From: Clytia hemisphaerica
Lineage: Eukaryota; Cnidaria; Hydrozoa; Leptothecata; Clytiidae
Direction of reading: 5' to 3'
Assembly: GCA_902728285.1 (NCBI GenBank)
Contig: CACVBU010000840.1
Location: 346,504-410,503, forward strand
Length of the DNA stretch: 64,000 nucleotides
Position numbers and translations under genes: made by a program. Of this stretch, positions 1-64,000 are shown piece after piece. The first letter of the stretch is position 1, and every line of letters starts with the position of its first letter. Under the pieces are notes generated by a model. It searched no databases, was not told where the DNA came from, and saw nothing but the letters and a program-made list of their open reading frames with translations.

Positions 1-903
1 ATTTGAAATTTGTCATGTTAACTGTTTGATTGAAAAACGACAAATGAAGTGCTTCATGTTGAGGCGACGATTTTCTGAATTTAAGAAGGATTTTCTTCTG
101 AATCGGGAAGTCTGTTTCTTTCTTTACATTTTTCTATCTTACTTCCCGTTTCTGTTTGAAGAAATCAAACCTTCCTAAACCGGCAGATCTTCCGAATTAG
201 TAAGAATTCTCTATCTTCTCGTTTGTTCGCCGAGATATTTTCGAAACCTAATCGGGAAGATCTTCCCGTTCGGGAGTCAAGTTAACTATCCGTTCGACTG
301 TCTATCCTGAATAAATTACTCTTAACAGATAGTTACATACCATCGTGCAAAGTAAACACGGGTGTTGGATTTTTTTTTCTTATTGATGCAACCTTACGAG
401 AGAAAAAAATCTACAGAAACTCGGTAAATGAGTCCCTGACTCAAGTCGCATCCATGAAAATTTTATTGAATTTGTAAATGGATTGCATTTCTTGAAAGTC
501 TGATAAAGTAATTATCTATTGGCTGTCTTAACCAATATATCCCGTACTTAAAATTTATGACCAAAAACTCTCAATCTTTTCTTTGTATTAGTAGATTTTG
601 AATACAGGTGAATACATTCATTGGATTTCTAAACTCTTTTAAGAAACTTGAAACAGGCTACCCCAAATTTGGGGTAACTCTCGGACGGGAATTTTATACA
701 TGAATAGTATCCCCTATGCTTTTTGTCCTAATCATTCCCTTTAAGGCGTATTATTCGCAAGGCAAAACTCCAAGGTCGATGGAAAGGTTATAACCGATTT
801 CCTTAATACATAGTTGATTTCCGCTTAACTTTCGATTTATGGTTATTTTTGACCAAAAAAAGTAGTAAAAAAATTGTTAATCGCTTTTTATCTTTTTTTA
901 TAG

Positions 904-3900
904 AACATCGATGTCGAATTTGAAGCCTTTCCACCGGAAGAAAATGATTTCCATGGCTTGAAACAACTCTTACTTCGTGTAAGAATATGATTACATTTTA
1001 AATTTGAAAACTAATCCTCAATTTTACTTCCAGTATGATCAATATGTATCGGGGGGGGGGGTGTTTTCTTAATTTAATGCCTCATAACATTATTTGACTA
1101 ATCCATCGAAAGATTTTCTTTACCCAACCCCACCTAGGTGGAGAAGACTTCGAGAAGGTGTCCTAGTCTAGAATTTGTCACTTTAGTATAACATTTAAAT
1201 GACCCGAGAGTTTACAATGTCTTGACTGCAAAGTGTCGAATAAGAATTGGAATGAATTGTCTGCGTTTTTATTGGAGCTGTGGAATGTTTTTGCAGAATA
1301 AGCAAATAGACTCATGAATAGATAGGCTTTAAGCGTGTTTTCTTCCACCAATTTTTCTAACTCGGAGTCTGTATCTTAAATCTTTAATATTGTTCTTTTA
1401 ATATCTTCTCACTTCTTCTTCTTCTTGTTCTTTACAGCCGTTTGTTACATTACACGTCGATGTATCCGATATGTCAGACTTGATCATTTCACAAAAAGAT
1501 ATGGGAAGCACAATCAAAGTGAGTACTATAAGTCTTTTTTTTTGTAAAAGTTTTCTTTTATAAAAAAAACTATACAGGAAAATAAGGCTTCAATGGTCTA
1601 AATAAAGACTCTAAAACAACCAATGTTTTAGAACATTGCACAAAAATATTTAGAAGATGATGCGGAATTGAGAACATATTAAAAACGTTAAGAATGGAGG
1701 CTTCAAAGGTTTTGGATGTTCTTATAAAAAACGTATATTTTCAGAAGTCTCTAATAAATTCATAGTTTAAGTGAAAATACTTTCTAAATAATCAAATAAA
1801 GAATTGTAATATAAAGCCAAGTCAACTAAATTCACACATTTGAGATCAATATTGATGTCCCTGTGTAAAACTATTCATCAACGATTTCTTTTAAATTTCT
1901 CTCGATCTGGAACTTGCAAAAGTGAATAGCGCGTTACACGTTTTTTTCATAAGAACAAATTATATAAGAACACAAGGCTTCGATTGCGAAAATGCTAAGA
2001 ACAAGTTAAGAACATTTTAAGGCTTTGCGGACTCGAAAACACCCGATTCTTTAGGAAAATGGTGAAAATAAGAACATGTTAAGAATATTTTTAGGCTTAA
2101 AATCCAAAAAGTTGAGAGCATCCGAAGGCTTTTGGATGTTCTTATAAAAAAAGGTGTATTCTAAGGTCAATGTTTTCCTAATATGATGCAAAATAAACAG
2201 GCTTTGTCTAATTGTGTATAGGCTACACGCATCCCCTTTGAGATGTTTTGTTATAGGGGATGCGTATCATGTATAAAATTCCCTTGCAAGAGTTACCTCT
2301 TTGTGTTTTTTAGAAACTTGATTCGTAAGTTTTATTTTAGGAATCGTTATATTTCTAAAAATTTGAATGGATGTAGGTTAAATACAATCATTAGATTCCT
2401 AAATCTTTTTTAAGAAAATCGAATCAGGTTACCTCAAATTTTGTGTAAACTCTCGGACGGGAATTTCATACACGATACGCATCACCTACATAAATTTCGT
2501 CTAAAACTCATACAAGTGTTTGGATTTTCAAATTCAATTTCATATGTTCAATAAAAAATCTCGCATGCTTTTCATTCTCTGTATCATCAAAGTTTAACAT
2601 AACGACACGATGGAACGGACATTCAACTTTTACGCATGCGCAATAGACAAATTCCAAGAACCGCGAACATTGCTTTCGATCAGTGTTTATAACTAAACCT
2701 TTCTGTACCTCATCGACCATACATTTTGGCATTTTAAGCTCAAGATTCAGTTGATTTAGCATAAATGGAATTTTACCATCACGTGTTGCGTAGAACCAGC
2801 TGACATCGGGAGCAGTTATTAAAGTTGCAGTGGAAAAAGGGCACTCAATTTCAGGTTTTGTTGTATTGGCAATTTGTATAAACCCTCTGCACTCTGGTAC
2901 AGAACAATCAATAATCAATGAATCTGTACCCATCATACATTTGGGTATCCTCAACTTGAAGGTTTGGTTCGCGAAATTAAGGATTGATTTTAAATTTCCG
3001 TATTCATAGTCACTGACAATGTCCATTGCAGAATAGAGACACTCGACTTTAATTTTTTTTGATTCGTAAAGGAGATTAATGAACTCTCTACATACTGTGT
3101 TCTCAATGTCAATTAGCAGTGTATCGGTACCAAGCATACAGGGCGGCATAAGTAGTGTCAGATCTAAATGGTCTATCATGAATGCGATCTCCTTCAGAAA
3201 GCCTTGTATGTCGCTATAAATTTTTACAGTGGAATGCGGACATTTCATTTTGATTTTAGATTCGTAAAGGATATGAATGAACTTTACGCATTCAGGTCTA
3301 TCAGTGTTAATGATCATATAGTTAGTTCCCAGCATGCTGTTCGGGATGATCGGCATGACGTTCAGGTGTGATAAGAGCAATGCAGCCTTCCCATAACTCA
3401 ACTTGGTATCGTCGCGGAATTCAATCGATTCGAATGGACATTCGACTTGGATTCTCGATTCGCATACGATTTTAACAAACGCTCTACATTCTGGGTTTTT
3501 CATGTCAATAATGATCAATGATTCAGATTCGATCATACTCAATGGGATGTTTAATTTGAAATGTAAACGTGAGAAAAGAAACTCAACTTCGTGACCATTC
3601 AATTCAAGGTCATTGCGAAACCGAACTGTTGAGTATGGGCTTTCCAAGGTCACTTTCGATTCGCGAAGGATCTTGATAAACTGTCTGCATTCTGGCCTCT
3701 CCATATTAATGATAAGAGAATCGGAACCAATCAAAAATGTGGGTGTTTTTAATTTTAGATTTAAATGTTTAATAAAAAAGATTGCATTTCTTAAGTCGAC
3801 AGTGTAAAGGATACAATTGGCCACTTTAGCCATAGAATATGGGCAGTCAAGCTTAAGTTTAGCCTCGTGGAAAAGTGTGAGAAATTCTTGACATTCTGGC

Positions 3901-6900
3901 ATGAAAGGGTCGATGACCAGATAGTCGGAATCAGTATTCAGCATACAATTGGGTATCTCGAGAGAATTGTTAAGAATGTAATTTTCAAATTTCCAATTTC
4001 TGTAAGGCTGTAAGATGATGCGTGTGAAGATTTTCGACTTACTCGCGTGTAGATGTGTAAGCCGCATGAAGAAGTCGTTAAAAAAGTCGTTCTCCTTTTT
4101 GAGTCGATGTATTCCGAAGATGACAGGAGCACAAGCCGTCAACTCGCGATTGGTCATGTAAGGTGTTATTCCTCTGGTGACGCATAGAAACAGACCGGTC
4201 ATAAACTCTTGTAAAGCTAGATGCTTGTATTGGTAGACAGCCTGCTTTGTCTCGCCACGTTCGTATTTAACAATCAATCCGGACTGTTCAAGATGAATAG
4301 GACAGTTTAACTTTCGTATATCTTTTTCAGTAAACAAGACTATGTTTTTCATATAGGTCTTCACTGAAAGTGTCATCAAGGAATACACACATTCCATGAA
4401 GTTAACATCGTCCAACATTTCAGCTAAAGTTCTATACGTTTTAGAGCTTACGCCTTGCAAATGCTTTCTCAGAAAAACAAGACAGGCATACATGTAGAGT
4501 TCTGTACACGTGTTCAACGGCTTTGTTATTAGATCTTCGCCATAAACATTACATATGACCCATGTAAAAACAGGAACGGTTGCCATGACTTTGAGATTGT
4601 TCGAATAACAAATAGCGTCCTTCACTCTTTTGACTTTCGCAACGTCCCCGTTAAAGAAACGTTCGATGTATTTTTCGACATCTTCGTCCTTAAAACCGCA
4701 AACTTCTACCGTTTTAATTTTAATGACTTTCATTTCCAATTCTTTAAGCTCGATAAATTTTCTCTTCAAAAAGTCACAAGCTTTGGGTCGTCCTGAAGCA
4801 ATACTTTTATGACCCTTCAGGACATGACCTTTCGGATTGATTAAATCAAAAACAAGTTTAAAGGGGGTACACGTCGACCTTTTGTGTGTCTTTTTAGAAC
4901 ATTCGTAAACACCTTGTAGCTCATCGAGGCCGTCGATTATAATCAATATTCTATCAGCAATCGGTTCCAAATCTGTTAATGTCAATCTTTTAAAAATGTT
5001 CGGATACTTGAATCTAAAGAGCTCTTCTACTGATTCTATATCCTTATACACCAAGTTGATTTCCCGGCAAGAGAAGAAAAACACAAATTCCACAGGAAAA
5101 TCAATGTTGAGCTCTCGCTTTGCCAATTTGTGAGTGTACATCTCTAACATGGTTGTTTTCCCCATACCACCCACAGCGCGAACGAAAACAACTTCATCGT
5201 CACTCTGAAAGAGATCCTTCATTACGATGCTCTCTTTCTGAAGTAATCGTTGCTCCATTAGCGCTTCGCGATCAGAATTATTAGTTTCTCTATCGACTTC
5301 AGTAGCTTTGAGTACTGCCAAATCGGTATATAGATTCTCATTGTATTGGTAATGGACTTGACTCCGATCTCCAATTAACGGCTCGTTCACAAGGGAGCTG
5401 ATTATGTCTTCAGCACATTGGCTGCGAAGTTTTGATGAAGCAATTAGGATATCTAAGAGGGAAAGAACAGAGAAAATTTGATAAAAATAAAGACATTTAT
5501 CATGGCCTTTTATGATATCGTTAATGAACTTTATAATGCGTTGATTAACATCTTAATTACCCTCGTGTCATTTACCAAAGTATGCTTTAGAAACAAATTC
5601 CTCGAAAGTATTATAATTGAGGTTTTCAATATACCTTGAATACAATAACGAGTGACAACGAAGCGACTGCAACAATTAGAAATAACCCTAAGGTTTGACC
5701 CGTAAAAGCGAGGGAGGTAGGTAATAAATGCTCATTTACCGTCGTCCTCAGTCAATCAGGATCTAGACAAATCAGATGCTAAGCGTCCCCATCGCAGAAA
5801 TACATACATACCATAAGGGAACTAATTTTCGCGCGAACTAATTTTTGCTTTTTCGTGGTTTTCAGCGAATTACAAATTTGGCCATTTTTCATCAAAAAAC
5901 CTGAAAAAGTTTTAGGAAAATAAAAGATTAATTAATTCCTGCGAAATGTGATTTTTTGAGGTTTTATTTGTGATTACGATAATTAGTTCTCTTAAGATAA
6001 ATCGCTAATAAAGAGTGAATGACGGTGATACCTGAAGTGATAAGGGTCCTTTTGGTGATATGCTTCACTATGTCCACTCTTCCCAATCTTTCCAACTCGT
6101 ATGATAACCTTGGCCATGTGACATTGTTGATGACTTCTTCCAAGTTCTCTAGTGTCTTGGATTTTGTAATATTTAGGCTTGACAGTAGAAGCTGTTTATC
6201 TTCTTCACCTATCTCTTCAATGACGTAGTCAAGAACTTCTTGTAAACAACAAGATCCCATCTCTATAAAGTATATAAATAGTCGGTTTGATTAGTATATA
6301 AGAATATTTATAATGAAATTGACCACAAAATGAAGAACATGCTAAGAATATCACCGTCATATAATTTGGCAATTTAACCTAAGAATGCCACTGTTCGAAC
6401 ATTTTTAACTGTAACTTGTCAAGTAATCCCCAGTAAGGCTCAAACGTTTTGAATATTGCAATTTTTTTTTCTACAGGTATGTATTCCATTTTAAATTTTG
6501 GTTGAACTGATCCTAATCTAAGAATATTTTAAGAATAATTTAGGATGATTTTCCCCAAAAAGTTAAGAATATCCATGATGAAATGAAAAAAAACAACTCT
6601 TATAAAAAAGTGTTTATTAGGAAAGGCTTAGGACTAGGCTGACTCCCGCTCAGTGAATTCGGTTGAAAGTTAAGTTAAGTCACCTGGAATACCACAGAAT
6701 AGAGACAGACTAGTGCGACAGTTGTGAGTACTCCTAGAGGATCTATTCTTGGAAATCTTGGCTTTTACTTTGCCGATCATGGACTCTTTTTCTCCCGTCG
6801 CTTACCCAACCCAACCCCAACGCGGCCATGTTTCCATACTAAAGAAATATGAAATATCGCAAATATCTCGATGTTCTCGACCAATCAAAACGCTGATATT

Positions 6901-9900
6901 TTTTTGCATTTAATTATAGAAATAAAATGAACATATTCTTACCCTGTTTTTGATTCAGTGTGGTCTTTATAAACTCATGTTTATCCATTAACTGTCCAAC
7001 AACTTGATCAAATTTCAAAATGGCTTCACTATGACTGGCTAAGGTATTATTATGTCCAGAAATAGCATTCTCGTGTTTATTGAGTTTGGTCTCGTGGCTT
7101 GAAAGAGAAGTATCGTGACAAGCGAGGGCGGTGCCATGATCTGTAAGGGCGGTGTCGTGAGAAGCGAGTTTGCTGTCGTGCTTTGAAATGGTGGTTTTGT
7201 AAAAGACTAGGGTGGTATTATGATTGCCAAGGGTGGTTTCGTGAGAAGCGAGGGCGGTGTTGTGACTTGTAATGTTGGTTTTGTAAAAGGCGAGGGCGGT
7301 ATCATGATTGCCAAGGGTGGTTTCGTGAGAAGCAAGGATGGTGTCGTGACTTGTGAGGGCGGCTTGGTGAATAGCGAGGGCTGCATTTATATCGTCACAG
7401 GTGGTTTTTTGATTAGCAAGGGCGGCGTCATGATAAGAAAGAGCAGTGGCATGAGAAGCGAGGGTGGTATCATGATTTGTGAGTGTGTTTTGATGATTAG
7501 CAAGGGTGGAATCGTGATCAGCAAGGACGGTGTCATGTTTTAGTAAATCGGTTTTTAATTTTGGAACATCTCTCATTAATTGATTAGAGTCTGCTTGAAG
7601 GGTTGCGAGATCGTTAAGAATCTTTTTGGAGAAGAACGCAAGCGCCTGAACAACAGCATTATTGGTAACGTCCAGTGGCCTACTTTTCAAAGCGTTGAAA
7701 TTATAATTAACCTGACAAAGACCTTTTACAATTCTCTCACCCTCAGCCCATTGTAAATTAAAGTCATTCAAATTGATAGTTTTAGCATCGGCGTGTAAGA
7801 GACGATTTCTCCATTTTTGGGCAAGAATAACAAAGGCAGCGATACTAAAATCATTTTGAGATGGATTTTTTTTCCAACCATTTTTAGGAGGTGGAAGTGT
7901 GGTGAAGTCGATGATTAACACAATGATAAGAGTGATATCAAAAGCTTGGCTGTCAGTTTGTGAGTTTTTAGGTAATAGAAGGCAAACTTGTTCCTTTTTG
8001 AGTACATTTTTCTTTACTAGTTGGTTTATAGTGTTTTGTTGTTTTCGTAGTTCAGCATTAAGTGCTGTTGGGTTTCTCGGTAGACCGACATAGTTTTTGT
8101 TTTTATAATCGTTATGTAAGATAGCAAGTAGGGCTTCTTTTAACGGCTCGTGAAGCAGTGTCGCCAAATGAAGCCAGTTTTCAATTTCTTGTATGGTTTG
8201 CGCCACTGTCACAAACGATGACATCTTTACACATCTTTATAATGGCCTCAAATCATATATCAGGAAATTGTAACATTGTGTTTTTGCTGAAGCTAAAAAA
8301 AGAGAGCATTATATGGGTGAAAGTCGTGTAAAATAAGTGGTTGGGTTGTATTGTTCACTCTTGTAGTGTATGTATCTTAATGCAATTATACCTTAACACC
8401 CTAACGTTACACAAGGGGGTTAGCGAGGGCCTCGCCAAAAACCAAATAACGGGATAGAATACAAATATTCTTGATGTTCATGATGTAATCTTTACAAAAT
8501 AACCAATAGACGTGGCTGTAGATGTAGAAATTACGCTTTTTTTAAAAGAACAATTTTATAAGAACAATGATGCTCAAAATCTCCAGATAATAAGAACAAT
8601 TTAAGAACAATGCTGAGCCTGAAATTTCTCAATTTGAAGCCATATTAAGGTTAAATTACTAAAAATTTGGTATAACGCCTAAAATACATCAATTACATAT
8701 AAGAACAGGATAAGAACAATTTGAGGCTCAAAGTGACAAAAAATATTACATCGTGAATATCAATAATTTTAGAACACGTGAGATATTTCAACTACAGATA
8801 TTTAAAAACAATAAAACCTACAGTTGGCTCTCACTATACTGGCAAAAAAAGAAAATATACAGAATCCCGAACAAAAGTCAGAATATCCAGGCTCTAAACT
8901 TTTTTCTTCCAAAAGCGATTTTCATTCAAATATCAGAAGACAGCGCATGCGTACTTTATCGATTCAAATACTTTGGGTCTGAATGCATTTAGTTAAACAA
9001 AGCTGTTAATAGAAGAAACATCAAAATACTTCACAGCTAGCACACATAATTCAGAGCTAGATATCCAGGCTACCCAAACAACCCCACACTATGAACAAGA
9101 ACACCACCATAGCATATAGACACCAACAAAATTATTCATACTGAGATCAGTGTAATCTTTAATTTTTCGAATGTGCAAGCTAAGCTATTAAAAACGTAGA
9201 GATATGCGAAAAGTCATTAATTATTTTATTACCAATTAACGAAGTTTTCATGTTTATGCAAGCAATCTTAATTGGGAAAGTTTTGCGGTTATTCCAGATT
9301 ATCAAAGAAACTTAATGACGCACTAGTAAAGATTTTGGCTTCTGAATGAGTTATTGGTAACCTGATAACAGATGGTTATGATTTTCCTACGCGAACGGTA
9401 AATCTCTGAAGGCGTTTGAAAGTTTAACCATCTGAGGTAGAAAGTCAGAACAAATATTGAACTGTAAATACAATGACGCAACTTTGTTGTCATTCCCAGT
9501 ACTTTGAAACGAGCACGGCCCTTACAAATTCGAGATAGCTTATTAGTCATATCGTTTGTTTTCACACATCCCTTTAGAGCTTTAGTGTGGTGTACAGAAA
9601 ACAATGACGATCTGATTTCAGGTTACTTAATGGATGTTGTGTTTAGAAGCTATACCTTTAAATTGCCGAAGAAAAATCGCCGTGTTCAATGTTTTGATTC
9701 TTTGGAACGGGATGACTTCTACTCTAGCCCCTTAAAACTAAATGTGTTTTCCCCCTTGAAATACGAGTTAAATCTTATTGGTTGACATGCACATCAAATG
9801 ATTTTTAGAAAGATCAACCACAATCAATCACTCTTGAATTTTTAACGCAAAGAAAAAGATGACAAAAAGGTTATCTGATATTCCGATGGCGGATTGGCGG

Positions 9901-12900
9901 CCGCCCACGCTAAAGCTCTAAAGGGAGCGGGCCAATTTCCCATCGGAGAGGAATGATAGACGGCCTTTGATGTGCCGCATCCTCAGTCGGGTTCAACAGT
10001 CCTTGCCCGTAAATCTAGAAATATTTCGGTTGGACCCGCCAATTCCCGAAAACGAGGGCTGGGTTACCAGACCTCCCGCTGCAAAATTCTTGACGCGGTC
10101 TCGCAAAATTCCGTAATGTAAACCTTCCAGATGTTAAAAACTTTCCCGACCTTCAGAGCTTTAGCGTGTCGGATGAAAATTTCACCATCTGGGTTCCAGA
10201 TAAACAAAAAGCTTACGCATCACAGAACTCATAGGACCTCAACCCCACTGGTATCGTCGAGATCCTCGATTAAAAATAATGTTCTTCAAATGTTCTTAAC
10301 TGGTTCCTGATATTCCGGCCATCAAAGCCTAAAACCCTTTGCGACTGAATAGGAAGAATGTCAACACAAACCAAGCCTTCACTCTTGTATCAAAGTATCC
10401 AATGGGCTTTTCTAGAAATAGTCCGTCCTCCTGTTGAGGATATCGGATATCCAGGGGGTTCCGTGCTATCGGTGCTATCTGGATATCCATTGTTAGGGCC
10501 TTATCAGAGGGAGAAGATATCCACGGGGTACAAGACAAAATCCCTTGATATCCAGCGGGTACAGGACAAAGTGCTATGGGGTATGGGACAATATGCATGG
10601 ATATCCTCGACCCTTATTTTCACTTTATCCAAGGGGTGATTTCATTTCAAGTCAGATAACCAGGGGAGTGTGGAACTCGAAAAAATTAATATCCTCAACA
10701 GGGGGGGGGGGTACAGCAAATTTCTGGAAAAGCCCAATTCTCCTCGTGTGGCAAAAGTTGACCTGGGCGAATGTACGATTCGCCAAGCTAACCGTTCTTA
10801 CCAGAGTGGTAACTAAACCTTTTCTTTTTCTCCACTCGAGAGCCATGGACGGTGATCATTATACACCCCCAAAATTGGCAAAAATATCGTCCCTAGTGGA
10901 GAATTATACTACAATTTTTGTCTCCACTAAAAATAATCAGATAAGCAAATCGTCACTCCAAAAAAATGTGCTATTTTTTCCATCCCCACTGAATCTCCAG
11001 CCATAAAAAACAGGAATATCAATCCTTATCGAGTTTTGGTCTGTTATTTTTACCCCCATTGGCTGATAAAATCCCACCTGGTCTGTGAGAAGGGGTGTAA
11101 AATGTACCCAAAATAACCAAACAAGTATTTTAAGAATTAAAATCTTATGATTGTAAGGGATATGAAACTTTTTGTTTTATTGTAGATAGTTGATGATGAA
11201 GAGGATAACGTATATGGAATTGTTACAATACTTCATATGGACCGCTATAAGGTATAAAATTCATTCGAGAGATTTGTGCTTTTTCAGACACTGGACAGTA
11301 GCTCGAAGTATTGCTCATGTTTTTTAGAACGTGCTACAGTTGACGCTCTCTAACTCGATGTTCTATATATTTATTTTAAATTTTTTGAAATTAAAAAAAG
11401 TACATAACTTCCAGTTTCTTTTGTTACGGCAATCATCAGACGTACAAATAAAACATTTAAAAAAAACTTTGAGTAAGTACAGATTCAGAAGAGTAGAACT
11501 TAATTAAAATTAACCTGCAAAAACGGGTGTTTCCGTAGAAAATATTACGTAACGAATATCGTGATTTCAAAGTACCTGTGACTACTGTACTGTATCTGTT
11601 ATTAGGAGAGACCTTGTATCAAAGAACTGAATAAGGAACTACTCGGCAAATGTAAATGCAAAGAAACCACAAGCAAAATGGAACTCATTTTCAACAATAA
11701 GAGAGTGGGATATTTCATCAACGAAAGATTCATCAACCTCCCTGATCAACTTGCACCACCTTTTCATAACTCAATAAAGTAAGTTTTATGCAATAAACCC
11801 ATCAATTCTTGCACATACCCCTGACTCACAGCCCCGATGAAACTTTTTTCCACAGTGGATAGAAACTTCTATTGAAATACCGGAAATAATAGGCATAGAA
11901 ATTATTTTGTTCCAAGCTTAAAAAATCCAGTGGGGATGGTTTTTGAGTGCAATTTTTAAACATGGAATTTTGAATATGAAATCAAAGTCAATTTCCCAGT
12001 GGGGCTGAAATTCTAGGGTATTTTTCCTACCGGGACGAAATTTTTGCCAAATGTGACACAGGGGCGTTTGCACGAGTTCATGGTATGCAACACACCGCTA
12101 TAACTACTACGCGAAATCATGTAACTTTTTGTTTTTATCACAGATATCATAATATTTTACACACTAGATAGGCTAACTGTCCACAGATCTCCCGTTGAAT
12201 GGAAGTGCGTCTAGTTTTGTAGTCGACACTAGTCTACCATGTTGTTTTCAAAATTTACCTTAGATTTTCGAACGTTGAATTTCAAAACATTCGAATCGGG
12301 AGGTTTACGACCAGAATAGAAAAGAAGGCAGACTAGCCACCTCTAAAGCTGGACACGCTTGCTTTTACACGGGAAGCCCGTTCCAGTTAAGATCAGTGGT
12401 TTTAGTCTACCAAATACGTCACTTGCAACCAATCATGTGTAGTAAAAGTGACGTAATGTTAGAGATATTTCAGGGCTGCATATCCTGCATATTCATGTAT
12501 ATCCTGGACGCTACGAGAGGATTGGGCTCCTATTTACAAGGGTTGCGTGAATGTCATAAAAGTCTTATAGGCTGTGAGCGCGTTTATGCAATACAGTCAT
12601 TGGTCGTAAATTCACTGGCAAATTCCATCTCCGTCGCTTGATAGATTTGGTCGTTGTAAAACGAATTCCAATTCCCTTTCGTAGGCCCTTTCATGATGGA
12701 AAAGAATCGTGGGTAATCAGGACCACCACGCTCTTGTAGCGAATCTCTGTTGGTCTGAAATCTTTGGATATCTTCGCGCCAGACCCATCGGAGGCCATTA
12801 TGGAGACATAATCAGTCCTGATTACCCTTGATTCATTTCGATCGCGGTATGGCCTATTTAGCTTTCGATGTTTGATAGTTTTATAGGTGTTTATTTATTT

Positions 12901-14892
12901 TTCTTTCTGGAACGGGAATGATAATATTCTATGTATGATATAAGCACCTAAAATAATAATTTGTTCTCTTAAAATTTTTTAGGAGTGAATTTGACCAAGC
13001 TATAAAACAGGTATATCACAATATTCATTACTAGCAAATGCAAATGCTAAATAGTAGAAAATAAGCAAACAAATAATTGAGTGGGCAAATTGTAGTTTAC
13101 ACAAACACCGATATTATCATGTAACAATTATCGTACTATCATATAACAGCCATATAATTATAAAAGATTCCAGTCTAGAGATTATGCAAGAAATACAGTA
13201 TTATAAATACTTTCTTTAATGCTAGTAATATCATACACCTGCCTAATAATGGGGTTTGAGTTTGCAAGTATTAAAATTGAATGACGTTTTAGGTCTAAGT
13301 TTTTGGAATTTCCATGGAACCTGATTAAATTTTCCAAGGAGTCATCCACCTTCACTTTAAGCTATGTATGGAGAATGATTTTTATAAGTTTCCTTTTTAC
13401 AAATTTTACCCATTTTGGGGATATCCACATTATCTCGAGAACTTCTTTTTAATTTTTTTTTTCTATCCCCCTTTATGGATATTGAATGGAACAGCACAAT
13501 GCTATTTCTATTGCGCTTGAACTAATTGGTCTCTTATCTCTCTCCATTAGGACAAAACAAACGACATTGATTATTTATTGTTTGTGTCAAAAACAATGCG
13601 TCCTACCAAAGCTGTTCCCATGAAAGAAGGTATGCTGATTTCTTTGAATACGTTTCCCACTTTTAGGACATTAGGGAGTCAAGGCACTTGACCTTATTAA
13701 GACGCAAACCTTCTTTCGAGAAAAATTAGATATTCAAGGGAACCTTTTAGAGAAAATTTATTTTCAGTTTTATTCGACGCCAACATTTTGATCTTATTTT
13801 GATTGGCCAAATTTATTAGGCATTTGGAGGGTTGGTTTCCACCACAACATTTTGAAAACCCTATTTTAAAGGTACATCCACACAGCAAGAAACAGAGAAA
13901 GGTAAAAAGAAGAAAACAAAACACGTCAATGAAATGAGGGAAGAAAACGAAGTGGATTATACAAATTTTGAAGAAGAAATCTATTTCAAGGTATATTCCT
14001 TTATAGTTATACTTTCTTCGATTCGAATCTTTCTGTATTTCTAATTAACCCAGCAAGTGCCACTGGCATCATATGAGATTACTCAAATTTTGTTTGGTCA
14101 TTTATCCGTAGATCTTGACCTAGAAGCGCCGCGGACTTTGGGGATGAGCTGGAATTTTTACAAGATACTTCACTAATTGGTCATTTGAAGTGATAGAGAT
14201 GACGCGTTCTTTAGAAAAAGTAACAAAATTGTTTTATTACTGGTAACGACCAACCAAATCAAATAAGAGCTTGTAAAAACTCCAGCTTGTCCCGAACTTT
14301 GCTGCCCTTTTTTGACCCTGACCGAATAAAAAATGAGATTGGTATTTTTTTTCTTAGTTAGGACGTGTACGCGCATTTGAAATCAATCAAAAAAATAAAT
14401 TGAAAATTCGAAGTAGTAATTGAGTGATTTCGTTAAATGGGTTAAAACGATGGTTACCTCAAAGGAATTTCTGTCATTTGAAAGTAAAGTGCTTATTAAA
14501 AACAGGGCCTGCTTTACAAGCCCTTTCGTTCTAATATTCTTATAAATAGAGCAGGGTTGTGCATTTCTAAAGACAAATCTCCGAATTTTTTTTTGAGATT
14601 TCATCTAAGCCTATGAACATCATAAGAATAATCTCAGTTGCAGACTTTATAAATCATTAAGAAATACCGTTTGTCTATCAATTTCTGTAAACTAGCTAAA
14701 AAAATTCGCATTCTTTGAACTTTGTTTTTCTAGGCTTCAGAATTGAGTTTCAGTTACTGTGTGACGCAAGCCACAGGATTTGCACATGCTGGTGGGTGGG
14801 ACTTTGTAGACCAACCTATGAATACTTATAGAACAGTATTCTTAGTCCCTAAACACAAATGGAAAGATATCCTGAAAGAAATATCTGGATGA
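904..14892 (+). CDS. BCCIP: BCCIP homologue (BRCA2 and CDKN1A-interacting protein), 3' eight exons
   Basis: Eight exons join in phase: 904-978, 1438-1518, 11186-11251, 11606-11778, 12983-13010, 13551-13629, 13872-13990 and 14734-14892, ending in TGA. Together they encode 259 residues. Recognisable BCCIP features, in order, are VEFEAF near the start, the segment ending MGSTIK, the acidic VDDEEDNVYG segment, VGYFINERFINLP, LLFVSKT, a lysine-rich linker, and the C-terminal block with FAHAGGWDF and TVFLVPKHKWKDIL. Human BCCIP has about 314 residues, so only the acidic N-terminal exon with the start codon is missing; no candidate for it was seen in 1-900 and it probably lies left of the window. 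The family is nuclear, binds BRCA2 and p21, and its yeast relative Bcp1 is a ribosomal-protein (uL14/RPL23) chaperone. The gap 1519-11185 contains a whole gene on the other strand. All introns are GT-AG. No canonical AATAAA was seen close after the stop. Confidence 0.93.
1519..2330. repeat. Intronic AAGAAC-type MITE copies (1556-1738 and 1935-2158)
   Basis: This part of the BCCIP intron contains two related short elements rich in AAGAACAT and AAGGCTT words. The second, 1935-2158, begins TACACGTTTTTTTCATAAGAAC and ends with the inverse TGTTCTTATAAAAAAAGGTGTA, so it has terminal inverted repeats of about 20 bases around a 220-base body. The first copy is more decayed and keeps only the right end. 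No coding potential was seen. Confidence 0.65.
2508..8224 (-). CDS. NLR-like protein: HEPN, His-rich coiled coil, death effector domain, NACHT, novel C-terminal repeats
   Basis: Three minus-strand exons, 8224-6943, 6262-6032 and 5452-2508, join exactly in phase to give 1485 residues. Residues about 35-170 match the DZIP3-like HEPN domain, with the Rx4H signature R139-N-R-L-L-H144. Residues 227-405 are some 25 heptads of the type HDTALAS. Residues 433-500 form a death effector-like helical bundle ending LERLGRVDIVKHI. Residues about 590-930 are a NACHT ATPase: Walker A GGMGKTT (599-605), Walker B LIIIDGLDE (674-682), a sensor-like SGRP, and the NLR-type YKHLALQEFMTGLFL. From about 1001 to the end are seven repeats of about 68 residues, not recognisable as leucine-rich. 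Known NLRs act as cytosolic danger sensors; HEPN domains are often RNases and DEDs recruit caspase-type partners, so an innate-immune role is inferred. The gene lies antisense within a BCCIP intron. A possible AATAAA for its 3' end reads on the minus strand near 2332-2337. The joining of exons rests on phase and splice sites, not on transcripts. Confidence 0.82.
2511..3965 (-). repeat. Seven coding repeats of about 68 residues at the C-terminus of the NLR-like protein
   Basis: The unit can be summarised as L-K-L-x-x-P-x-x-M-(L/I)-G-(T/S)-D-S-L-I-I, then PECRxF(I)xIxxESK, then xECPxST, then a variable 20-25 residue part ending in hxxLN. Anchors seen repeatedly are the dipeptide PEC (NPEC, RPEC, MPEC, VPEC), the ECP(F/Y/H) cysteine-proline step and GTDSLIID. 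The cysteines are spaced at about 24 residues within a unit and about 68 between units. The repeats take the position that leucine-rich repeats occupy in standard NLRs. I do not recognise the family. Confidence 0.8.
5817..5997. repeat. TTTTCGCG-type palindromic MITE
   Basis: A short element in an intron of the NLR-like gene with inverted ends: AGGGAACTAATTTTCGCG on the left and AATTAGTTCTCTTAAG on the right. The body carries inverted TTCGCG and GCGAAAT words. It resembles the larger elements at 36474-36703 and 57699-58050. Confidence 0.55.
6310..6615. repeat. Dispersed repeat, copy 1 of a 300-base AAGAAT family
   Basis: Copy 2 is at 57355-57675. Shared, collinear words include GCTAAGAATATCACC near one end, CCCCAGTAAGGCTCA in the middle, ATCCTAATCTAAGAAT, and AAGTTAAGAATATCCATGAT near the other. 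Both copies end near a TATAAAAAA-like stretch, as in the AAGAAC MITEs, so they are probably a subfamily of these. This copy sits in the intron between the coiled-coil and DED exons of the NLR-like gene. Confidence 0.6.
7010..7546 (-). repeat. 21-base minisatellite coding for histidine-rich heptads
   Basis: Within the first exon of the NLR-like gene, a 21-base unit recurs about 25 times in the coding frame, giving heptads of the form H-D-T-x-L-A-x (variants HETTLGN, HDTALTD, FYKTTIS). The regular leucine and histidine spacing predicts a long parallel coiled coil. Several blocks are near-identical, for example ASHETTLGNH occurs twice, which points to growth by unequal exchange or slippage. The reading frame is preserved throughout. 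Confidence 0.85.
8225..9869. other. BCCIP intron, upstream flank of the nested gene; no coding exon seen
   Basis: This stretch lies upstream of the start codon of the NLR-like gene and should contain its promoter, but no clear core promoter motif could be assigned. A decayed AAGAAC-type repeat lies at about 8531-8745. Short open frames on both strands between 8750 and 9785 lack splice-site support, family similarity and codon regularity, so no gene is called. Confidence 0.5.
9870..10203. mobile_element. hAT-like non-autonomous element, short copy
   Basis: The 334-base element starts GTTATCTGATATTCC and ends GGTTCCAGATAA. Its two ends are inverted over about 54 bases, including CACGCTAAAGCTCT on the left against AGAGCTTTAGCGTG on the right. 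It is flanked by the 8-base direct repeat ACAAAAAG at 9862-9869 and 10204-10211, which fits a hAT-type target duplication. A longer relative with its own 8-base duplication lies at 45613-46943. No transposase remains. Confidence 0.82.
10426..10712. repeat. Short inverted-repeat element with GATATCC subrepeats
   Basis: The left end CCTGTTGAGGATATC and the right end ATATCCTCAACAGGGG are inverted copies. The interior carries several GATATCCA/GGGGGT units in tandem. The right end runs into a ten-base G tract. It lies in the long BCCIP intron. The short open frames inside it are not genes. Confidence 0.65.
10855..11100. repeat. Dispersed repeat (ATACACCCC/GGGGTGTAA ends), copy
   Basis: It begins ATACACCCCCAAAATTGG and ends GTGAGAAGGGGTGTAA, so the tips are inverted. 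The interior words AATTATACT, AATCAGATAAGCAAATC and CCCCACTGAAT recur at 31260-31460 and 56384-56650. It belongs to, or is related to, the family at 11813-12066. Confidence 0.65.
11813..12066. repeat. CACAGCCCCG-type MITE, copy
   Basis: This copy lies in a BCCIP intron after exon 11606-11778. It starts with CTCACAGCCCCGATGAAAC and ends TGTGACACAGGGGCG. The copy at 40327-40590 matches it along its length (AAAAAATCCAGTGGGGATGG, AAATCAAAGTCAAT, GGGACGAAATTTTTGCC). A shorter copy is at 34721-34932 and a decayed one at 61228-61510. Confidence 0.7.
12682..12857. repeat. TAGGCC-ended MITE, copy 1
   Basis: An inverted-repeat element with tips GTAGGCCCTTTCATGATG and GCGGTATGGCCTA. Interior words GGGTAATCA and TCCTGATTACCC are inverted relative to each other and also occur in copy 2 at 18172-18345. 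Confidence 0.6.
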
Positions 14893-15965
14893 ATGAATAT
14901 GGAAAAAAAGGAAAAATACAAAAAATATAGACAAATAGAAATAGTTTTATACCAATTTAAATGTTTTTTCTTCTCTCAACCGGGCTGAAAATGTTTCCGC
15001 TTGATTGCTTGCCCAAGGACGAATTTGAATGCTACCAGGCTGGCACACAACGCTGTTTCTCAACGTTCATCTGTCGCTGTAGGGATGTTATAAACGTAAC
15101 GTTGTTCTGATGGCATATGCATACACGTTTTTTTATGAGAACATAAAGGCTCCAATTGTAAAAATATTAAGAACGACATTTAAAGGCTCCAATCTCTCAG
15201 GGAATCGGGCAAGAATATTTACCCACTAAATGACGTGAAGATAAGAACATTTATGTAGAACAACTTTAGGCTTAAAACTCAAAAAATTAAGAACATCCAA
15301 AGGCTTCAAAAGTTTTGGATGTTGACATTGCAATAGTGCATATCATGAATATTTCATTTACTCGCCCTGTGTATAAAGTAGGATATCTAAGAAACGGTTG
15401 TTTTTTCTTTAGTGATATTTTAGAGCAGACAATTATTCAGGGGGTAGTTAGTCTGGAATATAATTATTCAGGGGGGTAATTATTTGATATGGCTCAAGAT
15501 ACATTCTGTATTTTTGTCAAATGAAACCTCTTACCCGTGTATCCCAGGCTTTATTTACGTTATTACGAATGAACCCCAGTGAATTCCATGATTTAGTCTG
15601 ATGCGAGTTCCCCACTCTCAGGGGGGGGGGCTCATCGAAACAATACGTCACAGTAAGCATCAAAAATTCGATAATACACGTTTTTTATAAGAACATCGTA
15701 TTCCTAACTTTTTGAGTCCTTAAGCCTAAAAATGTTTTTTGTTCGTTTTCTTTCACCAATTTGTGAATATTTTTTGTCTATTCTCCGTCCTTTAAAATCG
15801 TGTGTTTTAGAGTCTGCAAAGCCTTGAAATGTTCATGATAATATTTTGGCCATCGAAGCCTTATGTTCTTATATAATTTGTTCTTATATAAATAAACATG
15901 TATGCAGGGAAGTGATTTAGTTTTTTACTTTTAAGATGACTTATCATACTTTTCTACCATTTTAG
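14893..15965. repeat. Intergenic stretch with two AAGAAC-type MITE copies
   Basis: Between BCCIP and the next gene lie two related repeats. At 15122-15322 a copy starts ACACGTTTTTTTATGAGAAC and has lost its right end. At 15675-15898 a copy starts TACACGTTTTTTATAAGAAC and ends near TTGTTCTTATATAAAT. No exon was seen. A ten-base G tract is at about 15621-15630. Confidence 0.6.
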
Positions 15966-16012
15966 ATGCTCTAACAAAAAATAATATACCTAAAAAAAAA
16001 ACTAAAAAAAAC

Positions 16013-17213
16013 ATGAGTAATGGTCAAGTGATTACTGAACTTTTTGAACAAATTGTTCACTCTGAAGAAAGAATCAAACAAAGATTTGAAGATCTGAAGA
16101 AAGGTATGTGTTCTCTTTTGTTTTATTCGCATTTCTAGTTTAGATGACTGTCAACTTTCTTCCCTGCCTATTCTAATTGCCAGAGTAGGCAAAAAGTTGG
16201 CAGTTGAAGTCGTTCTAAAAAAATTGAAAGAAGTCAAAACTCACTGCTTAAGTTCCCCTTAAAGACACCCTCTAAATTTAGAAGTCAGAAACTATGACTT
16301 TCATCATCAACGACCTGTATATTTTTTTATTTTAGTTAATCAAGAAATCCAAAACCACCAAGCTAAAATCAAATCCATCAAATATCAGAAAGATTCATTG
16401 CTTGGTAAATTGAACAACATGCGCCACAAATTGCTGGAAGAACAGTTAGAGGAGAAATGGATGAACATTCGAAAAGATATTTTATTCACACAGAAAGAGA
16501 AATGTTTTAATGAGAAACACGAACTGGTATTTGAGCTAGTAAGTTAAGTTTGGTTTAGGGAGACGTTTGGCATTTTTCTTTGCTATATTATCTTATAGTT
16601 CGTTTTTCTCAATCACGGAAGGATCAAGGTAAGGCAACATTTTTGCGGCTCGAGCTGAAAATAAGCACATTCTCTGTCAAAAATAAAATATGATTTTCCA
16701 AATTAAACTCTTTCATTGAATTGAACAATTATTAACCAAAGTTTGAGCTGAAAATCGACCATGAAAGTGCTGTGCTTACAGTTTTGCAAGCCTGGGATTC
16801 TCATTTGAAAGACACTTGGCCCGTACTGCAACATTATCTGCCTTGTAGGAAATGTTTAAGCTCTTCACAGTCAACTCTCTGTTATTCGAATCTTTCTGTA
16901 ATTCGAATTAAAATATTGGTGCCCTCAGCTGGAAATGGTTTGAAATAATGTCTCAATTCGAATTTTTCTCTGGTTCGAATAAAGTTTTTGGTCCCTTGAA
17001 GATCGAATTAGAGAAAGACAACTGTATGTATCTCACTAATTTACAAGAAATCTCAATTCATAATTCATTCTCTCGTCTAGGAAGAAATACAGGACAGGCA
17101 AAAGACAGACAGGTTTGTCACTTCGCTCAGTAGTTAGTCATGAAAGTATGAAATTATAGTTGATCGAAGGTTCCATAATTCTCATAGCTCTAGAAACTAT
17201 CAGAAAAAGAGAT

Positions 17214-17272
<59 letters not shown>

Positions 17273-20200
17273 AGTTCGACTTATTGATAGTTCGATATAT
17301 TGATAGTTGGATTGATTAATACTTCGATTGATTGATTCTTTGATTCATCGATTCATTGATTCATTAATGAATAGTACGACTTATTGTTTGATTTAGTGAT
17401 TATTCGATCAGGTTAAATTAATGTGTCGATTGATTGTTCGATTATTCGATTTTAGTGCAAATTTCTTGGAAGCATGTGATTGTTTCCTTGAAGACTTTGA
17501 TGTTTTAAGCGGCAACGGAATCATAGAGAAGAAGCAGAGCATCTTACAACAGAGGCTCTCTAATTTGAAAATCGAAGAAGACTCTCTGAAGAAAGGTTAA
17601 ATTTTTTTAATTCACTAAAGTCTGTTTGGATACTTTTGAGGGATCTTGGAGTAAGTTAAGCATTAAGGTTTGGTTGCTTTGAGACGCTAAAGATAAAAAT
17701 ACTTAACATGAAAGTCACATCGTAGCACCTTAATTTCATTATTTTCGCGTGGTTTAATTTTGCGAATCAGCCAAAAAGTAAAAATGGTCCTGACAACGTC
17801 AGTTTTTCTCACAAACAGCAAATTACAGGGACCTGAACTTCAGTTTCGCGTGGACTTGTTTTGCGAGTCAAAAATTTCATGCGATTTCACGAGTTTTATT
17901 TTCGTGAATAAAGCAAGAATTCGAGAAACTGTGAAAATTCATCCGAGTTATTAAGTAGAATTTTTAAGATGCATTTGAAAAACTACTTATTTTTACCCTC
18001 TTTTCTTTAATACTAGACATTTTCGAGTGTGAAAAACTGGAAGAAAAAAGAAATGAGCTCAAAGATGATCATGAAAAGCTCAAACAAGAAATTGAAGAAC
18101 TGATGAAAAACAAAGATGGTATAAACATAAATTGCATTCAATATTGTAGTTTTTCATTATTTGGGATTTGCATAGGTCATTTCACAGTCGCAAAGCGTAA
18201 TGGGTAATCACTGCGCGATAATGACGACTTACTATTGGTCCAAAGTTTTGAAAAATATTCTTGCGTCTAGCCAACGGGAAGCCGTTATGGAGGCACAACC
18301 TGTCCTGATTACCCATGATCTATTTTGACTGTGAAATGGCCTATACTTCACGTAGGTTTACTAATGCCACCTCAGACTGGGCCTAAATCGGCTAGACTTG
18401 AGGTCGAGAAATTAAGAGCTGTATATTGACCGAATATGTGCCTTAAAAATAGAAATTTAATGTAAAACAGTGTCAAAGAGTTAGATATTTATCTCTCTTC
18501 CAACGCCCCCCCCCCCCCCGGGTTTGCCGTGGACACAGTCCTTTTGACCTCTATATCTTTATTCAGAATGCAAAAAAAAATTGTTGATCGCTCAGAGTGA
18601 TTGTAAGAAGATGAAAGATGTGAAGGAAGGTTTCCTCCGTAAGTTACAAAACAATACGAATCACAGAAGGTAAGATCAGTATACTTTTTTCATAGGGCAC
18701 CATTACGTTTTGGTTGATGCTTTTAATGCGAATTTCAAGCTTAATTGTTCTTAAAATATTCCTAATATTCGTGATATGCACAATTTTTACATCACTTACA
18801 ACCGATCAGCTATTGGGTCCGTGATGTAATATCAGAAGACATTGCAAAGGGCATATCATGAATAGCTACTTTGTTTATTGACTTAAAAGGGGCAGAATTA
18901 AGAACACATTAAGGTATTTCTAAAACTGAGGCTTGGTTGTTAGCTTTTGGTCAAAATTGATTTGATAAATTTTTGCGGCCGAAAAAAAAAATCGAAACAA
19001 ATTGTATTTCGGTAATTAATTTTCGTGGTAATAAGTTTTCTCGGTTGGGGCTAAATTTTATAATATTTTCGAATAAGTGATGTCAGAAAGGCTTTTGTTA
19101 AAATTTGACTCGATCATCTTCTGAAAAAGTAAAATTGCGAAATTAACTTTTGCGGTTTCGAGTTCGTAAATATTTTCGCGGGTTCAGATTTTCAATGTAT
19201 TGTAAGCCTCTTAAAGCATAAATCTAAACCTAAGCGACTCCTATGAAATCGGAGTTGATTGGAGGCGAATGGCCTTTGTACATCCCAGTTTTTGTCAGTA
19301 CTGGTAAATTTTAAACAATTTCTCCTTAGCTTAAATTTGCCACTACTTGCAAAAACCGGGATGTTTTCGTAGAAAACATTACGTCATGAATATCATGAAT
19401 TGACAGATCTTTCCAGAGACGCTACTGATTAATTATTGAATTCTTTTTTTGTCTTTTCAAAGTCTACAAAACGAATTGGACAGAAGCAAGAAAAAGCTAC
19501 AATATCTCACCGATGAGAAACATAATCTCGAGCGACAACTAGCTGATCAGCAACGTAAACGGAACATTAACAATGTGGAAACCAGACAGTCAAACCCATG
19601 GTACATTTCAAGGCCAAATACAACACCTGGTTTCTCTCATCTAAATCACACGACGGTTTCTTCAGCATCATCGTCATCTTCGACGCGTCGTTTTCAATAT
19701 TCCGTCAACAAAGGGGCGTCACGCAAAAGACCAGCTAATGATGACGTCTTTTCTGATATGACGTCAATGTCACGTGATAGCTCTCAAAATTCGCAGTACT
19801 CGCAAAACAACAGAAACGATAGAAACAGTTTTGACTTTGATATTGATGTAAGTTTGTTCTGATTACGTTGTCTAGCAACGACTTTCATTTTTACGAATGT
19901 TGTAATTTTAAGTAAAGTGAAACCCTAAGTCACGATCGTGTCGTTATTTGTTTGAGCTAATACAAAGATTTAGTTATCCACCTATCATTAAGGAAGGAAA
20001 GAGACTTTTTTTATTCTGGCAGTTTCATGCCACTTTGGTGGCAATCTTCACCTATCATATTATCCACCTATCATAACTGGAATGACTGTTGGTCGATCTT
20101 TCTGTAGAGGTTTTCCATGTTTTTGCAAGTTACGTAATTTTCGCCATTATGGAAGCAATCGTTCAAATCTGTGCGGTCCTTTACGCAAGTCGAACGTTTG

Positions 20201-20373
20201 CTTCCAGAATAACAAAAATTAAAACATGAAAATTTTTTTTATAGTTATTCAAAGTTTTCAACCAATGCTTTTGGAGAAACAACTTTCAAACTATGATTTC
20301 ATTTTGTTTTATATATTTTCAGTTAAGTGATGATGATATGCTGATGACATCATATTTGTTACAAGAAAAATGA
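16013..20373 (+). CDS. Coiled-coil protein, possibly CCDC172-like
   Basis: Eight exons join in phase: 16013-16103, 16336-16538, 17081-17112, 17456-17595, 18017-18118, 18567-18669, 19463-19847 and 20323-20373 (368 residues). The first two thirds are almost pure coiled coil, rich in Lys, Glu and Leu. The C-terminal third is low-complexity (Ser, Asn, Arg) and ends in an acidic tail FDFDIDLSDDDMLMT. The N-terminal pattern ELFEQIVHSEERIKQRFEDL and a later NFLEACDCFLEDFDVL recall the arrangement of CCDC172, a tektin-binding sperm protein, but long coiled coils give false similarity, so the name is tentative. Exon 3 is a 32-base microexon required to restore phase. A strong acceptor at 15965 with an open frame into the ATG at 16013 leaves room for an additional upstream exon. 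Confidence 0.8.
17215..17271 (+). repeat. Tetranucleotide microsatellite (TGAT)n
   Basis: About fourteen uninterrupted TGAT units lie in an intron of the coiled-coil gene, followed to about 17450 by degenerate TGATTGATTCGAT-like sequence. Confidence 0.95.
18172..18345. repeat. TAGGCC-ended MITE, copy 2
   Basis: The tips ATAGGTCATTTCACAGTC and GACTGTGAAATGGCCTAT are inverted over about 18 bases. The interior carries inverted GGGTAATCA and CTGATTACCC. It is intronic in the coiled-coil gene and related to 12682-12857. Confidence 0.75.
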
Positions 20374-21379
20374 TCACTTGGATTTTGGCGTGTGCCAGTA
20401 ACCAGTAACAAGTAGTAAGATTGTCCAAAGATGTATGTCAAGGAAGGACTTGCTGACAATCATCATGAGTAACTTTCCAAAACGGACCTTTTTATACTTG
20501 GAGTGATATATAATAGTTTTACTTGGCTTCCAAGAAAACTGTTCAACCAAAGCTAGGCAGTGTTAATTACTATTTATCATATTTGTTGTTTGAAAATTGT
20601 TCATAATTATTTACCCTATTTATTGATGTTGCAATATTTTGTTCCGAATCAAAACTTAAATGATGTATTCATGTTTTTCTTTGCATCAAATTATTTAAAG
20701 TAAGTGTAGAATCCTACATTTACTAAAAATATAGACAAAAAGAACGACAAATTTCATAAAGAACGTCAAATGTCGCCACCCACAACCCCCACCGAAAGTG
20801 ACTGTACAATTCCTACGTATTCATTCCTTTTTGTTAATCACGGAAATTAACTACATATGGTTTAAAAAGAACGACAAATTGCGCATGCGTGTTACAATTA
20901 TTTCTTCAACCATAAACATAAAACTTTTGCACAGTAAGTTTTAAAATTACATTACATTCCATTTTATATAATGATAGAAAAATTTAGCGGTGCTCAGTAT
21001 GATCACAAGTTGAATTTCTTAGAAAAACTTGAAACGACAAAATTACTTTTTAAGTCAAGGTTTTTTCCTCTCCTACTCGCATAGTATTCAAAACGTATAC
21101 CATTTTGTAACAAAAGAATTCTTGATAGAATTATAAGATTTAATCTAAAACAGATATATTTAAATAAGTGTTTTCTAGCTTTTAGTGGTATATTACGTAT
21201 AACTTTTTGTGTGTGATAGATGACTCAAATGTGATTTCTTTTGCTACTGTATGCATTTTTGCATCGCGACCGAATCAATTATTACATAGCTTTCTTAAAT
21301 TTTGAAGGCAATATTTAGTGTATGTATGTTGAGGCTCATTTTAAACTTTTAACTTAATGTGAAATGATCTTTAGGTAAC
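20374..21379. other. 3' flank of the coiled-coil gene and upstream region of the receptor gene
   Basis: AT-rich DNA between two genes on the same strand. The first part is probably 3' UTR. No coding exon, RNA gene or clear repeat was seen, and no confident polyadenylation signal was found. Confidence 0.4.
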
Positions 21380-24300
21380 ATGGCTTGTTTGAAGTATTTA
21401 GTTTTTTCTTTTGTTTTCGTCTATGTCGTACTGCTAAATCAAGGTAAGCAAAATTTCCTTTCTCAAATCACTACATTATGATTAAGACTAAAGTCTACTT
21501 CTGACTGAATTTTCTGATAATTTTAATGAGGCTGAGTCCAGTAAAAGACATTAGGAGAGGTGGCCATTTTGAAAAAATAACACACAAAATCCAAATAACA
21601 AGAAGCTACTTGAAGTTGAAAAGACTAGAACTCCTAAAGGTATTGTTTGGAAATGTTTCTTGTAAGTCATACCTTTAAAGGCCATGCAATTTCAGAGATG
21701 CGGGCAGCCTAACAGATATGGGGCTCTTCCAAAAAAAAAAAATGAATATGGGAGGTGGAGGATATAAAATATTTTGGAAATTTACCCCCCCCCCCCGGAC
21801 ATTGTGAATTTTGACCCCCGGACTAATATCAGTTTAACCCCCCCCCCCCCCCCCCGGACATTCAAAATCACCCCCTAATCAGAGCAAGTTTGCTCCTAAA
21901 ACAAGGCAAATTTTGCAGAATTATCACTACTCCCCCGGGCAAAATATCCAATATATCCTCCACCCCTCCCCCCCCCCCATGTACAAAAATTTTCTGGAGG
22001 AGCCCATGGTATCTTACAATCTTTTCGCACACTCCCGTTTATCAAAGTCAACAAAATTTAGTTATAAGTCTTCAGAATAACCGTTATAAACGCCTAAAAA
22101 TTATCTTTCTATAATTTGAACTTGTTTCCAGTCCCTGAAAAGAGAAACTCTTTTTTTTTTTTTTTTTTCTTCGAGTTAGTTACTTTATATGTAATATATG
22201 ATTGTTCTTTTTGTTCTAATCCGTTCTTTTTTTCTTCATGATCACAACAGCAGTGCTAGCTCAAAATCCATGCAACAATCAAGGGCGAGGGGGTGGTTGC
22301 GATTTGTATTGCCATTATAATGCCACCACTAATCAAAAAAGGTAAGATTTGGTATTTCGTATTTTTGGTCCAACTAATTTTTTCTATACAGTATTCTGAA
22401 ATTTTTATAAAAAGAGCAGGACTTAAAAGTTTGGACCGCACATTTTCAACATTCACCAACCATAATCTCACTTATTCTTTTGATATTTTTTATTTCTTAA
22501 AGGATAATTTTGCCTGTAGATTCCTTAGGTGGATTCTGTAGCAAAACTAATTCTCCCTAGCAAAACCCTAGAATCTTTTTGCCTAACTATTTTCCAAAGT
22601 CTTAATATCTTAGCTGTTTTGTTTTTTTTCACCTTTAGTAAGGAAGATTTGGTTCCCTGGTTCTGAGTGAATCTCCAAATCTTCTTGTCTAGTCTTTTCC
22701 AAAGCTTTTTTTTCTTTTCAAGTCGAGATATGACAATCTAAACTCGCGGAAAACGGGAGACTGGGGAGACTTCAGCCTTCCCACTTTTGAGCAAATGAGA
22801 TTTTTTTCTTAAATTCCTAGCAAATTCTATATCACTTTGAGCCTTCAGCCTTCCCACTTTTATGGTTTTTCTGCCGGGTCTGCTATATGCAAAAGATTAG
22901 ATTATATCCCTTTAATGTTTTTAGTTGTTCTTGTGGAACCATCGGTGAATTATTACCCGATGGTCTGAAATGTCACATTAAACCACGTCTAGTATTTGGT
23001 TACATCAATTCATTGGTGTTTGCTGACGACCCTGTCAACGGACAGATCAAGACAACAACATGGGAGGAATTTGGGTCCACCATTGTGACTAGTATAGCGC
23101 AAGATTATGAAGATGAAAGAATATTTTGGTTGGCGTATGATGGTCGTTTGCCATATTCGTTTGGTTTTATCAGAGTTGGAGAAAGACGGATAAAGACTGT
23201 ACACCAATGTGAGTCATGTTTTTAAAATTAAAATTATGCATTATTTAAACGATCATTATGAGAATGAAAATGAAACATTCTTCTTTTATATGGACCAGAC
23301 CTTTTTAAAAAAGTGATGCATCGTGGGATTGCTTCGAGTGTATTACAATAGAATTCCCTCGAGGAATTCCTACGAGATTTCTATTGTAATACACTCGAAG
23401 CAATCCCACGATGCATCGCTTTTTTAAAAAAATAAAAAACTCCGATAAGGTCTATTGCAGTCTCATAACAGATCATATAGAACACGCTCTGCTTAGTCTG
23501 AACCGCAGACCTCTACAAAACTGCGGTTGGTACGAATCTGTTAGTTTATGCCAGCAGCTTACGCTCTGCTCTAAAGGAATGTGGCGAATGTGACAAATGT
23601 GACCTGGTTGTTAAGCCAAAACATTCATAACTGTCCTGCCTTTTGCTTGAAAACGAAAACGAAAGAAACCTGGGTTCTAGTGTTTATGTTTATACGAATT
23701 GACGTTTTGTTTTGATGTGATTGTTTTGTTTTAACCAATCAATGCGCTCAAAAGCTCATTTAAAAGTGGTCCGCCAACCTGGGTAGATTCTCTTACGGAA
23801 CCATGACCTTTATCGTGCCATGCGCTGAGTATCAGACTCTGCTCATAGATTAATGACATGATCAGATATTGACAAAATTAAAAAAACCGACCCCAAGAGG
23901 TTTAAACTTAATTCTTTTTATTTTATTTTTGCACAGTCAACGAAATAATGCACGGAGTAGCTTATGATCATAAGAAGCAAGATGTTTATCTAACGGGAAG
24001 TACGTCACGGAAAATTTATCGCATCATCAATTACGATAGTGACGTCACAATGCAGGTTCAAACTTTCAAATTTGGAATTTCGGCGAAAGCTATTACAATC
24101 GATTCTGTATCAGGGTAAACAAATTTGACAAATAAGCTTACTTTTTTATATTTCTTATGTTGATAATTGAATCCAAATTTTGCCATTGACCAAGCAAAAT
24201 TGTGGCTTAAATTTTCCAGTCCGGCATTTTGTAATCATCAGACTCGTAGAAATTTCACTTATTTCAGAGATACCCGTTGTGTTTCGGAACACTAGTGGGG

Positions 24301-27300
24301 TCACTGAGACAGGGGTGTTATCGTGCTCAGATGTAAAGAGATAAGACGTAGGCTAGAGAAGAGCCCCCAGCGGTTTTTGTGATGGCGTGATTGGCGTTTT
24401 TTCAAGTTCGTGAATTACTCATTTAAGATTTTCAAGTGCGTGGTTGGAAGGAGCATGATCAACGTGATCGTGATAGAAAGAAAATTTAACTCGTGATAAC
24501 GTGATTTGGAATTTTTTTTGCGTGATTGTGCGATTTGAAAGGTGACTGGAGGACCCCAGAGAACAAAGATTTTATCCCATTCCTGTATTGAAAAAAGGGC
24601 AGTGGCCCAGTATTTTCTTAAGAGAATGATTTGTTTTTTTTTTACTATATTTCATTCCTCCTAAGTATAGACATTTTATTAATTTTCTAGTTTGATGTTC
24701 GTAGTGGATACAACAGGTCTTGTTCGTATCAACATGACCGATAAAACCTCTACAACAATCATCCAATCTGATGACATCATATCCATCACACTTGACCGAA
24801 CAGCTAATAAAGTATTCTGGGCATCTGACAAATCTGGAATTGATAGGTGAGGTCATTTCCCTACTTGAAACGTCATCTGTTTATCTATTGTGACATGAAT
24901 GTCTTTAACGCGTTAACCCTATTATTATCAGGCTTTTTCGGATTTTGTATTCTCAAGGGGGGGGGGGGTGTTTTCCACCAGCCTTGCATAACTTTTGATC
25001 TAGAAAAGATATGGACTTGAAATTTGGCAGAGATGTTCTTTACCATAAAAGGAGTTCATAGAAAAAAATTTGGGTTGATGACGTCGTCATAAAGGTGATG
25101 ACGTCATCACAAAGTTTCACAATTATCGCTGACCAATGAAAAAGTACTATTCAATAAAATAGCAATTAAAATTGAACGAATGGTGATTTTTCCATTCTGT
25201 TTTGAATTTCTAAAAGCCAAAAAAAATATCTTTAACATATTTGCCGGTTTTTAACATACTAATAAAATTGAGGTTTAAAATTCATGCAGAAAATGAGTAA
25301 ATTTTTTCAAAAAACAATGACGTCATTTTTGATGACGTCAGCAGTTTTTGAAAATTTTTAAAATATTTTTTAAAATATATTATTGATACCTAAAACCTGT
25401 CAAAATTTGAAGTCAGTTGGATGCCTAGATCAAAAGTTATGCTAAATTTAAGATTTTGGGATTTTACAGGGTTTTAGCTGGATTTTATGATATGTGTGCA
25501 CAAAAAAGTCATAAAACCTGATTTGGTCGGTGCATAATTGTAAAATTTGGTATACATGCTGCTAATAGAATTATATTAAAAGTCAAAAACTTTCAGAGTG
25601 CCAGCCTGGTGGAAAACACCCCCCCCCCCCTGATAAAAATAGGGTTAAAGGCACGGTAAATCAAAGGCCTAGCAAACATGATGACAAAATCCAAGGGTCT
25701 TATTTATTTTTTTGCTTCATTTGGCTGTTCCATTTGAAGATCATACATTGGGGGTGGGGGGTGGACAAACCTAGAAAGGGTGTTAAAAATTTCTAGCTAA
25801 ACTCCTTGGGGAAATCAAATCCATCTAAAAAAATCCTTGGAAAAATTTAATAAGTTAGTGTAAATTGAAGGGTGGACGAGCTCGCTAATTTATTACAGCT
25901 TAGATAAGGTTAAACTTGTTAAAATTTTCCTTTTTGTTAGTATTGGTTCTTATTTTACGTGTTCATTTGTTAAAGTTTCTTTTTTGTTGTTGTTGTTGTT
26001 GAAATTGATATCAGTTAAAAAAAATTCTGTCTTCAAATTACCCCCCCCCCTCTTATTTCATCCCCCCGCTTATTAGAATTTAAAAAATTTCCCTACCCCC
26101 CTGCTTATTCGGCGGCCCCCCCCCCCCCCCGTCTATTCGGGAGACAAGAGTTTTACAAAGTTGAACTTCAAACTATAAAAAGCATTTTTACTAAATGTAC
26201 TTCCTACTTTACAATATTAGAAGTATCTTTAAGCATATTCCATCCATATCAACAAACACTGAAAAACTCTGGAAACACTTTTCTAATACGCTTTTCCTGG
26301 ATTTTTCTTTCTTTTCTGTGAATAAGATAAAACTCAGGTCTTAATTAAATGAATCATTCAGTTTCCTTAAAGAGATTACTAACTAAGTTCTCTTAAATTT
26401 CAGGTTAGAGATGATCAACTATGACGGAACCTGTAGAAAACTGATTCAAGAAATCAATTCCAAAATACCAAAATCTATTGTCTTTTGGCAAGGACTCTTA
26501 TACTGGACTGATTCACGATCCAAAGTAATATACAAGACAAACGTGGAGGATGGTCAAACGAAAAACACTGGAATACCGTTGAGTGGAAACGTTTTGACTG
26601 TTGATTTTTATGGAGATGCTGAAAATTGTAAGAATATTTTCGGAGTATGATATCGTGTTAAAATTTTCTTTCAACTTTGAAAAAAGCAAATCCCTTGAAT
26701 ATACCCTTCCAATGTTACCAGTGGATACCCCATAAAACCTACAACAACAAAAAATTACCCCCTTTATCCTGATAGAGAAAATAGTAAGGACTGGAACTTA
26801 TTCTGGTGAGTCTAGGCTACCTATGAATTTCTTCCCTGGGTATGGTATAAAAGCTGCTAAGAAAATGTTTATTGCTTGGTGAAAAATGCAATTTTAGCAA
26901 TTTACCACTTAAAACCTACAAAATGATTTTCTTGAATATTTTTTTATAAAATAGTCCTTTTGGTCTCAAACCTACACTAATACACCTTAAAACCTACAAA
27001 CATTGATCCCTTGATCACAACTTACTGACACTGTAAAATTGCAATTCAGGTACTGAACCGTGATTTAATTGATCAAATACTTGCTAGAAATCCATTCCCA
27101 AAACAATATTGGTATTTTTCAGGATTTCATACCCATAATGCAATTGCGCCTGATTATTTGTCAAAAAATGGCTTTGAAGGGTCAAACTTTAAAATAGAGC
27201 TTTGAGGGCCTTACTATTTCTTTGGGATCTAACCATGAAGAAGAAAATGATTTTTTTTCTCTGACCTGTTTTCATATTTATTCTTAAGATACGGGAGAAT

Positions 27301-28739
27301 GGTCACAGTGGGCGTTGACAGAACCTACAATATGTCGAAGGCGTTGTTTACCACCGCCCATCCAAACTTATTATAAAAACACGAGTTGTATCAAGCGTGA
27401 CGTCAGCAAATTTGTGAATAATTGTGGAGATGACCTAGATGAAAAACTGGAATGTGGCGTTACAGCTAAAAGTAGTACGTAAACTTTCTCCCCTCGATTT
27501 CATAGTAAGGATACTCGGCCCCGATCTTTTCGACTCATATATTTTTTCTGAAGTCTTATAGACCTATGGCGAGTTCAATCTAGAAAAGATTTTAAGCAAG
27601 AGATTGCAAGTAGTAAATATTCAGTCTAAAATCTTTATTAAATAGAGAATTGAGTTTAGTCTTGCATCTAATGACAACAAACACCTGAAATCATTGTTTA
27701 TGTCTACTCTATAGACGATAGCGCTCTTAGTCGAGAAGGCCGTATTACAAAACAGTTTTTTATGCCATTCGAGCCTGGTATACTTGAACGTGATCGTGCC
27801 TTTTTGCGTTAGGATTGATGATGAAAAATAATGGACCAGAGAAAAATTCCTCACGATTAATTATCTAATACAACTTCAAAACATTTCGTATTTTTTTCAG
27901 TGTCAACTACCATCATCATCATAATTGCTATAGCAGCAGTTCTTTTTTCCTGCATTATCCTATGTTGCATTAATCTAATACGTAAAGGGTTTCTAAAACA
28001 TAACAAATTAGGTAGAGCAGAACCTGTTGCACCCCCTTTACCGCCACCACGCCAAAATGGGACACTCGAAGCTGGTGCATACCCTCTTTACGAGCATCCC
28101 CCTGACACAACATACGAAACAATCCCCGACCTCCAGCAGCAAATGAAATTAAAAGCGTTGGAAGAATTTAAGCTTCAAGCACCAAATAATCATGGGCGAC
28201 ATTACGAATTAGGGCGTACCCAAAGCTCGAATACATACTTAGATACGCACCAACTGGTGGTTGATTTAGGGGGTTCCCGCATTTCCCAAGACATGATGGA
28301 GAACCCATACGCGAAGGAAATCGATGAAGAGGAACCAAAAGACGTGACCAACCCGAACTACGACCGCGTAAGTTTAGGAAGTATAGATGAAACTTATTGT
28401 ACAGCTATCGAAGGAAAAAGTGGAGATTCCCTTGGCGCTGTTGCAGGGAATCCCCATTATGACCGAATGGATACGATTGAAAAATATGATTCCCCGAGAT
28501 TGAATCGCAATCGACCACCGCTAAATGCAGAAGTTGGCGCTGTTGCAGGGAATCCCCATTATGACCGAATGGATACGATTGAAAAATATGATTCCCCGAG
28601 ATTGAATCGCGATCAGCCACCGGTAAATGTAGAAGAAAATTACGACGTCGTGAATGATGTCGTACGGAAAAAGGCGTTGGTGCCTATTGTATCGGATGAT
28701 GAATATTTGAAAGTGATCAATGCTAATTCTATTTTTTGA
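21380..28739 (+). CDS. Type I membrane receptor: EGF-like, degenerate LDLR YWTD propeller, TSP1-like, NPXY tail
   Basis: Eight exons join in phase: 21380-21443, 22251-22341, 22925-23208, 23937-24114, 24691-24846, 26404-26627, 27289-27474 and 27901-28739, giving 673 residues. Exon 1 encodes a hydrophobic signal peptide. Next is an EGF-like module of the LDLR type (NPCNNQG...GGGC to PDGLKC). Residues about 60-330 form a degenerate LDLR class B propeller, with blades marked by VFWASD and LYWTDSRS. A TSP1-like module follows (GEWSQW, then CRRRC). One transmembrane segment lies at about 397-421. The 250-residue tail has a proline-rich APPLPPPR site, NPNY (545-548) and two NPHY motifs (578-581, 612-615), plus YETI, YDVV and YLKV. 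NPXY motifs in LDLR relatives bind PTB adaptors and drive endocytosis. The last two NPHY motifs lie in a 34-residue tandem duplication. The ligand is unknown. AATAAA at 28792-28797 is a good polyadenylation signal. Confidence 0.85.
21718..22009. repeat. Inverted-repeat element with long C tracts
   Basis: It lies in intron 1 of the receptor gene. The tips ATGGGGCTCTTCCA and TGGAGGAGCCCAT are inverted. The interior has three C runs of about 11 to 18 bases, each followed by GGACATT or a similar word. A short open frame inside it is not a gene. Confidence 0.6.
22740..22885. repeat. Dispersed repeat with doubled CCTTCCCACTTTT, copy 1
   Basis: It begins GGGAGACTGGGGAGACTTCA and contains two copies of GCCTTC.ACTT.CCCACTTT-like sequence about 70 bases apart. 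A clear second copy is at 63102-63237. It is intronic, just before exon 3 of the receptor gene. Confidence 0.65.
23302..23431. repeat. Near-perfect foldback palindrome in a receptor-gene intron
   Basis: The two arms of about 50 bases are inverted copies almost without mismatch: GATGCATCGTGGGATTGCTT on the left and AAGCAATCCCACGATGCATC on the right. They are separated by a short AT-rich loop region with CTCGAG. The sequence would form a long stem in RNA. Confidence 0.85.
24913..25648. mobile_element. Inverted-repeat element with G/C tracts in its termini
   Basis: This 736-base element is inserted between receptor exons 5 and 6. The tips TTAACCCTAT and ATAGGGTTAA are inverted. The inversion continues through TATCAGG, an eleven-base G tract and GTGTTTTCCACCAG on the left, mirrored as CTGGTGGAAAACAC, a C tract and CCTGATA on the right. 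The phrase ATCTAGAAAAG...TGATCTAG near the left is echoed inverted as CTAGATCAAAAGTTATGC near the right. There is no coding sequence. The interior has several TGACGTCA palindromes (about 25078-25345). Confidence 0.8.
28434..28637 (+). repeat. Tandem duplication of 102 bases in the receptor tail
   Basis: Two in-frame copies start at 28434 and 28536. They differ at only a few positions, all in the last third. Each encodes a 34-residue unit beginning GAVAGNPHYDRMDTIEKYDS, so an NPXY motif and a second tyrosine (EKYDS) are doubled. The near-identity at the DNA level indicates a recent duplication or ongoing conversion. Confidence 0.95.
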
Positions 28740-28799
28740 ATAGAGAGAAAAAAGGAGGATGTGTGAAATGGTTTCTATACGATGGTATTCTAATAAATA

Positions 28800-30075
28800 A
28801 ATTGGATTTATTGTGAAGGGCTATCAGATGAAAATGCAATTTCCTATTTAAACTTGAATACCTTTGCATGTAATTGGATTTTATCTTGAGTTTAGATGTT
28901 TTTGCTATTTATTCATCTAATTTATGTACACAGTGCAATATATTTTTCTATTTCTTTTTTTTCTATTCCCTTGGGAGCCGAATTCGTTAATTTGCCTAAT
29001 TCATAAATATTTAAGAAATTTTATCTAAAAAAATTTTCTAATTGTATAACTTTTCAGCTAAAAAAAGAAAAATATGATATTTCTAGTAAAAGCATTCATG
29101 GTAAAATGAAAAAATCAAAAGATTTACGTAATTCGGCGAGAATTCGGGATCATGTGCAGTTTACGGTGTCCATGGTCATATTATGGACCAGTGGGTTTCA
29201 CTATTCCAGTTGGAATCAAGATCTGTAATTTTTGAGGGATTTCTAATTCTGAAGACCGGAATATCACTGCTCCAGTATTTAACCAATTTACCATTTCCAC
29301 TAGACATGATTCATAGTAGTTGTTTTACGGGCCCGACCGACCCTGAAATTCAGAAAAGCGAAATTAAAATAAAATTGATTTTGGTAGTACATATTTATAT
29401 CTTTCCAATGACAATATTTTCCTCCTTTTCCCTTGCTATATAAATAATTCAAATTAAAATGTATAAAAATAGTGTATAATGCATAAAAAAACAAACAAAA
29501 CTAACTAACATACTTACATACAAAGTGTCTGAAAAATGTAAATAAAAAGAATTTAATGCCTGTATAAATATAAAACGAACGTCAAAATATGCACATCAGT
29601 GTCTAAATTTAAATTCCTATAATTCCATCCTAAATTTATATTCTAAAAATGGTACATATTTAACTCGATTAATTTGTGTTGAGCAAAAATCATGGTCTAA
29701 ATTTTTCGTGAAATCACGAAATCTACAGGAATTTTACACTAAGACTGAATGACTAAAAATGGACTAAAAGACTAAAGCGATTGAATTTTTAGGTTTGAAA
29801 TCTTAACGGTTTTGATTTTTAAGTCTCAAAATGTTCTTAATATGTTCTTATTGTCACCATTTTGTGAAAGTTTTTGCTCATTTTCCCAATAAAACGAATG
29901 TTTTAGGGTTCGCAAACTTGTACTTAATATTTTGGCCATTGAAGCATCATATAGTTTGTTCTTATAAATAAAACGTGCAGCCCGGAAAAGGATCCAGATA
30001 GTCGCAGATAAATAAATAAATATTCCAAAAACTAAGCTCAATCTCCAGCTAGAAATATTCATTTTCAACCATACT
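28800..30075. other. Convergent intergenic region between receptor and P450 genes
   Basis: AT-rich sequence downstream of two genes that point at each other. A polyadenylation signal for the receptor gene lies at 28792-28797. An AAGAAC-type repeat with CATTTTGTGAAAGTTTTTGC and GTTCTTATAAATAAAACGTG lies at about 29800-29978. No exon or RNA gene was seen. Confidence 0.5.
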
Positions 30076-33000
30076 TTAAACTTCATCATGATTAATAGAA
30101 TTCCGTGTGAATTTTACTTGAACAGTTTGTTTCGGTCTTGAGACAGGCAACATTTTATATGGAGGAACTTCTCCTTCGATTTCCCATTTGTATTCGGATA
30201 ATAAAAATGACATGACGTGCTAAAAGAAAGAAAAGAGAAACGGTCTTCATTATTCATTGTTTTTATTTCTTTTTTGTTTGCAGATATTTCACTCATGATT
30301 ATCTTTTCAACGAGTACAAACCGCTATCTAATTCGAGTTCTATCAAAAGTTAAAGTTTTTTTTTGTCTCAACTGTAGATAATATTGAAGGGTAGACTCGT
30401 TTTTTTTGAGGTCGCTCGATTTTTTTAGTCAAAGCACTTGTTATACATTTTTGGAAAGCTAAGGGGTAGGAGAATCAAAATAAATTTGGTGCCAATTTTT
30501 TTTCCGACACTTTGGTGTGATTTTTGGATTTTACAAATTTACCCTTACTATTAGTGAACCTTTACACCCCTTCTTAGTGTGGTCGTGTTACAAAAATACA
30601 GGCTGTTTGTAGGAAAAAAATATGATCTAGCTGAAACTTTCTCCAGACCTTCTCTATAGGATGCTTATACCTCAGGAAAAATTCCCCTAAAATCCCACTG
30701 GTGGAACATCCCTTTTTTGGGACATTTCTATTTTCCCCAGGCAAAATCCTAAGGGCGAAATTTTTTTTAAATTTCAAACTTATTTCCAGACAATATCATG
30801 TATACCATTCGAAAGCTCTCGAAAAACTATATAGAAGACTTTTAAACAGTTATAGCTGATTTCCTTACCTAACTCGAGATATTTCATGGGCAAGTTCAAC
30901 TTTTCGCCACACTTTGGTCAAAATTGACCACAAATAGCATCTTCTGCATGAATTATCTTGAGTTAGGTAATGAAATCGGCTATACCCGTTTAAAAGTCTT
31001 CTATATAGTTTTTCGAGAGCTTTCAAATGGTATACTTGATAATGTCTGAAAATAAGTTTGAAATTTTCAAAAAATTTCGCCCTTAGGGTTTTGCCTGGGA
31101 AAAAAAGAAATGTCCCAAAAAAGGGATGTTCCACCAGTGGGATTTTAGGGGAATTTTTCCTGAGGTATAAGCATCCTATAGAGGAGGTCTGGAGAAAGTT
31201 TCAGCTAGATCATATTGTTTTCCCGTAAATTATGCTAAACGACCCCACTATCTCGCAGACCCACTGGAACCCCTTCCCACTGAAAAAGTTGGACAATATA
31301 TCGTCCCAAGTGGAAAATTATACTAATTGTTGTCCTCGCTGAAAATAATCAGATAAGCAAATCCTCACTGAAAAATATTTTTTCCATCCCCACTGAATTT
31401 TCTGGCTCGAAAACAATAAATTCAAATCCCCAGCCATAAGAAAACATCATATATATATCAAATATCAATCTCCATCGAGTTTTGCCATTTTCAAATCAAT
31501 ACTTCAATTTTAACATATTATATACGTACCATTAAATAGGCACTATAATTTTTGAGAAAAATCATTCTAAAAATTTCTTTGATTTTATTACAGTATCCCC
31601 TGGTTGGATACACGTAGTTCTATGGTGCTTTTTGAAAATGTGTTCGAAATATGCAAAGATAAGAAAACTAGAAAATAGATCAGTTCATAAAGTTTGACTT
31701 ATAGAGCTTCCTTCTTAGAGATAAAGCTTACCTTAAGATAAAGAAAGACGAAATCTTTTTCTCCAAATTTAATATCTTCTTAATATTATTCCTTAATTTA
31801 CATCCATTGCCATTCTCATATCTTATATTCTTATTTTACATCCATTGCCATTCTCATATCTTACATTCTTACATCTCTTCTAATTTACAGTTCTATGTCC
31901 ATCCTAAGATGGGTAAAACTACACTACTATTGTGTTACAATTACAAAAACCTCAGTTTAAATACATTTTAGCTTATTTATAAGTTCTGTTAATTAATATT
32001 ACAATAAGTGTAGATAATAGTTATTGTTCGTGCTAGGTGTGTGTTTGGATCGGATTGGTTTGTAACAACAATGGGATTTCACTGCTTGAATCTGATTGGT
32101 TGATATTCTCAAAATAGGGTGCGGTTGTGATAGAATTTTGGCTCTCAGGAGTTCGCAGGTGATTTCGCTGAGTGGGTGACGAAATGTTATTTCTTCATAT
32201 TAATGATGATGAGTTTGTTTTAGAATTAAAACAATCTGTTGTTGTCCCTCCTTCTTTAAGGTACTTTGCAATAGAAATGTGATCAGTTTGTTTTCTTGAT
32301 CAATGATGATTAGGTATTGATTGGTGATAATTAGATAAGGTACTTTTCAATAGAAATTAGGTAATCATCTTTTTCAGTATCAGCTTAAGAATTCAAGCAT
32401 TCTTTAAGTTAAATCAGTCCTTTTACACGAGAGTATACAATTATTTTTTTGCATAGAGTTACTTCATTGAAAGTTATAGTCCTAAGTAGGTGTGAAAAAA
32501 AACAGCGAAAGAGGTTTTTCGAGTGCGACGAGCTACCTTCTAGAGGCTGTTATCTTCAACGCAAGAAACTTTCAGGAAAAATGATTATATAGCTGAAATG
32601 ACAAGGCTTCAAAGTATCTCCGAATCAGAATTGAAATTTAAAGCACCAAAGGATAAAAAGTTCATTTTTTCTTCTTCATTTTTCATTTCTATTTTCTAAA
32701 TTATTTTGAATTATTTTTCTCAGAAATTATATAGTGGTCAAAATTAACATCTTGGAAGCGAATCTCGAAGCATTTTTATTTTCCGAGCTTGATTTTTGGT
32801 GACATGTGGGGTATCGACAGGCAAAAATAAAGGCAAAATATATACCTTTAGAATCCGATTGATGAATTCTGTTCCAACGCACACTCTTTTACCACCGCCG
32901 AATGCCCAAACTAGATCACGTTTATTGATGTCCCTGGAAGAAATAAAATTTTAGAAAAGATGTATAAATTCGACCCTTCGTACACATAAAAGGCATCATC

Positions 33001-36000
33001 TTAATTACATACTTAAACCTGGGCACTGACAAAGCAAATTTTACTAAGTTGACATGAAACAATGATGTTGTAATAATAGATCCATAGTGTGCACCCCCCC
33101 CCCCAGAATAGTGGGGGGGGGTTTTGTTGATTTGGGTCGAAAATTTTCAGGTGGGATTTGAGGTTTTCCAGGTTTTAGGTGGGAGAAACAAGTTAAGGTG
33201 GGAGTTAATTTCTTTAGGTGGGACTTTGGGTGTTTTGGAAAAAATTAAAGTAAAATTTCTTATTTTCAGATAATTTTTCCAAAATTTTCTACCCAAGACA
33301 TTCTTATTCCAACGCTTATTGATTTTTGGGAAAAACTTTTTTCAAAGTTACCTCTTTTGCCCTAATTCTGCTGTATCAGCCTCCTTTTCGAACATTTTCC
33401 ACTCAGGACATTTTTATTCCAACCCGCTTATTAAATTTTGAGATTTTTTCCAACCCCCCTGCTTATTCCAAACCCCCCGGCTATTAGGTACCCGAGAGTA
33501 GTCAAGTAAAAGTACGCGGTTAAAATGAGTGCGAGAATTTATTAACGCGAAAGGCAGGGTTTTCGAAAATAACCATGGCTCGAATTTTGTTTAAACATTT
33601 GTAATTAACGCGAGGTAAGCAATTCGCATTAATAACATGAGTAGTTATATAAGTGTAATAAGGTATTTTGAGAAGCACCAAAATGTAAGAAATGGAACTA
33701 TACATATACGAATAATTACCACAGTAAAATAATGATAAAAACTAGATTTACATAATGTGAACAATATGCAAGAAATATTTTTGCTCTTATTTTTAACAAT
33801 CATAATCGTATATTGACGAACAATATATTTCATCTTCATATTACGGTAAAGAAATTTTGTTTTGTTCCTCGAATTAGTATATTTTTTTTCTTTTTAGCTG
33901 GGATCTGGGAGTCTGGGCTGAAGGTGGGAATTTTAGGATAAGGTGGGACTTGAATTTTCAGGTGGGACCTGGAACCCCCTTGCACACTATGAGATCATAG
34001 CCTGATAGTATATAATAAATAATAATAAAAAATATTAAAGCGTTGATGTTGCTTTGGGTTTGCCTTGTTATTAAAACCAGACAAAAACATGAGAAATTTC
34101 AATACAATTTGGTACTAAAATTAGTAATTTCGTATTTTTTCTTTTGAAAATTTAAAACCAAATAAATATCTTAAATATCTCAAACCAAAAAAGCAGTACT
34201 CGTTTTAAGGTATCAAAACTTATTATATTAAAATTTATGTTGAAAAAATCATTTCTCAAAATTAGGGTGTTGGTATACAAAATGATTCTCCGAAAATCCA
34301 CATAGTATGTACCCGTACATATCTGAGATTTTACTACTGACCCCCTGGTTTAGGCTGGTTTAGGCTTGGTTAATTGGCTTTAGCTAATCAAAAAAAGTGA
34401 CTTTTCAACAAAAAGTTTATGACAACAAAAAAACAAGCAACTTATACTTACACTCCTTGCCATCTCTCAGGAAGAAATTGGTCAGCATTATCGAACGTTT
34501 CTTCATCTCGGTTTCCGAAGCGTGTTATATAAATAACTTGATGTCCTTCAGGTATCAAGTACTCGTCTATATTTACGTTCTGAAAACCAAAACATGAATA
34601 ATCAGATAGAGCCACGATACTCTATGATTGAATAATTCTTTGCAAGATAATTATACAGCCTGTAGAAATAAGCTGCACTCCCTTTTCTCTTTTCACTTTC
34701 CAGTGATAATAATACTCAAAATACTCCCGTGTCACGGAACCGGCGGAACACCCGTCTCCTGTGGAAAAATTACCTTTCAATATCAGCCCCAATTGGACTT
34801 TTTACTTTATGCCCATTCGAAAGTCAATGGAAAAATTGCCTTCAAAAACCATCACATTGGAATTTTTTAAGCTGGGAAAAATAGAATTTCTATCCCATTT
34901 GACCTTCTACCGGGGCTGTGAGACAGGGGTGTAATACTCAAAGTGGTGTTATAAAATACTATTTAAAAAGTCTGCATGTAGCTCTTATATTCCTTAGAAA
35001 ACCAACCAACCAAGGGACCTTAATACGAGAAGAAATAACTAACTAGGTCACAGTGTGGATGTAAACCACACTGAAACGACCGCCTTCCATCACGCAATCG
35101 CGCATCACGCTCGCGAAAGAGCGCGCGCACATTATTAACGCTTACATGTCATGTACCAGATAAACATGTCATCTCCAGTACATTTTAGATTATTCATTGA
35201 AAACAGATTACAATATAGTCATTTTTCATGTCTCGATTATTCAATTCCGAATATAAGACATTCAGGAAAAAAAAGAGAAACACCTGGGTAATCTAGTTAA
35301 AAAAACCGAAAGTAAATGGTAGACAAAGTAATGAGCCAAGGCAAAACGAGATTAGCGTACCACTATGAAAGAAACCGCCTCCGGCGGTCGATAAAAAAAA
35401 GCCGTACCTCTTTTGCGATTCGTCTACCACCATAGAAAGGTGGGTATAAACGACTGGCTTCTAATAAAATGTCATTCAAAATACGACTGTCTGTCCAGGC
35501 TAAGTTGCGAAGTTGTTCCTAAAAGGAAGAACAATGTTGAATTAGATAAAGATCCGAATAACGGGAAGACTTTAATTAGCTTTCAAAGCTGAGGGGACTA
35601 TCGTTTTAGTTCGAATTACAGAAATATTAGAACAACCTATTACGAAACCACTGATCTAAAGTTAAAAACGAATAATCTAATTAGAAGTTAGAAAACGGTT
35701 TCAGCCATCTCAACGAGCATAAATTTAGACATGGCTTCCGCGACACTTTAGACCCTTTCTGTGGTTGCCGAACTAACTCTGTTGAAAACACTCAACACTT
35801 TCTTCTGCACTGCTCTATATATTCCCATGCAAGACAATCTTTGTTCGACAAACTTCAGACCCTAGGCATTATTTTTCATCCACCACTTAACCCTCCTTTT
35901 TTCTGTCGGCTTTTATTATATGGGGATGAAAGTTTGACTTCAAATCTAAATAAATCTATTCTTTGTTCTGTTGTTGAATTTCTTAACGAAACTGGAAGGT

Positions 36001-36224
36001 TTAGCGGTGCTTTATTTTAGGCTTTTACCTAACAACTGTAGCTTCCTTCTCCAAGATTTTTTCTTTTTATTTTCTTTATTTACTTATTTATTTATTTTTT
36101 ACATAGTCTAGTACCTCTGGCGATATAACGTTAGTTCCTAGCGGGGGGAGGGACTATATTTTATGTTTAAGTAATGTTTTGTAATATATGTTCGTAGTGT
36201 ACACGTGTCTTTGTTTCAATAAAG

Positions 36225-36261
<37 letters not shown>

Positions 36262-39200
36262 AGAAAAAGAGACTTTACTATACATGGATATCCAAGAAAT
36301 CTAACCATAACGGGTTCCAGTCAGAAGGATTTCATGCACCTTTAGATTATTGCGAGGAAAAATAAACGTTTGCAACTCAGTCAAAGAATGAAAAATTAGA
36401 ATGAAAATTAGTTCACCATAACGTTTCATTGCTCAAACAGATTTTGTGAGTTTCATGGGAAAATGGAGTTGAGCTACTTTAATGGGATAAACTTTCGCGG
36501 GGATTAAATTTTGCGAATGGGCCTATCCGTGAAATTCAAAAACTTTGCGGGGACTTAATTTCGCAGATGACGAGTTCCCTGATTTTTCACGTAATTTCGC
36601 GGATCAGGTTGGGACTTAATTTCGCGGATGTTCGCGAATGACACCCAAATCCACGAAATCCGCAAAATTTAATCCCCACGAAAGTTTATCCCATTAAAGT
36701 AGATCAACATTTTCTCTGATGATCAGTTTATATTTTGGAATGATGATTACCATACCAAGTTTAACTTTAGGCTATGAAGACTTCAATTAGACTTCAAAAT
36801 GTTTAAAAAATTAAAGCAGATACCTTTGATTCACCTTGCGTTTCAATAACAGTGGATGTTAAAAGAGAACTCAATGCTTTTGGGATGAGAGCAGACACAA
36901 ACAGTAACACGTGCGAAGCTGCTTCTTCTATGTTTTCAAATTCAGCTTGCTGAAGTGCTTCCAAAAACCTGAATGTGAAGATCATAAAAAAACAATACTC
37001 TTTTGTCCTTTATTGCAATTTTTCGGAAAAAAACCACCCTAATAGCATTTTATAATAACCCCCATTTTATGAAATTTTCCTGAAAAGTGTCAAAACCTTC
37101 ATTTTCCTAAGGGTGTTTGAGGGACTCCCCCCAAAATCGATTAATACTGAGACCCCCTCCCATTTTATGGATTTTCTCCCAGAGTACCAACCCCCTGGTT
37201 ATTCCACCCACCCCTACAATCAAGCACAAACGAGTAAGTATAGATTGGGTTTACATAACTTGAGCTTGAGCCATTAAAAGTTATGTAAATTAAGGACTTA
37301 AATCAACCAATTGAGCTTGTGCGCAATAGCCCTCACTGACTGGTCATTATTCTACACATTTTTTGATAAGCAACCAGGTTGCTAAGGCTCGAGGGCTCAA
37401 ATTAAAAACTTTTTAGATTTACTGCAAAAGATAGCCCTTGACCCAATAAGTATGGTATAACATCAACGATGGTAAAATCAAATTTTCCAGAAAATGAGCT
37501 AGAATGCTAAGCAACCCCAGCCCTGACCCGAATATTGGAGTTACTTTATAAAAAATGTGTATTGAATACCACTAGACAGGCCACTATTCTTGAAAATCGA
37601 AAAAAAAGGTCAGTTCACTCTGTTCCACTAAAAATTGAATTCAAATGATTCAAGGAATTCCTTGGATGGATTGAGAGGAAAATGGGAACAATAAGAGTAT
37701 CTTGGGTCACTTCTTCTTACCTTCCTTTATCTTGTTTATTTTGGAGTTGACTTTTGATTAATGATAACAGTTCTTCCTAAAGAATTAAAGAATTTGACAC
37801 TCATGAATTCAACATTTGAGCTTGACTAAAAAAATTCACTTGCAAATCTTGAACAAACATTTTTTCTATTAACCCAATCAATAGTACTCCAGCTACGACT
37901 GGACGCTTTTCTTACACTTCTTCCCAAAAGAAAAAAAAGGATTTTTGGAGTTCTCGCCCATATGGTCAACTCAGGTCAATTATTTATATATTTGAATGCG
38001 TTATCTGCTGAAAATTACCAAAAGCAAATACGCGTAAAAAAAATTGTTCTCAAGATATTGAAGTAAGGAAGTATTAAACTAAGTGCTAGAAAACTGTTAA
38101 ACAGTTAAACTGAAAAGTTATGGAAAATTAGATTTATAAAGATATTCAGCAAACAATTTTTCATCAATTAAAGGTTTTGTTTTAAAATAAGAGTGATATT
38201 GTTTGCTCAATCATCAATTTTAATTCACAAGCTTTTTCACATTGGATTGACACGGATGTGGAGCAAGATTGGTCAGAGAGAGGAGAAGAATTTTCTTTTG
38301 CTTATATCAGCATAATATAACAATAGCAAGACACTGTCCTGATATGAAATATGTGTCTGATATGGAACGGAAACACCTATGTAAACACCTAACACCTAAA
38401 CAAAACTTTTAAGGTTTACAAGTTATGGTAAATCACAAAGATGAAAAAGGTAAAAACCTTGGCCTCCATTGCTTTACCAAATGTACTTGACCATCCTTTG
38501 ATTTTGACACTCAATGGAACTGATACCAATCCTGGATATGTAAAACATGGAAATATAAATTCCAAATGAAAAATAAAAACAAAAATGAAAAAAATTATGA
38601 TAAATTATAGTTATGTTTTAAAAAATGTTTGTAGTCCGTATGAAAGTCTTTTTGCTACGTTTTGATTTCTCAACTCTTCATTGGGCTGTTCCATCAAAAA
38701 ACCATACAGGGGGATGGACGAACCTTTTAAAGTCAAAAAGAATATTGAAAATGTGTGGATACCCCCTGGGAAATGGTAAAATTCCCAAAAATACTCTTAG
38801 AAAAGTTATTTTCATACCTTAAAGTAAGGGTGGACGAACTAAAATCAGTTTTTTATCTCCTGGAAATTTTAGAATAGCTTTTTTACCCCTTTGGAAAAAT
38901 GAAAAAACACCTTCTGGAAATTTTTCTAGGATTATCCTCTGGAAATGTTCGACCACCCACATGTATGGATATAAAATGGAATGGCCCATTATTTGTTGGA
39001 AACAAATGTCGTGAATTGATTGGCTCTCTGATCATGTTAATAGGTTCTGTCGTTGGTTGGTCTAATTTATAATATAAGCAGACTAACATAACAAATATGA
39101 CAAATAGCTTTGTTCAAATGATTGTCAAAGTTCGATAGAATATTCCAGAACAAACATTGTTTTTTAAATAGGTTTGGCTTACCGTGCCAATGTGTAGTTG

Positions 39201-41367
39201 CTACACTTTTATATTTTTCCAAAAGTTCAAAATCATCTATGTCCAGAAATACTGATAAACAAATCGCAGTGGTCAACTTCTTGAATGTTTCATACACCTC
39301 TATTGAATTACTACTGTGGAGAATAAAAATGTAAAACGATACAGACAGTGTGAAAGAAGACCAAAACTAACACAGAATTGTCTGTAGATTCTCTAGGCAA
39401 CTACAATCCCAACCGTAATATTTGGAACAAAAGGGAAATCCTCTTAAAATTTGAAAACCGCAAGTGGTTTTTAAGTGCTTTAAAGTACGGTTGGAAAGTA
39501 GAGTTTCAACTCTGAGTTTTAAGTATCTCAGGATCTAAAAGCTCAAAAATGTTCCAACAAGGCTTAGAATATAGCCTGGAAGCCACTTAACCCCTCCCAA
39601 ATCGAAAAATCCAATGAAACAAAGTGAAAGTACAGAAACTGCAATTTTCCCCCGATCTTTAAATTCTGAAAACCGTTAAAATACCCAAAATTGCCAATGT
39701 ATTTCGGCGCCGATTGTAGTTTGAAAAAAAAACCATTTAGGATGTAAAAATTGTTAAAATGGAAACACTTATGTTATACCTTTGATCCAGATCTTTAAGA
39801 AATTGTTGTGTTAATCTATAGTGAAGTGAAGAAAAAAAGTGGAAAAATTGAAATAGAGGTGGAGGTTTTTGAAAAACTTTGACCCTTCATCTTAGAAAAA
39901 AAATGTTTCCTTAAAAATTTATATGCCACTCAAATATGCCTCTGACTGTGGTTTTTGAAAACAAACCACAGAGAAAATAAGGTCAGAAAAATTACAAACA
40001 CCATCACATTTCTATCACGTATCAATGAAATTTTGACCATTTTCCAGTCAATTTTCGATTGAAAACTTTTCGTTTGTATCTTGTAATTATGATACAAATG
40101 TCATTTTTAAGAGAATTAGGGGCTATTTTACCTAAAACCGTTCATGTAAAAAAAGATAGAATTAAGCATAGAAGGAAAGGACAAACAGACCAAACCTTTG
40201 GATTTTGATCATGTAATGATTACAATTTTCTGTGTGGAAAAGAGTCCTAATTATCTCTCTCAATCGAAATGCTTCATCCCCTAAAGTTAAAACAGTGAGT
40301 TTTTCTGATGATTATGAAAATTAAGAACACCCCAGTCTCACAGCCCCGACGAAACTTTTTCCTACAGCGGGGATAAAAATTTCAATTGAAATCTTAATGG
40401 GGATGAAAATTATATTCTTCCAAGGTTAAAAAATCCAGTGGGGATGGTTTTGGAGTGCAATTTCTAAACAAAAAATTTCTAAATGGGGATGAAATCAAAG
40501 TCAATAGGGTATTTTTCCCACCAGGGACGAAATTTTTGCCAAATTTTCCAGTGAGGCTGGGGCCCCATCGGGTCTGTGACACAGGGGTGTATAAGAACAA
40601 TTGAAATGAAACCATTGCGAAAATTGTTGTACATAACAAAATCTTAAAGATTCCTTTTTTACAGTTTGCTCTTAGTTCAACATATAGCATCATGTATATA
40701 ACTTTTGAAGAGATCTTACCATTGTTGAAAATACAAACTTCTCCATAGAGAGAATACATGTAGCCAAAATCTTTGTATGACATTTCAAAGGAAGAACTTT
40801 TATCTAAATGACAAAAAAAGAAGTAATAAGGATAATTTCAAAAACTTTTTATATAAAGTCAATTATTATTATTATTTCAAAAAATATCCTCAAGGACAGG
40901 ATATCATTTATTCTTGGGTTAAAGAGATAGAATAAAACCAAAAAAAAATATTGGTATATTTAAATGAGTTATCAGGCTGAAATATGACGATTACCTTAAG
41001 TGAAGAAATTCAGAGTTACACAGTTGAGGGGGCTTTTTGTTTACAATATGGCCTATTTTGTCGTAAAAAGACTAATACTAGAGGTGTCAAAAACTGCAAA
41101 ATAAAATTTCCGCAAAAATTCCTTCCCTTTCCCATATACATGTTCGACAAGGAAGAAAAGAAGTAAAAACAGTACGTTACCAACTAGTATCTCCTTGATT
41201 CCTTGATTTGAAGTGACAAAAATATGTGGTTGATTCATTATCCTAGCACTGAAGATTTTGCTATTATATTTATCTATACGACTCTGAACAAAGTTTACAG
41301 GTGATCTCCCGATTTCCAAGCTTTTGTCACCAGAGAATCTCCAACCAAGTTCTCCTGGAACTTCCAT
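30076..41367 (-). CDS. Divergent cytochrome P450 with non-canonical I-helix
   Basis: Eleven minus-strand exons join in phase: 41367-41181, 40803-40720, 40280-40196, 39313-39183, 38531-38458, 37776-37721, 36968-36824, 35518-35408, 34579-34452, 32933-32846 and 30219-30076 (410 residues from the first ATG). P450 landmarks, in order, are PGELGW, the helix-K EASR (ExxR), FLPERW in the meander, and the heme loop FGGGKRVCVG with its cysteine ligand. The I-helix reads LLFVSALIPKALSS where AGx(D/E)T is expected, so the acid-alcohol pair used for oxygen activation is absent. General layout recalls CYP26/CYP120-type enzymes, while SRIDKYNSKIF near the N-terminus recalls the non-monooxygenase CYP74 clan; the family is unresolved. 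No N-terminal membrane anchor is encoded. The frame stays open upstream of 41367 to a possible acceptor near 41470, so an upstream exon may exist. A LINE fragment and several MITEs lie in its introns. Confidence 0.85.
30612..31224. repeat. 600-base inverted repeat with about 270-base arms
   Basis: The left arm (from about 30617, AAATATGATCTAGCTGAAAC) is inverted on the right, ending at about 31217 (GTTTCAGCTAGATCATATT). Matching inner blocks include TAGGATGCTTATACCTCAGG with CCTGAGGTATAAGCATCCTA, GATGTTCCACCAGTGG, CGCCCTTAGG and AGACTTTTAAAC. The arms meet near TAACTCGAGATA and TATCTTGAGTTA, around a loop of under 100 bases at about 30885-30960. It lies in the last intron of the P450 gene. 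Confidence 0.88.
31260..31470. repeat. Dispersed repeat related to 10855-11100
   Basis: The words AATTATACTAATTGTTGTC, AATAATCAGATAAGCAAATC, CCATCCCCACTGAAT and a CAGCCATAA stretch are shared with 10855-11100 and 56384-56650. The right end is poorly defined. It is intronic in the P450 gene. Confidence 0.6.
31471..32845. other. P450 intron, no feature recognised
   Basis: This intron segment contains an imperfect duplication of CATCCATTGCCATTCTCATA near 31800-31870, and otherwise AT-rich sequence with no coding exon, RNA gene or clear transposon end. Confidence 0.4.
33084..33990. mobile_element. Inverted-repeat element with ATAGTGTGCA tips
   Basis: The left tip ATAGTGTGCACCCCCC and right tip CCCCCTTGCACACTAT are inverted over ATAGTGTGCA. 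AGGTGGGA recurs six or more times (AGGTGGGATTTGAGG, AGGTGGGAGAAAC and so on) close to both ends, as subterminal repeats. It lies between two P450 exons. No transposase frame is present. Confidence 0.65.
34721..34932. mobile_element. CACAGCCCCG-type MITE with 10-base flanking direct repeat
   Basis: The element has ends ATACTCCCGTGTCACGG and CCGGGGCTGTGAGACAGGGG, i.e. inverted. It is flanked by the direct repeat AATACTCAAA at 34711-34720 and 34933-34942. A duplication of 9-10 bases is typical of Mutator-like transposons. Interior text is an inverse, shortened version of 40327-40590. Confidence 0.75.
35696..36258 (+). mobile_element. 5'-truncated LINE, 3' end with poly(A) and 9-base target duplication
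   Basis: The fragment encodes the last part of a non-LTR reverse transcriptase ORF: FRDTLDPFCGCR, then ENTQHFLLHCSIY, a zinc-finger-like C...H...C pattern common after the RT domain, ending FSGALF and a stop. A 3' UTR with AATAAAG and a run of about 35 A follows. Both sides carry GTTAGAAAA (35687-35695 and 36259-36267). The insertion is opposite in strand to the host P450 gene. Its clean poly(A) and perfect duplication suggest a fairly recent insertion. Confidence 0.9.
36474..36703. repeat. TTTCGCG-type palindromic MITE
   Basis: The ends CTACTTTAATGGGATAAACT and AGTTTATCCCATTAAAGTAG are perfect inverted copies, continued inward by TTCG(C/T)GGGGATTAAATTTTGCG on both sides. The interior is a patchwork of TTAATTTCGCGGA units. 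It lies in an intron of the P450 gene. Confidence 0.88.
37000..37210. repeat. CCCCC-rich dispersed repeat
   Basis: It contains ATTTTATGAAATTTTCC, ACTCCCCCCAAAATCG, GACCCCCTCCCATTTTATGG and ACCCCCTGGTTATTCCACCC. Similar phrasing occurs at 26040-26150 and 33410-33485. It is intronic in the P450 gene and non-coding. Confidence 0.45.
38682..38989. repeat. GGGCTGTTCCAT-ended MITE
   Basis: The tips TGGGCTGTTCCAT and ATGGAATGGCCCA are inverted, and the inversion extends inward with CCATACAGGGGGATGGACGA against CGACCACCCACATGTATGG. A partial relative (GGCTGTTCCATTTGAAGATC) is at about 25724-25870. It lies between P450 exons 4 and 5. Confidence 0.75.
40327..40590. repeat. CACAGCCCCG-type MITE, fullest copy
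   Basis: The ends ACACCCCAGTCTCACAGCCC and GTGACACAGGGGTGT are inverted. The sequence TAAGAACA stands at or near both borders, a probable target duplication of 8-10 bases. It lies between P450 exons 2 and 3. Confidence 0.78.
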
Positions 41368-43445
41368 TGTGCTGTGGTGATTAAGTGGTGTTTTTCTATG
41401 CTGAGCTTTTTCACTCACATTTGATTTCACGTTTATTCTTACTCTAATATGACATAATTCGGTGTTACTGCTAGAAATTTTAAAGATTGTAACATAAAGA
41501 TTCTGGATTGTATTTGAAATACATTCATGAAACTCTTTTGAAAATCAAAAATACAATTCAAAAGCATTTCAGTTTGTGGATCACATTTGGATTGTTCTTC
41601 TTTTATTTCCAAAATATTTCAAATACATTCAGATTCTGGATTGCAAATGGATTATTCTTGGAATGTTTAAATTGCAAAACAATTCGTAAGGGTAAGATAA
41701 AGAAATCGATAAATAACCAGGCAATGTCAACCGAACCCTATCAAACCGATTTTTGTAATGGAACCATCAAATTTCATCGAACTAAATCGAATTATAGGTG
41801 TTCGATTACCGAACCTGATCGAACAGTAATTTAACTTTACCGAAAAATCTTCAGTTCGATTAAAGTTACTTATTGCAGTTTGATTAAGTTTGATCAGTGT
41901 TTTTGTAGCTCAATGGTTCCAGTTATTGCTAGCGCAACAGCTCTAGCCTAAACGATCCCCAACAATCATTGGATTAGCAGAAAAGAGTTGCTCATGTGCT
42001 CCGAGAGAATGATTTGTAAACAAAAACCGTAAATCAAACACATCGAACATCAATCAAACTAATCAAACTTTACCAGAATTTCTCAGTTCAATGACTGTTC
42101 GGTTTGGTTTGATAAACCAACACCTATCGTTCAATTAAGTTCGATTGACCCCCTGCTTTAGGCAAATCACTACCGTGAGATAGAGTAACTTGCATCAGTG
42201 GAGGCTAACATGCATAGCCCTCAAATGAGTTAAAGGGGTTTGTATGAAATACAAAACATAAAAAATTTCCAAATCACCCATTTCGATTGAACCAATAAAA
42301 AATGAAACTTTTCCATTTTTCACTTTTTTGCACCAATTCTTCAAAATGAAAATATCTAAGATTTAAAATTCTTTTTTCATTTAATGATTTTTTACGGCAC
42401 TCTGTTGACAATCTAACTCTGAAGATGGGAAAAAGTCTAAGCCTTAGGATCACGGATTGAAACAAATATATGAATGGGATTTTTCAGCTGCCCACTGTGA
42501 AAGGCACTGAGAGGCCACGGGTGCCAAAAAGAAGGGCCGTGTGAAATGCGGGAATCTCATTGATGAAAATTTAATAAACAGCTGCAAAGGAGCGCCGGGA
42601 AGCAGTCAGTAGAAGTGACTACTTTTGTTTTTGTTGCAGATTTTGATATAAACTTCTAAGACTAGTCTAGTTTCTAATCCTGATATAGGAGTTTAAGATT
42701 ACACTGGCATTATAGACCTAACTCTTCATACAAAAATACGGAAAACGCATATTTGGACTTTGTACCCTATGCTGCACGCAAGCACTTAAGGTATAGTCCA
42801 ACAAAAGCAGGACAAAGATCAGTTTTTTGAAGTTTTGCAAAAAAAGTCGCATAGAAGATCTTTCAAATTCAGTATGTGAATACAGTAAAAAATACAACTT
42901 TTCTATTTTTCCTTTTTATTTGAAAAAATTCTAGAAATGAAAATAAAGGGATAATGATAATTAATTGAATACTATTCACTGATGATCCGCGGCACTATCG
43001 TAAAGCTAGAATCGCTTCGCGTCTTTTCGCTTGAGAATATGATTGACAGATTAAAGTTTTTACCCGCGAGGGAGCTGGCAGGCATTCTGCAAGCGTTCTG
43101 CAAGCATTCTCGGCTCAATCCTTGAATCACACTAAAATGGTAGACATAGCTGAGGCAGATCATTTTGATGGAAGTTGTTGGAATGTTTACAAGGCTCTAG
43201 ACAGAATATTGTTTGTTTAACTGTCAATGATGACAGTGCGTGTCATTATTAGTTTTGTTAGATCTGATAAATTGATGTTTGTAAGTGCACTTTATACTTT
43301 TGATTCCCATTGAAAAAACATATTCTGGTTTTCATGTTATTCAATGCTGTTTTAGAGCTTTAGAGCTAGCCGGGTTGTTGTAAAATATGGATTAGCTCCA
43401 TGGAGTACTCCAATGGAGTACCTATTGGAGTACTCTAAAGATATA
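41368..43445. other. Region upstream of the P450 gene; no gene recognised
   Basis: Near 41700-42130 there is a cluster of TCGAACC/ATCGAAC words that resemble the subterminal repeats of the nested hAT-like element at 44303, so it is probably a decayed relative. Open frames of 60-130 codons here have no splice-site or family support. AT-rich and otherwise featureless. Confidence 0.4.
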
Positions 43446-43610
43446 GACCTTTTTCAAAGAGGCCACCCTGTTGAATAATTATAGTCCAGCAGAAAAACAA
43501 TGATAAAACCATGCATATTACAGTAATTATGCATGGCTCTATCATTGTTTTTAAATTTTATGGATGGACTACATAATTATTCAACAGGACGTCCTCTTTG
43601 AAAAAAGGTC
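43446..43610. repeat. Foldback palindrome
   Basis: The arms GACCTTTTTCAAAGAGG and CCTCTTTGAAAAAAGGTC are inverted, continued by CTGTTGAATAATTAT.GTCCA and the matching inverse, and by AACAATGATA...CCATGCATA around a centre near TTACAGTAA. The whole 165 bases fold into one imperfect hairpin. Confidence 0.85.
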
Positions 43611-44004
43611 TTCTATTGCAGACCTGATTTTAGATTGCCCCAAAAGGAAAATAAAGACCTGTATAATTTTGTATTTGCTCTAAAGCCACTTTGTAGTAAG
43701 AATGTTGCTTTCTGAATGGTCTCTTTTTATATCCTTTCATGCCATCTGCATCACATTGCATTGAGTATGAAATTCTTATATCAAAGAAATAAGTTGGCAG
43801 ACTCCATTCATTACGATTGTCTTATTATTTTGTTAATTGAAGTGTATTTTGTCAATAAGGGGTCACTCACATATCGATTCTTCACACTACTAACGTCAAA
43901 TTGACGCAAAGGGGTGGGGGTTAGAGTCTGTGACGCTAAGAAATTTCACCAGAAATATCGATTTTTGAGACGTTTATTCCATGACAAATATTACTTTCCA
44001 TATT

Positions 44005-44941
44005 CAGTCAGGCACATCCTGGCAAATGAACGGGGTGAGCATTTGCATGGGGTATTCGTCATCCAGTGTAAATGAGATAGGACGTCTCAGGCTAAAAGCG
44101 TGAAAATGAATAAAAATGAACTTCAAACTGAAAACGGGAAAAAAGGAAGAAAACTGGGAACTTTATTTTTTCGTTAAAAGTTTCTTCAATCTTCGAAGAC
44201 AAAATTGACCCATGGAAAAAAAATTTCATCTATGCAGTTCTTTGAAATGAAGCAAAATATTTCCAACCCGGTTCAATTGCGTCGGGTATTCAGTGCTATT
44301 ACCAGACGGTGTCAATCGAACAACTTCGAACAAAAATCGCAATCGAACCAATCGAATACGTAATCGAACGCGGTTGAATAATTGCGATTCGATTGTCGAA
44401 CGTAATCGAATCTCAATCGAACGGCCGGTTCCTGGGTAGTATTCGATTGCGTTCAAGTAAGGTTAGATTGCTTCGATTGATTGTTGACTATGTTCGATTG
44501 GCTCGATTGATTGTCAATTTACATTGGATTAATCTTCGATATCGTTCGATTACGATTATGTACGATGAGTTTGATTGCGATTAAATTAAATTGGATCACT
44601 CTGTTAGAGCTTCTTAGCGTGGGCGGCCGAGCGCTTAAGTACCATACTAAAGCGAATAAAATCTAATACAATTGAATCAATCGAACGTAATCGAATACAA
44701 TTGAACGTAATCGAAGCAATCGAACAGTAAATCCTGGGTAATATTCGATTGCGATTCGATTGCGTTCAACAATCGAATTGCAATTATTCGATTGCGTTCA
44801 ATTGCGTTCGATTGATTTGGCATTCGATTCGTTCGATTGACACCGTCTGGCTATTACATCATTTTTGTTTTAGACCCCTTGCATTTGCCACCAATCGCAA
44901 GTGAAAAATACCCCGTTCATTTGCCAGGATGTGCCTGACTG
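44005..44941. mobile_element. Inverted-repeat transposon carrying a nested insertion
   Basis: The ends CAGTCAGGCACATCCTGGCA and TGCCAGGATGTGCCTGACTG are perfect inverted copies, and the inversion runs on to about 31 bases (AAATGAACGGGG). ATATT flanks both sides (44000-44004 and 44942-44946), a likely 5-base target duplication. Without the inner element at 44303-44849 it would be only about 380 bases long. No transposase frame is present. Confidence 0.85.
44303..44849. mobile_element. hAT-like element nested inside another transposon
   Basis: The tips CAGACGGTGTCAATCGAAC and GTTCGATTGACACCGTCTG are inverted, with the 8-base duplication GCTATTAC at 44295-44302 and 44850-44857. CAG tips and an 8-base duplication fit hAT elements. 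The body is built of ATTCGATTG/CAATCGAA words in both orientations, as subterminal binding-site arrays often are. No coding sequence is present. Confidence 0.88.
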
Positions 44942-45612
44942 ATATTTGTTTTCCTCCTTCGCTTCGCTATTCTATAGAACAATTTTAATCAAAACAAAAG
45001 GCCTGATGTTTATGTCTCGTGTTCCTTTTGTTTAGACGAAAATAGTAAAAAAACTTTCCTAGCTTTTAGGCAAAAAGACTCCTGACTTTGTTATAGACAT
45101 TGTCTGGAAAAACGTTGCTGGACTAAAACAATTTTAACATATACAAACAAGATTAAGGTGAATAACAAAAATAATAATATAATATTCAAAATATAAAACA
45201 AAAACAATTCAACAATTCAATTCAAGTTGAAAGGGCGAAAAGTCACTTCTCTTCTCCAGCTTCCCCTTTTTTCTCTTTCTCACTATGCGAAATTAATGTT
45301 TACAAGCCCTCGATCGAGATTTTTTGAAAGCGAATATACTCAAAAGCGGTGCGAGTTATTGACAGCCCCTCCTGGCCCTTTCGGGGAGGCAAATTTTTTC
45401 TTCCGCCGTAAGCGGCCCAGCATGTTCTTTTTTCTTATAAGCATCTAATTTATAAGAATGAAATCAATAACTCTAGCCATATACTTTTTGGTAATTTGTT
45501 CTTACAAAGTAAAAAAGGGACAGTGCACAATATGAGCATGTTTATTTTTCTTCTAAGCAACTATTTAAGTGAGGTAAGAGCTTAGAGCTTAGAGTGAGAA
45601 GGAGGTCTTAGA

Positions 45613-46943
45613 TTTATCTGATATTCCGATGGCGTATTGGCGGCCGCCCACGCTAAAGCTCTAAAGGAGCGGACCAATATACCATCGGAGACCTATAGTA
45701 GTCATCGTTTGATGTACCGCATCACAGTCGTGTCTAGCCGTCCTTACACTTTTTGCTTGACTATCGGCTGCACCCGACTGAATTTAGCATGAAAATCTCT
45801 GCTGCCTGAGAAGGCTTGAGAAATATTCAAACCTTCGATTGTTGGCTGTTTTTGGTTTATTTTGGTAGATTTATTGACACTTGACAGTTTCATTACTTTT
45901 TCAGTATCATATTTAGTACCTAGTGTAATTTCTTAGTAAGTGCACCAAGTTAAAAATGCTTGACATTGGTTATTATATTTTGTTATTTATTTGTTTTTCG
46001 TGGTTGACTGGTTATATCAAAGAAAGCATATCAGGTATGTTTTGTTTAGTTTTACCAATAATTTTTATGCTGGAATTCTAAACTGCTGCATTCCAATTTA
46101 GACCTTTAGAGCCTGTCGACCGCCCTCCATGCAGAGCAGCGGATCGCCCAACCCCAACCGACATCAACAAACTTGTTGATCATGACCTGTGTGTTGTTTA
46201 TTTGGAAAAGCCAGAATCCTCCTTCATCAATAACAAAGTTGGAGGGAGGTTCCCATATATTGTATCAGTATCTTGGGGACAAAGCTTTTATTTTTTGGTA
46301 ATAGGACCATCTTTGCCTGTTTCGCCAAACTCTATTTTTAGAGGCTGACATGAATATTTCAGGTAGTGAAAGATCTAGTGCAGGTGTAATTTTCATTTGG
46401 TGTGTTGAGGCAAGCTTAGTGATTCTGCAAATAGCAAAAAGTTCACATATTGCTGTATAAATTGGACTAGATTGAGGGTAATTTGGCTCATGGCAACTCT
46501 CTTCTAATTGTTTGGTTCGTGACATTGCTTGTTTACTTTTTTTAGGCAGTGAAAGATCTTGAATAGGTGAAATTGTCATTCGATGTGAGGAGACAAACTT
46601 ATTTATTCTAGTAGCAGCAAAGAATTCGCATTTTATTGCTATAATTGAACTGTAATTGAGTTTGGGTTTAGAGCCACTCTCAATAAATTTTTAGTTCGCG
46701 TCCTGCTTTGTTTACATTTTTCAGTTCGGAGCACTATGTAGAAATCGCACGGGAAATTTTTTTTGCATGTGTACTCTTAGTTCGGGGCACTAGTAACTTT
46801 TTACCGTCCCCAGACTCTTTCTAAATTTTACGAACGCGGTCAGGAGAAATTCCGTAATCCAAAGGTTCCAGATGTTTATAATTTTCCCGACCTTCAGAGC
46901 TTTAGCGTGTCGGAAGAAAATTTCTACATCGAGTACCAGATAA
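45613..46943. mobile_element. hAT-like element, 1.3 kb copy
   Basis: The element starts TTTATCTGATATTCCGATGG and ends GAGTACCAGATAA, with the target duplication GTCTTAGA at 45605-45612 and 46944-46951. Both ends match the 334-base element at 9870-10203 (GGCGGCCGCCCACGCTAAAG on the left, GAGCTTTAGCGTGTCGGA on the right). The interior has a degenerate tandem duplication (AGTGAAAGATCT with AATTTTCATT at about 46370 and 46550). No intact transposase was seen. Confidence 0.85.
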
Positions 46944-46959
46944 GTCTTAGATGTGAAGT

Positions 46960-48992
46960 TAATCAAGAGGGAGATCTGGGGGGGGGGAGGTTACTACCCT
47001 TGTCGACCGACGGGGGTGCTCCGCTGGGGTTCGAAAAATGGACCCTACGTGGGACTCGAAATTTGCAAAAATGTGACCCTGAATGGGACTGAAATTCCAA
47101 AATTAGCCTCCGTCTCGGAAGAGGACTGGGCCTGAATTTGCGGACGTTTTCACAGTTTCACTTTCGTTTTCGGCTATGCGACAGCGTTTTCAAGCAGAAA
47201 GCAGAGGAAATCTGTGAAATTATGGCAGGGAATGCTAACCTATTTTTCCAGTGTTTCTCAAGATTGGAGCAAAATTATTGTTCTAGAAAGTTCATAAAGG
47301 CCTAATAGTTTCAGATTAGTATGATTTCATCAGAAAAAACATTTACACCAAAGCTCCTTATTGATATGTGAAGGCTACCAAAAATAGCAATGTCCTCCAT
47401 CAGAACAACTTTAACATAATGGACAAGGACAGTCAAGAAGTCTACTTTGTTGAAAATTTGCACAAAATACTTAGAGAAAATGGTACTATGGAAGCCCATT
47501 CTATACTCCTAAATGATAGTTGAAAGATCAGCAGTTGAGAGGGTTGATTAGAATAGAACTCAAAGCACACAATAAAGTATATACATATGTATTTGTCCAG
47601 AAAGAACTGGCATGTTGTTTGCTTTGTTTTGGTGTTTAAAAATATGTACTTATCAGTCCTAAAAAAATACAAATTGCAATGAGTCTGCTGGTTAAATGTT
47701 ACTATATTTACAAGAAAAGATTACTGAAAAAAATACTACTGTGTGTACTACTGATGAACTAAACTCAAAAACTAAAACTTTACCATAAATTTACATTACG
47801 ACAATTTAAAAATCTATCTTTAAAAAAACATGGCTCAAAGTTTTAAAAACAGAGCTAGTCAGAGCTTCAATTCAGTAGGTATAGAGCTTTCAAAATTTGA
47901 AAACAGACACTGCATTGGTATTACTACAAGACATACTATCCACACGGTTTTTTCGATTCATGAAAAAAAATAAAGTATTTATCAAAAAAAGGTTCTCTTT
48001 TTTTTGGTAATAAATTCCAACAAACAACAATCAATATAACAGTTTTTTGAAAACCATCCCACAGTGTAAACATTATCAACCAACTAAACCCACACCGCCA
48101 AAATTGTAAAAATAAGTCAATATAATTTCTATCAACAATTTCTCGTAAGATGTTTTTTTTCCAACATTCTGATACCAATCATGGCTGGAGGCATCATGTG
48201 TAGAGTGACTGTGTGGTATTTCATTGCTTTTAATGATCACGATACCAAACATCAACCAAACAAAACTGACGCAAAGCCAAATCTGTCGATTAAAAATTTC
48301 CATGAAAATTATAATTGAAACTTATCTCGTAAAATGCTTTTTTCAACATTTTGGAGGTGTTCAAAGTTAGAGGTATCATATGTAGAGCCAAGAAATACAT
48401 GAAAAGTCATTTGCTATCCCATTTGCCATGAGATATATGAGTCAACAAATCAAACAAAAACCAACAAATCATGTCTCTTCACTTTCATGTCACATCGTGT
48501 TTATATGGGGTATCAGAAAGCCAATCCACAAGAAGAGCCATCTTCCTTTATTATGGAGTGTTCCAAAACTATTGGTAGGTTGTTTGGAAGTAAAGAAACC
48601 CACACAGTTTGTTTTATTTTGAAGATTTAACTTGAAAACAAACTGCATCTTTCCAGCAGAAACTCATGTTTCAACCTGCTACATAACATTGGTCAGTCGG
48701 GTCTGCTACTAACATGTAATAGTTTTATTATAGCCGAGCTTGAGAATCCGTAGGCAGAACTTGAAACATGTATTATGTGTATAATTATGTCAGTCGACTT
48801 GAATCATGATACATTACTCACATTTCACTGGATGCATTTTCGCTGTGAAATTATCCGCAAAATTTTCTGACCGCGTTCTGAGACGGAGGCTAATGTCGTG
48901 GAGGTTAAAAAAGGTACCCTGACCAGCGGAGCATCCCCGTAACCCATCTTGCCCTAGTACCCCCCCCCCCCGGGAGGGAGATATCCTAAGTA
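46960..48992. mobile_element. Probable 2 kb inverted-repeat element
   Basis: At the left are a G tract, then GACGGGGGTGCTCCGCTGG and TTAGCCTCCGTCTCGG. At the right these appear inverted: GAGACGGAGGCTAA, then CCAGCGGAGCATCCCCGT and a C tract. The ends are imperfect and the exact borders are uncertain. An imperfect tandem repeat of about 180 bases (CATCATGTGTAGAG near 48191, ATCATATGTAGAG near 48373) lies inside. Several open frames of 60-80 codons are not convincing genes. Confidence 0.6.
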
Positions 48993-49384
48993 TGATGATA
49001 ATCAATAATAAATAAAATCTAGGTGACGTGCAACTCCAACTGCGCCAAAGTTTATGCGATCTAAAATATCCGATTTTTTAAGAGCATCTTTAAATGAGTC
49101 ATATGAATCACATGCTTTAACTTTTGGTGTCAGATTGTTCCAAATTGACACAGCTCGAACACGAAATGATCTCTTTTAATCAACATATTTTGATGGTGGT
49201 ACGTTAAGACGCCAGTCATTTCGATTCTTCTTTTTTTGAGTCACATGTGTCAATCAAGTTAAGAAGCAGTGGTGAACACTGTTATAAATTTTGCAAGTGC
49301 AACAAGCTATACGCCTCTTGTAGTAGTGAGACATTGATCGCCACTTCGCTTTCGAGAGGACTTCATGATCTGGAACTTGTTTCT

Positions 49385-52102
49385 TTATTCGTTTGATGTA
49401 AAATGGGTTTTTTCAACGTTGTTCATGATATTGGATGTACAATTCCCCCATATGATAATACCATACAAGACGGAAGGTAGGATGCCTTGGTTGTATATGG
49501 TTTCCAATGTTTCAGGTGAGAGGGAGCGCATACGATGCAGTTTCTTCAGTTTTGAATAAAACCTTTTACAGACGGAATCAACATGGGTACTCCAGGTGAG
49601 ATCATCATCTATAATTAAACCGAGGCATTTTGTTTGGTTTGTAATTTCGATCATGGTGCCACTTAACGATACCGATGGAAGGGGACCACTCATTCTGATT
49701 CTACTCCATGATGAGAATCTTGCATTTATCAGGGTGTATTGTGAGTGAGTTTTTGGTGGCGTAGCAGTGAAAGTTCTGTATTTCTCTTTGAAGTGATAGG
49801 ATGACATTGTCGACAGAATCTCCAATTTCAAAAAGTGTCGAATCATCAGCAAGTAGCTCAAGTTGACTATTGGTTGAGCTTGGCATATCTTCAACATTAA
49901 TTGTGAAGGCAACAGGTCCAATAATCGAGCCTTGAGGTACTCCATATTCGACTGGACACGTTGTTGAGCTTTTACCATTAATTACTGTGAATTGGGATCG
50001 CTCGGATCGCACAGAAAGATAATTGTGAATAAAATTGTAAATGTCACCACATAAACCAGAAGCTTTGAATTTCTGGTGTAAAACATCATGTGAAATACTG
50101 TCAAACGCTTTCTTTAGATCGATAAAGAGCACACCAACGACTTTGTTTTGGTCAATAGCCTTTCGCCATGTTTCTGTAAGGTGTAGCAGGAGGTCCTCAG
50201 AGGATCGCTTTTCCCACTGGTGGTCGTTTTGTAAATTATGTATATTCTTTTATCTGTGAGCCGCAAACATAATGTTCGATAACTTTGTTTGTAGAAGGCT
50301 CAATAGAGAAATTGGTCTATAATTGGAACAATCCTTTTTGGATCCTTTGTTCTTGTACACGCTGCACACCCTGGCAGTTTTCCATTCGGTTGGGTATTTG
50401 CAGTTTTCAATGCATTTTCGTAGAACTTGGAAGAGATTAATAGAAGATGCGCTCTCATTGATTTTAAAATCTTTGGCTGATATCAAATCAGCTCCGGCTG
50501 CTTTGCCAACTTTGATAGCTTTTTGAACGATTTAGTGAATAGTTCAAAGTCTACGTTGACGTCTACAGTGGAAGTGTTCAATCAATTGACGATCCCAGTC
50601 ATCAAGAGCAAGAGCTCTTTTCCAACATTTGCAAAGAACGAGTTCATTATGTTGGATTTTTCGTCATCTTTACTATGTAATTTATTGTTAGTATCAATCA
50701 ATGGGCCAATAAGTGAATTTTTAGAGTCACCGATAAAACTTTTCACTGTTTTCCAAAAAGTTTTTGAAGAGTCAACGTTCTCAAACTTAGCCTTCCAGAA
50801 TTGCCATTTGACTGATTTGATTTTTTTGGAGCACTTGTTTCTTGATTTCTTATAAGCTCTCCATTCAGGAGAGCCTTTTGGGATAGCCTTTGCTTTTTGG
50901 AAAAGGTTATATCGTGCATTTAGTTGTTTTCGTAGAGCACCGTTCATCCATGGTTGAGATGTTGATTGGATTTTGACTTTTCGCGTTTTTATATGGTGGT
51001 ATAGGGTATCTTTGAAAATAGAGGTCCAACACCAGAGGTAATCATCAGGGTCGTCAAAGATTGATGCTAAGTCCCATATGGAGCAGAATCAAGATCTTGC
51101 TTGAGGGATTGAATATTTGCGTTTTTATAGTCTCTTATTGTCTTGAGCTTGGTTTGTGATTTCTTCACAAATATATTGAACGTTGAGTAGACAAGATTGT
51201 GATCAGAATCGTAGCTACCAGAGTTGATAACTTTCTTTGGTGCAGATGTTATTGCAAGGTCGATTATTGTTTTTGATCTCTCGGTGATACGTGTGTATTC
51301 CTTTATCAAGTTCGTAAGGTTAAATCTCGAGAGCATTCGCAGGAAGTCAAAATTCTGATTAGTGTCTTTTTTATGATCAAGGTCGTAGTTGAAGTCACCA
51401 AGTAATAAGATTGGCGCGATGGGAGAATCTGTCAAGGATTGGCTCAATAAGCTTCAAGAACTGTTTTTGCTTTGGTGGTCGATATATACAGGCAATCAGC
51501 ATTCTTTGTGATCGCATCGTTAGCTCTGCCCAAATAGATTCAGTCTTTTTCATGTTTTTGTCTTGTTCAAATTCAATACACTAGAAAATCTACAAAATAA
51601 GTAGATGTATAAATTTTCTTAATTCTACGGACGTCTGTAGAATTACGACACTCTTTAATATCGACATATAATGTAGAATATAGAATTCAACTAATTTTGT
51701 AGATATTCTAGAACGATTTCACTTTGTGCGTGCTCGAGACTCGAGCTCCAAACCCCTGACCCAAGCTGACGAGTTAGGCTAACTGTCTAGATCGTTATTT
51801 ATCCGGAATTACTAATTTGCCGCAATTCTACAGATGTCTGTAGAAATACAAAATCTACATATTTTGTAGAATAATAATTCTACCCGTAAATCTACAGACA
51901 TCTTTAGAAATTTTAAATTTACACCATCTACGTATTCTGTAGAATTATGCGTGATGCTGTCACTAAGATGGGTTTCAGTGACAGCTAGAATGTCCAAACC
52001 GGTAGCTCTGATGAGAACTCTTACGTCCTCAATTTTATCAACCAAACCATTAATGTTGATGTGTGCACATCTCAATCCTTTGGTGCCAATCTTTATTTTC
52101 AA
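49385..52102 (-). pseudogene. Broken LINE ORF2 (AP endonuclease plus reverse transcriptase)
   Basis: Fragments in different frames at 52102-51812, 51447-51067, 50947-50582, 50486-50250, 50132-49701 and 49978-49385 make up one former polyprotein. Catalytic landmarks are visible: GDFN and SDH of the endonuclease, the AFD and (L)ADD aspartates of the reverse transcriptase palm. The catalytic box reads LADD where YADD or FADD is usual. Internal frameshifts and an insertion make this copy inactive. Confidence 0.85.
51582..51945 (-). mobile_element. SINE-like insertion in the LINE endonuclease region
   Basis: The insert interrupts the LINE between the TETHLSDSITH block and the later endonuclease core. 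It is full of TCTGTAGAA/TTCTACAGA words in both orientations at its two ends. The centre, read on the minus strand, contains GTTAGCCTAACTCGTCAG followed by GGAGCTCGAGTCTCGAGC, which resembles a degenerate tRNA A-box/B-box pair. The borders are approximate. Confidence 0.45.
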
Positions 52103-52489
52103 TTGAGAGTGGGGTTCTTCTTCCTCAGCTTCTGTTCTAGATTTTGTTCGTTTGTTTTGTCTGCCATGGTGTCATCTTGTGATGTGACTCTTTTCACTCC
52201 AAACGGCTACCCCATATGTCATTACGTGGGTGGAACGAAACAAGCGCTTAACGTTAGAAATCTCTAGCTCTGCGCTTTTTGGAACGTATGTTCCAATAAA
52301 ACGATCTGGTGGAATGCGGCCTTCGAACGTTTTCGATTATGAATGCGTTGGCGGGCATTCATAGCGACAGCTACTTGCTAGTTTAGAACTTTTTAAGCCA
52401 TTAATTCAAGTCTGGGGCCAATATAAATTCTAAAATCATGACAAAAAGCAAGTCTCAAAAATCGTAAAGTTTCCCAGGTCTTTGGGCCG

Positions 52490-52556
52490 GTAATTAAGGT
52501 CTTAGGCCGCTAAATCAGGGCTTGACCCGCTAAATCAGGGCTTGGGCCGCTTACGG
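52490..52556 (+). repeat. Short tandem repeat of about 21 bases
   Basis: The unit CCGCTAAATCAGGGCTTG(G) occurs about three times with changes (GGGCCGGTAATTAAGGTCTT, GCCGCTAAATCAGGGCTTGA, CCCGCTAAATCAGGGCTTGG). It lies between the LINE and the large satellite. Confidence 0.8.
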
Positions 52557-52774
52557 AAAAAAAATTTGCTTCGGGGAGACTTCATGTAGTACTTTGTCCA
52601 TCTCTGTCTAATTTTACATGTTATTACATATCTGTCCAACTGTACATTTTTCTTAATACCGTTCTGATTTCCGTCCTTCTTTTGATTCTTTTATCGTTTT
52701 GATTCTTTTTGTATATGTTACATCTCTGTCCAACACAAGTTTTCCCTATTCATTATCTAGTTATCCTTTGATAT

Positions 52775-55700
52775 CCTATCCTTCTTTTGATCCTTGATCC
52801 TTTTCTTCTTTTGATCCTTGATCCTTTTCTTCTTTTGATCCTTGATCCTTTTCTTCTTTTGATCCTTGACCCTATTCTTCTTTTGATCCTCGATCCTATT
52901 CTTCATTTGATCCTTGATCCTTTTCTTCTTTTGATCCTTGATCCTTTTCTTCTTTTGATCCTTGATCCTATTTTCTTTTTGATCTCGACCTTTTCTCTTT
53001 TGATCCTTATCCTATTCTTCATTTGATCCTTGATCCTTTTCTTCTTTTGATCCTTGATCCTTTTCTTCTTTTGATCCTTGATCCTTTTCTTCTTTTGATC
53101 CTTGATCCTATTCTTCATTTGATCCTCGATCCTTTTCTTCTTTTGATCCTTGATCCTTTTCTTCTTTTGATCCTTGATCTTTTCTTTTTTGATCCTATTC
53201 TTCATTTGATCCTCGATCCTTTTCTTCTTTTGATCCTTGATCCTTTTCTTCTTTTGATCCTTGATCCTTTTCTTCATTTGATCCTTGATCCTATTCTTCA
53301 TTTGATCCTTGATCCTTTTCTTCTTTTGATCCTTGATCCTTTTCTTCTTTTGATCCTTGATCCTTTTCTTCATTTGATCCTTGATCCTATTCTTCATTGA
53401 TCCTCGATCCTTTCTTCTTTGATCCTTGATCCTTTTCTTCTTTTGATCCTTGATCCTTTTCTTTTGATCCTCTTTTGATCCTTGATCCTTTTCTTCTTTT
53501 GATCCTGATCCTTTTTCTTTTGATCCTTGATCCTATTCTTCATTTGATCCTCGATCCTTTTCTTCTTTTGATCCTTGATCCTTTTCTTCTTTTGATCCTT
53601 GATCCTTTTCTTCATTTGATCCTTGATCCTATTCTTCATTTGATCCTTGATCCTTTTCTTTCTTTGATCCTTGATCCTTTTTCTTTTTTGATCCTTGATC
53701 CTTTTCTTCATTTGATCCTTGATCCTTTTCTTCATTTGATCCTTGATCCTTTTCTTCTTTTGATCCTTGATCCTTTTCTTCTTTTGATCCTTGATCCTTT
53801 TCTTCTTTTGATCCTTGATCCTTTTCTTCTTTTGATCCTTGATCCTTTTCTTCATTTGATCCTTGATCCTTTTCTTCATTTGATCCTTGATCCTTTTCTT
53901 CATTTGATCCTTGATCCTTTTCTTCTTTTGATCCTTGATCCTTTTCTTCATTTGATCCTTGATCCTTTTCTTCATTTGATCCTTGATCCTTTCTTTCTTT
54001 TCTTTGATCCTTTTTCTTCTTTTGATCCTTGATCCTTTTCTTCTTTTGATCCTTGATCCTTTTCTTCTTTTGATCCTTGATCCTTTTCTTCTTTTGATCC
54101 TTGATCCTTTTCTTCATTTGATCCTTGATCCTTTTCTTCATTTGATCCTTGATCCTTTTCTTCTTTGATCTTGATCCTTTTCTTCTTGATTGATCCTTTC
54201 TTTTGATCCTTGATCCTTTCTTCATTTGTCCTTGATTCCTTTTTATTCATTTGATCCTTTGATCCTTGATCCTGATCCTTTTCTTTCCTTTTGATCCTTG
54301 ATCCTTTTCTTCTTTTTGATCCTTGATCCTTTTCTTCATTTTGATCCTTGATCCTTTTTCTTCATTTGATCCTTGATCCTTTTTCTTCTTTTGATCCTTG
54401 ATCCATTCTTCTTTTGATCCTTGATCCTATTCTTCATTGGATCCTTGACCCTATTCTTTCTTTGATCCTTGATCCTCTTCTTCTTTTGATCCTTGATCCT
54501 ATTCTCCTTTTGATCCTTGGTCCTATTCTTCTTTTTGATCCTCGATCCTATTCTTCATTTGATCCTTGATCCTTTTCTTCTTTTGATCCTTGATCCTTTT
54601 CTTCTTTTGATCCTTGATCCTATTCTTCATTTGATCCTCGATCCTTTTCTTCTTTTGATCCTTGATCCTTTTCTTCTTTTGATCCTTGATCCTTTCTATC
54701 CTTGATCCTTGATCTTGATTATTCTTTGATCCTTGATCCTTTTTCTTCTTTTGATCCTTGATCCTTTTCTTCTTTTGATCCTTGATCCTTTTCTTCTTTT
54801 GATCCTTGATCCTTTTCTTCATTTGATCCTTGATCCTTTTCTTCTTTTGATCCTTGATCCTTTTCTTCATTTGATCCTTGATCCTTTTCTTCATTTGATC
54901 CTTGATCCTTTTCTTCTTTTGATCCTTGATCCTTTTCTTCTTTTGATCCTTGATCCTTTTCTTCTTTTGATCCTTGATCCTTTTCTTCTTTTGATCCTTG
55001 ATCCTTTTCTTCATTTGATCCTTGATCCTTTTCTTCTTTTGATCCTTGATCCTTGATCCCATTCTTCTTTTGATCCTTGATCCTATTCTTTCATTGGATC
55101 CTTGACCCTATTCTTTCTTTGATTCCTTGATCCTCTTCTTCTTTTGATCCTTGATCCTATTCTCCTTTTGATCCTTGGTCCTATTCTTCTTTTTGATCCT
55201 CGATCCTATTCTTCATTTGATCCTTGATCCTTTTCTTCTTTTGATCCTTGATCCTTTTCTTCTTTTGATCCTTGATCCTATTCTTCATTTGATCCTCGAT
55301 CCTTTTCTTCTTTTGATCCTTGATCCTTTTCTTCTTTTGATCCTTGATCCTATTCTTCATTTGATCCTTGATCCTTTTCTTCTTTTGATCCTTGATCCTT
55401 TTCTTCTTTTGATCCTTGATCCTTTTCTTCATTTGATCCTTGATCCTTTTCTTCTTTTGATCCTTGATCCCATTCTTCTTTTGATCCTTGATCCTATTCT
55501 TCATTGGATCCTTGACCCTATTCTTTCTTTGATCCTTGATCCTCTTCTTCTTTTGATCCTTGATCCTATTCTCCTTTTGATCCTTGGTCCTATTCTTCTT
55601 TTTGATCCTCGATCCTATTCTTCATTTGATCCTCGATCCTTTTCTTCTTTTGATCCTTGATCCTTTTCTTCTTTTGATCCTTGATCCTTTTCTTCATTTG

Positions 55701-56376
55701 ATCCTTGATCCTTTTCTTCATTTGATCCTTGATCCTTTTCTTCTTTTGATCCTTGATCCTTTTCTTCTTTTGATCCTTGATCCTTTTCTTCATTTGATCC
55801 TTGATCCTATTCTTCATTTGATCCTCGATCCTTTTCTTCTTTTGATCCTTGATCCTTTTCTTCTTTTGATCCTTGATCCTTTTCTTCTTTTGATCCTTGA
55901 TCCTTTTCTTCTTTTGATCCTTGATCCTTTTCTTCATTTGATCCTTGATCCTTTTCTTCATTTGATCCTTGATCCTTTTCTTCATTTGATCCTTGATCCT
56001 TTTCTTCTTTTGATCCTTGATCCTTTTCTTCATTTGATCCTTGATCCTTTTCTTCATTTGATCCTTGATCCTTTTCTTCTTTTGATCCTTGATCCTTTTC
56101 TTCTTTTGATCCTTGATCCTTTTCTTCTTTTGATCCTTGATCCTTTTCTTCTTTTGATCCTTGATCCTTTTCTTCATTTGATCCTTGATCCTTTTCTTCT
56201 TTTGATCCTTGATCCCATTCTTCTTTTGATCCTTGATCCTATTCTTCATTGGATCCTTGACCCTATTCTTTCTTTGATCCTTGATCCTCTTCTTCTTTTG
56301 ATCCTTGATCCTATTCTCCTTTTGATCCTTGGTCCTATTCTTCTTTTTGATCCTTGATCCTTTTCTTCTTTTGATC
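52775..56376 (+). repeat. GATCCTT satellite, 24-base unit, about 150 copies
   Basis: The basic unit is a doubled 12-mer: GATCCTTGATCC followed by TTTTCTTCTTTT or TTTTCTTCATTT. It runs for about 3.6 kb with few interruptions. Because 24 is a multiple of three, most frames stay open and show eight-residue periodic peptides (LILDPFLL on plus, KKKRIKDQ on minus); these are by-products, not genes. A marker block with TTCATTGGATCCTTGACC, then ATTCTCCTTTTGATCC and CTTGGTCC, recurs with ATTCTCC at 54501, 55159, 55568 and 56313, showing higher-order amplification. The plus strand is strongly pyrimidine-biased. Confidence 0.97.
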
Positions 56377-56383
56377 CCAGCCA

Positions 56384-56650
56384 CCGGGACCCCTTCAAAC
56401 TGGGAAAATCGGCCAAAATATCGTCTCCAGTGGAAAATTATACTCTAATTTTTGTTACCCGCTGAAAAATGATTAGATAAGCAAATCCTCACACTGACTG
56501 CAAAATATTGTTTGTACTCTTTTTTCCAATGGAATTCGAACCCCCCAGCCATAAAAAAAACATGGGAATAACAATCCTCATCAAATTTTGCTTCGTTATT
56601 TTTACTTGCACTGACAACCTTGTCTGTGAAAAGGTTGTCTGTACACTAAC
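56384..56650. repeat. Dispersed repeat bordering the satellite, related to 10855-11100
   Basis: It shares AATTATACT, GATTAGATAAGCAAATCCTC, CAGCCATAAAAAA and AACAATCCTCATCAAATTTTG with the copies at 10855-11100 and 31260-31470. The satellite ends abruptly at its left edge. Confidence 0.65.
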
Positions 56651-57354
56651 CTAGCTTCTACGGCTAATTTCAAAATTCATCGCCATAGAGGGTCTGTTGT
56701 AGACGGGAGACTTGTCCTGTATTTTTATAATATGATATATACAGAACGGGTACGAGCTGTGAGGCAGATTTCTGCCTCAAAAAATTTACAGTGGGAAATT
56801 CGAATTTGGCGCTGTCCTCACTTGAAACAGACTGAAATAAAAACCAAATCCCGGAACTTTCCCTTTCTCTAAGAAAGCGTGACCAGTAAAAGAATAACAA
56901 AATTTGATTGGCTATGTTTTCAACCGTTACTAAGATCTGGGAAATTCAAACTCTCAGCCTAAACCATGCTATATATTTCGCCATCAATATGAAATAAGAA
57001 ATCATAGCATAGATCTCCTGGCTAGGTCTGTTGTTATTGTCTTTTCTTATTTGAGATTTTTCAAACCGACCCCTGCGATGGAGTGTTGGTGAGAGAGGGT
57101 AGACGATGAGAGAAGTGTTAATCATACTTCATTGCAGAGGTCTTCTCCCTACGGGAATTTTTTTTATCAAACAGACGATGCACACAGTGTGTACTACGAA
57201 GCGATAAACGTGAGAAGAGCGTGTAAGTAATTAAGACTTACACGTTTTGAGCCTTAAATGTTTCATGCATGTTTCTTAACTTTTTTGACAAAATCAGCCT
57301 CATGGAAGGCTGGATTGGAAGGTTCTTAAACACCTTTTTTTATAAAAATACACT

Positions 57355-57675
57355 TTATAAGAATGTCCATGATGAAAGCGGCCGAAAAATTAAGAATAAT
57401 GCTAAGAATATCACCATCATGGAATGAAGCTACTAATGCTAAGAATGTAAATTTTAGAGCATTTTCAATTATAAATTGCCAATTACCCCCAAGTAAGGCT
57501 CACTCCTTTCACAAAAATGCTATTTCATGCTTCAGACGTATGTACTAAATGTTAAATCTAGTCTGAATTAGGATCCTAATCTAAGAATGCTGTAAAATAT
57601 CTTAAGATGATTTTCCCAAAAAAGTTAAGAATATCCATGATGAAATGGATTTACACCATTCTTTAAAAAAAGCGT
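57355..57675. repeat. Dispersed repeat, copy 2 of the AAGAAT family
   Basis: Collinear with 6310-6615. Shared words include GCTAAGAATATCACC, CCCCAAGTAAGGCTCA, GGATCCTAATCTAAGAATG and AAGTTAAGAATATCCATGAT. The left flank (57238-57360) carries a further AAGAAC-type end (CACGTTTTGAGCCTTAAATG, TATAAAAATACACTTTATAAG). Confidence 0.65.
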
Positions 57676-57698
57676 TGTAGCGTGGAGTAGCGCAAATA

Positions 57699-58050
57699 GC
57701 TTACCTTAAGGGAAGAAATTTTCGCGAGAAGAAATTTTCGCGGAAGAAATTTTCGCGGAATTTAATTTCGCGAATTTGGGTGTAATTCGCGAAATTAAGT
57801 TCCGCGAAACACACCAAAATTGTTAAATCGCGAAATTAAATTCCGCGAAATTCGACTTTTTTTCTTCTTCTTTTATTTTGTTGTTTTTGACCAGGTATTA
57901 ATCGCGAAATTAAATTCCGTGAAACTTTTGAAATCGGCTCATTCGCGAAATTAAATTCCGCGAAATTTGCCATTTTGAAACTCTGATTCGCGAAATTAAA
58001 TTCCGCGAAAATTTCTTCTCGCGAAAATTTCTTCCCTTAAGGTAGTAAGA
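57699..58050. repeat. TTTTCGCG-type palindromic MITE, largest copy
   Basis: The ends ACCTTAAGGGAAGAAATTTT and AAAATTTCTTCCCTTAAGGT are inverted, and the inversion continues through CGCGAGAAGAAATTTTCGCGGAA, about 45 bases in all. The body is made of ATTCGCGAAATTAA(A/G)TTCCGCG units. It is the closest feature downstream of the GPCR gene, about 120 bases from its stop codon. Confidence 0.88.
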
Positions 58051-58171
58051 AGATTTTGTGTCAGAGCAACTTTATATTTTAAGAAAAAATAAGATATCTA
58101 GGTTGCTTTACAAATTCAAGTTAAAATAGTTTTGATTAATATAATTTTGAATGATCGATTTGGTCTTTAAA

Positions 58172-59638
58172 TCATTCCCTTTGACTCATAATAAATTCAT
58201 GATTCTGATTATAATAACTTCGATTAAAACGCCGATATCGATTTATCGAATCAAAGTCGAAAATATCCATGACAGTCATATTATCGAGGTCATATTTCCC
58301 CGATTGCCCGATAACATTAAATCCATCCCGAATCGGAATACAGGCAACAGCAGCTGAACGAGCCACGGTCGATATCGTATTCGAATGTGTCGAACTTCTA
58401 GATTTCGATAGGTCTGTCAAAGCGCTTGCAAGACTCTTCCGTCTTTTAGCTTTAAGCCAATATCCACGCCAAAAGTATACAATTGGGTTGCAAATTGAAT
58501 TACAGACCAGAAAACATAAACTGATCGTATGGATAGTGCTAGAAACATTATATACAATCGGTAAACAGGCGGATGGTAAAGTACAGACCAGAAATGAAAC
58601 GGTGACTATACAAGCAGTTAAGAGAGCGACAGTCTCGACTTTACTGCGTCTGTTGTTTTTGCTTTTATTCTGTTTATGTCGACTGGTGCTTCTACGGAAA
58701 GAGCGAAGAAAGCTGGCTTGCATAGCTAACCGACGAGTGATAATTAGGTAGATCAAAGCAACAATAAAGCACGATATGAATATGGTATAACTGATCAACA
58801 ATTCACTTTTATGGTGAAGGGAATCGTCATTCATTACATAGGCAAGCCCTCTATGATATTTATATACCGATATAGATGCAACGAAAGCAAGAGTTAATAA
58901 CCAGATTGAGAATACGGCACGTTTCATTTTGACGGCGTCCGTTCGTACGCGATGACGTAACGGGAACAGAACTGCAATTAAACGGTCTATAGAGATTCCT
59001 ACAACGTGCAATATGGATGCAATGATTGAAAAGCTTGTTAACATGTAGAGACATTCGTTCACCATCCGTCCCGTTGGCCCGTCATTATGATACGTCAACG
59101 TTAGTGTTAACGTAAGTACAACTAAAAGACTGAACAAAAAATCTGCCACCGCTAAACTAATCATCAGTAATTCTGACGGGAAATATTTCTTTCGTTTTTT
59201 CATTAAATGCATTTCAGCCATGTTGAGTAGCATCGCGATGACGGCTAAAATGATTTGAGGTAGAATGTGATGGTAGTCTTGTGACCCGTCATAATCGATA
59301 TCTGATGGTCCAAGCAAATCCTCGTGACATAGATCTTTCTCATACAGATCGTAACACATTTCTCCCGTAGTATTGGTAAAATTCAGGAAATTGTTGATTG
59401 TAGAATTATTCAGTTTATTGATGAAATCATTCAAACCTTGCTCTAAAGAATGGTTCATATTTAATGGCAAGTCATGAAAATCGCTGCCATTAAAATTTCC
59501 TGTAAGATAATCAGTCTCGTTAGAATCTGCCGATACACCAGTGTAATTTACAAAGTGTAGATCCTCAAGACCAGTCTCCAATTGTTCAAATTCGTATTCA
59601 AAATAGCGTTGGCATTTCAAACAATCATCCACCAACAT
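58172..59638 (-). CDS. Orphan class A (rhodopsin-like) G protein-coupled receptor
   Basis: One uninterrupted frame of 488 residues; an in-frame stop shortly upstream supports the ATG at 59638. Seven hydrophobic segments lie at about 125-146, 155-180, 196-220, 241-258, 279-300, 336-360 and 368-389. Class A landmarks are SLAVADF in helix 2 (D166), C196 at the start of helix 3, DRL (218-220) in place of DRY, CTLP in helix 6 where CWxP is usual, and NPIVY (384-388) in helix 7. The 125-residue N-terminus has no signal peptide and carries eight or more N-glycosylation sequons (for example NYT, NET, NGS, NHS, NNST, NFT, NTT). Loop 3 is very basic (RRSTSRHKQNKSKNNRRSK). The tail has Ser/Thr clusters. 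The ligand cannot be told from sequence. Lack of introns is common in invertebrate class A receptor expansions. Confidence 0.92.
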   Translation of the reverse strand: MLVDDCLKCQRYFEYEFEQLETGLEDLHFVNYTGVSADSNETDYLTGNFNGSDFHDLPLNMNHSLEQGLNDFINKLNNSTINNFLNFTNTTGEMCYDLYEKDLCHEDLLGPSDIDYDGSQDYHHILPQIILAVIAMLLNMAEMHLMKKRKKYFPSELLMISLAVADFLFSLLVVLTLTLTLTYHNDGPTGRMVNECLYMLTSFSIIASILHVVGISIDRLIAVLFPLRHRVRTDAVKMKRAVFSIWLLTLAFVASISVYKYHRGLAYVMNDDSLHHKSELLISYTIFISCFIVALIYLIITRRLAMQASFLRSFRRSTSRHKQNKSKNNRRSKVETVALLTACIVTVSFLVCTLPSACLPIVYNVSSTIHTISLCFLVCNSICNPIVYFWRGYWLKAKRRKSLASALTDLSKSRSSTHSNTISTVARSAAVACIPIRDGFNVIGQSGKYDLDNMTVMDIFDFDSINRYRRFNRSYYNQNHEFIMSQRE

Positions 59639-59641
59639 CAC

Positions 59642-61010
59642 AAGTGTAAGTTAATGTCAGGTACTGGCAAGTTAACAATGAAAAGACAATTATAATATGA
59701 AACTCCTAGATACTAATCACCTCGTGAACATTTCCATGTGTCCATGTGAATTAAAATCCGTTTTCGAAAAGCACGTTGATCATTTAGAAGTCTTCAAATA
59801 ATGGTTTCGAAAGTTCCTTCTCGATAATCTTGTAGTCAAGTATGTATGCCAAATAAATTCAAGGTTATGAAAATGATATTGTCTGACAACAAAACAAGCT
59901 CTGAACTCTTAACCAAGCCTTAATTCGATTTTTTTGTTTCGAATTTCACTGCCAACCTCAACAAAGATGAATAATGAAATGGAATGTAGGTTTTTCGCAG
60001 CAACAAACAGAAAAACACCAAAATATCTCCCTTATTGATAACGGAAGCATAAGCAGAAGAATGAGTTTGACAAATTACTTGATTTTCTTTTAATTGTCAC
60101 ATTGTTTCAATAACGACCTCGTTAAAAATATGATAAGGACTTCATCAAACAACACGCGGCTGTGAAGATTGATTGAAATATTTCTTTCGTTGAAACATGC
60201 TTTTTTATATCACCTCATCATCGTTCGTTTGAGTTTCGCCGAAACAGAAAGTCAGTAAAAAGGTATGAATTTGGTCAAGAGTGGATATTCTGACGAAATT
60301 CAATCTAATCTAATGTAATCCATAATCAACTCGTGCCTTTATGACATTTTCAACTGTAGCGGTCATTTGAGAGGCAATGTCCACAGGGTTAATGGGTCAA
60401 TTAACATAATCATAATCACCCATCTGTTTAATTACAGTTGTCTATGAAGACTTGACAAAGTTAAATGGGGGCTCTGATTTACTAAATCTTGAAATAAAGT
60501 TATTTGATGGTAACTGTTCAAACTTACAAGGCTACAAGGGGTTTTCTAAACTTTACTGAAATTAAGAGTGTGGGAGAAATCAAGACCCTTTCTCATCACA
60601 CCAGGAAGTTCAGATTGAAGTAAATTGAATGATCAAAGATTATCATGGTAACGTAATGTTGCCATGGTAATGCTAGTGTTTGTTGACAAGCAACTAAAAG
60701 TTTTTCTATACAAATGGAATGTAGTTTACTCTATGAAACATAGTGTCCTCCCCCTGGATTCAGGGGGAATGGGTTTTGAGGCCAAAAGGATGTATTGGGA
60801 AAATAATTTTTTTTGAAGCCAGGGTGGAGAAAAACAAGGGGGAATGGAAAATTTTCATTCTAGGCATGGGGGACTCACCAGAATTATTCAAAATTGAAAA
60901 ACATTTGGTTTTATGAGATTATGTTTTGATCAAGAATATCAAGATCATAGAATATTTGAGTTATCAAATTTATCAAATTTAGAAGTCAAAGCATGACTTT
61001 TGTTTCTTTC
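59642..61010. other. Region upstream of the GPCR; no gene recognised
   Basis: AT-rich DNA expected to contain the promoter and any 5' UTR exon of the GPCR gene. No core promoter element could be assigned. GCAATGTCCACAGGGTTAATGG-like sequence and a GGGGGAATGG pair (about 60755-60860) are the only local repeats seen. Confidence 0.35.
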
Positions 61011-61013
61011 TAG

Positions 61014-61049
61014 GTTATTAAAATTGCAGACCATGGAAATCTGCTGATT
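61014..61049 (+). other. Possible 36-base exon
   Basis: A TTTCTTTCTAG acceptor is followed by 36 bases of open frame (VIKIADHGNLLI) and a perfect GTAAGTAAT donor. It is phase-neutral. No neighbouring exon could be linked to it within the window, so it may be chance. Confidence 0.2.
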
Positions 61050-61227
61050 GTAAGTAATGAATGTTTCACAATCCATCTCTTATACCCAAAGCCTATTCAC
61101 GACAACTCCAACAACAATCTAATGAACGTTAAATTAACATGGTAAAATTGTAATTGTAGTTGTGCAAGTTAGATGATGAAATGGGAAGCACTTCATATAG
61201 GGGTTCGTGGTTGGCGTAGGTGCGGTA

Positions 61228-61510
61228 TTGCCCCTTTTTCGGGTGGAGTGGCGGAATTCGACGCAAATTCTGCCATGGTGGAACTTCTTTCCACAGTGAG
61301 GATGAAAGTTTCTATCGAAATCCAAGTGGGGAAAGAAATTCTATTGTTCCAAGGTCAAAAATCAATTGGGGATGGTTTTGGAAATATGCAGTTTTCTTTC
61401 CATTGAATTTCAAATGGGGTTGAAACAAAGTCAATTTTCCGGTGGGACTGAAATATGGCATTTTTCTCACCGGGGACGAAATTCCTGTGGGCAAGGACTC
61501 CCAGCGGTGG
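61228..61510. repeat. CACAGCCCCG-type MITE, decayed copy
   Basis: The words TTCCAAGGTCAAAAATCAAT, GGGGATGGTTTTGG, AAACAAAGTCAATTTTCC and CACCGGGGACGAAATTCC match 40327-40590 in the same order. The outer tips are lost. Open frames inside are not genes. Confidence 0.65.
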
Positions 61511-63101
61511 AAGGGGGTCCAAGCGGGATATATAAGAATGCCAAAAATTAATATATAAAAAACACAATATGATTTCTTTATGGCACCTCTTGACTACCAT
61601 CCGCAGGCTTTTCTATGGACCTCTGTGTCCTGGGTCTTACACAAACTATTGTAGTTTATTTCAGTCCAGTAGCAAGCATTTAAAAATAATGCAAGGGTTG
61701 GAGTAATAGAAGTAATAGTACAACCAATAAACAAATCAATCAATAGCAAAAACAAATATAACCTGTCTCTACTAATATTACAATAATCATCAATGTATCC
61801 TGTAGGATATTACACCAACAGTAATATGTCCTTGAGAGAAAACAATAATTTTGCAAACAGAAATAGTTAACTATTTCCATGTTAATTACTCCAGATGTTA
61901 CAAATATAAAGAGAAGATTATTTTTAGATGATCGACTGAAACAAAGGAAGGATAAAGCAGAATGAAAAGTAATTTAATCCTTTCCTGACTGTTCATAGAA
62001 TGCTTAAAAGACGCCTCTAAATGGCAAGATTAGATGGAACACCCTTGTCAGATGACTTAACAATATTAGTGAAAGAATGTTCAAGTATTTTCAGTGTATT
62101 AGTTTCGATCTTGTTTGAACGTTTATAGAACGTTTGAAGAATCTGCCAGTGTGGAAAGAAAACAAAACATTTTTGACAGGTGGCTTGACAATAAAAAAGA
62201 GAATTCTTGGCTATTTGGCAGGATATGGCAAACGAGGCAATTAATTGAGCAATACACTCTTTTTTATAAGAATACGAAATGTATAAGAACAATGGCTTTT
62301 AAATGTGAAATAATTAAGAACAGCAGAGCCATAAAAAGACTACTTCTTATAAAATAACTGTCTTATGTGTTGTCTGTGCGCTTTTTCATAGAATGTAGAG
62401 GGGTCAAGCTCCCATTAATTTTCGGGGGGAGGGGCTAATGAAAATAGCCCCAGCTTAATTTTAAGAATGTAGCCCTACCTAACCTTAAATGGAAAATCAA
62501 AAAAAATTGTGCTCAAAAGTTACAAAAGTTACAAAAGTTACAAAGCCAAAGTGATGCACAATACATCTAATTTGAGTTCCATAAAAACAGATAAAACTGT
62601 CACCACCTCCAAATTTTCAAAAAAAATCTGTTTATTTTCCAATTGACTATCTGGTGATAGAGAGTTCTAGCGCCCGCAACTGAGCTCGGTCCATACATTC
62701 ACCACTTTTAAGCTTCACTTTTTCTTGCCTGAGAAAGGTTAAAGATTCGCTTTTATTTCATTGGCTCCCAGCACTAAAAATAAATCCCCATTTAGCCTCC
62801 TCCCCATAAAGCTAGGGGAATGCATACAAAGTTTCTACAACAAGGTTGAACCACCTTTGACCCAAATGAATGTGTGTTTGACAAATTTGACAGACTGAAA
62901 CCATCGCACGATATGGGGTGGATTGCTGAGTCAGTATATAACTACCTGACCTCGTGTTGAGATCGAGCAATCGAGCAGGCGACTTGGCAAGATTACATTC
63001 GAAAGTGATTAGAGAATTCAAATGGAAAGGTTGCAATCTTATGAACTGAATAAAGATTATGACTTCTTTCAGATGTGATGACGACATACAAAATATCCAA
63101 A
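61511..63101. other. Right-hand intergenic region; repeat debris only
   Basis: An AAGAAC-type MITE fragment lies at 62256-62357 (ACTCTTTTTTATAAGAATAC, TAAGAACAATGGCTTTTAAA, and an inverse end CTTCTTATAAAATAA). The triplet-like GTTACAAAA repeats near 62518-62545. No exon or RNA gene was seen. Confidence 0.4.
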
Positions 63102-63237
63102 AACGGAAGCGGGGAGACTGGGGAGACTTAAGCCTTCCCACTTTAGAGCAAATAAGAATTTTCTCAAATTCCTAGTGAATTTTATCTCATTTTGAGCCTT
63201 CAACCTCCCCACTTTTACGGTTGTTCCGCAGGCCCTA
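63102..63237. repeat. Dispersed repeat with doubled CCTTCCCACTTT, copy 2
   Basis: It matches 22740-22885 along its length: GGGAGACTGGGGAGACTTAA, AGCCTTCCCACTTTAGAGCA, AATTCCTAGTGAATTTTATC and the closing CCCCACTTTTACGGTTGTTC. Confidence 0.7.
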
Positions 63238-64000
63238 AACTTTCAATACTATCTCTCAGAAGGAGTTTAACCCAAAGAAGCATATCAGATTAAATTTCAT
63301 AAGAACTTTGCATGGTAATCGTTGTTAGATTCGAGAGAAGATAGATGATGACAAAATCAAGCCCCCTCGTGTATCTCATTACAAAACAATTTAAATTTGT
63401 TATAATGACAGATAAACCTATGATATGCAGAAGAAAATCATTCTTAATGAAGTGCTTGCTTCATCAGTCTTAATTAGATTAAAAGCCTAATTAATTTCTT
63501 TAATGACAAAATGAGAAGCATTATGGTAAATACTGTTTCAAGGAATTATGATCAATGGGAAAAAAGAAAAAGAAATCATACCTCGAGGCATCTTTTTTAG
63601 TTTTATTCTTTTTCTAAAAAAAAAACAATAACAAATAAATAAATTGATTTCCAAAAAGTCTAAAAATTATTTAAAAAAGTGCTTATCATGCGTAATAATG
63701 CACCCATTCTAGATTTCAGACAGATTTGAATTATAAAATAAAACAGAAATACTCATATCATATTTTGTCACGGCGGTTATACCCGCTAAAGATAACTGTT
63801 CATGTCGAACAAATTAAATTTAGTGTTAGCTATTGAGTTAAACCGTTTTGTTTTCCCCTCGAAATGATTAAAAAATGCATCTCATGGCTTTCATTAGCAA
63901 AAAATAGCATATTTCAGTGGTAGCAGAGTCATCTGAGAGCTTTATCCCTTTACCAACACCACTACCATTAGCACAAAAAGCCACGAAAAAGTTGACTTTA
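63238..64000. other. Window end; nothing recognised
   Basis: AT-rich sequence without a supported exon, RNA gene or transposon terminus. Confidence 0.35.

Follow-up and report, generated by a model that had tools for sequence, protein, structure and literature searches.

A gene on the minus strand of the window, the 64,000-nucleotide stretch of DNA analyzed here, very probably encodes a single NLR of about 1,485 amino acids, in which a HEPN_DZIP3 domain is followed by a long coiled coil, a death-fold-like cassette, a NACHT domain with NLR-type flanks, and C-terminal repeats, and which would act through its HEPN domain as the effector. Among the NACHT matches listed for this genome, the exon-level view shows HEPN-NACHT to be the most frequent NLR arrangement (33 of 45), and besides C-terminal repeats the genes of this type hold a third module that is conserved; Pfam missed both. 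If the HEPN domain cuts RNA upon NACHT oligomerization, these genes would constitute an animal NLR branch with an RNase effector, and its logic would come near that of RNase L and the bacterial HEPN-STAND proteins (PMC3710099).

Gene structure

Three minus-strand exons, at positions 8224 to 6943, 6262 to 6032, and 5452 to 2508, join in frame to give 1,485 residues and a stop codon, as expected from a preliminary description that had proposed three exons with matching phases. Exon 1 (6943 to 8224) encodes the HEPN domain and the coiled coil and ends in the phase-1 donor AGG/GTAAGA; an exact search for the donor CAGGTAAG was unproductive. Exon 2 (6032 to 6262) is a 231-nucleotide cassette of phase 1-1, and exon 3 (2508 to 5452) encodes the NACHT ATPase with its NLR-type region, the C-terminal repeats, and the stop codon. 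Intron 1 (6263 to 6942) and intron 2 (5453 to 6031), both also on the minus strand, measure 680 and 579 nucleotides, respectively.

The four predicted splice sites were ranked by score among 6,041 GT and 6,911 AG sites on both strands, using matrices that were not derived from this genome, and fell in the top 0.7%, 3.5%, 9.2%, and 0.3%. The donor of exon 2 is the weakest, ranking no higher than the top 9.2% of GTs, and the acceptor of exon 3 belongs to the top 0.3% of AGs. At the score level of the join between exons 1 and 2, joining was possible for 1 of 104 pairs of real open reading frames (ORFs), which is this pair, versus 2 of 999 random pairs, and at that of the join between exons 2 and 3 for 2 of 104 real pairs (this one and another) versus 6 of 957 random pairs, with real ORFs of at least 70 amino acids and random ORFs of at least 60. 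The joins of the three exons exceed chance. Scans of the window with Rfam, for tRNAs, and with PADLOC gave nothing useful, nor did scans of viral and prokaryotic contigs, and all NCBIfam matches were below the cut-off and mostly coiled-coil.

HEPN domain and coiled coil

The exon 1 product matches the Pfam family HEPN_DZIP3 (PF18738) at 76.9 bits, against a gathering cut-off of 27 (E = 1.8e-21), over profile positions 1 to 139 of 144. Residues 139 to 144, RNRLLH, form an Rx4H motif and so agree with the Rx4-6H pattern, and RNxxxH is present in all 14 of the paralog HEPN ORFs that were read. The DZIP3-type HEPN domain with an intact Rx4H motif that had been read from the nucleotide sequence was thereby borne out. 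Since most HEPN domains that carry Rx4-6H are RNases (PMC3710099), the HEPN domain of the window protein likely cleaves RNA. A phospholipase C match to the HEPN ORF (E about 0.01), which extends across the HEPN region, was taken as chance.

The coiled coil that follows consists of 27 consecutive heptads, encoded by a 21-nucleotide tandem repeat. Position a is Leu, Ile, Cys, or Val in all 27, and position d is His in 21 of them. The His-rich coiled coil of the preliminary description is therefore present, but its length had been given as 25 heptads. His-rich heptads also occur in the paralogs L012 and L016, and other paralogs have different coils.

NACHT domain and C-terminal repeats

The NACHT domain in exon 3 scores 57.6 bits in Pfam against a gathering cut-off of 26.7 (E = 1.8e-15) and aligns to a solved NLR structure (E = 4.7e-12) with both Walker A and Walker B covered; the matching PDB entries, 5irm and 5irn, are titled “Uncharacterized protein” and are presumably rabbit NOD2. 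Both Walker motifs had been described as intact. Walker B is indeed kept, but Walker A (AVGGMGKTT) is not fully canonical, as the first Gly of its P-loop is replaced by Ala, and ATP binding in this copy may therefore be altered. Of 20 NACHT ORFs read from paralogs, 19 have Gly at this place; the other, that of L009, is cut short and gave no motif.

The C-terminal tail (positions 2511 to 4010, minus strand) comprises seven units of about 67 amino acids, each of which falls into two similar halves of about 33 amino acids, and the likeness of the two halves exceeds that in all of 300 shuffles and 300 rotations. No Pfam family, LRR included, matched the repeat region at E ≤ 10, in agreement with the earlier reading of these repeats as non-LRR, and the LRR that belongs to the definition of NLRs is not found here. 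Searches of the region against PDB profiles gave no convincing match. A GTSF1-type zinc finger was also considered and rejected, as its E value of 0.018 rose to 0.49 when more units were used. Halves of about 33 amino acids would suit a putative alpha/beta solenoid.

The first repeat unit was found (i-E ≤ 0.01) in 11 of these 20 paralog ORFs, in three cases over its first half only. Several units like those of the window are present in L012 and L016, and other paralogs have different tails; the tails read do not include those of L009, L013, and L014, whose NACHT ORFs end early. No LRR match at E ≤ 0.01 was obtained in the ten paralog NACHT ORFs scanned. By its sequences, this NLR family looks like a conserved engine combined with a variable sensor and spacer.

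Middle cassette

The module of about 72 amino acids encoded by exon 2 belongs to a conserved family with an invariant Cys, an invariant Trp, and two invariant Thr in 23 aligned sequences (alignment A5, covering 23 of the 33 exons read, without near-duplicates and without the three members on C49 and C674 that carry an insertion). It had been called a death effector domain (DED), which the profile searches failed to confirm. Exon 2 had no DED match in Pfam at E ≤ 10, a range in which the HMMER filters discard the majority of matches with E values beyond about 0.1, and the family had none at E ≤ 1, whether represented by one set of 16 members or by another of 23. A single member of the 16-member set matched the Pfam Death family (E = 0.014), and this member was not part of the 23-member set. 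Against the PDB, the family profiles returned nothing significant. As a single sequence, the window exon has its best match in a viral FLIP DED (E = 0.07).

Profile comparisons with death-fold domains, for which human sequences served as yardsticks, gave class assignments that differed. DED ranked best in one comparison, but 6 of 500 shuffles scored higher; a second gave E values of 0.017 for DED, 0.083 for PYD, and 0.087 for DD; and in a third DD was best (E = 0.019), with DED at 0.078. The known death-fold classes themselves scarcely matched one another in such a comparison (E values from 0.037 to 0.3). Our best guess from profile and family comparison is that the middle module is death-fold-like and a putative DED. 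As it is not demonstrably a DED, signaling to caspases through it is an unproven guess. Cnidarian caspase-8-like proteins with two DEDs have been described (PMC11251625), so a partner for the middle module is possible.

Paralogs and alternative gene models

A search of the genome that contains the window (417 Mb; the window lies on C577) yielded at least 45 matches to NACHT, at least 115 to HEPN_DZIP3, and at least 32 to the middle exon at E ≤ 1; the 32 include the window's own, and 30 reach an E value of 0.001. The published HEPN-NACHT proteins and the AT-rich composition would point to a cnidarian source, with a bivalve or some other invertebrate as the alternatives. At 33 of the 45 NACHT matches listed, a HEPN_DZIP3 match is present within the 20 kb upstream and on the same strand, where 0.12 would be expected by chance, and in none of the 45 does one lie within 20 kb downstream or on the other strand. 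The remaining 12 of the 45 have no HEPN match within 20 kb upstream, and 81 of the 115 HEPN matches listed have no NACHT within 20 kb downstream.

When the middle exon is taken into account, the 45 NACHT matches listed split into 27 with HEPN, middle exon, and NACHT, 6 with HEPN and NACHT, 2 with middle exon and NACHT, and 10 with neither; with the middle exon at an E value of 0.001, the corresponding numbers are 25, 8, 2, and 10. The counts of 33 and 27 made use of every one of the 115 HEPN and 45 NACHT matches listed, and a separate count that took 37 of these HEPN matches, chosen by eye, also gave 27. Because the paralogs are related, such counts are not independent trials. The domain order of the window protein, which had been thought unusual, is thus shared by 27 of the 45 NACHT matches listed and is the most frequent NLR architecture among them, and an effector or adaptor followed by NACHT and C-terminal repeats is the normal order of an NLR. 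By tblastn, 20 fetched NACHT loci comprised 13 ordered triples, 2 without HEPN in the stretch, 1 without the middle exon, and 4 with NACHT only.

Exon phases are conserved as well. The best donor near the end of the exon 1 frame is of phase 1 at every one of 13 loci, among them the window (12 of the 14 HEPN-positive loci were used; L019, which is cut by the edge, and L020 were left out). The middle exon is of phase 1-1 in 15 loci read by eye and in all 17 of a fetched set, giving a total of 32; the set of 17, whose exons were searched for phase-1 sites over a short interval, excludes a partial match on C517 and another match that contains an in-frame stop. With this agreement of gene order, donor phase, and cassette phase among paralogs, the reading of the window as a single-gene NLR, also that of the preliminary description, now appears strongly supported.

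An alternative would be two genes, a HEPN-coiled-coil gene that ends in intron 1 and an adaptor-NACHT-repeat gene that starts from the ATG at position 6260, using either a promoter of its own or spliced-leader trans-splicing. This ATG lies two bases inside exon 2, with GAG before it and G after it, and a Hydra operon with trans-spliced leader addition has been reported (PMC3273482). Intron 1 also contains a competing acceptor at 6685 that ranks in the top 1.8%, scores 4.06 versus 2.94 for the acceptor used at 6264, and would lead to a stop after four codons, as well as an AATAAA at 6618. However, AATAAA occurs in the window at 1.2 per kb per strand, so that about 0.8 would be expected in 680 nucleotides anyway. 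ATG is the first full codon in none of the 32 paralog middle exons read by eye (15 and 17), all of which are internal and of phase 1-1, and an independent start at the exon 2 ATG was rejected on these grounds. Given these middle exons together with the phase-1 donors and the same-strand HEPN found ahead of NACHT in 33 of the 45 places, we consider two genes very unlikely.

A single gene might also give rise to several isoforms, namely, the full protein, a HEPN-coiled coil-NACHT protein lacking exon 2, and a truncated HEPN-coiled-coil protein ending in intron 1, which we regard as a tentative possibility. As exon 2 is of phase 1-1, it could be skipped with the frame intact; exons 1 and 3 then join in frame to give 1,408 residues with the final stop only. 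The better-scoring acceptor at 6685, the early stop behind it, and the AATAAA make a shorter HEPN-coiled-coil transcript possible. Six of the 45 NACHT matches listed have HEPN and no detected middle exon, but three of these six places (two on C49 and one on C674) hold a diverged middle exon by tblastn. That the window copy is a decaying pseudogene, as the Ala in the P-loop might suggest, seems very unlikely, since all three exons stay open across 1,485 codons, their splice sites are usable, and the HEPN motif and Walker B are kept.

Proposed mode of action

For the favored single-gene NLR, an RNA-cleavage effector is what we infer from the predominance of RNases among HEPN domains with Rx4-6H and from the oligomerization of NACHT proteins on activation. 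The C-terminal repeats may sense a cytosolic ligand or keep the NACHT domain shut; nucleotide exchange would then lead to oligomerization, aided by the coiled coil, the clustered HEPN domains would cut RNA, and a death-fold partner might be brought in through the middle cassette. An extended version of this scheme, which we think unlikely, is that this animal's most frequent type of NLR is a receptor with two outputs that combines a HEPN RNase with a lineage-specific death-fold cassette spliced in or out and a novel repeat solenoid as the sensor. If so, one sensing event would be switchable between RNA cleavage alone and cleavage with death-protease recruitment.

Comparison with known systems

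The window protein has a NACHT domain above the gathering cut-off, with Walker A and B, and, on genomic evidence, an N-terminal effector or adaptor. With NOD2, it shares a NACHT alignment that includes the Walker motifs. NOD2 and other vertebrate NLRs have CARD or PYD where the window protein has HEPN and LRR where it has the 67-amino-acid repeats.

HEPN-DZIP3-NACHT proteins of cnidarians and bivalves are already published, and the window protein would be a variant that is new in its details. In nine named cnidarians, NACHT is combined with HEPN_DZIP3 more often than with any other non-LRR domain, and anthozoans have 17 to 83 HEPN_DZIP3-NACHT proteins (PMC8260672); in corals, the combination is frequent and HEPN is N-terminal (PMC10236652). 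These DZIP3/hRUL138-like proteins resemble the window protein in having HEPN_DZIP3 and NACHT in one polypeptide, and the relevant sections of the two reports make no mention of a middle cassette or of 67-amino-acid repeats like those found here. DZIP3-type HEPN domains of various animals were listed in 2013 with CARD, NACHT, DEATH, and LRR as fusion partners (PMC3710099, Table 1); the line of the table does not specify which partners co-occur in one protein, and the relevant sections of the report include no coiled coil and no exon-level description.

HEPN together with DED-TRADD-N was reported in 2021 from cnidarians and Crassostrea (PMC8195603). Such proteins unite HEPN and DED in one immune polypeptide and are built on TRADD-N, whereas the middle module of the window protein is a putative DED only. 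In the largely non-subscription literature covered, no report was found that combines HEPN and NACHT with both a coiled coil and this middle cassette. The pearl oyster has more than 50 NACHT proteins with an N-terminal HEPN, and Rx4H is the commonest motif there (131 of 202); those proteins differ from the window protein in carrying C-terminal LRR, TPR, or WD40 and represent a separate expansion in a mollusc (PMC9646362).

Paralogs and HEPN_DZIP3 matches in the genome

A close paralog of the predicted NLR-like gene, composed of the same parts, lies at a distance of approximately 270 kb on the same contig (locus L012, G000:C577:619600-629500, where G000 is the genome of C. hemisphaerica and C577 the contig that carries the window). 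The Walker A motif of the NACHT domain in the window gene reads AVGGMGKTT (window 5140-5200, minus strand); its first place is occupied by Ala, whereas Gly stands there in all 19 paralog NACHT open reading frames in which the motif was found.

Of the 115 HEPN_DZIP3 matches listed for the genome, 81 lack a NACHT match in the 20 kb downstream of them. Two clusters, each with all matches on the same strand, hold at least nine (C793:971334-1074500) and at least eight (C913:27560-92097) HEPN_DZIP3 matches, and none of the NACHT matches listed for the genome (at least 45) falls on either contig. Open frames of about 850 to 970 amino acids containing a HEPN_DZIP3 match occur on C797, C932, C38, C8, and other contigs, with an architecture unlike that of the window gene.

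Other features of the window

Copies of an interspersed TAAGAACA-rich repeat lie within and on either side of the NLR-like gene (window 1995-2110, 6328-6351, and 8587-8741). A BCCIP-like gene of several exons, which were joined by eye, occupies window 11186-14890 on the plus strand (Pfam BCCIP, E = 2.3e-19). A LINE-like element with reverse transcriptase and endonuclease matches extends across several frames (window 49704-51453, minus strand), a minisatellite consists of about 150 copies of a 24-bp unit (window 52773-56377), and a single open frame of 492 amino acids encodes a rhodopsin-family GPCR (window 58175-59650, minus strand; 7tm_1, E = 5.2e-25).
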